NCBI RefSeq assembly: GCF_024808875.1
Contig: NZ_JANUCT010000020.1
Span: 1-50,705 of the forward strand
Length of the DNA stretch: 50,705 bases
DNA from: Methylohalomonas lacus
GTDB taxonomy: Bacteria > Pseudomonadota > Gammaproteobacteria > Methylohalomonadales > Methylohalomonadaceae
Direction: 5' to 3'
Position numbers and translations under genes: made by a program. The notes under the pieces were generated by a model. The model was not told the DNA's origin, did not search any database, and saw only the letters and a program-made list of their open reading frames with translations. Position 1 is the stretch's first letter. Each line of letters begins with the position of its first letter. Below, in pieces: positions 1 to 50,705 of the stretch.

Positions 1-230
1 AACAGCTGCGACAATACGCCTTTCTTCGACCACAGATTGAAACGCCGGAACACCGTGTTCCAGTGGCCGAACGCCGCCGGCAGGTCGCGCCACGGGCAAC
101 CCGTGCGCAGCCGATACAGGATCCCTTCCAGCGTCAGCCGGTGTTCCGCCTTGTTGTACACCCGCCCGCTGAGCTGCAGCAGGCTCGATAGCCGTGACCA
201 GTCGGCATCTGTTAACATCATTCTGGGCAT
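1..230 (-). CDS. IS5-family transposase, N-terminal fragment (runs off window)
   Basis: Translated from the ATG at 230, the minus strand reads MPRMMLTDADWSRLSSLLQL, then a segment containing YNKAEHRLTLEGILYRLRTG, then CPWRDLPAAFGHWNTVFRRF. This is the typical N-terminal DUF4096-like domain of IS5-family DDE transposases, with the hallmark 'R.G.PWRDLP..FG.W.T...RF' signature. About 76 residues are present; the catalytic DDE domain lies outside the window. Whether the full element is intact cannot be judged from here. Confidence 0.8.
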   Translation of the reverse strand, partial: MPRMMLTDADWSRLSSLLQLSGRVYNKAEHRLTLEGILYRLRTGCPWRDLPAAFGHWNTVFRRFNLWSKKGVLSQL

Positions 231-318
231 GGTCGCCTCAACTCACTGTTTTGTCGGAAAAACAATGATAACAGGCACCATGCCCATCCTTAATTAAACC
301 GCAAAGATCAACAGGCCC
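1..318 (-). mobile_element. IS5-family insertion sequence, left part only
   Basis: The first 318 bases are one end of an insertion sequence that continues out of the window. It contains the N-terminal part of an IS5-type transposase (1-230, minus). Just outside that is a probable terminal inverted repeat, which read on the minus strand starts GGGCCTGTTGATCTTTGCGG near position 317. The repeat is followed by CTAG at 318-321, which fits the YTAR target of many IS5-group elements. The other end and the partner target copy are not visible, so the boundary is inferred. Confidence 0.7.
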
Positions 319-330
319 TAGTCTTATTGG

Positions 331-930
331 TTAACTCGCCTGTCCACGACGGTTCGAGAAAAACGCCAGGCCTAGCATGGCCAGTCCGAGCAGCACGAGA
401 GGCGCGGGCTCAGGGACGTTAGTCGAACTTCCACCATAAAGGGTGTAATGACTAATGCCGCCGCCTTGCGTGTTATTTTTATCATATAGAACATCTAAAG
501 CGGTTAACCCTGCTTCGTTCCTGAAGAAGGAGGTACCTAGACCGGTCTTGATGGAGAAATAAAGGGCGTCGGTAGAGAACGAGAAACTATCCACGCCGCC
601 AGTATCTGTCTGTACTGCATCCGTTGACAGGAAACTGGTTCCAGCGAGCGTATTCAACGCATTTGTCTCGGCTTGCTCACTACCAATTATGCCGTAAATA
701 TCGGCCATGGTAGCGGAGAGCGAACCCAGAGTCGTCGGTTGACCAGCGTTGGGGCCGGTGGTGTCGGAACTAGGATCCCCGCCAGTGTATCCTTGACATG
801 CAGGACTTGTGGCTCCAGCGGTACAATCAACTGTTGCCGTAGTACCCGTTATAGTAATAAGGTTTGCTTGTGCGGTCATACTGATCGCTGCAAGCGCTGC
901 TACCAAGATTCCATTCAGTAAAGTTTTCAT
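331..930 (-). CDS. PEP-CTERM sorting domain protein (exosortase substrate)
   Basis: This is a 199-residue secreted protein of unknown function that is the only visible substrate for the XrtA system encoded further on. It has a clear signal peptide (MKTLLNGILVAALAAISMTA) and a low-complexity, Ser/Thr/Gly-rich body with two Cys near residues 36 and 45. It ends in a C-terminal sorting signal: the VPEP motif, a hydrophobic segment (LVLLGLAMLGLAFF) and a basic tail (SNRRGQAS). In this family the exosortase recognises Pro-Glu-Pro and cuts near the membrane. An AGGAG ribosome-binding site lies upstream of the ATG, and a sigma-54 promoter match lies at 997-1012. Only about 12 bases separate its stop from the IS end. 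Confidence 0.9.
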   Translation of the reverse strand: MKTLLNGILVAALAAISMTAQANLITITGTTATVDCTAGATSPACQGYTGGDPSSDTTGPNAGQPTTLGSLSATMADIYGIIGSEQAETNALNTLAGTSFLSTDAVQTDTGGVDSFSFSTDALYFSIKTGLGTSFFRNEAGLTALDVLYDKNNTQGGGISHYTLYGGSSTNVPEPAPLVLLGLAMLGLAFFSNRRGQAS

Positions 931-996
931 TTTTTACTCCTTAAACCCAATTTCTCGGGTGTTAACGAACCATTCTGATTCGGTAATACTCACATA

Positions 997-1012
997 TGCA
1001 ATGCATGCGCCA
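997..1012 (-). promoter_or_regulatory. Sigma-54 (-24/-12) promoter of the PEP-CTERM gene
   Basis: On the minus strand this reads TGGCGC-ATGCA-TTGCA. The sigma-54 consensus is TGGCAC-N5-TTGCW, so there is one mismatch, and both invariant GG and GC dinucleotides sit at the right spacing. It lies 67-82 bp upstream of the PEP-CTERM start. PEP-CTERM genes are known targets of RpoN with the activator PrsR, and prsR is encoded in this window at 28813-30168. Confidence 0.65.
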
Positions 1013-1355
1013 ACTTTGTTATTCGTCACATAATCAATGAGTTAGATAAATCCGTACGCCTGCCAAATACGAGATTGTGTAAACAATTCCGACGCTGAAA
1101 TAGGGCCATGACCTCTTTATCAATCTAGCGTTAAGAGAAATATATAATATATTCAGTTAGTTATATCACCTACCAGCCGGCCGCCGTCCGTTCCGGGGCA
1201 TGTAAGGTTTAGCCATCGCTCCCAGGTCCTTGAAATTCCTATGCATTACTGTCTGTGTCCTATGTCCCGCATGAGCGGTATCAAACATACCGTTGTGTCC
1301 GCTTGTGGCATGATAAATAAAACAAACACCAACCGGTTTTACTAATTCTGCCACC
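1013..1355. other. Intergenic region between divergent PEP-CTERM gene and glycosyltransferase gene
   Basis: I see no convincing gene here. A 71-codon minus-strand reading frame (1166-1381) overlaps the glycosyltransferase start and has no family signature. Apart from the inverted repeat at 1074-1087 and an A+T-rich stretch near 1137-1165 that could hold a sigma-70 promoter for the plus-strand genes, nothing stands out. Confidence 0.5.
1074..1087. promoter_or_regulatory. Short inverted repeat upstream of the sigma-54 promoter
   Basis: ATTGT-GTAA-ACAAT is a perfect 5-bp inverted repeat 62-90 bp upstream of the -24 box of the PEP-CTERM gene. That is where an enhancer-type activator such as PrsR could bind. 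The arms are short and the region is A+T-rich, so chance is quite possible. Confidence 0.25.
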
Positions 1356-2249
1356 ATGTTCCAGGAAAAAATTTCCGTCATTATCCCCGCCTACAACCGC
1401 GGCCGTTATATCCGCCAGACAGTAGAATCTGTATTGAATCAGACTTATACCAATATGGAGCTGATCGTGATCGACGATGGCTCCACTGACGACAGCCGGG
1501 ATATCCTGGAGGGTTACGGTGACCGGATTACCCTACTGGAACACGATGGTCGCCAGAACCGTGGACAGTCGGCCTCGATCAACCTCGGACTGGATCGTGC
1601 CAGTGGCGAATACCTCGCTATACTCGATAGCGACGATTACTGGGAGCCCAACAAGATCGAAAGCCAGGTCGAATATCTCGAACAGCATCCGGAGATCGGC
1701 CTGGTCTACGGTAACGGCACCGCTGTTTCCGGCAACGGCGAGTTCCTGTACAACATTTATCCACCCACGCACCTGGAAGAAAACAAGCCTGAGAAGGTCC
1801 TCCTCAACTGTTATTTCTCGTTGCCTAGTAATGCATTGATGCGTATGGGTCTTTTGAGAAAGGCGGGCTATTTCGATGAAACCCTGCGGGCCGGACAGGA
1901 CCATGATATGGCCGTCAGAATTGCCGAGGTCGCGCGACTTGCCTATATCGACGAGCACCTGTTTCACTACCGACGCCACGGTGAATCCATCAGCAAAAGT
2001 AATAAAGGTGCCGTTAGCCGCTGGAACAACGGCTTTGTCATCCTTGAAAAGGCCAGAAAACGCTATCCCTATCCGCCAGCAGTGATACGCAAGCGAAAGG
2101 CGGTTCTGTATTTCCGACTGTTTCAGTGCGCGTGCGAGAATCAACCCGGCCTCAGGGCACTCCGGAATCTGTTGCTTGCAGGCCTGAACGACCCTGCACG
2201 GGCCCTGGGTGTGCTACTGCGCAGGGAAAAAATCGGCAGTCCGCACTGA
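1356..2249 (+). CDS. GT2-family glycosyltransferase
   Basis: This 297-residue protein is a cytoplasmic or membrane-associated family 2 (GT-A fold) glycosyltransferase. It should transfer a sugar from a nucleotide donor to the growing lipid-linked exopolysaccharide unit. The start SVIIPAYNRG, the nucleotide-binding IDDGSTDDS at residues 39-47 and the metal-binding DSDD at 91-94 are all present. A GQDHDM segment near residue 188 matches the acceptor/catalytic base region. There is no transmembrane tail. It opens a co-directional run ending at 6739. No clear Shine-Dalgarno precedes the ATG, but no better start is near. Sugar specificity cannot be read from sequence. Confidence 0.85.
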   Translation: MFQEKISVIIPAYNRGRYIRQTVESVLNQTYTNMELIVIDDGSTDDSRDILEGYGDRITLLEHDGRQNRGQSASINLGLDRASGEYLAILDSDDYWEPNKIESQVEYLEQHPEIGLVYGNGTAVSGNGEFLYNIYPPTHLEENKPEKVLLNCYFSLPSNALMRMGLLRKAGYFDETLRAGQDHDMAVRIAEVARLAYIDEHLFHYRRHGESISKSNKGAVSRWNNGFVILEKARKRYPYPPAVIRKRKAVLYFRLFQCACENQPGLRALRNLLLAGLNDPARALGVLLRREKIGSPH

Positions 2250-2252
2250 CCG

Positions 2253-3413
2253 GTGGGCGACATGTTCATAATTGAAAACCTTTTCCTGTTTTGCCTGATC
2301 CTGGTACTTTATATCTATGCCGGCTATCCCGCCTGTGCCGCGCTGCTTGCCCGCATGGCGCCGAGGCCCGTACGGACGGCGGAATACGAACCCTTTGTCA
2401 CGGTCATTATTTCGGCTTTCAACGAGGAAGCGTATATAGCCGAGACCATCGAGAACAAACTGCAGCAGGATTACCCGGCCGACAAACTGGAGCTTATCGT
2501 CATCTCGGACGGCTCCACGGACAGAACAGACGAAATCGTGCAGGGTTTTGCCGGCGGCAGTGTCAGGTTCCTCCTACAGCAACCGCGACAGGGCAAAACT
2601 GCTGCAGTGAACCGGGCCGTGGAGCAGGCGCGGGGCGAGATTATCGTTTTCTCCGACGCCAATTCCATCTACCAGCAAGACGCCATCAGGCAGTTGCTGC
2701 AGAACTTTTCCGATCCACGGGTCGGATATGTAACGGGAAAAATGATGTATGTCCACATGGACGGCTCACTGATTGGAACCGGCTGTAGCGCGTACATGCG
2801 TTATGAAAATACCGTTCGCCGGCAGGAATCAAGTTTCGGTTCCATTGTCGGTGTGGACGGCGGCATCGACGCAATGCGCAAATCCCTGTATCGGCCGATG
2901 AACCCGGATCAACTGCCCGATTTCGTGCAGCCGTTGACCGTTGTCGAACAGGGTTTTCGGGTCATCTACGAACCGCGTGCCGTCCTGAAGGAAACCGCGT
3001 GTGCGGACCAGGCCTCCGAATACCGGATGCGGGTACGGGTGTCGCTACGGGCTCTGTGGGCGCTACTGGATAAGCGCCATTTGCTGAACCCCCTCGCCTA
3101 TCCGCTGTTCAGTTGGCAGTTGCTCTCGCACAAGCTGTTGCGCTACGGTGCCTGGTTACCGTTGAGCGTGTTGCTGATATTGAATCCGGTGCTGGCCAGG
3201 GGCAGCTGGTTTTACACCATCCTGCTGTGCATGCAGGTGTTGTTTTATCTATCCGCGTACACGGGATACCGGCTTCAGCGTCAGGGAAGGCGGGCTCCAT
3301 TCGTCTTCTCTGCCCCCTATTATTTTATCCTCATTAACCTGGCTGCCGCTCGCGCAGCCGTTCAGTTTCTGAAGGGTCACAAGCAGGTTCTGTGGATCCC
3401 CCGCACGGGCTGA
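2253..3413 (+). CDS. Membrane-bound GT2 glycosyltransferase (cellulose-synthase-like)
   Basis: This is a family 2 glycosyltransferase of about 386 residues. It has one N-terminal membrane helix (residues about 5-25), a GT-A domain (FVTVIISAFNEEAYIAETIE; SDGSTD at 85-90; SDAN at 134-137) and two or three C-terminal membrane helices. This layout is shared by processive or EpsO/IcaA-like enzymes of exopolysaccharide clusters. It starts 3 bp after the preceding gene. A GTG at 2253 is the outermost start; the in-frame ATG at 2262 is an equally good alternative. It probably extends the same lipid-linked glycan as its neighbours. Confidence 0.85.
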   Translation: MGDMFIIENLFLFCLILVLYIYAGYPACAALLARMAPRPVRTAEYEPFVTVIISAFNEEAYIAETIENKLQQDYPADKLELIVISDGSTDRTDEIVQGFAGGSVRFLLQQPRQGKTAAVNRAVEQARGEIIVFSDANSIYQQDAIRQLLQNFSDPRVGYVTGKMMYVHMDGSLIGTGCSAYMRYENTVRRQESSFGSIVGVDGGIDAMRKSLYRPMNPDQLPDFVQPLTVVEQGFRVIYEPRAVLKETACADQASEYRMRVRVSLRALWALLDKRHLLNPLAYPLFSWQLLSHKLLRYGAWLPLSVLLILNPVLARGSWFYTILLCMQVLFYLSAYTGYRLQRQGRRAPFVFSAPYYFILINLAAARAAVQFLKGHKQVLWIPRTG

Positions 3414-3432
3414 TCCACCTTATTGCCACGCC

Positions 3433-4575
3433 ATGAAGATCATGTACCTTATGGACGCTTACCGGGACCCTTATGCCGGCACCGAGCAGCAATTATACAA
3501 TCTAATCGATGGCTTGGATCGTTCCCGGTTCACGCCAGCTTTGACTTTGTTCCGTCCGTCGGCCCATATCGACCAATACGGCTTCCCCTGCCCCGTCGAA
3601 GTATTGAACATTCGCCGGATGTTCAGTCCGCGCACTCTGATAACAATGATCCGTTTCGCCCTGGCCCTGAGACGGGAGCATTACCGGCTGGTGCACATCT
3701 TTTTCAATGACGCCTCCATTCTTGCGCCGGTGTTTCTGAAGATCTTCGGTATCCGGGTCGTCATTTCCAGACGCGATATGGGATTCTGGTATACACCGGG
3801 CAAGCTGGCGATTCTTAGAGGCAATCGCTTCTTTATCGACAGGGTCATTGCCAACAGCGAGGCCGTAAAACGGGTAACGCACGACAAGGAACGAGTCCCC
3901 CTGGAGAAAATCCAGGTGATCTATAACGGCCATGCGCAGCCAGCCACCAATCCGGTTGATGACAGTGCACTCGAAAATTCATCTTACCTAAAGAACGGGG
4001 AAAAGGTTATCGGGATCGTCGCGAATATCCGGCCGGTAAAAAGAATCGATGATCTGATCCGCGCCTTTGGCCTGCTACGTCGGAACCGCACCGATGTAAA
4101 GCTCGTGATTGTGGGATCCGGCGATACGGGGCCGTTGCAGGAACTGGCCCGGGAACTGGATCTGGCCGATCATGTGCATTTTACAGGGGCGAAAACGGAT
4201 ATTCCGCCTATAATCAGGCAATTCGATGTCGGCGTGTTGTGCTCGGAGTCCGAGGGCTTGTCGAACGCCATCATCGAATACATGCAATGTGGCGTTCCCG
4301 TCGTCTGTACCGACACCGGCGGCAACAGGGAACTGGTGCAGGATGGAGAAACGGGCTATCGGGTGCCGGTGGGAGACATCGATATGCTCGCTGGAAAGAT
4401 CGGCCAGCTGTTGGAGGAGCCCGACCGCGCCGCCATCATGGCACACAGGGCCGCCGCTCGCGTGGCCGAATTATGCAATATGCAATCCATGCTGTCGCGA
4501 CATGCTGCGCTGTATGCGGGTTTAGCCGACTCGAGGGTAAACGCCGGAGACAAAAAAACATGCCCGAGCGAATAA
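3433..4575 (+). CDS. GT4-family glycosyltransferase
   Basis: This is a 380-residue GT-B fold glycosyltransferase. The N-terminal acceptor half carries the glycine-containing loop near YAGTEQQLYNL. The C-terminal donor half has IGIVANIRPVKRIDDLIRAF and the E-x7-E signature in SESEGLSNAIIE. It then has a GVPVVCTDTGGNRELV segment typical of the Glycos_transf_1 family. Retaining enzymes of this family use nucleotide-diphosphate sugars. Its 3' end overlaps the following deacetylase start by 16 bp, so the two are probably translated together. Confidence 0.85.
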   Translation: MKIMYLMDAYRDPYAGTEQQLYNLIDGLDRSRFTPALTLFRPSAHIDQYGFPCPVEVLNIRRMFSPRTLITMIRFALALRREHYRLVHIFFNDASILAPVFLKIFGIRVVISRRDMGFWYTPGKLAILRGNRFFIDRVIANSEAVKRVTHDKERVPLEKIQVIYNGHAQPATNPVDDSALENSSYLKNGEKVIGIVANIRPVKRIDDLIRAFGLLRRNRTDVKLVIVGSGDTGPLQELARELDLADHVHFTGAKTDIPPIIRQFDVGVLCSESEGLSNAIIEYMQCGVPVVCTDTGGNRELVQDGETGYRVPVGDIDMLAGKIGQLLEEPDRAAIMAHRAAARVAELCNMQSMLSRHAALYAGLADSRVNAGDKKTCPSE

Positions 4576-5561
4576 AGGGACGGATCATCAGGGCTGCCTG
4601 CTCTATGGGGGGCTACCGCCTAGCCCGGTTATTGACCAGGAACCACCCCCGGGTTCTGATGTATCATCGCTTCAGCGCTTTGGAAGAAAGCGGCAAAGTC
4701 TCCGCAGCGACCTTCGAGCGGCAGGTCATCGAACTTAAGAAAAACTGCAACGTACGTTCCCTCTCCGACCTCTTCAAGCTTGTTCGTGAGGGCAACCCCC
4801 TCCCCCCCAACACAATTGCCATTACCGTCGATGATGGTTATGACGACTTCTATCGCATTGCCTATCCGATCCTGAAAAGATACGGACTACCGGCGACCAT
4901 TTATATCACCACCGATTTCATTGACGGTGAACTGTGGCTGTGGCCGGACAAAATCACCTATATACTGAACAATACGAGCTCAGACAAAACCACGCTCAGG
5001 CTCGCAGATGGCAGCGAGATGGTACTGTCTTTGCTGACAGCCGCCGATCGGTCCGGAACCTGGTCCCGATTAATCGATCACTGCCTGACCCTTGGTGAGC
5101 AGGATCGGTGGAGTTTCATCGAAAATCTCGGCCGTGATCTTGCAGTTGACGTCGACGCCAAACCGCCTACCACCCACGCCCCCATGTCATGGACGGCCGT
5201 CAGAGAAATTTCAGAAAACGGCATCGAGATCGGCGCACACACCCGCAGTCATCCCGTTCTGAGCCGATTGAACAGGGATCGGCTTCGTGAGGAGATACAC
5301 GGCAGCAAAAAACAGCTCGAGGATATTATCGGCAAATCAGTGACTGACTTTTGCTATCCCAACGGCCAACCAGCCGATTATAACGATGAAGTTAAACGCA
5401 TGGTCATCGACTGCGGCTATTCCAGTGCCACAGTTGCCTTTCATGACAAACATGTCTGGAAGGACCCGTTCGAGATCCGGCGTTACGGGGTGGGTGCCGA
5501 CCCTGTGCAGTTCCGCAAAGCGATCTACGGCATCGAATACCTTTCTGATCGGCTTCAATAA
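4560..5561 (+). CDS. Polysaccharide deacetylase (CE4 / NodB-like)
   Basis: This predicted 333-residue enzyme removes N- or O-acetyl groups from the polysaccharide. The NodB fold is recognised by ITVDDGYDDFY (motif 1, metal and catalytic Asp), HTRSHPVLSRL (motif 2, the HxxSH metal ligands) and DFCYPNGQ (motif 3). There is no signal peptide, which suggests action at the cytoplasmic side or a non-classical location. The frame is open further upstream (to 4239), but that part is a shadow of the GT4 gene. The ATG at 4560, preceded by GGAGA and overlapping the GT4 stop, is the sensible start. A second, XrtA-type deacetylase is at 22262-23155. Confidence 0.87.
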   Translation: MPERIKGRIIRAACSMGGYRLARLLTRNHPRVLMYHRFSALEESGKVSAATFERQVIELKKNCNVRSLSDLFKLVREGNPLPPNTIAITVDDGYDDFYRIAYPILKRYGLPATIYITTDFIDGELWLWPDKITYILNNTSSDKTTLRLADGSEMVLSLLTAADRSGTWSRLIDHCLTLGEQDRWSFIENLGRDLAVDVDAKPPTTHAPMSWTAVREISENGIEIGAHTRSHPVLSRLNRDRLREEIHGSKKQLEDIIGKSVTDFCYPNGQPADYNDEVKRMVIDCGYSSATVAFHDKHVWKDPFEIRRYGVGADPVQFRKAIYGIEYLSDRLQ

Positions 5562-5614
5562 TAAGTTATGTCCTCTTCCGGCCACTCTCAGTTTTATACC
5601 ACTCAGCGCTAAAC

Positions 5615-6739
5615 ATGAAAATACTGCACATCATCGACAGCGGGGGGTTATACGGCGCCGAGAATATGCTGCTTGACCTCATGTCTGAACAGGTTAAACA
5701 GGGACTCCGGCCCCTGCTTTGCAGTATCGGCTCCCACGCCTGCGGAGAGAAGGAAATAGAACGGCATGCGACACAGCAGAATCTAGAGGTCATTTCACTA
5801 AGAATGCGTGCCGGCCTGAACCTGTATGGCGCTTACCGGATTCTACGTACCGCACGGTACAACCGGGTGGATATCCTGCATTCCCATGGCTACAAAGGGA
5901 ATATACTGGCGGGGTGCGTGCCCCGGGCCGTCAGAAAAATGCCACTGCTATGCACCGTGCACGGCTGGACCAGCACCAGCGCCGTATCGAAGATGGCGCT
6001 GTACGAATGGCTTGATCGTCGCCTGCTGCGCTATAAGGATGCGGTCGTAGCCGTGAACCAACTGATGCTGGGCGACGCCAGGCTGATGTCCGCGAATATA
6101 CCCACGGACCGGCTTCACGTGGTGAACAACGGCATTACACTGGAGCCAGGAACAACGGATACCTCAGGGGTGCTAGACACAATCCGCGAGTTCTGTCGCG
6201 AAGGCTTCATCATCGGTGCAGTAGGCCGCCTTTCGAGGGAAAAGGGCTACGTATACCTGCTGGAGTCAATCGCACGGCTGCACCAGGGAGGGCACAGGGT
6301 CAGGCTGGTGCTCGCCGGAGACGGGCCCTTAAAGGCCGAGTTACAGGAAAAAGCGGCACGGCTTAATATCGAGGACAACGTCCTGTTCGCGGGGTATCTG
6401 AAGGACGCTGGCCGCTGTCTGCACTTTTTCAATGTGTTCGTGATCAGCTCGCTCAGCGAAGGCCTGCCGATAGCCTTGCTAGAGGCGATGCGGGCCAGCG
6501 TCCCCGTAGTCGCAACCCGGGTAGGCGGCATTCCGGAGGTACTCGCGAACGGTAAATCAGGCATTCTGGTTCTCCCCGGTAACGCCCAAAAGCTGGCCGA
6601 AGCGATAGCACAAATAAAACAGGATCCGAAACAAGCCGCTCTACTGGCCCAGGAAGCGGAAAACAGGGTTAAGGATCATTATTCCAGTGAAACAATGGCA
6701 CAGAATTATCTGAATATTTATAAACAACTCTACCAGTAG
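5615..6739 (+). CDS. GT4-family glycosyltransferase
   Basis: This is a 374-residue GT-B glycosyltransferase of the Glycos_transf_4/Glycos_transf_1 type. It has an N-terminal glycine loop (IIDSGGLYGAENMLLDL), a HSHGYKGNILAG segment, the donor-domain IGAVGRLSREKGYVYLLESI and the E-x7-E box in SEGLPIALLEAM. It resembles the capsular GTs of exosortase A clusters. It is the last gene of the 1356-6739 run, and a 440-bp gap follows. Confidence 0.85.
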   Translation: MKILHIIDSGGLYGAENMLLDLMSEQVKQGLRPLLCSIGSHACGEKEIERHATQQNLEVISLRMRAGLNLYGAYRILRTARYNRVDILHSHGYKGNILAGCVPRAVRKMPLLCTVHGWTSTSAVSKMALYEWLDRRLLRYKDAVVAVNQLMLGDARLMSANIPTDRLHVVNNGITLEPGTTDTSGVLDTIREFCREGFIIGAVGRLSREKGYVYLLESIARLHQGGHRVRLVLAGDGPLKAELQEKAARLNIEDNVLFAGYLKDAGRCLHFFNVFVISSLSEGLPIALLEAMRASVPVVATRVGGIPEVLANGKSGILVLPGNAQKLAEAIAQIKQDPKQAALLAQEAENRVKDHYSSETMAQNYLNIYKQLYQ

Positions 6740-6892
6740 GGTTGTTCAATGTATTTGTTTGTCTCGTTAAATCTAGCAGAGGAAAATAGGCATTTGTTGT
6801 CTAGATCTAGTCTCTGAAATGGCATTAGTTACAGCTCCTGTCAGATATTCTCCTACCCCAAAGAGACAAAAACTTCAGATCATCAGACTACC

Positions 6893-6912
6893 TAAATGTA
6901 CGCTATCGCACA
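6893..6912. promoter_or_regulatory. Crp/Fnr-type site (copy A)
   Basis: TAAATGTACGCTATCGCACA shares the 15-base core GTACGCTATCGCACA exactly with the copies at 41341-41360 and 43152-43171. Here the outer left arm is degenerate, and no -10 box lies 16-17 bp away on either strand. Binding is therefore plausible but its effect is unclear. Confidence 0.5.
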
Positions 6913-6945
6913 GACGAGGATACGTCCAAAAGTTAATTTAAATGT

Positions 6946-7125
6946 ATGAAATCTGTGTATGTGCTCACCTGCAGATCAGTTGATCTGTATGCCGTCGAAA
7001 CAATGCTTTCGGATTGGTTCGGTGATCAGTACGGCTAAATAGACGGAACAAAGGAATACTGGCTTCGTATGATCCAGCTAAAACCATGCGCAAATAAGAT
7101 TCTGGATCGCTATACACCCTCTTAA
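6946..7125 (+). pseudogene. Possible decayed reading frame with one internal stop
   Basis: From the ATG at 6946 the frame reads MKSVYVLTCRSVDLYAVETM for 30 codons to a TAA at 7036-7038. It then stays open for another 28 codons (IDGTKEYWLRMIQLKPCANK) to 7125. The composition looks protein-like, but the length is short enough for chance and I recognise no family. Treat it as a possible remnant at the boundary of the A+T-rich block. Confidence 0.2.
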
Positions 7126-7183
7126 TAATAGAATTATTATAAAGTACGTATTTCGCCAGAAATCAGAAACAGCCCTCTGCTAA

Positions 7184-8524
7184 ATGGCAATAACATATAA
7201 TCAGTTATTTTCCCGCAAGGAATCCAGACTATCGGTAACAAGTTTTACTTGGTGTCTGTATCTGCTATTTATAGTCAGTTTTTTCTTGCATCTCTCCGCA
7301 CGAATCCCCGGAATCAGTGTTTTGCGTCCGGATCTAATGCTGGCCGGTGGCATTTTTTTCATGCTGATCCTGGAACAAGGCAAGTTATCGGGCCGTTTCT
7401 CTGGCTCATGCAGTCGCATTTTGTTGCTCTTCATCGCCTACATAATGATATCTACACCCTTTACTGAGTGGCCAGGTAGCGTACTGCGTGGCAACCTAGT
7501 AGATTTTATCAAAGCCATCGTATTTTTCTATTTCACGATATTGATCGTAGATACGGATGTGCGTCTGAAACACTTCATATTTATTTTTATGGCATGCCAG
7601 ATAGTAAGAATACTGGAACCGTTATATCTGCACGAGTTGTATGGTTACTGGGGCAGCCAGACCTACTTGGGATATGGAGAATTTGCCGATCGACTTGGCG
7701 GCGCTCCGTCCGACATCATCAATCCAAACGAACTGGCCTTCCTCATCGCAATGTTGTTCCCCTTCCTGCATTATTTGTGGGGAAATGGCCGTTTTCTAGC
7801 CAAATTTAGTTATTTAAGCTTAGTGCCAGCATTGTTATATGTCCTGGTGCTAACAATGTCCCGTAGCGGCTTTATAGCTATGCTGATCATTGCCTGGAAT
7901 ATATTCATAAAATCCAGATACAAGCTGGTTCTTATTATTGCTGGTTGCATTATCTCCATAATGGCTTGGACCAATATGACAGAGATACAAAAAGATCGAT
8001 ACATCTCTATAACCGGGGCTGAAGAAGTACAGGGTGCGAGTACCTTTCGGGGGCGTACCGATGGCATGATGACAGAATTGGGAGTGGCATTGGAAAGGCC
8101 CGTGGTAGGTCATGGTCTGGGGACCTCAAGAGAAGCAATGTATAATGTGGCCGGAGGGGCTCAAATCTCTCACAACCTGTATCTCGAGACTTTGATGGAG
8201 ACAGGGATCATCGGTCTGCTTATTTATCTGTTTTTCCTAAAAGCAGTTCATGACACTTTAAAACAAGCTAACGGACGGTTATTCAAAGCAGACAACCAGG
8301 ACAAAAAGAGAAAAAAAGGAAAACCGTATTCAGATAGCGATTTTCTGCGTTATGAGCGAAACCTACTTATGGCCTTAATCGCCGTTTTCTGGATGTTTAT
8401 AATATTTAGCTTTGCCCAGTATGGTCTGTCTCGATATCATTGGTATTTTCTGGCCGGCGCAGCGGTAGTATTGCACCGGCAAATAACTGAAAAGACCATA
8501 TTGCCGAACAAGACTTTGTCATGA
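7184..8524 (+). CDS. O-antigen ligase/polymerase family membrane protein (Wzy-like)
   Basis: This is a polytopic membrane protein of 446 residues with roughly ten to twelve hydrophobic segments. It has a large periplasmic loop and the Wzy_C signature: TMSRSGFIAMLI followed later by GHGLGTSREA and SHNLYLETLMETGIIGLLIY. Such proteins either polymerise repeat units on the lipid carrier or ligate glycan to an acceptor. With a Wzx flippase at 14464-15978 and a Wzc-like chain-length protein at 26466-28067, a polymerase role fits best. Its stop overlaps the next gene's start by 4 bp (ATGA). Confidence 0.85.
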   Translation: MAITYNQLFSRKESRLSVTSFTWCLYLLFIVSFFLHLSARIPGISVLRPDLMLAGGIFFMLILEQGKLSGRFSGSCSRILLLFIAYIMISTPFTEWPGSVLRGNLVDFIKAIVFFYFTILIVDTDVRLKHFIFIFMACQIVRILEPLYLHELYGYWGSQTYLGYGEFADRLGGAPSDIINPNELAFLIAMLFPFLHYLWGNGRFLAKFSYLSLVPALLYVLVLTMSRSGFIAMLIIAWNIFIKSRYKLVLIIAGCIISIMAWTNMTEIQKDRYISITGAEEVQGASTFRGRTDGMMTELGVALERPVVGHGLGTSREAMYNVAGGAQISHNLYLETLMETGIIGLLIYLFFLKAVHDTLKQANGRLFKADNQDKKRKKGKPYSDSDFLRYERNLLMALIAVFWMFIIFSFAQYGLSRYHWYFLAGAAVVLHRQITEKTILPNKTLS

Positions 8525-9672
8525 ATGATAATTTTCATACAAAGAGTAAACGACAAGTATTGTTGGTCATAAGACATCCAATCGGAGGCATTAAAAGCTA
8601 TATAAAATACGTATACAAATCCCCTTGGTTCGACAACCATAGCTTCACTGTTATTCTTCCCAAGGGGGGTCAAATGCCTAATTTATTTTCAACTGATAAA
8701 AGTATAGATGTAGAGTATATCCAGTGTAAAGATACGACCAGATCAATTACGTTAACCATATTTAAAACACTAAGAAAAAATCGATACGATTTAGTTCATT
8801 CGCATGGTTTTACTTCAGCTATTTGTACTGCTATTGCCACCTCTTTGTATTCAGTGCCTCATATCATGACGTCTCATGACATGCTTCTGGCTAAACAGTT
8901 TTATGGGTTTAAGGGAAAATTAAAAAAGATATTATTACCTATTTTTTTAAATCGGGCTGAGAGGATTCATTCTGTATCTCATGATGCTGAAAAAAACTTA
9001 GTTGATGTGCTCCCCACTTTGCATAGAAAGAAATTGTTAACAATACCTAACGGAATTGATATTTCTCAATACGAGAATATACAAGAAAGAAATATTCGTT
9101 CTGAAATGGCAATATCGAAAAACGTATTACTTATAGGCTTTCTTGGCCGGTATATGTCGCCAAAAGGTTTCCAATACCTGATCGAAGCTATCGATATTCT
9201 GAATAGACAGAGCGAACTACCACGGAAACCGTTAGTTGTCGCCTTTGGTTATGGCGGTTTTATCCGAGAGGATCGTGAGATAATCGCTGCCAAAGGACTG
9301 GAGAACAGTTTTCTTTTTCTGCCCGGCGTTGATGATGTGGCATCAACATTAAGAGGTTTGGACGTAGTTGCAATGCCATCCCTATGGGAATCTTGCGGAC
9401 TATTGGCGATGGAGGCTCTAGTATCCGGTGTGCCGTTAATTGCCTCTAGTTGCATAGGTCTGCGCGAAGTCACGGCCGGAACCCCGACATTTGTTGTTGA
9501 ACCGAAAGATTCTCAATCACTGGCACAAGCTATCAGAGATTGTATCTTCGATAATAGAAATTATGAATTTAAAGAATACATTTCTGAAGCGAAAAAGAGA
9601 TTTAATGCTGATAGTACATCCAAACAATTACGACAGCTTTATAATGAAGTAGCGATAGAAGCCAATGTATAA
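8521..9672 (+). CDS. GT4-family glycosyltransferase
   Basis: This 383-residue GT-B glycosyltransferase starts in the ATGA overlap with the Wzy-like gene, so it is translationally coupled to it. Visible marks are VIRHPIGGIKSYIKY in the N-terminal glycine loop, the VHSHGF segment, and LIGFLGRYMSPKGFQYLIEA and SLWESCGLLAMEAL (E-x7-E) in the donor domain. Codon use is markedly more A/T-rich than in the 1356-6739 genes, fitting an acquired block. Confidence 0.85.
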   Translation: MNDNFHTKSKRQVLLVIRHPIGGIKSYIKYVYKSPWFDNHSFTVILPKGGQMPNLFSTDKSIDVEYIQCKDTTRSITLTIFKTLRKNRYDLVHSHGFTSAICTAIATSLYSVPHIMTSHDMLLAKQFYGFKGKLKKILLPIFLNRAERIHSVSHDAEKNLVDVLPTLHRKKLLTIPNGIDISQYENIQERNIRSEMAISKNVLLIGFLGRYMSPKGFQYLIEAIDILNRQSELPRKPLVVAFGYGGFIREDREIIAAKGLENSFLFLPGVDDVASTLRGLDVVAMPSLWESCGLLAMEALVSGVPLIASSCIGLREVTAGTPTFVVEPKDSQSLAQAIRDCIFDNRNYEFKEYISEAKKRFNADSTSKQLRQLYNEVAIEANV

Positions 9673-9809
9673 AGACGGGCATTTTATAGCTACTAGATCT
9701 GAAAACTGTAATATACATATATTGAATTCTAACATAATAGAGCGCAAAAGTTTGCACGTCGTCTGCTTTGCAAAATATCAGGCTATCGTGCGCAGGATAA
9801 AATATTCCG

Positions 9810-11156
9810 ATGTTTGACTTATATAATATAAATACAGTTATATATAAGTACCTTGTTTACAACCCTGTATTATTGGTAAAAGGACAATGGCTTTACCCAT
9901 ATCTTTCTGAGTTAAATAAGACACAATATACTACAAGCGAAGTTATAGAGGAATTACAATCTAGAAAATTAAAGAAGTTATTGAATATAGCAAAGTCAAA
10001 CACACTTTATTATAAAGAAATAAACTACGATCCAGAGCTTCCAATTAACGATATATTAAATTCCATTCCAATACTAAATAAAGAAACGTTAAAAATTAAT
10101 CCTGATCAATTAATAAATAAAAAATTTAATAAATCTACTACTAGAAAAATTTCTGGAGGCTCTACTGGTACTCCTGTATCTATATTAAAGAATAATAAGG
10201 CAATGGCTCAGGAATTAGCGGCAGCATGGCGGGGTTATGAATGGGCCGGCGTCGGGATAGGTAGCAAACAAGCAAGATTCTGGGGCGTGCCTATAACTAA
10301 ATATGAACTATGGAAAGCGCGACTAATCGATTTAATTACAAATAGAAAGAGATTCTCTGCCTTTAAATTCAGCGACGTCAATCTCAGGGACTACATTAAA
10401 GTATTAGATAGATTCAAGCCGCTATATTTCTACGGTTACACATCGATGTTAAAGCAATTAGCTTTATTTTTGCAACGTGAAAATATACTATTAAAATTTA
10501 AACCAGTATCAGTCATATCTACGGCCGAATTGCTTTCTGAAGAAGACCGTGCTTTATTTAAGAAATATTTTAAAAGCAATATTTTTAATGAATATGGATG
10601 CGGTGAAGTTGGAACTATCGCTCATGAGTGTGAAAACGGAAGTCTGCATATTAACTCTGAAAACTTGATACTTGAGACAGTAGATGACAACGGCGATCGA
10701 GTAGATAATGGAGAGATAGGGAATCTCTTAGTTACTGATCTGAATAATCTTGCAATGCCACTGATTCGTTACAGGCTTGGTGATAAATGCATACTGTCAA
10801 GTGATAAGTGCGATTGCGGACGAACACTTCCAGTTTTAAAAAAGATAGTTGGACGCGAATATGACTTTTTGGTGAATAAATCGGGTGAATATTTTCATGG
10901 CGAATATTTTTTATATTTATTCGAGGAACTTAAAAGGAAAGGCATAGTAATTAATAGTTATCAAGTTATACAAACGTCTCCAGATAATATCGATATTTAT
11001 CTGAATATTTCTACTAGCTTAGATAAAATAAAAAAATATATCACAAAACACTTACAAAAAGATTTTGGTTATGACATAAAAATTAATTACCACATGGTAG
11101 ATGAGCTTATCCTTGAAAAATCGGGAAAGATAAGACTTATCAAAAAAGATTTTTAG
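9810..11156 (+). CDS. CapK/PaaK-like adenylate-forming enzyme
   Basis: This 448-residue protein belongs to the phenylacetate-CoA-ligase-like (PaaK/CapK) branch of the adenylate-forming superfamily. The phosphate-binding loop ISGGSTGTPV lies near residue 115. Further on are STAELLSEED, the adenine/metal motif NEYGCGEVGTIAHEC, and a C-terminal FGYDIKINYHMVDELILEKS-type end with a GKIR segment resembling the catalytic-lysine region. Family members in capsule loci are thought to activate a carboxylic acid for attachment to the glycan, but their substrates are largely unknown. The gene is very A+T-rich. A weak AGGAT lies upstream of the start. Confidence 0.8.
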   Translation: MFDLYNINTVIYKYLVYNPVLLVKGQWLYPYLSELNKTQYTTSEVIEELQSRKLKKLLNIAKSNTLYYKEINYDPELPINDILNSIPILNKETLKINPDQLINKKFNKSTTRKISGGSTGTPVSILKNNKAMAQELAAAWRGYEWAGVGIGSKQARFWGVPITKYELWKARLIDLITNRKRFSAFKFSDVNLRDYIKVLDRFKPLYFYGYTSMLKQLALFLQRENILLKFKPVSVISTAELLSEEDRALFKKYFKSNIFNEYGCGEVGTIAHECENGSLHINSENLILETVDDNGDRVDNGEIGNLLVTDLNNLAMPLIRYRLGDKCILSSDKCDCGRTLPVLKKIVGREYDFLVNKSGEYFHGEYFLYLFEELKRKGIVINSYQVIQTSPDNIDIYLNISTSLDKIKKYITKHLQKDFGYDIKINYHMVDELILEKSGKIRLIKKDF

Positions 11157-11270
11157 CAGATTTTTTTAATTAAAATTAATTACTATTTAAATATTATGAG
11201 TGAATTTAATAGAACCAAGATTAAACTGATGGTGGTGAGCTGACAATGTGTTTATTGATACCGTAATGTT

Positions 11271-11294
11271 AAACAATCAGCACGATGATTGTTT
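11271..11294. repeat. Perfect 9-bp stem-loop
   Basis: AAACAATCA-GCACGA-TGATTGTTT is a perfect inverted repeat with a 6-base loop, in the gap between the CapK-like and GT2 genes. No T-run follows on the plus strand, so it does not look like a standard terminator. Confidence 0.6.
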
Positions 11295-11318
11295 CTTAGA
11301 TATCTGTAGTCAGTTTAT

Positions 11319-11340
11319 TTAAGGCAGTGATTTGCCTTAA
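11319..11340. repeat. Perfect 8-bp stem-loop
   Basis: TTAAGGCA-GTGATT-TGCCTTAA is a second perfect inverted repeat with a 6-base loop, 24 bp downstream of the one at 11271-11294. Neither is followed by a clean T-run. The pair could act in the 5' leader of the next gene. Confidence 0.6.
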
Positions 11341-11402
11341 GACGTTGTCATTAAATTAGAAAACTTTATTATTTTTATAAAATATTTTATTGATCTATAT
11401 AT

Positions 11403-12374
11403 ATGAGCATTAAGAACCCTCTGGTTTCAATAGTTGTTCCCGTATTAAATGAGGAGCGATATCTAAGAAACTGCTTACAATCTCTTTATAACCTGGATTA
11501 CCCAAGTCAATCCCTTGAAATCATAGTTGTGGATAATGGATCATGTGATAACTCCATGAATATTGCTAAGGAATATCCTGTAAAAATATTTGAAAAGCCT
11601 GGAGTAAAAGTCGGTGCAGTGAGAAACTATGGTGCTTCTAAGGCAAAGGGAGTAATAATTGTTTTTCTTGATTCTGATTGTGTGGTAGAACCACATTGGT
11701 TGTCAGAAGGAATAAATAAAATGGAGTTAAAGCAGAAAGCAACAATAGGGGGGCAGTGTTTGATAAGAGAGAATCCATCATGGATCGAAAAGTATTGGGT
11801 ATTAAATAGTTCAAGAGAAATAATCCATGAAAAAAACCTTCTTGGAAGCTGTATATTCATCAGGCGTGAAGTGTTAAACAATATAGGTCAATTTGATGAA
11901 TCCCTGAATTCTGGAGAGGATAATGAACTTTCTGAAAGACTGAGGAAAGAAGGCTATTCTGTTGAAATTGATCCTAGTTTGAGTGTAGTACACTTGGGGT
12001 ATCCAACAACAATAAAAGGATTTATCAGGAGACAAGCATGGCATTCTGTTGACTGTGTAGCTCAATTACCACATTCTTTTAGGGATAAGATATTTTTATT
12101 AAGTATTGCTTATACATTAGGCATATTTGGACTATTTCTTTGGCCTTTTTTTGGAGTCAAATTTCTGGCTCTATTCTTAGGCTTTGTATTATTACCGCCT
12201 GCTATTATTAGTATAAAACGTATATATAGAAGTAAAGCAGAAATCAGGTTTTATGAATTTTTTTACATCTATTTTATAGATATATTGTACTTAACGGGAA
12301 GGGCGATTGGAATAGTAAATGGCATGAAGGCTTTTTTCTTACCTAAATCTAATAAGAAGATTTCAAAAGCCTAG
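11403..12374 (+). CDS. GT2-family glycosyltransferase with C-terminal membrane segments
   Basis: This 323-residue family 2 glycosyltransferase starts SIVVPVLNEERYLRNCLQSL. It carries VDNGS at residues 43-47, the metal-binding DSDC at 90-93, and SGEDNELSERLRKEG near residue 175, the ED catalytic-base region. Two hydrophobic stretches near residues 235-275 suggest membrane anchoring. It is the last plus-strand gene before a convergent junction with the secreted protein at 12520. The ribosome-binding site is weak. Confidence 0.85.
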   Translation: MSIKNPLVSIVVPVLNEERYLRNCLQSLYNLDYPSQSLEIIVVDNGSCDNSMNIAKEYPVKIFEKPGVKVGAVRNYGASKAKGVIIVFLDSDCVVEPHWLSEGINKMELKQKATIGGQCLIRENPSWIEKYWVLNSSREIIHEKNLLGSCIFIRREVLNNIGQFDESLNSGEDNELSERLRKEGYSVEIDPSLSVVHLGYPTTIKGFIRRQAWHSVDCVAQLPHSFRDKIFLLSIAYTLGIFGLFLWPFFGVKFLALFLGFVLLPPAIISIKRIYRSKAEIRFYEFFYIYFIDILYLTGRAIGIVNGMKAFFLPKSNKKISKA

Positions 12375-12519
12375 AATTATACACTTACTGATGTTTTATA
12401 TAAGAATGAGAGTTAGTAACTTTGATCTATTTATTCAAAAAAAATCTTATTAAGAGTAGACACATATATTTGAAGATTATTTACGATTTATAAACTCTAT
12501 AAAAATATTATTATGAATC

Positions 12520-14241
12520 TCACAATTTGAATCCATTTTTGTTTACCTTACCCTCTTCAGTTATTACATATAGATAATATTCCTGGTCAGGATTAATTGA
12601 ACCAAGATTGAGTTTAAATTCAATCTGATTATTTTTCCAAGATGTTATAAGCTGGTGTTCATATGAGTTTAGTGATGAATATTCTGGTTTTTCACTAATT
12701 GCTATATGACTAAAACGATTGTCAAAATATATATCGTCTACTTCGGTTATCTGAAATACTTGTATTTTTCCATTAAATCCGAGAAGTGCTATTGTTGGAC
12801 TTAAAATACTATTAACTGTATCAATATTAATATCGCTTGTGAATTCAGCACCATTCACATTAACCCTTGCAGTAACATTACCTTTATCAAAATCAAGCCA
12901 AAGCTGCATTAGAGACCATCCGCCAACATTTATATCTGCATGATAACTTGAGTCACTTATGCTTTTTTGCCAAACTTGTCTTTGTGTCCATGATAGTCGT
13001 AGATCATGACCATCCGATTTATTCCACACCCTAATATATTTGTTTGCTCCCGGGGATAAATATCCAGCACCTGTTGCACCGGCAAAAGTAGTGGGAAACC
13101 TTGTTGTTGCCCCTGACTTTAGTCCTGATATTATGTGGCCTTTCATTTTGTTAGCATTAATTTGTCCGCTAAATATAAATTGTTCCATATTCTTACTAAT
13201 CCCTTTATTACTTTGTCCAATATATATTCCACGTATGCCGTTAATCTCGACTAGTTCATGAGTCTTAAAAGTACCGCTAGAGTCCTCCCTAGAAACCGAC
13301 CAATAGTAGCGAGGATCATATTTAATCTTTAGCCACCAAGCTATATATAACTTTTTATTATTTACGGGCGGATCTAAGCCGCCATAAGCACTAGGCCAAC
13401 CTAGAAACGAATTTTCTCCTTCTAAATAATAATGTGCTTTACTGTTTTCATGCCTTTGTGGACGGGATAAAGTAAATAAAGGAGGTGGATGATTAGACGA
13501 TTTGTACCATAATGCTTTCGGATCCTCGTCTATACGTAATATAGCCTGGCCATCTTCGAAGGATTTATGATGCGCATTCTCAACCCCGTTTTCATAAGCC
13601 ACTTCAGTAAAATCAAAAAGTATTGGTGCTGCCTGCCCTTCTCTTGACCCGAACTGACTTCCTGTTATCACAACTCTCGCATCTTGTTTTTCTAATTCAA
13701 TTTTAGCATTTGTAATAACAGGTCCATCGCTATCCGTTATCCTGGTAGCGGTGTTATTATCAAGAGAATTAGAATCAGGATTTTTCTCTTGTTTGGCATT
13801 TTCTATAATGCTGTCATTATTGTTAGTATGATCACTAACAGAATCAGTATTATTTGTAGATATTGTATCCTGAGCATCTGCTGTTGTATTGATACTTATA
13901 GTGTTGTTATCTCCATTACTAGCCTTAGCAGTTATAGTGCTACTATGATTTTTATTGGTTATTTTGGCACCTCCGTTTCTCATATTAGCTGTCGGTTTAG
14001 TTCGGGTAGCTTCGACATCAACCGTGCCGGCATTATACGTAGTTATTCTATTGTCATCATCAGTTGACTGTATGACATTTCCTGTCACATCCATCTGTAT
14101 CTCGCTGACAGTATTATTCTGAGAACAGATACGGGTATAAGTCACATATCCGTCCGCATCGATACATTTCATAACTGGGCTCTCAGCATGACTTAGATTA
14201 ATCAAGCAGATTAGTAAAAAAAAGTAAATTAGATATTTCAT
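12520..14241 (-). CDS. Secreted protein with N-terminal DUF4124-like region and C-terminal beta-sandwich (function unknown)
   Basis: The protein has 573 residues with a signal peptide ending near SHA/ES (residue 20). A short MKCIDADGYVTYTRICS segment resembles the DUF4124 domain, with a Cys pair. About 120 residues of Asn/Thr/Asp/Ser-rich linker follow. A TIG-like strand segment (DGPVITNAKIELEKQDARVV, then ITGSQFG) leads into a large region of alternating strands, rich in Trp and Tyr, that looks like a LamG/jelly-roll sandwich. The end contains VDDIYFDNRF and YYLYVITEEGKVNKNG, which recur in uncharacterised proteobacterial secreted proteins. It could bind or cut polysaccharide, but no catalytic motif is recognisable. 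It is transcribed against its left neighbour. Confidence 0.75.
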   Translation of the reverse strand: MKYLIYFFLLICLINLSHAESPVMKCIDADGYVTYTRICSQNNTVSEIQMDVTGNVIQSTDDDNRITTYNAGTVDVEATRTKPTANMRNGGAKITNKNHSSTITAKASNGDNNTISINTTADAQDTISTNNTDSVSDHTNNNDSIIENAKQEKNPDSNSLDNNTATRITDSDGPVITNAKIELEKQDARVVITGSQFGSREGQAAPILFDFTEVAYENGVENAHHKSFEDGQAILRIDEDPKALWYKSSNHPPPLFTLSRPQRHENSKAHYYLEGENSFLGWPSAYGGLDPPVNNKKLYIAWWLKIKYDPRYYWSVSREDSSGTFKTHELVEINGIRGIYIGQSNKGISKNMEQFIFSGQINANKMKGHIISGLKSGATTRFPTTFAGATGAGYLSPGANKYIRVWNKSDGHDLRLSWTQRQVWQKSISDSSYHADINVGGWSLMQLWLDFDKGNVTARVNVNGAEFTSDINIDTVNSILSPTIALLGFNGKIQVFQITEVDDIYFDNRFSHIAISEKPEYSSLNSYEHQLITSWKNNQIEFKLNLGSINPDQEYYLYVITEEGKVNKNGFKL

Positions 14242-14463
14242 AATTTATACCTGCTTATACCATGCTCATAAAACTGAATATATTTTATGTTCACGACACA
14301 ATAGAACCTTATTTTATGATAGATACATATATTGAGCGTACTATTATAGATTGTCTAATATTTAAATAGGTTATTTGACTTATATCACACTATATAGAAA
14401 ATAAAATTCAACCAGAAGTGGAGCTCATGAGCTAGAAAGATAGGAAAATTGAAGTTGACAAAC

Positions 14464-15978
14464 CTACCACGACAGATATTTTCTTAACCATTTCAATACA
14501 ATATATCTTTCATTAGGCCCCATTGACAGATACCAGTAGCAGACAAAGTAAACTCCCGCTCCGATTGATGCACACACCAGTATTTCGGAATAGTTATTAA
14601 GACCCCATGTCATCCTTAACCAGAGAGAACAACTCAACATAAGTACGCTAGGTAACATTACCGGCAAAACAACCTTTTTTATGTAGGTCATTATAGAAAC
14701 ATGTAGATGCCGGCAAGAATAGATAAGATATATAGGCATAACGAAGAATACAGGTATAACAGAACCAAATGCGGCACCAATCACACCAATTTCAAAAACC
14801 AGCCAAACACTAAGGCCTAAGTTTATAATTGCCGCGACTGGTGCTACTTTTGCAAATATACCGTGCCATCCGATAGCCGTAAGATAACGGCTAACAAATG
14901 GATTTAGTTTCGGTATAAGAACATAAAGCATTAATAACAATATTATTCCATCCATAGATTCCCGACTAAATTCGCCCCGCATCCAGGTTTCAATGAAAGG
15001 ACCGCCAACCACTATTATAGCTATAGATGCCGGTATAAAAAAACCAACAAATAGTTTGCTTGAAATAAGGTATATCTGCTTTATTTTTTCCTGCTCTTGT
15101 TTGGCATTTAAGTCACTAAATAATGGCATAAACGCATGAGTCAGAGTCTGGGTAAAATCATAGATCATATTTATAAGGCTGGCAGGAACGCTATAAACAG
15201 GAACTACTGAAGGACCTAATATAGAACCTATAACAAGTCGATCTGATGATGTTTCAATCTGGAAAGAAGCTCCCTGGACAAAGGATTTTATGCTAAACGA
15301 TAGCATCTCCTTCAACCTAGATAGCGAGAATTTTTTAAAACTTGGCGCAATTCGACCTAAAGTCGGCCTTAACAGAATTACGACAAAGATGAAAAATTTC
15401 AACAATGTCATAACTGCTGCCAATGCAGTTAAAAGGATCAAACCGTTAGCCGGCGTTATATAAATATAACTTATTATCGCTATTGTAATGGATGTTATGA
15501 TATTAATGGTATTTTTTAAATAATAAGCCTGAAGACCTTCCAAGTAACTTTCAGTAACAAAAAGTGGAAATAAAAAAAGTATGTGCGCACCAACTAACAC
15601 CAAGAATAAAATATATTTAACCTTGTCTCCTTCATCAGGCGTTATCAAACCCGACCAAAACGCAGCACATAACCACAACAAAATTGCTAGAAAACATCCA
15701 ACCATGATCATAAATGTCAAGCTAGTTGTATAGGTGACGAGAAGAGACTCATTGTCATTTTTGGCATTATACATAGATGCAAATCGCCCTATTGCTGTAC
15801 GCATACCCAGATCCAGCATCCCCATATATCCAGTTATGGCAAGCAACATTTCCCTGAGACCATAATCATAATGACCAAGGTTAGAAACGTAAATTGGCGC
15901 CATAATAAATATTACAATCACACGGTTAACTGTCATTACAACATTCGAGCCAGTATTAATTGCTAATCTTTTAAACAT
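14464..15978 (-). CDS. Wzx-like polysaccharide flippase
   Basis: This integral membrane protein of 504 residues has about twelve to fourteen hydrophobic helices and belongs to the polysaccharide-synthesis/MATE-like (MOP) superfamily. The start FKRLAINTGSNVVMTVNRVI and the SSDRLVIGSILGPSVVPVYS segment in the middle are typical. It should flip the undecaprenyl-linked repeat unit across the inner membrane for polymerisation by the Wzy-like protein at 7184. It is on the minus strand with the ATP-grasp gene upstream (169-bp gap), so the two may share a transcript. The gene is A+T-rich like its neighbours. Confidence 0.85.
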   Translation of the reverse strand: MFKRLAINTGSNVVMTVNRVIVIFIMAPIYVSNLGHYDYGLREMLLAITGYMGMLDLGMRTAIGRFASMYNAKNDNESLLVTYTTSLTFMIMVGCFLAILLWLCAAFWSGLITPDEGDKVKYILFLVLVGAHILFLFPLFVTESYLEGLQAYYLKNTINIITSITIAIISYIYITPANGLILLTALAAVMTLLKFFIFVVILLRPTLGRIAPSFKKFSLSRLKEMLSFSIKSFVQGASFQIETSSDRLVIGSILGPSVVPVYSVPASLINMIYDFTQTLTHAFMPLFSDLNAKQEQEKIKQIYLISSKLFVGFFIPASIAIIVVGGPFIETWMRGEFSRESMDGIILLLMLYVLIPKLNPFVSRYLTAIGWHGIFAKVAPVAAIINLGLSVWLVFEIGVIGAAFGSVIPVFFVMPIYLIYSCRHLHVSIMTYIKKVVLPVMLPSVLMLSCSLWLRMTWGLNNYSEILVCASIGAGVYFVCYWYLSMGPNERYIVLKWLRKYLSW

Positions 15979-16147
15979 TAAAGACCCATATACTAAATTT
16001 ATGCAACAATGCGTAGTTTAGCTCGTTGCCAGTTGCTCTACGCTGTAATCAATACTTATAGCGCAGAAACTTAATTAAAATATCTGCTTTAATTCTATAA
16101 TTTTTATGTCACTAAATAATGATAAATGACAAATTTTCCTGAAATTA

Positions 16148-18565
16148 TTAAAAGCGAAAAAGTCTATTTATTTGTGATGTGATTTTTTTTGGTAACCATG
16201 GCCGAAACATGAAAGCCGTTTTTAGTAACGGCGATCTCACAAAATCAACTGTATTAAATATTACTTTTTCACCATTAAAGCGTGATTTATAGAAACTATT
16301 TTTTCCGGCGCCCGCAAGAAGATCATAGGAATGGATGAGGCTTGATTGGAATCCGTTCTCAATTGCAAATCCGAAATGTAATGTGCCCAATGAAATTTTT
16401 GAATGAAAAGATTCATAATATCCAGACTGCAAATTATAAATTCGTGATCCACATTGGATATCGTATAATACCGAAACAGTTTCACCATTAACTACCAATT
16501 CAGAAAGTTTGGCGACTTTATCAGACGAGAGTCGACTTAACAGTTTGCGGTGAAATTCTATCGCTAAATCGTCAAAACATACGCTTCCCCAACGAATCAA
16601 ATGAAATTTGTTCAAACGCTCAATAAATTTTAGACAGTCATCTTCAGAAGCATTTTCAATAAAACGAAATTCACCACCCAACTCATCGCAGAAAATATTC
16701 CGTCGATTAAATGCTTTCAGCCTTGTATTTCTACCCAGTCCATTAAGCCAGGTTTGGAAGGTATAGGCAGTATTTATGATCACGCCTAGGTCATCGCTAC
16801 GCACAATCTGACTAGCTTTAGTACAAACTGGAATCACCTGATCAAATTTCTTAAGAGTTGATGCACAGCAATCCGAGATTGTCAAAGCATCCCAATTTAG
16901 ATCCTTAATATATTCTATAATTGCAGTAGTTACAGAATGTTCTCTATCAACTATAGAAATCATGCCAATGTATTCTGTACGAATAGAAGGGCTAAGCTGC
17001 CGAGCATTGCCTATAAATTGCAATCTGGTTAGTGACAGACCAAGTTGGCTGTCTATTATATGCCGATATAGTGGTGCCAAACCAACAAGGTTATTATTTT
17101 TATCATACGCAGCTATAAGCATAAGCTCTAGTCCAAGCCGATGCCCCCATACTTGCCACCAACTATATTGCCATGCCCAACTCATAAATAAACAATCTGA
17201 ATCAGACGAAGTTAATAGTGCTGACCACTCAGTTTCCATATTAGCAAAATCATTTTCACTCAATCTCTGTATAAACAAATCGGCGCTAGCATCCAGTGCC
17301 ACTGGCTCCGTCATGCCGGATATATGATTTGGCTTAAACTTCCTTGCCATTTTTCCGCTTAAAGCTTTTAATGCATCCTTAAAAGTTAACCATGAGGGAG
17401 AAACATCATCAGAAGCCCAAATAGCCTTCGACTTGGAAAAATATAAATCCTTAATATAATCAATAAGATCAGCTTCGTTGGTTTTTCTCAGCATCAAACA
17501 ACTTCGCAAATCCCAGTCTTCGTTTATAAACTTTATGCCATTTTCAAAAGTGCCTTGGTAACTATATTGTTTATCTGTTAGATATTTATATCCGATATAT
17601 GGAAAATCAACCCCAGCTGATATAGCCAACTGGTTTCCAGAAACAGTGCGTGGGTTTACTTCCATGAGTTTAAATTCCCTGTCTCTAGGATCCAGTTTGA
17701 ATTCAACTCCAACAAATCCTTTGTAATTAAATTCTCTTAACAAGCGTATGCTTAATTCCCGTATTTCCGGGCAGTCAATAGTGATTTGTAACGCACCATC
17801 ACCATATAAAGGTGGGTTCTGACGAAGTTTTTGTTTTGTAATCCAGGCAATTTCTTCACTATCACTGGACCAGAAAGCAAGGTAGCCGTATAAACCTGTA
17901 TCACCACCGGGAATTATTTCCTGAACCATAAACTCTTTAGCTGCATCTCCCAAAGAGAACCATGACTCTATGAGTTCCTCAATAGTGTCCACCACCTTGA
18001 CTTTTTTTCCATTAAGAAATTTTCTACCCAGATGAGCTTTGCAGGGCTTTATAATGCAGGGGAAGGTAAATAGTCCCACATTATTTTTTATATATTCAAT
18101 ATTAGATGGATAAATGCAGTAAGGCACAGAGATGCCAATTTTTTGTGCTCTAGTGTACTGCTCCTTTTTATCGATCAATGCATGAATGGTATCTGGATCA
18201 GGTATGCAAAACCGACACGAATACTTAAGACGATAACCATAGTTAGCTAAAAATTCATTATGGCTATCGGAGGTTGCAAATATAACAGGCTTGCACCTGC
18301 TTTTCTTAGCTGCATTATCAAGAACTGCAAGACCTGTTTCTGATGAAAGATCGGTAATAGCTGCCTTGGCAAAGGATGCGTATTTTGAGGAAGCTCCTAT
18401 CATCGCAACGTCATCAATTACAATGCAAAACAGGTTTTTTCGGCCAAGACTACGCACAAAGCTAAGTGCATTAATAGAGCTTCCTAGCACCCAGATAACT
18501 GGTGACTTCGAATCACAATGTTTTTCAAGTTGTGACCGTAAATTAGAAATAATATCATTTTTCAT
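16148..18565 (-). CDS. ATP-grasp ligase fused to an acetyltransferase (FemAB/BioF2-like) domain
   Basis: This single 805-residue protein has two enzyme halves. Residues about 20-340 look like an ATP-grasp ligase: an N-terminal pre-ATP-grasp domain (VIWVLGSS), a lysine-containing CIIKPCKAH strand (170-178), VQEIIPGGDTGLYGY (214-228) and metal-binding MEVNPRTVSGNQ (301-312). Residues about 410-790 look like a GNAT/FemAB-type acyl- or aminoacyltransferase of the CelD/BioF2 kind, with FMSWAWQYSWWQVWG, LVGLAPLYRHI and a late SGYYESFHSKISLGTLHFGF segment. ATP-grasp enzymes join a carboxylate to an amine; FemAB/GNAT enzymes transfer an acyl or aminoacyl group. A role in decorating the glycan is inferred from position. 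No stop or frameshift separates the halves. Confidence 0.8.
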   Translation of the reverse strand: MKNDIISNLRSQLEKHCDSKSPVIWVLGSSINALSFVRSLGRKNLFCIVIDDVAMIGASSKYASFAKAAITDLSSETGLAVLDNAAKKSRCKPVIFATSDSHNEFLANYGYRLKYSCRFCIPDPDTIHALIDKKEQYTRAQKIGISVPYCIYPSNIEYIKNNVGLFTFPCIIKPCKAHLGRKFLNGKKVKVVDTIEELIESWFSLGDAAKEFMVQEIIPGGDTGLYGYLAFWSSDSEEIAWITKQKLRQNPPLYGDGALQITIDCPEIRELSIRLLREFNYKGFVGVEFKLDPRDREFKLMEVNPRTVSGNQLAISAGVDFPYIGYKYLTDKQYSYQGTFENGIKFINEDWDLRSCLMLRKTNEADLIDYIKDLYFSKSKAIWASDDVSPSWLTFKDALKALSGKMARKFKPNHISGMTEPVALDASADLFIQRLSENDFANMETEWSALLTSSDSDCLFMSWAWQYSWWQVWGHRLGLELMLIAAYDKNNNLVGLAPLYRHIIDSQLGLSLTRLQFIGNARQLSPSIRTEYIGMISIVDREHSVTTAIIEYIKDLNWDALTISDCCASTLKKFDQVIPVCTKASQIVRSDDLGVIINTAYTFQTWLNGLGRNTRLKAFNRRNIFCDELGGEFRFIENASEDDCLKFIERLNKFHLIRWGSVCFDDLAIEFHRKLLSRLSSDKVAKLSELVVNGETVSVLYDIQCGSRIYNLQSGYYESFHSKISLGTLHFGFAIENGFQSSLIHSYDLLAGAGKNSFYKSRFNGEKVIFNTVDFVRSPLLKTAFMFRPWLPKKITSQINRLFRF

Positions 18566-18783
18566 ATATTGTAATCTTAATGATTTTAAACACGTACCAA
18601 ACGTTGTTTATTACGTAACCCGGTAGTCTTGACTCAAGAGCTGTCCAGCTTTTTATATACATTCTAATTTTATTTCTTTCATTACAGTTATTGAGATCAC
18701 AATCCGCCATCTTGATAAAACTTGAGCATTGTATGCTGTCATTAAGACTGATGTGTTTTTATCCATATCATGTGTTTCTTTGT

Positions 18784-20730
18784 TTAGTTTTGTTGCCATG
18801 ACTCCAGCCATGTCTCGAACATGAGAATACCCCATAACTTGAATGATGCGTCCTCGGTTCGGCGGGTATGGCGGCGCCATTTCTCTTGTACCTGGTCGGC
18901 ATCAAAGTAGCCTTCATGCTTCAGGCGCGCTGGGTCGAGCAGGTCGTCAGCCCACCTCTGCAAGGGCCCGCGCAACCATTCGCGGACGGGAACGGCGAAA
19001 CCCTGTTTGGGGCGCTCCGTCAGTTCCTCGGGGACATATTTAGAGAGAATCCTGCGAAGCGGCCATTTGCCGTCCGCATGCAGTGTGTTCACACGATCGG
19101 GGATACGGGCCGCGAGTTCGATGATCTCCCGGCTCAGCAACGGGATGCGCGTTTCCAGGCTGTTTGCCATGGCAGCGCGATCGACCTTGGCCAGAATATC
19201 GTCCGGCAGATAGCTGAGCATGTCCAGGTACTGCAGGTTCTGCAGGATGGACCCGTTAACCAGCGCCGGCGCCGTATCGTTTAGAACGTAATCCGGTTCG
19301 CGGCCGCCGTGGACGATACCCGCCTCCCGCCAGTAGGAGATTTTGCGCTGATAGGCCTCCCGCAGTGAGGCATGCAGCCAGTCGTCCGCGCGGTCACGCA
19401 GTCTTTCTCCTGCGTGGTGATGACTGCGTTGGGTGAAAAGTCGCAAGGCGGAGCCGGCAACCGGGTCCAGCAGTGATTTGGGTATGCGCTTCAACAGGCG
19501 TGCGCCGGCCCGATGTAACGGCCGGGGGTACCTCTGCATGGTTTCCATGTGTCGCTGCAGGGAAAAATAACGGGAGTAACCACAAAACAGCTCGTCACCG
19601 CCATCTCCTGAGAGGGCCACTGTAACCTTTTCTCCGGCCAGTTTGGCAAGCAGGTAAGTCGGTATCTGTGAGGAGTCAGCAAACGGTTCATCGTAGATCT
19701 GCGGCAATTGCGGAACTACTTCGAGGGCCTGCTCGGGGCTGACGTACAACTCAGTGTGATCGGTTTTCAGATGTTCACTGACAGCTTTTGCCTGGCTGGC
19801 TTCATTGTAATCGCCCTCGCTAAAGCCGATGGTGAAGGTCTTTACGGGTGAGGCGTGGATTGACTGCATCAGGGCGACGACGGTCGAGGAGTCGATACCC
19901 CCGGAGAGGAAGGCGCCAACGGGCACGTCCGCGATCATCTGCCGCTTGATTGTGGCACGGAGCCGCGATTCTAGCGCCTCTGCCATCTCCTCGGGACTAC
20001 CCGTCAATGGGTCGGCAATTCCGTCTTCACAAACCTTCCGATATGACCAGTATGTCCGGATTTCGATATGGGCACTCCCGGCATCCAGGATCAGAAAGGT
20101 CCCCGGTGACAGCTTGTGGATATCCGTGAAGATGCTATGCGGGGCCGGGATATAATTGTGTCTCAACAACAGGGTCAACGCGTCCCGGTTGATTTCATTG
20201 CGCCAGGCGCGATGGCGGCGCAAGGCCTTGAGCTCCGAACCGAACAGGAAGGTGTTGCCTTGCCAGCCGTAGTAGAGCGGTTTTTCACCGATGCGGTCCC
20301 GCGCCAGGTAAAGTTTTTGAGTGTGCCTGTCCCACAGGGCAAAGGAGAACATGCCGTCAAATCGCTCCAGCGAGTCCGGGACACCCCAGTGTGTAAAAGC
20401 CGCCAGCATGACTTCGGTATCGGAGTGTCCCTGGAACGTCTCGCCCTTCGCCTGCAGCTCCATCTTCAGATCGAGGAAGTTGTAGATCTCCCCATTGAAA
20501 ACGATCACAAAACGCCCACAGCGGGAAAACATGGGCTGGTGTCCCAGCGGCGAAAGGTCCTGGATGGCCAGCCGCCTGTGTGCGAGGGCGATGCCACGCT
20601 GCGGGTCCGACCAGGCACCCTCATAGTCAGGGCCACGATGCCGTAGTGTCGAGGACATACGCTGTAGCTCATCCATGACCGTGGACTCGGGCTGGATCTT
20701 TCTGCTAAAAAAGCCGGTCAGTCCACACAT
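18784..20730 (-). CDS. XrtA-associated asparagine-synthase-like amidotransferase
   Basis: This class II glutamine amidotransferase of 648 residues is related to asparagine synthetase B. The nucleophile is Cys2 (MCGLTGFF), and the N-terminal half has RHRGPD and FNGEIYN glutaminase marks. The ATP-pyrophosphatase half carries the SGGIDSS P-loop at 276-282. In exosortase A clusters this family (amidotransferase 1) probably amidates a sugar carboxylate rather than aspartate. The frame is open 35 codons further, into XrtA, but the ATG at 20730 is right because Cys must follow Met. The XrtA stop lies 4 bp upstream, so they are co-transcribed. Confidence 0.9.
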   Translation of the reverse strand: MCGLTGFFSRKIQPESTVMDELQRMSSTLRHRGPDYEGAWSDPQRGIALAHRRLAIQDLSPLGHQPMFSRCGRFVIVFNGEIYNFLDLKMELQAKGETFQGHSDTEVMLAAFTHWGVPDSLERFDGMFSFALWDRHTQKLYLARDRIGEKPLYYGWQGNTFLFGSELKALRRHRAWRNEINRDALTLLLRHNYIPAPHSIFTDIHKLSPGTFLILDAGSAHIEIRTYWSYRKVCEDGIADPLTGSPEEMAEALESRLRATIKRQMIADVPVGAFLSGGIDSSTVVALMQSIHASPVKTFTIGFSEGDYNEASQAKAVSEHLKTDHTELYVSPEQALEVVPQLPQIYDEPFADSSQIPTYLLAKLAGEKVTVALSGDGGDELFCGYSRYFSLQRHMETMQRYPRPLHRAGARLLKRIPKSLLDPVAGSALRLFTQRSHHHAGERLRDRADDWLHASLREAYQRKISYWREAGIVHGGREPDYVLNDTAPALVNGSILQNLQYLDMLSYLPDDILAKVDRAAMANSLETRIPLLSREIIELAARIPDRVNTLHADGKWPLRRILSKYVPEELTERPKQGFAVPVREWLRGPLQRWADDLLDPARLKHEGYFDADQVQEKWRRHTRRTEDASFKLWGILMFETWLESWQQN

Positions 20731-20734
20731 GGAG

Positions 20735-22246
20735 TCACCGACCGCCGGTAAACACGGCAAGCCGTTCATAGGCCGGTCCGCAGTCCGCCTGACAGGCGGT
20801 CGACGCGGCGGTAAACAGCGCATAGGGGCGGCCATTCGCTACTGCCAGGAACTGGTAGAGTTTTGCGATCGAATAACTGGAAGTTGTAAATCCCCCTACG
20901 TCGAAACGGTAAACGACCCGGACTTCTTCCTGTGTATTCTTGTTGACTAACCTGAGTTGTTGGTAGCCGCCCAGTTCTCCCTTATCCTTTACCGCCCAGT
21001 CGGCACGGCCATAGATATTATTGATGTAGGGCAATATCTCCCCGCGCCCTTTACCCTTGAGGTAAAGAAACCGATAGACGGTCACGGCGCCCGCATCCTG
21101 TCCGTACTGCGTCACAGAGATATCTTCCGGAACGCTGATCTGTGGCTGCCATTCATAGGCAAGCGGGATATATTCGGTTTCTTCTGTCCGGCCACCTCCG
21201 AACGACGATGATACATCGCTTAATTTTACATCTGCCCTCCCCGCGTCCTCGTACCGGTCGAGCATGTACGGTGCAGCCGAGATGGACAGCCAGAGCACGG
21301 CGAAACCGATTATGACGCCGGCGAGTTCCATGGCCGGTCTTTTATACAAGCGCTGCCCGGGACTGTTATCCGCCGCCTGCGTATGGCCGCCGGTATCGCC
21401 AGGAGAACTATATCTGCTGCTTAAAATAAGCAACGGCAGTATGAATAGAAGGAAAACGACCCAGCCAAGCATTTCATGATCGTCGACCAAAGGGCTTTGC
21501 ATCTCCGAGAAGTAAGCGATCAGAATTATGATGTAGACCCGAACCCAGTTTGCAAGCAGTGACAGGAACACCGCTGCTGTTATTAGCAGCAACTGTCTCT
21601 TCAGCGTTATGCAATTCAGGTAGCTGCCGAGCACGCCGAGAAATGAGCCTATTATGAAATACCGAATACCCGAACAGCCAGAGACAATCATAATTTCGCC
21701 GGAAGGAATGAAGATGCTGTTGCCCGTTATATGGGCAGTGATGCCGCTAAGCTGAACCAGATACTGAACAACTACCGTAGTGAGTGCCAGTAAAGCGTTA
21801 TTAAGGTGATCCCAAAGGGGTATGGCGAAGTAAAGCAATCCCAGAGGTACAACAATCCTTTTAGCCTCTCCGGTACCGGCGACTAATGCAAACGACAGCA
21901 GAATAATAACAGGCAGCAGGAGATACTGTACCAGCTCAACTCCAATGACAGCTGCCACTTCCAGGAGCATAGAGAGCAACAGGAGTGGCAAGGCATAATA
22001 CCAGTTCGGAGAGATCGGGTCGTACCGCTTCACGTTAAGAGCCCGGAAGGTCAGGAAGAGACTAGTCGCAGCAACTAGAAGACCGTGCCCATAGGTTTCG
22101 TCAAATACCAGCCATAATGAGAACAAACCCGACAGGGCGTCCTGAAAGACAAAAGCGATAAATGCCAGGCAAAGCAAGAACAGGCCGAGTGATTTATACT
22201 GCGGGACATTAAAATTGACGACGGATTGCATCCTTCTATTATTCAT
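20735..22246 (-). CDS. xrtA: Exosortase A with C-terminal EpsI domain
   Basis: This 503-residue membrane protease/transpeptidase recognises PEP-CTERM signals. It has eight or so transmembrane helices. The catalytic residues are Cys191 in VSGCSGIRY, Arg236 in ANWVRVYII and His257 in DDHEMLGW, all at expected positions. Residues about 310-503 form a periplasmic EpsI-type domain (after a further helix, AGVIIGFAVLWLSISAAPYM) found fused or adjacent to exosortases and linked with exopolysaccharide export. It sits between the XrtA-type deacetylase and amidotransferase, the usual order. A second in-frame ATG 15 bp downstream is possible. Confidence 0.95.
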   Translation of the reverse strand: MNNRRMQSVVNFNVPQYKSLGLFLLCLAFIAFVFQDALSGLFSLWLVFDETYGHGLLVAATSLFLTFRALNVKRYDPISPNWYYALPLLLLSMLLEVAAVIGVELVQYLLLPVIILLSFALVAGTGEAKRIVVPLGLLYFAIPLWDHLNNALLALTTVVVQYLVQLSGITAHITGNSIFIPSGEIMIVSGCSGIRYFIIGSFLGVLGSYLNCITLKRQLLLITAAVFLSLLANWVRVYIIILIAYFSEMQSPLVDDHEMLGWVVFLLFILPLLILSSRYSSPGDTGGHTQAADNSPGQRLYKRPAMELAGVIIGFAVLWLSISAAPYMLDRYEDAGRADVKLSDVSSSFGGGRTEETEYIPLAYEWQPQISVPEDISVTQYGQDAGAVTVYRFLYLKGKGRGEILPYINNIYGRADWAVKDKGELGGYQQLRLVNKNTQEEVRVVYRFDVGGFTTSSYSIAKLYQFLAVANGRPYALFTAASTACQADCGPAYERLAVFTGGR

Positions 22247-22261
22247 TAGGATGTTCGTCTA

Positions 22262-23155
22262 TTAACCGGCGACCATTCTGGTCTGCTCGCTACCAGAAAG
22301 AGGGCTCGGCAGGCCCAGTTCGTCCATGAATATATCCTGTAGTGCTCCCCAATTGAACTCGGCAAGCAGCAGGGAAAGCTTGCTCTGCATACGATGCAGG
22401 TTCTTGTAATGCCTGAATCGTGTTTTCAGATTCAGCCCCTTGGGGCGCGGTTGGCCTGGATCCAGTTCCCAGGGATGAAAATAGAATATGCAGGGCTTGT
22501 TATCATTTCGGTTTATTCGGTTGATCATAGATCTGGAGATCATATATGGAAATAAACGGAAATAGCCGCCACCAGCGCAAGGCACCCTGTGGCCACGCCA
22601 TTGATACGTCGAAAGAGGGATCTCCAGCAAACTGCCACCGCCCGGCCGATAGGCAAAGCGGTAGCCACCAGGTATGCCATACAGATCGTGATGGATAGGA
22701 TAAACGCTGGAGCTGTATTTGTATCCGGCTGAATCCAGTTCTTTGTGCGCCCAGTGGTTCTCAGCGTTAATAGAAAAGCTGGCAGCCCGGTATCCGTGAA
22801 CAATATTGCCACTGATATCTTCAAGCAGATGCTTGGTTCGGATGATGTCGTTCCTAAACGCCTCGCGGTCTTGTCTATTGATCCTGACATGGGAATAACC
22901 GTGACTGGCAATTTCGTGACCGGCATTGGCAATCCGACGCACCATCTCGGTATGCCGCTCCGCGATCCAGCCCAGTGTGAAGAATGTGGCCTTTACACCA
23001 TGATCATCGAACATAGACAATATCAGGTCGATATTTTTCTCGATACGACAAGGCAGACTTGCCCATTCCTCTCTGGTGATATGATTCTCAAAGGCAGAGA
23101 CTTGAAAATAATCTTCGACATCCACCGTCATTGCATTTCTTATTTCACTCCGCAT
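22262..23155 (-). CDS. XrtA-associated polysaccharide deacetylase (DUF3473 type)
   Basis: This is a roughly 297-residue NodB-fold deacetylase of the exosortase A-associated family. The start region MTVDVEDYFQVSAFE carries the metal-binding Asp, and HEIASHGYSHVRINRQ holds the HxxSH ligands. CIFYFHPWELDPGQPRPKG is the family's conserved C-terminal (DUF3473) motif. The reading frame opens further upstream to 23221, but that overlaps the ATPase gene. The ATG at 23155, overlapping the ATPase end by 11 bp, is the best start. No signal peptide is visible. Confidence 0.9.
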   Translation of the reverse strand: MRSEIRNAMTVDVEDYFQVSAFENHITREEWASLPCRIEKNIDLILSMFDDHGVKATFFTLGWIAERHTEMVRRIANAGHEIASHGYSHVRINRQDREAFRNDIIRTKHLLEDISGNIVHGYRAASFSINAENHWAHKELDSAGYKYSSSVYPIHHDLYGIPGGYRFAYRPGGGSLLEIPLSTYQWRGHRVPCAGGGYFRLFPYMISRSMINRINRNDNKPCIFYFHPWELDPGQPRPKGLNLKTRFRHYKNLHRMQSKLSLLLAEFNWGALQDIFMDELGLPSPLSGSEQTRMVAG

Positions 23156-24023
23156 CGTAGGAGAATTCCGCGGTGATCTGGTTTTCGGACGAACCGTCTG
23201 AATTTTCGTTCCAGAATTCATTTTTTACATCATCCAGAATTGCCTCGAAAGACTGATTATCAATTCGATGAAGTTCCTCCACATGGCCATAAAGAAGTAC
23301 GCGTCCGCATAGCAGATTTATCTTTCGTGGAATTCCACCCGTAAATTGATGTATACCCTCGATCACGTCATTGTCGATAATCGGATCATTCTGCCAGCCC
23401 GATAGCTTAAGACGGTGTATTATATATTCTTTGGTTTCCTGCAGATCCAAAGGCTCAAGATGATGAGTAGCAATTATTCTCTGGCGCAATTGTTCCAGAT
23501 CCGCCGCTTGTAAAATTCTTTTAAATTGCTTCTGACCGAGAAGAAAACACTGTACCAATGGTTTCCCTTGCCATTGCAGGTTGGAAAGCATACGCAGCTC
23601 TTCTAAAGAGTCCCAGGGTAGATTCTGGGCCTCATCGACAATCAACAGGATACGCTTGCCAGCATGCGCGCAACTCTTGAAGTATTGATACATATTTTTA
23701 AGTAAATAGGCCTTATTAATATCTTTATAGCGGAGCCCGAATTCAGCTGATGTCAGGCGCAGCAAATCCTCTGCCTGCAGCTTGGAATTTACAATATTAG
23801 CTATTGTATAATTCTGATTTTCTATTTTTTTCAGCAAATAACTGACCAGTGTAGTCTTTCCGGCGCCAACATCTCCTGTAATGACAATAAATCCCTCTTC
23901 TTGCTGCAGACCGTATAATAGATACGATAAAGCTCTTTTGTGGGTTCTGCTGTTAAAAAAGAAACCAGGGTCTGCCGTTAATAAAAAAGGATTTCGCTTG
24001 AGTTTATAAAAAGATTCGTACAT
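23145..24023 (-). CDS. XrtA-associated ATPase (ExeA-like AAA)
   Basis: This 292-residue P-loop ATPase is of the family always found near exosortase A and related to ExeA of type II secretion. It has a Walker A GDVGAGKTT at residues 50-58, a Walker B LLIVDEAQ at 126-133, and QLRQRIIATHHLEPLDLQET as sensor/arginine-finger region. It is predicted cytoplasmic and to power or regulate an export step. It lies 6 bp after the beta-barrel gene. Confidence 0.92.
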   Translation of the reverse strand: MYESFYKLKRNPFLLTADPGFFFNSRTHKRALSYLLYGLQQEEGFIVITGDVGAGKTTLVSYLLKKIENQNYTIANIVNSKLQAEDLLRLTSAEFGLRYKDINKAYLLKNMYQYFKSCAHAGKRILLIVDEAQNLPWDSLEELRMLSNLQWQGKPLVQCFLLGQKQFKRILQAADLEQLRQRIIATHHLEPLDLQETKEYIIHRLKLSGWQNDPIIDNDVIEGIHQFTGGIPRKINLLCGRVLLYGHVEELHRIDNQSFEAILDDVKNEFWNENSDGSSENQITAEFSYDAE

Positions 24024-24029
24024 AAAGTT

Positions 24030-25481
24030 CTAGAATTTTTTGTTAATGCTGAGGAAAAGACGATTCTCGGTATACGATTCACGTGAAATATTTGAGCTGG
24101 CGTCAATGTAACGATAGCCTACTCTGGCATCGAGACCAGGATTGATCTTTCTGACTAAACTGTAATCAATCACACTGAAATCCTGTTCTCTGCCTCTTTG
24201 GAAAAGATTTCTACCACTTTCGTTTGTGCTCAGCGACAGGCTTAGCCGAGAATCCAGTTTTCTGTTGACATCCCACAACCAGGATAGCTCGGCACCCTTA
24301 GATTCCTCACTCCGGTTGCTGAGTTGAAATTCACGGTCCTCCATGAATATCGACAAATCCAGAGTGTTTTTTCTATGAGTGTACCTGAATGCGAAGTCGA
24401 GTCGTTCACGTATGAAAACTTCCGGAGATTGCACCGGAACATTGACGTTAAGCACTGCCGGATCGCCAGTATTCGGATTAGTTACTGGATTGCCAAAATT
24501 GTCGACCAGGGAAAATACCTGCTGCTCAAAAAGAACAGTTCTGGTGACATCCGGACGTCGTTGAAAGGTGAGTTGCGTGCGGGTTTTCCTGGTACGGTGG
24601 GAGGCGTCGACAACTATATCAGTGCCGAAAAAACGTTCGCCGAATGTTGCTTCCAGTGAAGTTCTGCGTGAAGGCCTCCAGACACCGCCCAGTCGCCACA
24701 ACGGACCGTCGATGCTTTCACCAGAATTCGCAAACTCATTATCATCGTATCCAGCAACTGCCTTCAATCCAAACTTTTGTGTGATCAGATACACTCCCTC
24801 GGCAGTTACATTCCGAAATCGTGTTGACCCTGCTCCATCATTGTCTATTTCTTCATTCTTGAAGTGCACACCCCAAAGCAGCCGATTAAATTCAGTACCA
24901 CTGGAAAGATCAAAGGAGACTATATTACTGACACTGTCGAATGTTCGACTGGATTCGACAGCATTCCTTTCATAGCGTAATTCGGCATCCATAAAGTTGC
25001 CTATTCGTTCCTGCCAATAAGGACTTACACTGTAAGTCAAGACACTAGCACGATCGTCAGTAAGTGAAGTATTATCCAGCGTGATACCGCCTGTATTTGT
25101 TATATTTTGCTGACTGCTGGATGCTGACGCATCTAGAAATAATCTGTCCTCTAGCAATTCACCAGTACCAGTCGCATCCAGAAGGTTGATGAATTGGTTT
25201 TCCTCGGAATGATTTTTGTAAAAGTTTCCCTGAAGTTGGTAATTTAAATCAAGCTTCAGCCGCCTACTTTCCCGTGCTATGGATATACCAGGTGTTACAG
25301 TTGTTATAAAATCACTACTCTCGAGACCAGACGGCGCAAGTCCGACATTGTCAGTGAAAATCTCGCTAACGCTGAGTGACGGTGTGAATGTCCATGGATC
25401 AGCATAAGCATTGGAGACGATTGCCAGCATGACTGGCGCAGACAACCATTGCAAAACAGCTGGTAAAGTAGCGCGCCACAT
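24030..25481 (-). CDS. XrtA-associated outer-membrane beta-barrel protein
   Basis: This 483-residue secreted protein has a signal peptide (ending near SNAYA) and many short alternating hydrophobic strands ending in Phe (RLFLSINKKF), the mark of an outer-membrane barrel. It matches the PEP-CTERM-associated TIGR03016-type family (WTFTPSLSVSEIFTDNVGLA start). It probably forms part of the export pore or a lipid-linked secretion path. Its ATG overlaps the kinase stop (TGATG), so translation is coupled. Confidence 0.9.
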   Translation of the reverse strand: MWRATLPAVLQWLSAPVMLAIVSNAYADPWTFTPSLSVSEIFTDNVGLAPSGLESSDFITTVTPGISIARESRRLKLDLNYQLQGNFYKNHSEENQFINLLDATGTGELLEDRLFLDASASSSQQNITNTGGITLDNTSLTDDRASVLTYSVSPYWQERIGNFMDAELRYERNAVESSRTFDSVSNIVSFDLSSGTEFNRLLWGVHFKNEEIDNDGAGSTRFRNVTAEGVYLITQKFGLKAVAGYDDNEFANSGESIDGPLWRLGGVWRPSRRTSLEATFGERFFGTDIVVDASHRTRKTRTQLTFQRRPDVTRTVLFEQQVFSLVDNFGNPVTNPNTGDPAVLNVNVPVQSPEVFIRERLDFAFRYTHRKNTLDLSIFMEDREFQLSNRSEESKGAELSWLWDVNRKLDSRLSLSLSTNESGRNLFQRGREQDFSVIDYSLVRKINPGLDARVGYRYIDASSNISRESYTENRLFLSINKKF

Positions 25482-26473
25482 CAGACTGAACCATCCATTG
25501 CTTTCATCTTTGTGGCCAGAGGGAAATTTACGTGACTATAATAACCGTACTCTGAAACGAGACGTTTGTTACTCTTGTTCAGCAAAATACCAATATACTG
25601 AACATCGGCAATAGCCTGCAGCGCGTCCGTGACCAATTGCTGGGATGTTTTTTCGGCCTCAATAACGAATACTACTTGACCGACAAGTCTGGCCAGGATT
25701 TGAGTAGATGAATCTTGCAATACCGGTGAAGCATCAAATATAACTATACGATCGTGATAACGGGCAGATAGTTCTGACAATAATCTTTGCATCTTTTCTG
25801 TAGCCCATAATTCATGAGTGGCATCAGAGTAGGTACCAGCTGGAAGTATCGTCAAGTTAGGAACATTTGTCTTCAACATATAATCTGACAAGTCGGTATT
25901 ATCTGCCATTAGATAATCAGTCAGCCCAGGTTCTTCCTCAAGGCCGAGATAATTGCTGGTCGTATGCTTGACTATATCCGCGTCAATAAACAAGGCGGTA
26001 CGATCAAACTCTCTGGCTATACTTAGGGCGATATTCAATGAAGAGAATGATTTACCTTCTTTTGAAACTGCGCTGGTTACCATAACAAGATTGCGGTTTT
26101 CCAGATGCGCACCTTCAGCCTCAAAGGCATTAATAAGAATAGGCCTTTTTATACGCCGATATTGCTCAGCCAGGGTTATATTGACAGCTTCTGGTACTAA
26201 ATAACCAGACTTCTTAAGCATCTCTAGGTCGAGAGCTATTTCTCTGGATTTTTTTGCTTCTTCATTGGCAAGCATTGCCGATTTCTGATGCTCTTGTTCT
26301 TCTGTTTGTATACTTGATATTTCAGACCTCTTACCCTCCCAGTGCATTGGTTCATATACAACAGAATCCTGTTCAGGATCAAACTTGTCCTCACTGGGAC
26401 GTGCTGCCTTATCAGGCGTGTCTTTATCCAGCTTCTCTAATAATTTTTCTATTATACTCATGATATTATTCAA
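25481..26473 (-). CDS. XrtA-associated tyrosine autokinase (CpsD/EpsG-like)
   Basis: This 330-residue bacterial tyrosine kinase works with the chain-length protein upstream to control polymer length and export. Walker A is TSAVSKEGKSFSSLN near residue 132, a form in which GxG is replaced by VSK. Walker A-prime is TALFIDADIVKH, and there is a late FDASPVLQD (Walker B). The C-terminus has the Tyr cluster SEYGYY that is autophosphorylated in BY-kinases. It overlaps the chain-length gene's end by 8 bp. Confidence 0.9.
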   Translation of the reverse strand: MNNIMSIIEKLLEKLDKDTPDKAARPSEDKFDPEQDSVVYEPMHWEGKRSEISSIQTEEQEHQKSAMLANEEAKKSREIALDLEMLKKSGYLVPEAVNITLAEQYRRIKRPILINAFEAEGAHLENRNLVMVTSAVSKEGKSFSSLNIALSIAREFDRTALFIDADIVKHTTSNYLGLEEEPGLTDYLMADNTDLSDYMLKTNVPNLTILPAGTYSDATHELWATEKMQRLLSELSARYHDRIVIFDASPVLQDSSTQILARLVGQVVFVIEAEKTSQQLVTDALQAIADVQYIGILLNKSNKRLVSEYGYYSHVNFPLATKMKAMDGSV

Positions 26474-28067
26474 TTAGCCGATTTATGAACGTTGTAACGC
26501 CGGGGTCGAGACCGTTATGAACTAGCAGGCCGCCATAAGAAATAAATAATATAACCAATGACATGTTAAACATAATGAATCTCTGCCGCCGTTTAGAAAC
26601 TGCCTCATCATTCCAGAACATAGATACGACACCTAAAACAGGTAATTCAATGTTTTCTACCAACTGACGCTTGCTATAAATGGTCGGTCGAATCAACTCA
26701 TAGACAATCGCCAGACCAATACCTGCTACGATAGCAGCCAGTAATACCAGCGTACTAAGAAGTATACGGTTTGGACTCACAGGGCTAACCGGCACCATTG
26801 GCTGCTCTAGTACTCTGAATTGCATTTCCTCGCCAGTTTGACCAGCCTCAGAGCTGAGTTGCAACGACTGCTGTCGCATTACAAGCTGTTCATAAAGTTC
26901 TTTGGTCACCTCATAATCCCGGTTCAAACTAACCAATTGTGCCTCTACCTCGGGCAGTGTTGACAATTGATTATTCATTTCTGTACGACGTCTACGATAC
27001 TCGTCCAATCTGGCACGTAGCGCCGAGGTTTCTGCCTGCGTCTCACCCAAAAGGATGTTAAGCTCCTGGTACAGTGTAGAATTCTGTAGGCCTGGACTAA
27101 CCTGATTGGCTTGTGGCTCCTCAGCCCCCTCCTCCTGAACCTGTTTTTGTTCTCTCATCTGCTCCAGCACACGCCGCGTGCTGATTATGTCGGGATGCTG
27201 TTCGGTGTATTTAAGCAACAGTTCATCCAGCCTGGTTTCCATGCTCTCGATTCTGCTCTCCAACGGTGTCTGCGCTATTTCTGGAGAAGAAGGACTATTT
27301 GATGATCTATCTCGTAGTGAAGCGATCTGGGCCTGAAGGGTACGTGTCCGATTTTCGGCTTCGTTTAGCGACAATTCCGTTTCCTGTATTCTGGTCTCAA
27401 GTGCATTAATTCTGGAATAGATACCATTACCCTCCTCCATCATAATGCCGGCATTTTCCTGCTTAAATTTCTTGAGTCTATCTTCTGCTTCATTTTGTTT
27501 ACGCGCATATATAGCTACTTGATTATCAACGAACTCCTGTGCTTGCTGGTTATCTTTACGGCCTGTACCAAGAATGGTTTCAATGAAAATATTCAATAAA
27601 ACTTCTACTACATCTTTTGCCATCTGAGGGTTCGTATGCAAGTAACTGATGCTATATATATTACTGGAGTCATTTCGTGTTATGGATTCCGAAGAAATAC
27701 GTATGTCCCTGGCAAGCTGGCTCAATAGCTTTTCTATCTGCTCTGGATCAGATTCATTGATCGCAAGATTTAGATCCGTCTCTCTTACAACTTTTTCCAA
27801 GTTGGGACGTACAAGTAATGTATGTTGCATAACACGTGCAGCATGTTCACGCATACTGCTGTCAACAGCAATTCCCGAAAGCAGTGATTTAAGGACTGTT
27901 TCAGTGTCAATATAAATTCTTGTTTCCGACTGAAATTTATCAGGTATAGACTGAACCACAGTCCATCCAACTAGGCAGATCAAAATAGTGCTGGCCAGCA
28001 TAATCCAGCAGTTATGAAACAAAACCCATTTATAATGATTAATTTGTTCGAATATTTCATTCATCAC
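26466..28067 (-). CDS. XrtA-associated chain-length determinant (Wzz/Wzc N-terminal type)
   Basis: The protein has 533 residues with an N-terminal transmembrane helix (about 18-37), a large periplasmic alpha-helical/coiled-coil domain and a second helix near residues 430-455 preceded by the Pro-rich PMVPVSPVSPNR. A third hydrophobic stretch lies near the end. This is the polysaccharide co-polymerase layout of Wzz/Wzc and the TIGR03007 exosortase A family. It controls chain length with the downstream autokinase, which supplies the missing cytoplasmic kinase part. Confidence 0.92.
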   Translation of the reverse strand: MMNEIFEQINHYKWVLFHNCWIMLASTILICLVGWTVVQSIPDKFQSETRIYIDTETVLKSLLSGIAVDSSMREHAARVMQHTLLVRPNLEKVVRETDLNLAINESDPEQIEKLLSQLARDIRISSESITRNDSSNIYSISYLHTNPQMAKDVVEVLLNIFIETILGTGRKDNQQAQEFVDNQVAIYARKQNEAEDRLKKFKQENAGIMMEEGNGIYSRINALETRIQETELSLNEAENRTRTLQAQIASLRDRSSNSPSSPEIAQTPLESRIESMETRLDELLLKYTEQHPDIISTRRVLEQMREQKQVQEEGAEEPQANQVSPGLQNSTLYQELNILLGETQAETSALRARLDEYRRRRTEMNNQLSTLPEVEAQLVSLNRDYEVTKELYEQLVMRQQSLQLSSEAGQTGEEMQFRVLEQPMVPVSPVSPNRILLSTLVLLAAIVAGIGLAIVYELIRPTIYSKRQLVENIELPVLGVVSMFWNDEAVSKRRQRFIMFNMSLVILFISYGGLLVHNGLDPGVTTFINRLIE

Positions 28068-28102
28068 GGTCGGGCTCGTTTAAAAAGTAATTTATACATT
28101 TG

Positions 28103-28738
28103 TTAAAAATAGGATTCCGGAATCACCAGGATATCTCCAGGTGCAACCTCTGTATTAGCACTTAGATCACCCTGTTTAATCAGGTCATCGATCTTTACAT
28201 TAAAATTATTTTCCGAGCCATTTATATTGCGCACTATAATTGCCCTGTTACCCGCTGCGAATTCAGTCAGACCACCGACTTCAATCATCACATCCAGAAG
28301 GGTCATATCGTTACGATAGGGAATTGCCCTGGGCTCCGCTGCTTCTCCGACTACTCTTATTTGCTGAGAATGCGCACCTACGATGCCTACTACTGTCACA
28401 GTGACTAGTGGATCTCTAATTACTTCAACCAGCGCCATCTCGATATCCTTGGCAAGCTGTATTGGTGTCTTGCCACTGGCCATGATGTCGCCAACAAGCG
28501 GGGACGAAATGCGTCCATCTGGCATCACGGGAATATCAGAGACCGAAATGTCCTCATTGCGCCAGACGAAGATATCCAGTCTGTCACCTGGAGCAATGGT
28601 ATAGCTGTAATCTTTAACCGCAGGTGCTGGATCACCCGTTTCAACCAAGCTTTGCGCACAACCTGATAGAGTCATTACAGTTAGTAACAGAAAAAGAAAT
28701 GTATTTTTAACGGTAGTCTCTATAGCATATATAAACAT
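28103..28738 (-). CDS. XrtA-associated polysaccharide export lipoprotein (Wza-like)
   Basis: This 211-residue outer-membrane lipoprotein has a lipobox LSGC with Cys27, followed by a Poly_export domain (YTIAPGDRLDIFVWRNEDIS) and a SLBB domain (IRVVGEAAEPRAIPYRNDMT). It is the short exosortase-type export protein rather than full-length Wza. It begins the minus-strand export block after prsR (74-bp gap). A GAGAGAGAG stretch before the ATG is the likely ribosome-binding site. Confidence 0.92.
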   Translation of the reverse strand: MFIYAIETTVKNTFLFLLLTVMTLSGCAQSLVETGDPAPAVKDYSYTIAPGDRLDIFVWRNEDISVSDIPVMPDGRISSPLVGDIMASGKTPIQLAKDIEMALVEVIRDPLVTVTVVGIVGAHSQQIRVVGEAAEPRAIPYRNDMTLLDVMIEVGGLTEFAAGNRAIIVRNINGSENNFNVKIDDLIKQGDLSANTEVAPGDILVIPESYF

Positions 28739-28812
28739 GTCGCTCTCTCTCTAAGATAAAATTTATGTTCCATGTCTAGCCCCATATATATTTTGTTTGT
28801 TGAGGTGAATAC

Positions 28813-30168
28813 TCAATTTTTAATACCATGTTTTTCAAGCAAATCGTATAATGTTGGTCTGCTGACGTTCAGGAGTTTAGCAGCCCTGGACACCTTGAAG
28901 TTGCTTATATCCATGGCCTTTACCAAAGCTTGACGTTCGGCATCACTCCTTATTGCCCGAAGCTCGGGCATATCGGGCTTGCTGTCAGGAAGCTCCAGAT
29001 CGATATTTCTAATCTGGCCGTCCTCAGACATTATTATCGCTCTTTTAATCTTATTTTCGAGTTCTCTAATATTGCCTGGCCAGGTATATTCTTCAATTGC
29101 AGCAATTGCGCTTTTATCCAGACGACATGTCTTGCCTATTTCCCGGCAGTAGACTTCCAGGAAATGTTTGGCCAGTACTATTGAATCGCCACTGCGCTCA
29201 TGCAGAGAAGGTATGTGAATGGTAATTTCACTAATGCGGTAGTACAGATCTTCGCGGAACTGACCGATTTCAATTTTATCGGACAAATCCTGATGTGTTG
29301 CACAGATAATGCGCACATCGACCTGTATTTCCTCTCTACCACCTACACGCACTATGAGCCTTTCCTGTAGAAAACGGAGGATCTTTGCCTGTAAATGTAA
29401 TGGCAGATCGCCGATTTCATCCAGGAACAGTGTTCCACCGGCGGCATACTCGATTTTCCCTGGAGTCCGCTTCTGAGCACCGGTAAAGGCACCCTTCTCG
29501 TAACCGAATAATTCACTTTCCAGAAGATTGTCCGGTATGGCCGCACAATTGATGGCGACAAAAAGTTCATTCCTGCGCGGGCTCAAGTTGTGCAGGGCAC
29601 GAGCCAACAGTTCCTTTCCAGTACCAGTAGCACCCAGAAGCAGTGTAGACACTTCGGTCGGTCCGACCTTCTCAACCATTCGACACACCTCAGCCATCTG
29701 CGGGCTTGAGGCAACCAGGCCTGAGAGCTCACCATGTCGGTTCGATTCGGCCAGTCGTCTGTTTTCTTGTTCCAGTTCACTCAGTTTGTATGCCCTGTCT
29801 ACAATTAGAGATAGAACATCCGGTTCCATGGGCTTCTGATAAAAATCGTAGGCGCCCAGCTCGACAGCCTTTAATGCATATTCTCGCTCGCCGTTGCCGG
29901 TGACAACGATAACCTTGGTCTCAGGGGCACAGGAAAGGATTTCGCTCAATACCTCCATGCCTACTGTGGCATTGGCCGAATCAGGGGGTAGTCCCAGATC
30001 CAGCGTAATCACTGGCGGTCTGTGTCGCCGGACTTGATCCAAAGCTGTCTCACGATCACCCGCCTCGAATACAACGTAATCAGGGAAGCACCAGTACATC
30101 TGTTTCAGAAGGCCGGGATCATCTTCAACTATTAGTATGGACCGATTTTTTTCAGGAGGGAAAGTCAT
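28813..30168 (-). CDS. prsR: PrsR, sigma-54-dependent response regulator of the PEP-CTERM regulon
   Basis: This 451-residue NtrC-family activator has a receiver domain (phosphoacceptor Asp57 in TLDLGLPPD), an AAA+ domain with Walker A GATGTGKE (179-186), GAFTGA at 226-231 (the sigma-54-contacting loop) and Walker B GTLFLDEIGD (245-254). A C-terminal Fis-type helix-turn-helix (NFKVSRAAKLLNVSRPTLYD) ends it. The PEP-CTERM-box response regulator family matches. The partner kinase is PrsK, whose stop overlaps this start by 4 bp. The sigma-54 promoter at 997-1012 is the evident target type. Confidence 0.95.
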   Translation of the reverse strand: MTFPPEKNRSILIVEDDPGLLKQMYWCFPDYVVFEAGDRETALDQVRRHRPPVITLDLGLPPDSANATVGMEVLSEILSCAPETKVIVVTGNGEREYALKAVELGAYDFYQKPMEPDVLSLIVDRAYKLSELEQENRRLAESNRHGELSGLVASSPQMAEVCRMVEKVGPTEVSTLLLGATGTGKELLARALHNLSPRRNELFVAINCAAIPDNLLESELFGYEKGAFTGAQKRTPGKIEYAAGGTLFLDEIGDLPLHLQAKILRFLQERLIVRVGGREEIQVDVRIICATHQDLSDKIEIGQFREDLYYRISEITIHIPSLHERSGDSIVLAKHFLEVYCREIGKTCRLDKSAIAAIEEYTWPGNIRELENKIKRAIIMSEDGQIRNIDLELPDSKPDMPELRAIRSDAERQALVKAMDISNFKVSRAAKLLNVSRPTLYDLLEKHGIKN

Positions 30169-32270
30169 GAATTCATCGCGACCGCATAATTATTTGGAAT
30201 GGTCTCCTCCTGGAGGCAGGGAATGGTAATAGTAAATACCGTCCCAATGCCGCAATCACTGATCACCTTGATACTACCGCCGAGTCCACGGATAATCTCA
30301 CGGCTTTCATAAACACCAATACCCATGCCAGCGTTACCCTTGGTTGTATCGAAGGGTTTGAACAGTCTGGTTTTTATAAATTTCTCGTCCATTCCATGGC
30401 CGTCGTCGGCAATCATTATTCGAGCCAGGCTCTCCTGTCGGTCAATGCTTATCCATACCTCGCCGTCTTCGCTTGCCGCCTCCTGAGCATTCTGGATCAG
30501 GTGCTCAATGGCTGAAGTCAGTTTGTCTTTTTCTGCTCTGACAAAGAGGTTGAGGTCAGAATTCTTCAAGACAGGTACCGGTTTGCTGATGCGCCTTGTG
30601 CCGATAACATGCTGAATCAGAACGGCGATATCGAGCTTCTGAGGTGCGGAGGATATAATAACTTGATCCTTTCCTAGGTATCCGAGCAGGTTATTCATCT
30701 TGGTTGAAGCGTTCGTGATCGTCTCCATTACATCATTCAGGAATTCAGGATTTTCCTTGTATTTTGGAAAATTTGAGGTAACAAAATTTAACTGTGCAAC
30801 AATATTTTTTATATCATGCACCATGAATGCCGATAGACGATTGAATGTCTCAAATTGCCTCGCCTCGGAAAGCGCCTCTGTTGTCTTGAGCAGGTCCAGA
30901 TAAGCAGCAGTTTGGAAGCTTACGGTTGACAACAAATCAATATCTTCCCAGTCAAACGATGCGTTTCCGTGTGGTCGCTGAAGCATAATAAAACCGGTCA
31001 GCGAACCCTTGTTGAGTAATGGAACAACCAACCATATTGAATTGCATGAGATAATCCATTGCGGTATTTCAAGGTCGTCGAAGTTACTTAGGTCTGTCCT
31101 GTATTCATCCAGGTTTATTATCCATGTATTATCCTGCATAAATCGGACAAACCTTTTATTGGCAGGTATGTCGTCATTAACAGCATCATGAACACCGATG
31201 TTTCCGGAAAGAACATAGCAGTCCTCGTTATCAGGCAGCCATAATGTGCCTCCGGGGCTTTTTACCACACCAGCGACTGCCTTAATTATCGTTTCATAGA
31301 TCTTCGAATTATCCTTGTTCTCTGCCAACGTACGTGCGAAACCCAGCCACTCTTCGCGATAATCATATTTATTTCTGTAAAAATGCTTGGCAAGGAAGAC
31401 TCTTAACCTGGCACGTAATTCCGTCGAGAAGAAAAGAATAACCAGGATCAGGATGGCGCCGAAGAGGAATATGGTTTGTAGCGCAGGACCCCATTCACCA
31501 CCGAAGCTCCTGACATAATAACCCGCCAGAGCCATGGTCATCATATAAACACCTGCTGCCACTGCGACGGTGCTATGATAAATAACGTGGCGGGAAACAA
31601 ACAAATCCAATTGCCAGTCCGGATTCCTGGCAACAGACAAGGCAATTAAAGGAACACATAGAGCATTGACAGCGCCGCGTGCATCCATAAGGTAGATATC
31701 AATACCTTTAAACAATAACGCATCTGAATACATAAAAAGGTCATAAATAAACAGACCGCCGATACCGAAACACATGAATTTTAGTGCCCAACGTCTGCCG
31801 GGATTCGTGCTACTGTATAATTTCTCGATCAGTAGCAGGCCCAGCAAAGCAATTGTTATATGACCAATGTAAGTCAGATTTGCACCAAATAAGGGCGATA
31901 TCAGTCCATCACCCGATGCAACTGAATAGGTCGCAAGTAAAAGCAGCATGAGTGGTAATCCACATATTAGTGGCAAAACACCTCGCAGCGCCGGGCGGGA
32001 GAAATCTGTCGATTGTCGGCTCAAGACGGTATACAAAAACATCATCCATGCTGCATTGCGAAAAATTTCAAACATATGCGCCGATAATGGCAATGTTCCG
32101 GCAGTAACAGGATTGAAAACCAACACCGCGAACCAAACCGCGGATATGACACTGGATAAAAGCAGTAACCCGCCGATTATCTGACCACGCCAGTTAGCCA
32201 GTAATAATGCTGAGAGAATCAGAAACATGAGTGTTCCTGATGCATTACCGAGTAAAGCAAGGTCAAGCAT
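30165..32270 (-). CDS. prsK: PrsK, PEP-CTERM system sensor histidine kinase
   Basis: This 701-residue membrane sensor kinase has about eight N-terminal transmembrane helices (residues 1-285), a GAF-like sensor region (about 320-460), and a dimerisation/histidine motif FMVHDIKNIV with His485. Its C-terminal HATPase domain contains LIQNAQEAA, ADDGHGMD and TTKGNAGMGIGVYES. It matches the XrtA-associated PrsK family. With PrsR it should sense an envelope or intracellular cue and trigger sigma-54 transcription of PEP-CTERM genes. The start lies about 450 bp from the divergent transferase gene. Confidence 0.93.
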   Translation of the reverse strand: MLDLALLGNASGTLMFLILSALLLANWRGQIIGGLLLLSSVISAVWFAVLVFNPVTAGTLPLSAHMFEIFRNAAWMMFLYTVLSRQSTDFSRPALRGVLPLICGLPLMLLLLATYSVASGDGLISPLFGANLTYIGHITIALLGLLLIEKLYSSTNPGRRWALKFMCFGIGGLFIYDLFMYSDALLFKGIDIYLMDARGAVNALCVPLIALSVARNPDWQLDLFVSRHVIYHSTVAVAAGVYMMTMALAGYYVRSFGGEWGPALQTIFLFGAILILVILFFSTELRARLRVFLAKHFYRNKYDYREEWLGFARTLAENKDNSKIYETIIKAVAGVVKSPGGTLWLPDNEDCYVLSGNIGVHDAVNDDIPANKRFVRFMQDNTWIINLDEYRTDLSNFDDLEIPQWIISCNSIWLVVPLLNKGSLTGFIMLQRPHGNASFDWEDIDLLSTVSFQTAAYLDLLKTTEALSEARQFETFNRLSAFMVHDIKNIVAQLNFVTSNFPKYKENPEFLNDVMETITNASTKMNNLLGYLGKDQVIISSAPQKLDIAVLIQHVIGTRRISKPVPVLKNSDLNLFVRAEKDKLTSAIEHLIQNAQEAASEDGEVWISIDRQESLARIMIADDGHGMDEKFIKTRLFKPFDTTKGNAGMGIGVYESREIIRGLGGSIKVISDCGIGTVFTITIPCLQEETIPNNYAVAMNS

Positions 32271-32727
32271 AATTTAGGCCAACGCTGTCGTGATCCATTA
32301 ACCTGCCCCTGAACAATTGCCGTAATGGTTATTAATTGACTTTAATACTGTTACGGACATTTGAAACAGCGGATCAAGCCTGTATCCGTTATTAGATGAC
32401 CGAACCAAAGGCTGATCACGCACGGATTCAGCCTTCATAATCGCTTTAGACAGGCCTTCCAGTCTGTGCGGTAGAGTACATAAAAGCCAGGCACACCCTC
32501 CCAGGTACTGTCTGGCCCCGCATAGACAGGCTTCTTTCATTCGTTAGCGCTGTTTACTCATTTGTGTATGCAATCGCACAGATCGGGAAACTCTAAAAGT
32601 CGATCATAATCACCTCAATCTTTGCACCACTATAACTAACTCAAAGAAGCGCCAGGAATTGGTACAGGATTGAACCAATGAGCAGAACCGGTTTTACCCG
32701 GCGGCATCTATGAGGAGAGCAGTTTAG
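32271..32727. other. Divergent intergenic region between prsK and the initiating transferase
   Basis: No convincing gene. An 80-codon minus-strand frame at 32298-32540 lacks a ribosome-binding site and any family signature. The region holds a Crp-type site at 32561-32580, a CTGTC/GACAG hairpin near 32509-32530, and a good GAGGAGAG Shine-Dalgarno at 32711-32718 for the plus-strand gene. I saw no sigma-54 match here, so the prsK promoter is unassigned. Confidence 0.5.
32561..32580. promoter_or_regulatory. Crp/Fnr-type site (copy B)
   Basis: TTTGTGTATGCAATCGCACA fits the window consensus but differs from the core at two bases. It lies 148-167 bp before the initiating transferase gene. No -10 box is seen 16-17 bp away on either strand. 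Confidence 0.4.
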
Positions 32728-34179
32728 ATGTATAAGATATTCGGACACTACATTCCAAGAACTCTGTTACGACTATATTTATTGGAAGTAGTTATACTGT
32801 TTTTTTCAATCACAATTGCAATGTTGTTTTTTTATAACATTGCTTTCCAGGATTCGCCCGATCGGAACCAGAACCCCAGTATATACATTGTTATAGCGTT
32901 TTTTATTCTGAGCATGCACCTGGCCATGATCTCTGCAGGTCTGTATCAAAGAGACCTGTCTAACAAAGTAGTAACACAATTTCTACGGATCTCGCTCAGT
33001 TTTATAATGGGCATCCTTCTATTTCTATTAGGCATTCTCGCACTCAGTCTGGTCAATATTTGGCTGCCACAAACCTACTTTGACCTGCAGGTACAATCCC
33101 TTGCTCTCGGCTGTGCCTTTATAGCGATTCTATCCAACCGTCTTCTACTCTGTAGAGATAAGGTAAACACATCAGGGAATCATCGCGTACTGATTGTGGG
33201 GACCGGCGTAAAAGCCTCACAGCTGGAGCAGCGTCTTTCATCTGCAAAAAGAGCGAAGAGTTTCCTGTGCCATACCGATACCGCTATTACTGGATATGTT
33301 GATATACCGGGAAGCAATGGCCCATCCCTTATAAACAAGAACAGAATCATTGTGGTTAATGGAACCCCATTATGCAGGTATGCAAAAGATAATCGAATCG
33401 AAGAAATAATCGTTGCCATGGATGACCGTAGAAACAAAACGCCAATGGATGACTTGATTGAATGCCGTATGAACGGAATCTATGTCACTGATGTAACCCA
33501 ATTTCTTGAGCGAGAGACTGGTAGTATAGTTCTCGAAAGCTTTCAACCTGGCTCGTTTATTTATTCTGAAGGATTTATGCAGGCATTCAGATTAAAAACC
33601 AAACGATTCATGGATATATGTGTCAGTCTGTTTATTCTGACATTATCCTTACCCATAATGCTTATTACAGCTCTTGCGATTCGTTGTGAATCAGGTGCCG
33701 GAAGCACGATTATATACCGGCAGGAAAGAGTCGGATGGAGTGGCAGGCCATTCAATCTTTTGAAATTCAGAAGCATGATTGAAAATGCAGAAAAAAATGG
33801 CACTGCAATATGGGCGGAGCAGAATGATGCACGTGTAACGTGGGTTGGCCGACTTATCCGAAAAATCCGCATTGACGAGCTGCCCCAACTGTTCAATGTG
33901 CTTAAAGGAGAAATGAGCCTGGTAGGTCCTCGCCCGGAACGCCCACAGATCGTGGCCGAGTTAGCCAAAGAAATACCGTTTTATAACTTGCGTCACAATG
34001 CGGAACCGGGCTTAACAGGCTGGGCACAGATTTGCTATCCCTACGGCGCTTCTGTCGAAGAAGCCAGACAGAAACTGCAGTACGATTTGTACTACATAAA
34101 GAATTACAGTCTATTCCTGGATATCGACATTATTCTACAGACGATGGCTGTTGTACTACTTGGCAAGGGTGCCAGGTAA
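32728..34179 (+). CDS. XrtA-associated initiating sugar-phosphate transferase (EpsB-like)
   Basis: This 483-residue membrane enzyme starts repeat-unit synthesis by moving a sugar-1-phosphate onto undecaprenyl phosphate. It has four or five N-terminal helices, a nucleotide-binding-like central region (LIVGTGVKASQLE) and a C-terminal Bac_transf domain. That domain has LLKFRSMIENAE, RKIRIDELPQLFNVLKGEMS (the ID-ELPQ-N catalytic motif), LVGPRPERP and LTGWAQICYPYGAS. It belongs to the polyprenyl glycosylphosphotransferase family linked with exosortase A. The sugar is probably glucose or galactose but cannot be proven. The ATG has a GAGGAGAG site. Confidence 0.92.
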   Translation: MYKIFGHYIPRTLLRLYLLEVVILFFSITIAMLFFYNIAFQDSPDRNQNPSIYIVIAFFILSMHLAMISAGLYQRDLSNKVVTQFLRISLSFIMGILLFLLGILALSLVNIWLPQTYFDLQVQSLALGCAFIAILSNRLLLCRDKVNTSGNHRVLIVGTGVKASQLEQRLSSAKRAKSFLCHTDTAITGYVDIPGSNGPSLINKNRIIVVNGTPLCRYAKDNRIEEIIVAMDDRRNKTPMDDLIECRMNGIYVTDVTQFLERETGSIVLESFQPGSFIYSEGFMQAFRLKTKRFMDICVSLFILTLSLPIMLITALAIRCESGAGSTIIYRQERVGWSGRPFNLLKFRSMIENAEKNGTAIWAEQNDARVTWVGRLIRKIRIDELPQLFNVLKGEMSLVGPRPERPQIVAELAKEIPFYNLRHNAEPGLTGWAQICYPYGASVEEARQKLQYDLYYIKNYSLFLDIDIILQTMAVVLLGKGAR

Positions 34180-34346
34180 TGAAACCGTCAATAAACAAAG
34201 AAACCACTGATGTCGGTTCTTCCCAGCCATTCTATGAATTGCTAAAAACACGGACAAAACGACGCGCGGCTCAACAGATGTCTAGAATGATTCATAACAT
34301 CAAAACAACGCAAAAGGCAATGAATTGGTTATTGAATTGGACTTAA
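34179..34346 (+). CDS. Small basic protein, function unknown (coupled to transferase)
   Basis: This 55-codon ORF begins in the stop of the initiating transferase gene (TAATG), so it is probably translated by reinitiation. The product is basic (KTRTKRRAAQQMSRMIHNIK) with no signal peptide, membrane helix or recognisable family. It sits between the transferase and prsT and may be a genuine small protein of the system. Confidence 0.5.
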   Translation: MKPSINKETTDVGSSQPFYELLKTRTKRRAAQQMSRMIHNIKTTQKAMNWLLNWT

Positions 34347-34362
34347 AAAAAGAGTTGACGAA

Positions 34363-34560
34363 ATGAATGAAACCAAGGAGCTGCGATTCAAGACCGGCGA
34401 CATGGCTTTAATAAAATGCCTCGCGATATTGATTGACTACTCGTATCAAATACTCTCAAAAGGAGCAAGGCATGATCATTTCATTGATATGCACAGGCCT
34501 TTTGTTTCTGAGTATATAAATGACGATAATCTTATGCCCTCGAATGAAGAGCAGATATAA
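34363..34560 (+). CDS. Small hypothetical protein
   Basis: This 65-codon ORF lies 16 bp after the basic 55-residue ORF and 18 bp before prsT, in the same direction. The product is mostly hydrophilic with a mildly hydrophobic centre (MALIKCLAILIDYSYQIL). An AGAG lies upstream of the ATG but the ribosome-binding site is not strong. No family was recognised, so only position supports it. Confidence 0.45.
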   Translation: MNETKELRFKTGDMALIKCLAILIDYSYQILSKGARHDHFIDMHRPFVSEYINDDNLMPSNEEQI

Positions 34561-34578
34561 GCCTTAAAGGAAAGTTCT

Positions 34579-37329
34579 ATGCATACAGCTAAATCAATAT
34601 TCAAAATTAGTTTTATATCTCACTGGCGTATTGTCCGCCTGGTTGTTGGCCTAACTCTGTTGTTTCTTATAGCTTCCTGCAATACAAGATCTACATCAGA
34701 GCAACATCTTGAGACAGCTCGTGGTTATATTGCTGAGAATAAGCTTAACGCCGCGATAATCGAACTCAAAAATGCTCTGCAAAAAGATCCTGACCAGCCA
34801 GAAGGAAGGTGGCTGCTAGGTAACGTCTATTTACAGTACGGTAGAGGTGCCGCTGCCGAGCGTGAATATGCTATTGCCCGGGATCTTGGCTATACAGAAA
34901 ATAAACTGGCACAGGGCGTGTTGCGTTCTTATCTACTTCAGAACAAATATCAGGAAGTAATCGATCATACCGCCACTTCCGCCGAGGGCAAGACTCTCTC
35001 CGCCGACATTCTTGGCCTCAGAGGCGAAGCCTTTGAGGGTCTGAACCTGCCCCAGAAGGCAGAGAGCAGTTTCAAGCAGGCACTGGCCATGGACAGTGAT
35101 TCTATTAATGCAAGACTGGGGCTAGCCAGAATCGCTCTGGACAATAACAACCATGAAGAGGCTCGAAAATTAATCACAGAAGCAGAAGATATTGCACCGA
35201 ATGAAGTTGATATGTTGATCCTGAAAGGCGAACTGGCTCTTAGGGAAAACAATCCTGAAGCGGCCGAACAGTCGTATGCCCAGGCAGCAGCTATCGCGTA
35301 CTACAATATCACCGCGCAATTCGGCCTGGTACGGGCTTTACTGGCCCAAAACAAGTATGACGCCGCGATTGAACCACTTAAACGCGTAAATACGCTGTCC
35401 CCGAATCATCCAATGGTAAGTTATTTCCAGGCGATACTTGCCCTCCGAAATAATGATGTGGAATCAGCCCGGACCCATCTTCAGAGGGTTCTGAAGGCAC
35501 TTCCCAATCATGCAGAAAGCCAACTATTGATGGCACAGCTGCTTTATAGCAAAGGACAGCTTGAACAGTCACAGGATTTCCTCAAAGCTTTTCTTGGACA
35601 ACATTCTGATTATATTCAGGCACGTAAACTGATGGCAGCAGTCCAGATACGCCTAAAAGAATCTGAAGCTGCGATCGATACAATCAAGAGCATTATCACC
35701 AGCGAAGGTGAAAGTCCGCAATTACTTACCATGTTGGCGCGAGCCAATATAGAATCTGGTGCTGTTAATACAGGTATTAAACTGCTTGAACGTGCCCTTG
35801 AGATGGCACCCGACAATCCACAGCTACGTAATTTGTTGGCGAGCGCCTATCTAAATCAGGATTCAGCTGACCAGGCCGGATCTATGTTAGAAGTTGCCAT
35901 TAGTGAGACACCAGACATTCTACAATCCAAAGTACTGGTGGTAGCAACCCATATTAGAAATGATGAGCATCAGGCTGCCGTTACAACAGCAAATGACCTG
36001 ACAAACATCAATCCGGACAGTGCCATGGCCCACAATCTTTTGGGTGTGGCCTATAACAGAAGTGGTAACACAAAGCTGGCGCGAGAACAGTTCGAACATG
36101 CCTTGAAATTGGATACAGAGCTTATCTCAGCATTATACAATCTGGCTCAGATGGAAAAGGTGCAAGGTAATATAGAGATGGCAGAGAAGCACTATCAGGA
36201 GATCCTTAATATCAATGCCAACCATCTCCAGACTCTCCTTCAAATTGCCAGACTTGAGGTCGAGCGTGGTAACAACGATAAAATGATTGAGTTTCTGGAA
36301 CAAGCCAGGGCCGGAAATCCTGATGCAATTAGACCACGTGTCATTCTGAGCCGTTATTACATGGCAATTGGAAACAAAGGAAAACTTATTGAAGTAGCGC
36401 CAGAATCAGCAAAACTGGCACCAGAGGATGATGATGTCGGGTTATTGCTTGGACAGGCTCAGCATCTGAATGGCAGGTCTAATGAGGCGCTGAAAACCCT
36501 CACAGCTCTGCAAAAAAAACTACCAGATTCAACTGACATACTTTATGAACTAGCCCGCGTACAATCAGATCTTGGTAATTTTGATGCCGCCAGCAATAAT
36601 CTCGATAAGGTTATAAGCCTTATGCCGGAGCATATTGGTGCTTTGAGGATGAGAATTGATCTGGCAATCCGGAACAATGAGCTTTCATTGGCTGATAGAT
36701 ACGCCAATAAGTTAAAAAAGCTGCAGCCTGATTCATCAGCTACAGCAACTCTGAGAGGCGATATACACTTATCCGAAAACAGATTCGATGAGGCTATCGC
36801 AGCTTATGAAGAAGCCTATCAGGTTGACCGATCATTCACTAATGCCAGCAAACTGACGCGAGCCTATCAAGTATCTGGGAACCCCAATAAGGCCATGACC
36901 GTCCTTGAGCAATGGCTTGCAGAGCATCCTGAAACGGCAATAAAGCATTATGAAAATGTCCTTGAGAAAGAGCCTAACGATACAGTCGCACTGAACAATT
37001 TGGCCTGGCTCCACATAGAAAAAGACATATCTCATGCTCATGAACTGGCCGAGAAGGCATACAATCTTGTGCCTGAAAACAGCGGGGTCATTGATACTCT
37101 AGGCTGGATACTGGTCAAGCAAGGAAAGCATGAGCAGGGAATAGAACTGTTACGCAAAGCGCTGGAGTTGAGTCCTGACTCACCAGACATGCGTTACCAT
37201 CTTGCTTATGCTCTGGTCGCTACCGGCGACGAACAGCGCGCCAGAAATGAGCTCGACATGATACTCGCAAGTGACAATGTTTTTCTGGAAAGAACCAAAG
37301 CCGAAGATTTATACGTCACGATAAAATAA
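34579..37329 (+). CDS. prsT: PrsT, XrtA-associated TPR-repeat lipoprotein
   Basis: This 916-residue protein has a signal peptide and lipobox (IASC, Cys34) followed by about twenty tetratricopeptide-like repeats. Examples are NAAIIELKNALQKDPDQPEG, GLARIALDNNNHEEA and AHNLLGVAYNRSGNTKLARE. It matches the PEP-CTERM system TPR protein PrsT, a periplasmic or outer-membrane scaffold of unknown exact role that occurs with prsK/prsR. The ribosome-binding site is AAGGAAAG about 8 bp upstream of the ATG. It is co-directional with the initiating transferase and two small ORFs. Confidence 0.93.
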   Translation: MHTAKSIFKISFISHWRIVRLVVGLTLLFLIASCNTRSTSEQHLETARGYIAENKLNAAIIELKNALQKDPDQPEGRWLLGNVYLQYGRGAAAEREYAIARDLGYTENKLAQGVLRSYLLQNKYQEVIDHTATSAEGKTLSADILGLRGEAFEGLNLPQKAESSFKQALAMDSDSINARLGLARIALDNNNHEEARKLITEAEDIAPNEVDMLILKGELALRENNPEAAEQSYAQAAAIAYYNITAQFGLVRALLAQNKYDAAIEPLKRVNTLSPNHPMVSYFQAILALRNNDVESARTHLQRVLKALPNHAESQLLMAQLLYSKGQLEQSQDFLKAFLGQHSDYIQARKLMAAVQIRLKESEAAIDTIKSIITSEGESPQLLTMLARANIESGAVNTGIKLLERALEMAPDNPQLRNLLASAYLNQDSADQAGSMLEVAISETPDILQSKVLVVATHIRNDEHQAAVTTANDLTNINPDSAMAHNLLGVAYNRSGNTKLAREQFEHALKLDTELISALYNLAQMEKVQGNIEMAEKHYQEILNINANHLQTLLQIARLEVERGNNDKMIEFLEQARAGNPDAIRPRVILSRYYMAIGNKGKLIEVAPESAKLAPEDDDVGLLLGQAQHLNGRSNEALKTLTALQKKLPDSTDILYELARVQSDLGNFDAASNNLDKVISLMPEHIGALRMRIDLAIRNNELSLADRYANKLKKLQPDSSATATLRGDIHLSENRFDEAIAAYEEAYQVDRSFTNASKLTRAYQVSGNPNKAMTVLEQWLAEHPETAIKHYENVLEKEPNDTVALNNLAWLHIEKDISHAHELAEKAYNLVPENSGVIDTLGWILVKQGKHEQGIELLRKALELSPDSPDMRYHLAYALVATGDEQRARNELDMILASDNVFLERTKAEDLYVTIK

Positions 37330-37400
37330 CACTTAAGATCTGAACTTCTATATATATTTTGTTCAGTCAAATTCATGGCAGAGAAATACTGATTAAAATT

Positions 37401-38441
37401 ATGTCAAATAAAACTGTTTTAGTTACCGGAGGAGCCGGATACATCGGCAGTCATGTGGTGTTGGCACTGCTAAAGTCAGGTTATATACCAATAGTTCTGG
37501 ATGACCTGTCAACAGGACATGAAGAATTAATTCCCAGTGAGTGCGAATTCATCCATGGCAATGCGGGCGACAGCATATTAGTTAGTTCTACGATCAGAAA
37601 ATACGGGATTGGTTCGGTCATGCATTTTGCAGGATCTATTATTGTAGAAGAATCGGTCGACAATCCGTTGAAATATTACAGGAATAACACTGATGTGTCC
37701 CGCGGTCTGATCCAGACTTGTGTTGACGAGAGAATTTATCAATTCATTTTTTCCTCTACGGCGGCAGTATATGGTAATACGGAAACAAGTCCTGTATCGG
37801 AATCCGATCCACTGTTTCCAGCCAGCCCCTACGGAGCTTCAAAAGCGATGATCGAAAGAATTCTTTGCGATGTCGCTGCCTGCTCACCATTGCGCTATAT
37901 TTCTTTGCGCTATTTCAATGTCGCCGGCGCCGATCCCTGGCACCGTACCGGACAAATGACAGAAAATGCAACACACTTGATCAAGGTAGCTTGTGAGACC
38001 GCTCTAGGGAAACGTAGTGAAATTACGATTTTTGGTGACGACTATGACACGCCAGATGGAACCTGCATCAGGGATTATATTCATGTCAGCGATCTCGCTT
38101 CTGCACACGTCAGTGCACTAGAGTACCTGCAGTCACATAATGAAAGCCTAATATTAAATTGTGGCTATGGTGTGGGATATTCAGTCAAACAGGTTCTGGA
38201 CACACTGCAGAGCATATCGGATGATACTTTGAACATACGGTATGGTTCGCGTCGCCCCGGTGATATTGCAGAGCTGGTAGCCGACAGTTCCCGGCTACGT
38301 TCCTTATTGAATTGGGAACCACAATACAATGACTTGAAACAGATCCTGAGTGACGCGGTGGAATGGGAAAAGCTTAATATAAAACCAATTTTACGACCGC
38401 GTCAAAACCAACCGGCATCAGTATACAAAACATTATTGTAA
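37401..38441 (+). CDS. galE: UDP-glucose 4-epimerase
   Basis: This 346-residue short-chain dehydrogenase/reductase-fold epimerase interconverts UDP-glucose and UDP-galactose (or the acetamido forms). NAD-binding VTGGAGYIGSH (residues 8-18), the catalytic SSTAAVYG (118-125) and YGASK (144-148) are present, as is RYFNVAGA further on. The frame is open 14 codons further upstream, but MSNKTVLVTG starting at 37401 fits the family. The gene provides a sugar donor for the cluster and is convergent with the dehydrogenase gene. Confidence 0.9.
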   Translation: MSNKTVLVTGGAGYIGSHVVLALLKSGYIPIVLDDLSTGHEELIPSECEFIHGNAGDSILVSSTIRKYGIGSVMHFAGSIIVEESVDNPLKYYRNNTDVSRGLIQTCVDERIYQFIFSSTAAVYGNTETSPVSESDPLFPASPYGASKAMIERILCDVAACSPLRYISLRYFNVAGADPWHRTGQMTENATHLIKVACETALGKRSEITIFGDDYDTPDGTCIRDYIHVSDLASAHVSALEYLQSHNESLILNCGYGVGYSVKQVLDTLQSISDDTLNIRYGSRRPGDIAELVADSSRLRSLLNWEPQYNDLKQILSDAVEWEKLNIKPILRPRQNQPASVYKTLL

Positions 38442-38585
38442 GTATTGATTCGTTATAATTCTAGTGGTCATTGCAGACTGTATTTGTCTGAAGATAACTG
38501 TTTGAAAAAACGATAAACACTATCGCCTATCATGGAATTCAGTATCAGCCTGTTTTTTTTTCAGAACCTGACATAACAATCAAGA

Positions 38586-39878
38586 TTACAATCGCATCAG
38601 GGTAATACCGGAAGGTATGGTTGTTCTATCGAGCTTCGCCTTGATGTCATACACGATGCCCTGCCCTTCCTCCAGATACTTACTAATGGCTTTCCACCCC
38701 TGACTGACGTACTCAACGTGCGGCACTGCCAGTATTACGGCTGCTGCCGGTTGCAGATCCCTGTCCTTTAACAGCCGAATACCGTATTCATGTTCCGCTC
38801 CTTCCGGATCCGCGAGCGGATCATGCACCTGCACGTTAACACCAAAACTTTGCAATTCCCTGACGACATCAATAACACGCGTGTTACGCAGGTCCGGCAC
38901 GTCCTCCTTGAATGTGAGGCCCAATATGGTCACTGTAGCGCCCTTAACGCGATTATCATGGGCAATCAACGTCTTTATTAGGCAACTGGCGATATAGTTG
39001 CCCATACCATCGTTGATTCCCCGTCCCGAAAGGATCACCTGGGGCGAATACCCCATGATGGCAGCCTTGTGGGTCAAATAATACGGATCGACACCGATAC
39101 AATGTCCGCCGACCAGTCCCGGCCGAAACGGCAGGAAGTTCCACTTCGTACCGGCCGCCTCCAACACATCGTGTGTGTCGATCCCCAACCGGCTGAAGAT
39201 CAGGACCAATTCATTCATGAGGGCGATATTGAGATCGCGCTGGGTATTCTCGATAACCTTGGCTGCCTCGGCTACCTTTATGGACGGCGCCTTGTGTATG
39301 CCGGCATCTACTACGGACTCGTAGACCGCTGCCACCGTCTCCAATGATTCCTGTGTCTGGGCGGAAACTACTTTCTTTATGGAAGTAAATCTGTGTTGCC
39401 TGTCGCCAGGATTGATGCGCTCCGGCGAGTAGCCAACGAAAAAATTCATGCCGGCATGCAAGCCTGATTCCTGCTCCAGGATGGGGATGCAGTCTTCTTC
39501 TGTAGCACCGGGATAAACCGTTGATTCATAAACAACAATATCGCCGGTCTTGATCTGTTTGCCCAGTATCCGACTCGCCGCGAGCAAGGGTCCGAGATCG
39601 GGGCGCTTAGCCGCATCGATCGGCGTTGGCACCGCCACGATATGGAAATCGGCCTGCTTCAGTTCAACAGGATTAGAGGTGAATCGGATATCCGTCCGGG
39701 CAAATTCGGCAGCCTCGATTTCGAGAGTACTGTCATGACCAGATTGGAGTTCCGCAATGCGTGATTCATTGATATCAAAGCCGATAACCTTGTGCTGTCT
39801 GCCAAAGGCGACCGCGACCGGCAAGCCTACATAACCCAGTCCTATGACAGAGATCAGACGTTCATGTGCCATATCCAT
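38586..39878 (-). CDS. UDP-sugar 6-dehydrogenase (WbpO/TviB-like)
   Basis: This 430-residue nucleotide-sugar dehydrogenase oxidises a UDP-hexose(amine) to the uronic acid. The NAD-binding ISVIGLGYVGLP (residues 9-20), YESTVYPGATEEDC (117-130) and the nucleophile Cys260 in LVGGHCIGVDPYYLTHKA mark the family. It is closest to the TviB/WbpO/VpsB type acting on UDP-GlcNAc or UDP-GalNAc. Its ATG overlaps the stop of the epimerase gene (TAATG), so the two are coupled. A start 27 bp upstream is less likely. Confidence 0.88.
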   Translation of the reverse strand: MDMAHERLISVIGLGYVGLPVAVAFGRQHKVIGFDINESRIAELQSGHDSTLEIEAAEFARTDIRFTSNPVELKQADFHIVAVPTPIDAAKRPDLGPLLAASRILGKQIKTGDIVVYESTVYPGATEEDCIPILEQESGLHAGMNFFVGYSPERINPGDRQHRFTSIKKVVSAQTQESLETVAAVYESVVDAGIHKAPSIKVAEAAKVIENTQRDLNIALMNELVLIFSRLGIDTHDVLEAAGTKWNFLPFRPGLVGGHCIGVDPYYLTHKAAIMGYSPQVILSGRGINDGMGNYIASCLIKTLIAHDNRVKGATVTILGLTFKEDVPDLRNTRVIDVVRELQSFGVNVQVHDPLADPEGAEHEYGIRLLKDRDLQPAAAVILAVPHVEYVSQGWKAISKYLEEGQGIVYDIKAKLDRTTIPSGITLMRL

Positions 39879-40885
39879 TAGATCCTGTAGTAATCCTTGT
39901 ACCAATCTATGAAACGGGCAATACCGGTTTCAATTGGTGTATCGGGCGAAAAACCCACATCGCGAGCCAGATCCTCTACATCGGCATAGGTGGCTTGCAC
40001 GTCACCCGGCTGCATGGGCAGCATGCGTTTTTCCGCTTTCTTACCCAGGGCCGTCTCCAGGGCTGCGATGAAATCCATCAGCTGTACCGAAGAGTGGTTG
40101 CCAATATTGTACAGGCGATATGGGGCACTGCTGGTGCCAGGGTCCGGACTCTGACCATTCCAGTCCGGATCAGGTGCCGGTACCCGGTCAACAACGCGAA
40201 TTATCCCTTCCACAATATCGTCGATATAGGTGAAGTCACGCTGGTGCTCGCCGTTGTTGTACACGTCGATAGGCTCGTTAGCCAGAATCGACCGGGTGAA
40301 CTTGAATAGCGCCATGTCCGGCCGCCCCCAGGGCCCGTACACTGTGAAGAATCTCAGGCCGGTCATGGGAATTCGATAGAGATGACTGTAGGTATGTGCC
40401 ATCAGTTCGTTGGCCTTCTTGGTGGCGGCATACAGCGAGACCGGATGATCGACGTTATCGTGGACAGAAAAAGGTACTTTTGTATTCGAACCGTAGACCG
40501 AACTGGATGAAGCATACACCAGATGTTCAATCTTATTATGCCGACAGGCCTCGAGCACATTCAGAAAACCGACCACATTCGAATCCACGTAAGCATGGGG
40601 GTTCTCCAGAGAGTAGCGCACACCGGCCTGGGCAGCGAGATGGATAACACGTTGTGCTCCGACTTCCTTAAATAATTGCGCAACCGGTTCGTGCTCTACA
40701 AGGTCCTGCTTGTGGAAGGTGAAGCCTGATTGATTGTTGATCTGCGCCAGGCGATCCAGTTTTAGCCTGACATCGTAGTAATCGCTAAGATTGTCGATAC
40801 CAATGACTTGGTCACCGCGCTCAAGCAGTCGTTTAGCGACATGAAATCCAATAAAGCCGGCGGCGCCGGTGACGATGGTTCGCAT
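39878..40885 (-). CDS. NAD-dependent epimerase, UDP-glucuronate 4-epimerase-like (CapI/LpsL type)
   Basis: This 335-residue extended-SDR epimerase has [15 protein letters not shown] at residues 6-20, [15 protein letters not shown] at 32-46 (typical of CapI/UDP-glucuronate epimerases), SSSSVYG (126-132) and YAATKKANE (152-160). It probably makes a UDP-galacturonic-type sugar from the product of the downstream dehydrogenase. The exact substrate, glucuronate or acetamido-uronate, is open. The gene starts about 560 bp from the Crp/Fnr gene. Confidence 0.85.
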
Positions 40886-41195
40886 GGTTTAAATTATTTC
40901 TCGAATCAGGTCAGGCTATCGGCGCCTGAAGTATTATTTTCCAGAAAGCGGCAGAGTTATTGTCTCGAAATTGTGGCATGTGCGAACCGTAAGGGCTACC
41001 TACCGCTATTTCAATTTGTTCGGTATCGCCGCTGGAAGCAGCCACCACGAGATACGAAAAGTCAACCGTAATGAAGCCAAATTACCGCCTATGCTCAACC
41101 TTTTATTGACTTTCGGCGTTCCCCGGCACTATACAGCCGGTGGGCTTTGCCGACTCAAGACTGGCTGTGCATTATCACTCCTGAGAAACCCGTTG

Positions 41196-41310
41196 AAGAA
41201 AACCCGTTTATGCGATTTCTCGCATAAACGGGCCAAGTCTGAATATGCCGAGAACAATTATCTAGGGGGAGTGATAACTGTACTCAAGAGGGGCTGCATG
41301 CATATTCAGC
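41196..41310 (-). ncRNA. Predicted ~115-nt structured small RNA under a Crp-type site
   Basis: Three signals line up on the minus strand: a Crp-type site at 41341-41360, a 17-bp spacer to the -10 box TATATT (41318-41323), and a rho-independent terminator at 41199-41232. Between them is no convincing ORF. The predicted transcript folds neatly. CTGAATATGC (41300-41309) pairs over 10 bp with GCATATTCAG (41239-41248). Inside, AGUUAUC/GAUAAUU forms a 7-bp stem (one G-U) with loop ACUCCCCCUA, and a second C-run CAGCCCCUC lies in the 5' part. C-rich loops that can pair with Shine-Dalgarno G-runs are common in regulatory RNAs. The transcription start (about 41310) is predicted only. Confidence 0.55.
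41199..41232 (-). terminator. Rho-independent terminator
   Basis: CCCGTTTATGCG (41203-41214) pairs perfectly with CGCATAAACGGG (41221-41232) over 12 bp with a 6-base loop. On the minus strand it is followed by TTTTCTT. It is 217 bp past the Crp/Fnr stop at 41449, and it could end the small RNA, the Crp transcript, or both. Confidence 0.75.
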
Positions 41311-41317
41311 AAGCTTA

Positions 41318-41360
41318 AATATAGCTATAAGAAAGAAACAAATCTGTACGCTATCGCACA
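41318..41360 (-). promoter_or_regulatory. Crp-type site and -10 box for the small RNA (copy C)
   Basis: AATCTGTACGCTATCGCACA at 41341-41360 is followed on the minus strand by 17 bp and TATATT at 41318-41323. The same site-to--10 arrangement is found before both tandem Crp/Fnr genes. There is no TTGACA-like -35 box, as expected where an activator replaces it. Confidence 0.55.
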
Positions 41361-41448
41361 TTTACGGCATACCATCATCCTGTATGCGTTTGGATAGTTC
41401 CCCTGCCGGGTCAATTCTATCGATCCGCCAGCAGTTCAACCGTCAGGT

Positions 41449-42156
41449 TCAAGTCAAGATCCGCGCATAGTCGTTGACTATCGTCTTGTAACAACTACAG
41501 GATGCCGCTTCAAGTTCCTTGCGGTCGAGAATAGTTATTTGTCCACGAACATAACTAATGAGTTTTTTCTTTTGCAGTGCGCCCGCGGCAATGGTGACAC
41601 CACTTCTGCGTACGCCGAGCATATCGGCAAGCAACTTATGAGTTAGACTAAATTTATCAGCATGGGCGCGATCATGTGTCATAAGTAACCAGCGCGCCAG
41701 GCGTTTCTCGACACCATGAAAATGCGTACAGGCGGCAGATATGGAAAGCTGTGAGATCATGACATATATATAACGTTCGAGCGTACGTTGTAAAGCGATG
41801 CTGTCGCTCAATTCAGACATGAATTGTCGCGTGCTCATGCACAACGCTGTACCAACGCCCTGAACTACAGCGCGCTGGATGGCGGAATTGATACCGAGCG
41901 TTAGCGTCGAACCGAACATACCTTCATTGCCTATCAGGCCAACCTCCAGAGGATTATGGCCATCCATGATTTCCACTATCGATATGAAACCATCCAGCGG
42001 GAAATATACTTGGCGGATAGGTTCATCCCGTTCACACAGGATCGTACCAAGAGGAAGATCGACATGGCTGCAGCAGCCAATAAAGTCACTGCGTTGCTTT
42101 TTGGGCAGGCGATTGATCAGTGTATTTTCGGTTGCTGATGGTAGTGCAGCTGACAT
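41449..42156 (-). CDS. Crp/Fnr-family transcriptional regulator (paralogue 1)
   Basis: This 235-residue regulator has an N-terminal cyclic-nucleotide-like beta-barrel (residues about 15-135, with VYFPLDGFISIVE and VGLIGNEGMFG) and a C-terminal winged helix-turn-helix (LTHKLLADMLGVRRSGVTIA, residues about 170-200). It lacks the N-terminal Cys cluster of Fnr. Near the C-terminus it has CSCY, matching CCECY in the two paralogues. The ligand is unknown. A weak copy of the Crp-type site (42248-42267) lies upstream. Confidence 0.87.
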   Translation of the reverse strand: MSAALPSATENTLINRLPKKQRSDFIGCCSHVDLPLGTILCERDEPIRQVYFPLDGFISIVEIMDGHNPLEVGLIGNEGMFGSTLTLGINSAIQRAVVQGVGTALCMSTRQFMSELSDSIALQRTLERYIYVMISQLSISAACTHFHGVEKRLARWLLMTHDRAHADKFSLTHKLLADMLGVRRSGVTIAAGALQKKKLISYVRGQITILDRKELEAASCSCYKTIVNDYARILT

Positions 42157-42247
42157 GAATCATCCTGTGCGGATCATGGAACCAAAGGCTAAATTGGGAG
42201 AGTGCAGCACCAATCTAGCTACTGAGATTAACCAATGACTGGATGAT

Positions 42248-42267
42248 GATCTGTTCGTTCTAGCACA
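42248..42267. promoter_or_regulatory. Weak Crp/Fnr-type site upstream of regulator 1
   Basis: GATCTGTTCGTTCTAGCACA matches the core of the tandem-copy site (44253-44272) at 11 of 15 positions. It lies 92-111 bp upstream of the first Crp/Fnr gene. A poor -10-like TAATCT lies 17 bp downstream. This could be coincidence. Confidence 0.25.
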
Positions 42268-42346
42268 AAGCAGTCTACCACAGGCCGTTTAGCCGTGTTT
42301 AGTTATACCTGGCAATCCACTGGACAGGCTTTCCGGAGCACCGCTG

Positions 42347-43090
42347 TCAGGTGTTGACCCTGTGTAGATAGGGCAGCAGGCGCTCGGCTTCCTTCTTGAC
42401 CACGGCATAACACTCGCAGCACAGCTTTTCCAGATAGGGCCGGTCCAGCACCGTGATATGACCACGGTTGTAATTGATAATGCCGAGTCGCTGCAGCTTG
42501 CCGGCCGCCTGGGTCACGCCTTCGCGGCGCACACCCAGCATGTTGGCAATCAACTCCTGGGTCATGGTTAGCTGATTGCCCGGCAGCCGGTCCAGCGACA
42601 GCAGCAGCCAGCGGCACAGCTGCTGGTCGATGGAATGATGCCGATTGCAGACCGCGGTCTGGGCCATCTGCGTAATCAGCGATTGCGTGTAGCGCAGGAG
42701 CAGATTCATCATTTCGCCGTGGCGATTGAACTCATCCTTGATCCATTGCCCCGGCAAACGAAAGGCGCCGCCAGCGCTTTGCACAATGGCACGGCTGGTG
42801 GTGCTCTCGCCGCCCATGAACAGGGCAACGCCGACAACGCCTTCGTTGCCGACCACCGAGATTTCCGCCGAAGAGCCGTCCTCCATGACATAGAGCAGGG
42901 AAATGATTGCGTCGGTGGGAAAATAGACATAGCGCAAGGTATCACCGGATTCATACAGAACCTTGCCGAGCGGCAGGGACACGTATTCCAGTTGTGGCAA
43001 AACACGCTCGCGCACATCATCTGACAAACTGGCCAGAAGATGGTTACTTTGCATTGCGTCGCTCTTTTCTAGAGCATCGATCTTAGGCAT
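42347..43090 (-). CDS. Crp/Fnr-family transcriptional regulator (paralogue 2)
   Basis: This 247-residue regulator is nearly the same as the one at 43371-44195 over most of its length, showing recent duplication. The sensor domain (VYFPTDAIISLLYVMEDGSS, VGNEGVVGVALFMGG) and the helix-turn-helix LTMTQELIANMLGVRREGVT are clear. It ends in CCECYAVVKKEAERLLPYL. The start is ATG at 43090 with a GGGGG ribosome-binding site. A promoter with a perfect TATAAT (43130-43135) and Crp-type site (43152-43171) lies directly upstream. Confidence 0.9.
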   Translation of the reverse strand: MPKIDALEKSDAMQSNHLLASLSDDVRERVLPQLEYVSLPLGKVLYESGDTLRYVYFPTDAIISLLYVMEDGSSAEISVVGNEGVVGVALFMGGESTTSRAIVQSAGGAFRLPGQWIKDEFNRHGEMMNLLLRYTQSLITQMAQTAVCNRHHSIDQQLCRWLLLSLDRLPGNQLTMTQELIANMLGVRREGVTQAAGKLQRLGIINYNRGHITVLDRPYLEKLCCECYAVVKKEAERLLPYLHRVNT

Positions 43091-43129
43091 ACAAGCCCCC
43101 GTAGGCGTGCGTTACTGTCATCTTCCTAA

Positions 43130-43171
43130 ATTATAGCAAATGCCCCCCCCTTGTGCGTACGCTATCGCACA
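43130..43171 (-). promoter_or_regulatory. Promoter with Crp-type site (copy D)
   Basis: TGTGCGTACGCTATCGCACA (43152-43171) is the best copy: a palindrome with 6-bp perfect arms. On the minus strand it is followed by a G-rich 16-bp spacer and TATAAT (43130-43135). The site covers the missing -35 region, as for a class II activator, before regulator 2. Confidence 0.6.
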
Positions 43172-43296
43172 TAGTAAGGTTGCCTCACCCGCTGATGACA
43201 GGCAAGCGCGCCATTTTGTGTGTACCGGCGTACAGACCCGTTAAGCGACCGCGTTCACCCTGATTCAATCGGTCCCAATACGGATTGGGCTTGTAC

Positions 43297-43366
43297 TGTA
43301 ATAGGAGATTTGAGCGAATTACGCCCTGTTCCATGGGCGGATTTATTCATAATTCTTAATTATGAA
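43297..43366 (+). pseudogene. Deleted copy of the small membrane protein gene (lmo0937/DUF5670 type)
   Basis: The stretch holds the ribosome-binding region (TAGGAG) and then TTACGCCCTGTTCCATGGGC, matching the intact copy at 44420-44566 from its codon 19 or so. The start codon and about 57 bp of the 5' part are missing, and sequence diverges after GGATTTATTCAT. The copy is clearly broken. Confidence 0.75.
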
Positions 43367-43370
43367 ACGA

Positions 43371-44195
43371 TCAGCGGGTAATTCCGTATGATGACCTGTT
43401 AGTTCTGCCAACAACATGGTTAGCTATGTTTAGTTGCGTATGAGCATCACCGGACGGACCTGCCGGAGTTTCCGCGTTGACCCTGTGTAGATAGGGCAGC
43501 AGGCGCTCGGTTTCCTTCTTGACCACGGCATAACACTCGCAGCACAGCTTTTCCAGGTGGGGCCGGTCCAACACCGTGATATGACCACGGTTGTAATTGA
43601 TAACGCCGAGCTTCTGCAGCTTACCGGCCGCCTGGGTCACGCCTTCGCGGCGAACGCCCAGCATATTGGCGATCTGCTCCTGGGTCATGATCAACTGATT
43701 GCCCGGCAGCCGGTCCAGCGACAGCAGCAGCCAGCGGCACAGCTGCTGGTCGATCGTATGATATCGATTACAAACCGCGGTCTGGGCCGTTTGCGCGATC
43801 AGCGATTGTGTATAGCGCAGGAGCAGATTCATCATTTCGCCATGGCGATTGAACTCATCCTTGATCCAGCGTCCCGGTAACCGATAGGCACTGCCAGTGC
43901 TTAGCACAACGGCGCGGGTGGTGGTGCTCTCGCAGCCCATGAACAGGGCGACGCCGACAACGCCTTCGTTGCCGACCACCGAGATTTCCGTCGACGTGCC
44001 ATCCTCCATGACATAGAGCAGGGTGATGATCGAGTCGGTGGGAAAATAGACATAGCGCAAGGTGTCGCCAGACTCATACAGAACCTGGCCGAGCGACATA
44101 GACACGAGTTCGAGGCATGGACAAACACGCTGGCATACCTCGCCTGACAAATTGGCCAGCAGGTGGTTTTTTTGCAGGGCGTCGTTCTTGGGCAT
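43371..44195 (-). CDS. Crp/Fnr-family transcriptional regulator (paralogue 3)
   Basis: This regulator of about 274 residues is the tandem duplicate of the one at 42347-43090. The sensor (VYFPTDSIITLLYVMEDGTS) and helix-turn-helix (IMTQEQIANMLGVRREGVTQ) are kept. It differs in its C-terminus, which reads through the ancestral stop for some 33 residues (ETPAGPSGDAHTQLNIANHV on) up to the broken gene copy next to it. The ATG at 44195 with AGGAGGAAGTGAT before it is the best start; an open extension to 44306 lacks support. A Crp-type site and -10 box lie upstream. Confidence 0.88.
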   Translation of the reverse strand: MPKNDALQKNHLLANLSGEVCQRVCPCLELVSMSLGQVLYESGDTLRYVYFPTDSIITLLYVMEDGTSTEISVVGNEGVVGVALFMGCESTTTRAVVLSTGSAYRLPGRWIKDEFNRHGEMMNLLLRYTQSLIAQTAQTAVCNRYHTIDQQLCRWLLLSLDRLPGNQLIMTQEQIANMLGVRREGVTQAAGKLQKLGVINYNRGHITVLDRPHLEKLCCECYAVVKKETERLLPYLHRVNAETPAGPSGDAHTQLNIANHVVGRTNRSSYGITR

Positions 44196-44229
44196 ATCAC
44201 TTCCTCCTAGGAAGCATGCGATATTTAAA

Positions 44230-44272
44230 TTTATAGCAAAGGCCACCCACCCTGTGTGTTCGCTATAACACA
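44230..44272 (-). promoter_or_regulatory. Promoter with Crp-type site (copy E)
   Basis: TGTGTGTTCGCTATAACACA (44253-44272) is followed on the minus strand by a G-rich 17-bp spacer and TATAAA (44230-44235), in front of regulator 3. This is the same layout as before regulator 2. Confidence 0.55.
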
Positions 44273-44376
44273 TATAAAGCTTGCCTCTCCTCGGCCGACC
44301 CGGCACCGGATCATTAGTCTGCGTGCGCTGGCGTACAGACCTGTTAAGACACTGCGTTCACCCTGATTCAATCTGT

Positions 44377-44392
44377 CCCAATACGAATTGGG
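44377..44392. repeat. Conserved inverted repeat before the small membrane protein gene
   Basis: CCCAAT-ACGA-ATTGGG recurs as CCCAAT-ACGG-ATTGGG at 43274-43289 in the duplicated unit. It sits 28 bp upstream of the ATG and could be an operator or an RNA stem near the ribosome-binding site. Confidence 0.45.
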
Positions 44393-44419
44393 TTTGCACA
44401 GCAATAGGAGGTTGGAGCA

Positions 44420-44566
44420 ATGCTGGAAACAATCGTCGTCATTCTATTGATCCTGTGGGCATTGGGACTGGTTACGTCCTATTCCATGGGCGGACTTATT
44501 CATATTCTTCTGGTCATTGCGATCGTCGTGATATTACTTCGGGTGATCCAGGGTAGAAGGTTATGA
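44420..44566 (+). CDS. Small membrane protein, lmo0937 family (DUF5670-like)
   Basis: This 48-residue protein has two hydrophobic helices split by SYSMGGLIH and ends in a basic RVIQGRRL tail. That is the form of the lmo0937 family small membrane proteins, which are often stress-linked but whose function is unknown. It was found by direct translation, being too short for usual ORF cut-offs. The AGGAGG ribosome-binding site is excellent. A broken copy is at 43297-43366. Confidence 0.8.
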   Translation: MLETIVVILLILWALGLVTSYSMGGLIHILLVIAIVVILLRVIQGRRL

Positions 44567-44741
44567 TTTTTTCTCTCCGTCCTGTAATCACCTGTCTGGG
44601 TTTCAGCTGAAGCTCCAGGAAAAACCAATATGCCTGTTTCTAAAATAGCGGCACTAACTACTGAGCGTGAGATGCGATTCCTGCACTCCGGCATTCGGAA
44701 GTGAAGGATTCAGGCTTGATCAATCAGGCCAGGAGAAAACA

Positions 44742-45557
44742 ATGAGTCAACTGACACAGTTATTGAAAACGTGGCAAAATCGGGATTGTTGTGCACGTCT
44801 GACGAGCGCAATAGTGGTTCTATCCATGCTTGCAATCGGCGCCGGCGGCGGCAGCCGAGCGGTAATGGCTGACGACGTCGGCTATTGGAACAGTTCTTCC
44901 GGCAAGGTCTGGCGGAGTGGTTTCGGCGAATGCTGGCGTGGCGGACATTGGACTCCCGATATGGCCACGGAAGCCTGTGATCCGGACTTGATGGCACAGG
45001 CCGAACCGGACCCGGAACCGCAAGAGCAGGATGCCGATGGTGATGGCGTACCGGATGGCAGGGATGCCTGCCCCGGGACACCGCCGGGCGTCAAGGTAGA
45101 CAGCCGTGGTTGCCCGCTGGATGCCGATGGTGACGGTGTGGCCGATTACCTGGATCGTTGCGCGAATACTCCGGCCAATACCGAGGTTGACGAACATGGT
45201 TGCCCGCTGGCCGGCACAAAAATCTTCACGATTGAGGGTGTTCACTTTGCTTTCGACAGGTCTGAACTCCGCTCTGAAGCGAGGTCAACCCTGGATGAAG
45301 CGATCCGCGTACTGCGTGATAACCAGGGTGTAACGGTTGCCATCACGGGTCATACCGATAGTACCGGTAGTGACGCCTATAATCAGGACTTGTCCAAGCG
45401 CCGTGCCCAGTCCGTGCATGACTATATGGTAGCCCGTGGCATCGATGCGAATCGTCTTCGGGCTTATGGCCGTGGTGAGGCTGAACCGATTCGTACCAAT
45501 CAGACCGGGGAAGGACGCGCCGAGAACCGTCGTGTTGAGTTTGTTGTCGAGGAATAA
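44742..45557 (+). CDS. OmpA-family outer-membrane protein with thrombospondin type 3 repeats
   Basis: This 271-residue secreted protein has a signal region (TSAIVVLSMLAIGAGGGSRA), a Trp-rich segment (KVWRSGFGECWRGGHWTPDM), calcium-binding DxDxDGVxD repeats (DADGDGVPDGRDACPGTPPG and a second copy) and an OmpA C-terminal peptidoglycan-binding domain (VHFAFDRSELRSEA, ITGHTDSTGSDAYNQDLSKR, GEGRAENRRVEFV). It probably ties the outer membrane to peptidoglycan. The ATG at 44742 follows AGGAG. The region 44567-44741 upstream has only a 24-codon frame (44630-44704), not convincing. Confidence 0.9.
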   Translation: MSQLTQLLKTWQNRDCCARLTSAIVVLSMLAIGAGGGSRAVMADDVGYWNSSSGKVWRSGFGECWRGGHWTPDMATEACDPDLMAQAEPDPEPQEQDADGDGVPDGRDACPGTPPGVKVDSRGCPLDADGDGVADYLDRCANTPANTEVDEHGCPLAGTKIFTIEGVHFAFDRSELRSEARSTLDEAIRVLRDNQGVTVAITGHTDSTGSDAYNQDLSKRRAQSVHDYMVARGIDANRLRAYGRGEAEPIRTNQTGEGRAENRRVEFVVEE

Positions 45558-45587
45558 GCAAGGCACGAAGTAAAGCAATATGGGATT

Positions 45588-45614
45588 GCCCCGGCTTAAG
45601 CCGGGGCTTTTGTT
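45588..45614 (+). terminator. Rho-independent terminator of the OmpA-type gene
   Basis: GCCCCGGC-TTAA-GCCGGGGC followed by TTTTGTT lies 31 bp after the stop. Outside it, ATATGGGA and TCCCATAT (about 45578-45627) form a longer outer stem. Confidence 0.85.
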
Positions 45615-45732
45615 ACAGTCCCATATGGAGCTGTAACAGAAGATATTCAGCCCTGGTGCTCGGCCACCCGAGCATATCAACTCCGCCTTTGATTACCCCG
45701 GCGGATTATAGTCGTTCTGTTACGTCGTTCTG

Positions 45733-46206
45733 TTACTGGGCCCGGCGCTGTGCCGGATTTCCCGTAGACTCTTCCTGACTGAGCAGATTGGCCTTGATAC
45801 GCTCGAGTACCTGCATGATCTGATTGCATTCCGCATCAGACACATCCTGCAACGCCAGCTCGCGGGTTTCTTCGGCGAGCTTGCCCATATCCAGAAGAAT
45901 CGGTTCGGCCTTGGCCGTAAGATAAAGCGTCGTCGCGCGCCGATCGGTCGGATGGGCACGTCGCTCAACCCAGCCGGTGGCTTCCAGGCGGTCGACCAGA
46001 CGGCCCAGAGTAATCGGCTGGACTTCCAGCAATTCCGCCAGCGTGGCCTGGTTAATGCCTTCATTGCGCGACAGCACGCACAGAGCCTGCCACTGGGTCT
46101 GCGTCAGGCCCAGTTTCTGGGCACGGCGATTGAAATCGCGCCGCAACAGACGTGCTGTATCATGCAGCAGGCAGCCGAAATTCTGATTGGCGTGGTTTTC
46201 ACTCAT
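45733..46206 (-). CDS. MarR-family transcriptional regulator
   Basis: This 157-residue winged-helix regulator has LTQTQWQALCVLSRNEGINQ as the first helices, the recognition part ATLAELLEVQPITLGRLVDR and the wing ATGWVERRAHPTDRRATTLY with the family's DRR motif. It is divergent from the RND genes and very likely represses them until a ligand binds. A 13-bp palindrome and -10-like boxes lie in the shared 165-bp spacer. Confidence 0.9.
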   Translation of the reverse strand: MSENHANQNFGCLLHDTARLLRRDFNRRAQKLGLTQTQWQALCVLSRNEGINQATLAELLEVQPITLGRLVDRLEATGWVERRAHPTDRRATTLYLTAKAEPILLDMGKLAEETRELALQDVSDAECNQIMQVLERIKANLLSQEESTGNPAQRRAQ

Positions 46207-46246
46207 GGCCGGCTATATTACTCTCTGTTTGCACAATTATAATCAT

Positions 46247-46259
46247 GCTTATGATAAGC
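46247..46259. promoter_or_regulatory. Palindromic operator candidate for MarR regulator
   Basis: GCTTAT-G-ATAAGC is a perfect palindrome in the gap between the MarR gene and the efflux genes, overlapping a second repeat ATCAT-GCTT-ATGAT at 46242-46255. A TATAAT lies at 46238-46243. This fits a MarR operator, though binding is inferred. Confidence 0.5.
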
Positions 46260-46371
46260 TGAATTTATAAGATAATATCATTTCCAGGCAGCGTCGGTGC
46301 TCCCGAGTTGGCGACTGCGCCGATCGCTTTACATGGACTGTATTTTACCAATCTGATCAAATGGTTATGAC

Positions 46372-47475
46372 ATGTTTTTGCGCTTGATTCTCATGCTCCT
46401 GATCGTCGGCGGCATTATCGGCGGCGTGTACTACATGAAAATGCAGCAGTGGGAGGCCATGAGTGAAATGGCCGAACAGGGCCAGCCCCCGGCCACCATT
46501 GCCAGCACCACCGTCACCGAGGAAAGCTGGCAACCGCGACTCAACTCGGTGGGCAGCATGGTGGCCGTCAACGACGTTTCTGTCACCAACGAGGTCCCCG
46601 GCATCGTCGAGGAAATCCAGTTCGAATCGGGCCAGCGGGTGGAAAAAGGCGATGTACTGCTGCAGATCGACGATAACGTCGATCGCGCCCAGCTTGAAGG
46701 CCTGAAAGCCGATCTGCAGCTCGCCCAGGTCCAGTTCGATCGAGCCGCCAAGCTGGTCAAGGAGCGTACGGTTTCCCAGTCGGAGTTCGACGAGGCCAAG
46801 GCGCGGCTGGAAAGCGCCAGGGCCAACCTGGCTTCCAGCAAAGCGGAGATGGTGAAAAAAAGTATCCGCGCGCCCTTTTCCGGCATCATCGGCATCCGCC
46901 AGATCGATCTCGGCCAGTATCTGGCCGCCGGTTCCGAGATCGCACCGCTGCAGTCGCTGGATCCGATTTATGTCGACTACACACTGCCCGAGCGCCATCT
47001 GTCGGACCTGAGTGTCGGTCAGACCATCGATCTGAATGTGCAGGCCTATCCCGGTCAGACCTTTAGCGGTCGTATAGAGGCGCTGAACCCCGGTATCGAC
47101 CCCGGTACGCGCTCGATCCATATTCGCGGGGTTCTCGACAATCCCGACGGCACGCTACGACCGGGCATGTTCGCCGAAATACGCACCCTGCTGTCCGAAC
47201 AGAACGACATACTGACCCTGCCGCAACAGGCTATCACCTACGCACCGTACGGCGACTCCGTATTCGTCATCGAGGAGCAGGACGGCCAGAAGGTCGTGCA
47301 GCGCCGGCAAGTCAAGACCGGTGCCGTTCGCAACGGCCGGGTCGAGATACTGGAAGGCCTGGAACTCGGCGATGAAGTTGCCAGCGCCGGCCAGAACAAG
47401 CTGCGTAACGGCCAGCCCGTGCAGATCAATAACGACATCGAGGTCAATGACAAGGACGCAGTGAGCTCACCGTGA
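46372..47475 (+). CDS. RND efflux periplasmic adaptor (membrane fusion protein)
   Basis: The protein has 367 residues with an N-terminal membrane helix (FLRLILMLLIVGGIIGGVYY). It then has the lipoyl/biotinyl half (QFESGQRVEKGDVLLQIDDN), a coiled-coil hairpin, a second lipoyl half (IRAPFSGIIGIRQIDLGQYL) and a beta-barrel. It links the pump at 47472 to an outer-membrane channel (none seen here). Its TGA overlaps the pump's GTG start (GTGA). Confidence 0.92.
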   Translation: MFLRLILMLLIVGGIIGGVYYMKMQQWEAMSEMAEQGQPPATIASTTVTEESWQPRLNSVGSMVAVNDVSVTNEVPGIVEEIQFESGQRVEKGDVLLQIDDNVDRAQLEGLKADLQLAQVQFDRAAKLVKERTVSQSEFDEAKARLESARANLASSKAEMVKKSIRAPFSGIIGIRQIDLGQYLAAGSEIAPLQSLDPIYVDYTLPERHLSDLSVGQTIDLNVQAYPGQTFSGRIEALNPGIDPGTRSIHIRGVLDNPDGTLRPGMFAEIRTLLSEQNDILTLPQQAITYAPYGDSVFVIEEQDGQKVVQRRQVKTGAVRNGRVEILEGLELGDEVASAGQNKLRNGQPVQINNDIEVNDKDAVSSP

Positions 47476-50400
47476 AGTTTACCGATATATTTATAAAACG
47501 CCCGGTTCTCGCCAGCGTTATCAGCCTGCTGATCCTCGTGATCGGCCTGCGTGCGATCGGCGAAATGGAAGTGCGTCAGTACCCCAAGACCGAGAATACG
47601 GTCGTCACGATCACGACGCCCTACCCCGGCGCCAGCAGCGAGCTGGTCAAGGGCTTCATTACGACGCCGCTGCAGCAGGCCATCGCCGAGGCCGACGGTA
47701 TCGACTACATGCTGTCGCGCAGCCTCCAGGGGCAATCGGTGATCGAGGCACACATGGATCTCAACTACGACGCCAACGATGCCGTCTCCGAGATCCAGGC
47801 CAAGGTCGCCAGCCAGCGCAATGTCCTGCCGGAAGAGGCCGAGAGCCCGATCATCGACAGTACTACCGGCGACAGCACGGCGCTGATGTACCACGCCTAC
47901 TACAGCGAAAGCATGTCACCGTCGCAGGTCACCGACTACCTGCTGCGCGTGGTCCAGCCCAAGCTGCAGGCACTGCCGGGCATTTCCAAGGCGGAAATCA
48001 TCGGTAACAAGACCTATGCCATGCGCATCTGGCTGGATTCGGAACGCATGACCGCATTGGGCGTAACCGCCAATGATGTCGCTCGGGTACTGAGTTCGAA
48101 CAACTACCTGGCTGGTATCGGCAAGACCAAGGGACCGTTCATCTCCATCGATCTGTCATCGACCACGGATGTCAGCGACCCGGACGACTTCAACAACCTG
48201 GTAGTGCGTGCCGAGAACGGCACGCTGGTACGCCTGCGCGACATCGCGACCACGGAACTGGGTTCCGAAACCTACGATTCGCTCAACTGGTACAAGGGCA
48301 AACCTGCAATCTTCATCGGTATCGAGCCGACACCGGGCGCCAATCCGCTGACCGTGGCCCAGGCCGTACATGACGTCATGCCCGAGATCCAGTCGCAGCT
48401 GCCGGAGGGCATGGAAGGGCTTATCGCCTACGATGCCAGTGTGTTTATCGAGGATTCGATCAAGGAAGTCTTCAAGACCCTGGGTGAAGCGGTATTAATC
48501 GTGCTACTGGTGATCTACCTGTCACTGGGCTCGCTGCGTGCGGCAATCATCCCGTCGGTCGCCGTACCCTTGTCACTGATCGGCGGTGCCTTCCTCATGC
48601 TGCTCATGGGTTTCTCGATCAACCTGCTTACGCTGCTGTCGATGGTGCTGGCGATTGGTCTGGTGGTGGATGACGCGATCATCGTTGTCGAGAACGTGCA
48701 CCGGCACATCGAGGAAGGCAAGACGCGCCTGCAGGCAGCCCTGATGGGCGCGCGCGAACTGGCCGTGCCGATCATCGCCATGACAACGACAATCATCGCC
48801 GTGTACGCACCGATCGGCTTCATGGGCGGTCTGGTCGGTTCGTTGTTCACGGAATTCGCCTTCGCCCTGTCCGGCGCCGTGCTGATCTCCGGCGTGGTGG
48901 CGCTGACGCTGTCGCCGATGCTGGCTTCCAAGGTACTGAAGGACGATCATCATCCGGGGCCGTTCGAGCGCGGTGTCGAGCGGTTCTTTACCGGTCTGGC
49001 GAACGGCTACCAGCGTACGCTGCACAACACGCTGAACTACATTCCGGTCACCATCGTATTCGGCTTTATCGTGCTGGCGAGCATTTATTTCATGTTCATC
49101 ACCAGCCAGAACGAGCTGGCACCGACCGAGGACCAGAGCATTCTGTTCTTCCAGGCGGAAGGTCCGAAGACCGCCAATATCGACTACACCCAGGCTTACG
49201 GTCGTCAGATTCAGGAAGCCTTCGAGACGATTCCCGAGTACCAGGAAAGCTTCTACATCCTCGGTCAGGGTAACGAGTCGAACGTGATTTTCGGTGGCTT
49301 CAAGATGCCACCGGTCTCCGAGCGTGAACGCTCACAGATGGAAGTCATGCCGGACGTACAGGCGGCTCTGGCTGATAATCCCGGATTCAACATTGGCATA
49401 TTTCCGCGCCCCAGCCTGCCCAGTGCCAGCCGCGGCCTGCCGGTGCAATTCACGATTGTCACGGATGCCGCATACGATGATCTCAACCGGGTTGCCGATG
49501 AACTGCTGGGGCCAGCCATGCAGAGCGGCAATTTCATGTTCCTGAAAAAGTCCATTGACATGGATCGGCCGATGATGAAGGTCGTCATCAACCGTGATCG
49601 CGCCGGTGATCTCGGCATCAGCATGCAGCAAATCGGCCAGAACCTGGCCGGCATGCTGGGCGAAAACTACGTCAACCGCTTCAGCCTGCAGGGTCGCAGT
49701 TACAAGGTCATCCCGCAGGTCGAACGCGAGCAGCGCCTCGATGCGGACATGCTGAGCAATTATTACATCGAAACCGCCGGCGGCGACCTGGTACCGATGG
49801 ACAGCCTGGTCAGTTTCGAGCAGACCGTGCAGCCGAGCATGCGGACCCAGTTCAATCAGTTGAACTCACTGACGCTGGAGGGCATTCCCGCACCGGGACA
49901 CAGCATGGGGGATGTCATCAGTTATCTGCAGAACCAGGCGGACGAAATACTGCCGAACAATTACAGTTACGACTATCAGGGTGAATCCCGCCAGTATGCC
50001 CAACAGGGCAGCGCGCTGGTGCTGACCTTCTTCCTGTCACTGCTGGTGATTTACCTGGTGCTGGCGGCCCAGTTCGAAAGCTGGCGCGATCCACTCATCA
50101 TCCTGATGTCGGTACCGATGACCATTGCCGGCGCGCTGGTATTCATCACGCTCGGCTTCGCCACGGTCAACATCTACACCCAGGTGGGACTGATTACTCT
50201 CATTGGTGTGATCGCGAAGAACGGCATTCTGATCGTCGAGTTTGCCAACAAGCTACAAATCGACAAACAACTGAACAAACGCCAGGCCGTTGAAGAAGCC
50301 TCGGCCATCCGCCTGCGACCGATCCTGATGACTTCGGTCGCCCTGATCGTCGCCATGGTGCCGCTGCTGTTGGCGTCCGGTCCCGGCGCCGTCAGCCGTT

Positions 50401-50564
50401 TCCACATCGGCCTTGTGATCGCCACCGGCCTCGGCATTGGTACGCTGTTCACGCTGTTCGTGGTGCCGGCAGTCTACTGCCTGTTCGCTCGCGACCACGT
50501 CAAGCAGCATGAACAGGAAATGGCCGCCGAGGTACCGGATGACGATCCATCACCGGCGCATTGA
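47472..50564 (+). CDS. RND efflux transporter permease (AcrB/MexF-like)
   Basis: This 1030-residue inner-membrane pump is of the hydrophobe/amphiphile efflux type. A signature start FIKRPVLASVISLLILVIGL, two large periplasmic loops and twelve membrane helices are visible. The proton-relay region LAIGLVVDDAIIVVENVHRH is in helix 4 and LIGVIAKNGILIVEFANKLQ in helix 10. The GTG start at 47472 overlaps the adaptor stop, so the pair is coupled. Substrates are unknown; the MarR gene divergent to it is the likely control. Confidence 0.95.
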   Translation: MKFTDIFIKRPVLASVISLLILVIGLRAIGEMEVRQYPKTENTVVTITTPYPGASSELVKGFITTPLQQAIAEADGIDYMLSRSLQGQSVIEAHMDLNYDANDAVSEIQAKVASQRNVLPEEAESPIIDSTTGDSTALMYHAYYSESMSPSQVTDYLLRVVQPKLQALPGISKAEIIGNKTYAMRIWLDSERMTALGVTANDVARVLSSNNYLAGIGKTKGPFISIDLSSTTDVSDPDDFNNLVVRAENGTLVRLRDIATTELGSETYDSLNWYKGKPAIFIGIEPTPGANPLTVAQAVHDVMPEIQSQLPEGMEGLIAYDASVFIEDSIKEVFKTLGEAVLIVLLVIYLSLGSLRAAIIPSVAVPLSLIGGAFLMLLMGFSINLLTLLSMVLAIGLVVDDAIIVVENVHRHIEEGKTRLQAALMGARELAVPIIAMTTTIIAVYAPIGFMGGLVGSLFTEFAFALSGAVLISGVVALTLSPMLASKVLKDDHHPGPFERGVERFFTGLANGYQRTLHNTLNYIPVTIVFGFIVLASIYFMFITSQNELAPTEDQSILFFQAEGPKTANIDYTQAYGRQIQEAFETIPEYQESFYILGQGNESNVIFGGFKMPPVSERERSQMEVMPDVQAALADNPGFNIGIFPRPSLPSASRGLPVQFTIVTDAAYDDLNRVADELLGPAMQSGNFMFLKKSIDMDRPMMKVVINRDRAGDLGISMQQIGQNLAGMLGENYVNRFSLQGRSYKVIPQVEREQRLDADMLSNYYIETAGGDLVPMDSLVSFEQTVQPSMRTQFNQLNSLTLEGIPAPGHSMGDVISYLQNQADEILPNNYSYDYQGESRQYAQQGSALVLTFFLSLLVIYLVLAAQFESWRDPLIILMSVPMTIAGALVFITLGFATVNIYTQVGLITLIGVIAKNGILIVEFANKLQIDKQLNKRQAVEEASAIRLRPILMTSVALIVAMVPLLLASGPGAVSRFHIGLVIATGLGIGTLFTLFVVPAVYCLFARDHVKQHEQEMAAEVPDDDPSPAH

Positions 50565-50576
50565 GGCTGGTTGATT

Positions 50577-50606
50577 GGTGGGAGCGGCGACCTCGCCGCG
50601 AACTTC
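50577..50606. repeat. REP-like palindromic element
   Basis: GGTGGGAGCGGCGACCTCGC followed by CGCGAAC just after the pump gene reads like the widespread REP-type extragenic repeats, with GCGGCGA and TCGCCGC arms. Only one copy is seen in the window. The remaining 100 bp to the end hold nothing recognisable. Confidence 0.5.
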
Positions 50607-50705
50607 AAACCGTCATCCTATGCTTGCAGCAACTCTGTGGTCATAGGATATTGCTATAGAGCCAGGGGCGGGGAACAAGGCCGAGTCCGTCATCAGTCGC
50701 TGAAG

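What the first reader, a model, noticed from the sequence alone, without database searches (positions are those of the whole stretch)
16148..18565. ATP-grasp ligase fused to a FemAB/GNAT-like transferase in an exopolysaccharide locus
One 805-residue frame joins an ATP-grasp-like half and an acyl/aminoacyl transferase-like half. A ligase that makes an amide and a transferase that adds a group, in one chain beside Wzx, suggests a machine that decorates the glycan or a precursor. The usual XrtA-cluster FemAB-like gene is not seen beside the exosortase, so this fusion may replace its function.
Basis: partly seen in the sequence, partly recalled or inferred. Interest (0 to 1): 0.65.

Follow-up and report, generated by a model that had tools for sequence, protein, structure and literature searches.

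The report
Ligase-transferase fusion in exosortase locus
A gene in a bacterial sugar-coat and protein-sorting cluster really does join an ATP-using amide-forming enzyme to a transferase shaped like the FemX cell-wall enzymes, and related clusters carry the transferase with a similar enzyme in the same spot, which suggests it builds an amino-acid-bearing sugar.

Summary
16148-18565(-) is one uninterrupted 805-codon frame. Residues ~18-400 fold as an ATP-grasp ligase with its ATP/Mg residues kept (best match 2pn1, Z 28). Residues ~430-790 fold as a FemX-type tandem-GNAT transferase (6snr, Z 20). It lies in an XrtA/PEP-CTERM locus, between the AsnB-like amidotransferase and Wzx. The usual XrtA FemAB (TIGR03019) is absent from the genome.

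No second ATP-grasp::Fem fusion turned up in about 1,300 (overlapping) genome look-ups. Relatives of the Fem half recur in XrtA loci ordered Wzx-AsnB-X-GT-Fem-XrtA. X is an ATP-grasp or a ~350-aa GNAT, never both (9 versus 17 of 29 loci; 3 have neither). The GNAT is itself fused to Fem in two other genomes, a separate fusion event. In one well-sampled family TIGR03019 occurs in 0 of 34 genomes with a close Fem relative and in 81 of the other 117.

Best reading: a bifunctional enzyme adding amide-linked (amino)acyl groups to an amino-uronamide sugar of the XrtA glycan, standing in for TIGR03019. The nearest biochemistry is the Porphyromonas Wbp/Vim linking sugar. Substrates, donor and any link to exosortase are inferred. 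New architecture, known parts.

The parts
16148..18565 (-). ATP-grasp::Fem fusion gene, 805 aa
17321..18565 (-). N half (residues 1-415): ATP-grasp ligase; kept residues K133, K173, E216, R248, E288, D292, E302, N304, R306
17279..17338 (-). probable flexible linker, about residues 410-429; residues 411-418 have pLDDT under 50 in both half models
16151..17320 (-). C half (residues 416-805): FemX-fold tandem-GNAT transferase (PF13480); invariant R615, H655, Y701, G752, K760 among 24 relatives
18784..20835 (-). AsnB-like amidotransferase, best NCBIfam match TIGR03108 (XrtA system; 574.8 bits, below its cut-off 816.9)
20735..22246 (-). exosortase (XrtA type) with EpsI-like C-terminal part
22262..23221 (-). 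XrtA-system polysaccharide deacetylase TIGR03006 (432.9 bits, cut-off 276.2)
14464..15978 (-). Wzx-type flippase
23145..32270 (-). XrtA core: ATPase, TIGR03016, tyrosine kinase, chain-length protein, export protein, PrsR, PrsK
38586..39905 (-). nucleotide-sugar 6-dehydrogenase (TIGR03026; best TviB-like), likely source of an N-acetyl-amino uronic acid

Best explanation
The gene makes a bifunctional cytoplasmic enzyme that puts amide-linked (amino)acyl groups on a sugar of the XrtA exopolysaccharide unit before Wzx flips it. Proposed steps: the locus makes an N-acetyl-amino uronic acid (TviB-like dehydrogenase); AsnB turns the carboxyl into an amide; the CE4 deacetylase or another enzyme frees an amine; the Fem half transfers an aminoacyl or acyl group to that amine, the job TIGR03019 is thought to do in other XrtA loci; the ATP-grasp half makes a further amide by activating a carboxylate as an acyl phosphate, most likely joining a second amino acid or an amine to the same sugar. 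Shown here: both folds, intact ATP site, genomic setting, recurrent ATP-grasp/Fem neighbourhood, absence of TIGR03019. Inferred: every substrate, the donor, the order of steps and that the two halves act on one molecule.
For: Folds and residues. Setting. Gene order Wzx-AsnB-(ATP-grasp or GNAT)-GT-Fem-XrtA in relatives. Of 29 loci with a close Fem relative (window included), 9 have an ATP-grasp and 17 the slot GNAT on the same strand within 2.4 kb or fused, none has both, 3 neither. The slot GNAT is fused to Fem in L002 and L115, a clade apart from the window's Fem. In the ATP-grasp half's own clade, L043 and L116 have a Fem gene on the same strand within about 1.3 kb. TIGR03019 absent; 0 of 34 versus 81 of 117. 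Biochemical model: P. gingivalis VimA, WbpS and VimE act in making 2-N-seryl-3-N-acetylglucuronamide, and VimA matches TIGR03019 (PMC7468200, passages and section 20). An ATP-grasp domain in a two-enzyme chain (Cj1438) makes amides on capsule glucuronate (PMC11800379, passages).
Against: No enzyme activity is known to me for either half's close relatives. The ATP-grasp half's closest relative (L114, 41%) sits in an XrtA locus on the strand opposite AsnB with no Fem gene within the 18.9 kb held. Of 17 loci fetched because of an ATP-grasp hit (several short, L051 without a recognised ATP-grasp), only L043 has a Fem gene within 5 kb, so ATP-grasps of this broad family usually act without Fem. The ATP-grasps in the AsnB-Fem slot of family f185 belong to other lineages than the fused one. 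The C half shows no convincing sequence-profile kinship with TIGR03019 (hhalign probability 3.3, against a 2-sequence profile), so replacement rests on fold, setting and exclusion. I saw no WbpB/WbpD/WbpE genes in the window ORFs that I scanned and did not search the genome for them.
Confidence: 0.5

Rival explanations
1. The ATP-grasp half amidates the C6 carboxylate of a uronic acid with an amine, like the C-terminal domain of Campylobacter Cj1438, while the Fem half acylates an unrelated amine. The two are fused for convenience of expression, not because they share a substrate.
For: Cj1438 is a two-enzyme chain whose ATP-grasp domain makes amides on capsule glucuronate (PMC11800379). The locus has a nucleotide-sugar 6-dehydrogenase, which would make uronates.
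Against: The AsnB next door is the expected enzyme for the uronate carboxyl. Two unrelated slot enzymes (ATP-grasp, GNAT) have each been fused to Fem, which favours a shared substrate.
Confidence: 0.25
2. The Fem half uses acyl-CoA rather than aminoacyl-tRNA and simply N-acylates an amino sugar; no amino acid is involved in its step.
For: Tandem GNATs with acyl-CoA donors also match the model well (2wpw, Z 16.1; 5kf1, glucosamine N-acetyltransferase, Z 15.4). The alternative slot enzyme is itself a GNAT.
Against: The best matches are the aminoacyl transferases FemX and FemA and streptothricin aminoacyl-tRNA-dependent synthases (Z 18.7-20.4). PF13480 proteins use several donors (recalled).
Confidence: 0.35
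3. The Fem half does not replace TIGR03019. The exclusion in family f185 only reflects two inherited types of XrtA locus that make different polysaccharides.
For: The 34 genomes are mostly one genus (28 of 34), so they are not independent. Weaker relatives of the Fem half do co-occur with TIGR03019: 22 of 41 genomes, and directly next to it in L070.
Against: 0 of 34 against 81 of 117 is a sharp split, and in 14 of 22 f185 loci the close Fem relative is the gene directly beside the exosortase.
Confidence: 0.35
4. The single reading frame is a sequencing or assembly error, or a chance fusion without functional meaning.
For: The fusion was seen in one genome only; it lies in an A+T-rich island (33-39% G+C) against 43-59% around it.
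Against: The frame is open for 805 codons; Wzx and AsnB on both sides have relatives in the same loci, in the same neighbourhood, as the Fem half.
Confidence: 0.07

Closest known systems
VimA with WbpS and VimE (Wbp/Vim linking-sugar pathway, Porphyromonas gingivalis; PMC7468200)
   Same: N-acyltransferase-type protein acting with an AsnB-type amidotransferase and a CE4-type deacetylase beside a surface-protein sorting system; VimA matches TIGR03019 in that paper.
   Different: No ATP-grasp half is reported for VimA in the passages read; direct homology of VimA and this C half was not tested; no complete Wbp set was seen in the window.
TIGR03019, FemAB family XrtA/PEP-CTERM-associated protein
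   Same: Same locus type, and a Fem-type transferase by name.
   Different: The C half is not matched by TIGR03019 and profile comparison gives probability 3.3.
FemX / FemA (peptidoglycan bridge aminoacyl transferases)
   Same: Best solved folds for the C half: 6snr Z 20.4, rmsd 4.2, 312 aligned; 1lrz Z 20.1.
   Different: 11-16% identity; lies in a polysaccharide locus; substrate unknown.
2pn1, PRK12767-type carbamoyl-phosphate-synthase-like ATP-grasp proteins; PylC and L-amino acid ligases
   Same: Best solved fold for the N half: 2pn1 Z 28.2, rmsd 2.5, 289 aligned; PylC 4ffr Z 24.7; L-amino acid ligase 3vot Z 24.3.
   Different: No family cut-off of NCBIfam PRK12767 is reached (48 of 271 bits at best).
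Cj1438 of Campylobacter jejuni capsule synthesis
   Same: Two-enzyme chain with an ATP-grasp amide-forming part in a polysaccharide locus (PMC11800379).
   Different: Partner is a glycosyltransferase, not a Fem transferase; TupA-like ATP-grasp.

Membership tests
ATP-grasp superfamily | ATP-grasp fold | tested here: met
   Model pLDDT 90.0; 2pn1 Z 28.2, PurK, PylC, biotin carboxylase
ATP-grasp superfamily | ATP/Mg residues kept (two Lys, a Glu in the hinge strand, Glu-x-Asn-x-Arg near the end) | tested here: met
   K133 and K173 in 30 of 30, E216 in 26 of 30, E288 in 26, E302 in 28, N304 in 29, R306 in 30; which residues bind ATP is recalled from biotin carboxylase
ATP-grasp superfamily | ATP-dependent carboxylate-amine ligation | not testable with these tools
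   needs an assay
PF15632 ATPgrasp_Ter | score over Pfam gathering cut-off | tested here: met
   35.7 bits, cut-off 29.1
PRK12767 carbamoyl phosphate synthase-like (NCBIfam) | score over the equivalog cut-off | tested here: not met
   48 of 271 bits at best
PF13480 Acetyltransf_6 / Fem-type transferases | score over Pfam gathering cut-off | tested here: met
   44.7 bits, cut-off 22
PF13480 Acetyltransf_6 / Fem-type transferases | tandem-GNAT FemX fold | tested here: met
   Model pLDDT 91.1; FemX 6snr Z 20.4, FemA 1lrz Z 20.1
FemABX aminoacyl transferases | aminoacyl-tRNA-dependent transfer | not testable with these tools
   donor unknown; K760 invariant in 24 of 24; its match to the FemX catalytic Lys is recalled, not superposed
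TIGR03019 (XrtA FemAB) | match to the model | tested here: not met
   no match at E<=0.01 for this ORF nor in the genome
XrtA/PEP-CTERM EPS locus | core families over their cut-offs (TIGR03006, 03007, 03013, 03015, 03016, 03018, 03027, 02915, 02916, 02917) | tested here: met
XrtA/PEP-CTERM EPS locus | exosortase and PEP-CTERM substrates | tested here: met
   TIGR02602 124.4 bits, cut-off 105.55 (but TIGR03109 XrtA 189.7, cut-off 208, not reached); 3 PF07589 matches over cut-off in the genome, one in the window
Wbp/Vim linking-sugar pathway | WbpA/B/D/E plus VimA, VimE, WbpS homologues | tested here: inconclusive
   dehydrogenase, deacetylase and AsnB-type present; WbpB/D/E not seen in the window ORFs scanned and not searched in the genome; VimA and VimE sequences not compared

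The most novel reading that the evidence does not exclude
The fused enzyme builds a peptidyl- or aminoacyl-amino-uronamide sugar that is the acceptor to which the exosortase joins PEP-CTERM proteins. The slot enzyme (ATP-grasp or GNAT) and Fem together set the chemical identity of that acceptor, so the fusion marks the two-step pathway to the unknown exosortase nucleophile in this locus type.
Probability: 0.2. Interest if true: 0.9.

Novelty: new variant of a known kind. Interest (0 to 1): 0.58.

Why it matters
In 2020 the compound joined to PEP-CTERM proteins by exosortase was still called unidentified, and an amino-acid-modified sugar was put forward as a speculation (PMC7468200). This locus type offers a compact test. 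One gene holds two amide-forming activities by fold, it lies with AsnB and the exosortase, and in relatives the same pair of steps is encoded by near-neighbour genes with two interchangeable first enzymes. Deleting or assaying one gene would show whether the glycan, and perhaps the protein anchor, carries an amino acid. It also gives a fusion-based argument that the ATP-grasp or GNAT step and the Fem step are coupled, and it points to a second Fem family that appears to stand in for TIGR03019.

Tried and rejected
Joint alignment of both kinds of relatives with the full protein failed: half-length relatives of the N half were laid over the C half. I aligned and folded the halves apart, so the arrangement of the two domains to each other was not predicted.

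A pattern scan of genome contigs gave one relative only (L002). Plasmids (87 records) gave matches but no place covering 80% of the query. A PDB sequence search with the C-half profile found nothing at E<=1 and one chance match at E 2.5; only fold comparison showed FemX.

Considered and set aside as fusions: L043 (699 aa) and L050 (672 aa) have N-terminal extensions without a Pfam match at E<=0.01, so I treat them as probable start-codon overcalls (not tested further). L054 (HAD::ATP-grasp) and L053 (ATP-grasp::LMWPc) are other ATP-grasp fusions outside this theme.

My first thought, that the N half is simply the slot ATP-grasp of family f185 fused in place, is not supported: those ATP-grasps are other lineages.

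Paper searches. The three-term search ATP-grasp + FemAB + exopolysaccharide found 0 papers. PEP-CTERM + FemAB found one, a gene table. Exosortase + ATP-grasp found one, where both terms occur only in its reference list. Also opened, passages only: PMC9012009, PMC2824669, PMC1569441. Subscription journals are mostly not held.

Limits of the counts: the genome draws overlap; at most two candidates per genome were scored, so weaker second genes were missed; related genomes are not independent.

Full report
Observation. The window holds one minus-strand frame, 16148-18565, of 805 aa. Only the terminal stop occurs in it, and base shuffles of the same stretch never reached more than 154 open codons in one frame in 500 trials. 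Pfam puts ATPgrasp_Ter at residues 257-343 and CPSase_L_D2 at 267-313 in the first half and PF13480 at 627-760 in the second, all over their cut-offs.

Folds. Alignments of 30 ATP-grasp sequences (A2) and 24 Fem sequences (A3), each with the window's half first, gave confident models (pLDDT 90.0 and 91.1). The N half matches the ATP-grasp protein 2pn1 (Z 28.2, rmsd 2.5, 289 aligned), PurK, PylC and L-amino acid ligase. The C half matches FemX (6snr, Z 20.4, rmsd 4.2, 312 aligned), FemA (Z 20.1) and aminoacyl-tRNA-dependent streptothricin synthases (Z 18.7-19.1). By column counts K133 and K173 are kept in 30 of 30 sequences, E216 in 26, E288 in 26, D292 in 27, E302 in 28, N304 in 29 and R306 in 30. 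By analogy with biotin carboxylase (recalled) most of these are ATP and Mg ligands. In the C half R615, H655, Y701, G752 and K760 are invariant in 24 of 24. Residues 411-418 are poorly modelled in both half models and probably belong to a linker.

Setting. XrtA core families are present over their NCBIfam cut-offs (TIGR03006, 03007, 03013, 03015, 03016, 03018, 03027, 02915, 02916, 02917), with an exosortase over the general TIGR02602 cut-off but under the TIGR03109 one. The gene order on the minus strand is deacetylase, exosortase, AsnB-like, fusion, Wzx. AsnB ends 218 bases before the fusion starts, and 169 bases separate the fusion from Wzx. The fusion lies in an A+T-rich stretch: 33-39% G+C between about 8 and 18 kb, against 43-59% in the other 2-kb steps of the window. 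This suggests a separately acquired, glycan-specific cassette. A nucleotide-sugar 6-dehydrogenase, best matched by the TviB model, lies at 38586-39905. The genome has three PEP-CTERM domains over the PF07589 cut-off, one in the window at 346-417.

Is the fusion found elsewhere? Searches with the whole protein covered 369 genomes of the class (56 with a match at E<=1e-5), 398 of the phylum (23 at 1e-10), 151 of the family of G525 (104 at 1e-10) and 390 of its order (17 at 1e-40). The draws overlap, and the window's own genome is among the hits. No second ATP-grasp::Fem frame was listed. Two other Fem fusions were found: L002 (763 aa) and L115 (765 aa), where the front part is a GNAT.

The slot pattern. 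In 22 loci of family f185 (L068, L069, L092-L111) the usual order is Wzx, AsnB, slot gene, one or two GT2, Fem, XrtA. XrtA is directly beside Fem (100 bases or less) in 14 of the 22, 2.0-3.5 kb away in 6 and not seen in the stretch held in 2. Over all 29 loci with a close Fem relative (blastp E<=1e-60, window included) the same-strand neighbour within 2.4 kb, or the fused partner, is an ATP-grasp in 9 and the slot GNAT in 17, never both; 3 (L039, L040, L118) have neither. L104, L111 and L068 also have an ATP-grasp 5.4-7.0 kb away beyond Wzx, of another lineage. The GNAT of the L002 fusion is a homologue of the free slot GNATs (31% over 342 columns with L094, E 5e-45; 29% with L104). Thus each of the two alternative slot enzymes has been joined to Fem in some lineage. 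The Fem tree puts L002 and L115 in their own clade (100/100), with the window in another set with f185 (100/95), nearest to two ATP-grasp-slot loci but with weak support (90/62). So I read the two fusions as separate events.

Limits of that argument. The ATP-grasp half groups with L114 (100/100, 41% identity). L114 is an XrtA locus in which the ATP-grasp gene is on the strand opposite AsnB and no Fem gene lies in the 18.9 kb held. The slot ATP-grasps of f185 fall in two other places of the tree, though starred branches alone do not exclude a single origin for those eight. L043 and L116, which join the window and L114 at 81/86, do have a Fem gene on the same strand, about 0.9-1.3 kb away. Among 17 loci fetched because of an ATP-grasp hit, only L043 has a Fem within 5 kb. 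The ATP-grasp family at large is therefore not tied to Fem; the tie appears in loci with the close Fem family.

Replacement of TIGR03019. The fused protein is not matched by TIGR03019 and the genome lacks that family. In the 151 f185 genomes, TIGR03019 (E<=1e-30) occurs in 0 of the 34 with a close Fem relative (E<=7.1e-78) and in 81 of the other 117 (Fisher p 1.5e-14). The genomes are related, 28 of the 34 being one genus, so p is only descriptive. Against the idea: 22 of 41 genomes with a weaker relative do have TIGR03019, and 4 of the 30 handles tested, all with weaker relatives, have it. Replacement is therefore supported for the close family only.

Mechanism. In P. gingivalis a linking sugar, 2-N-seryl-3-N-acetylglucuronamide, is made with WbpS (AsnB type), VimE (putative deacetylase) and VimA, which is proposed to transfer the serine and matches TIGR03019. 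The authors speculated that XrtA systems make a similar amino-acid-modified sugar as the exosortase acceptor (PMC7468200, passages and section 20). An ATP-grasp domain in the multidomain Cj1438 makes amides on capsule glucuronate (PMC11800379, passages). On these models I propose that the Fem half acylates or aminoacylates an amine of an amino-uronamide and that the ATP-grasp half adds a further amide on the same unit. Donor, acceptor and order are inferred.

Verdict. The architecture appears rare; its parts and neighbours are known kinds. It is a new variant of a known kind with a clear route to a test of what exosortase glycans carry.

Noticed in passing
window 8000-18500: A+T-rich island (33-39% G+C) within an otherwise 43-59% G+C window, holding GT4, a PaaK/CapK-like AMP-ligase (9810-11156), GT2, the 573-aa protein, Wzx and the fusion.
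   Followed up: partly
window 12520-14241 (-): 573-aa protein with a signal-peptide-like start and no Pfam or NCBIfam match, next to Wzx; a weak relative (26%) in L109.
   Followed up: no
L002 8777-11068; L115 8116-10413: GNAT::Fem fusions directly after AsnB, mirroring the window's ATP-grasp::Fem fusion.
   Followed up: yes
genome G000 contig C4, 119199-121138: Three further PF13480 stretches close together, outside the window.
   Followed up: no
window 331-930 (-): PEP-CTERM protein at the edge of the window, weakly like flocculation protein PepA; only three PEP-CTERM domains were found in the genome.
   Followed up: partly
window 41449-44306 (-): Three neighbouring Crp/cyclic-nucleotide-binding-like proteins that resemble each other in their starts; only the third was scanned.
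   Followed up: no
L054 402-2177; L053 11088-12821: Other ATP-grasp fusions: HAD::ATP-grasp and ATP-grasp::LMW phosphatase.
   Followed up: no
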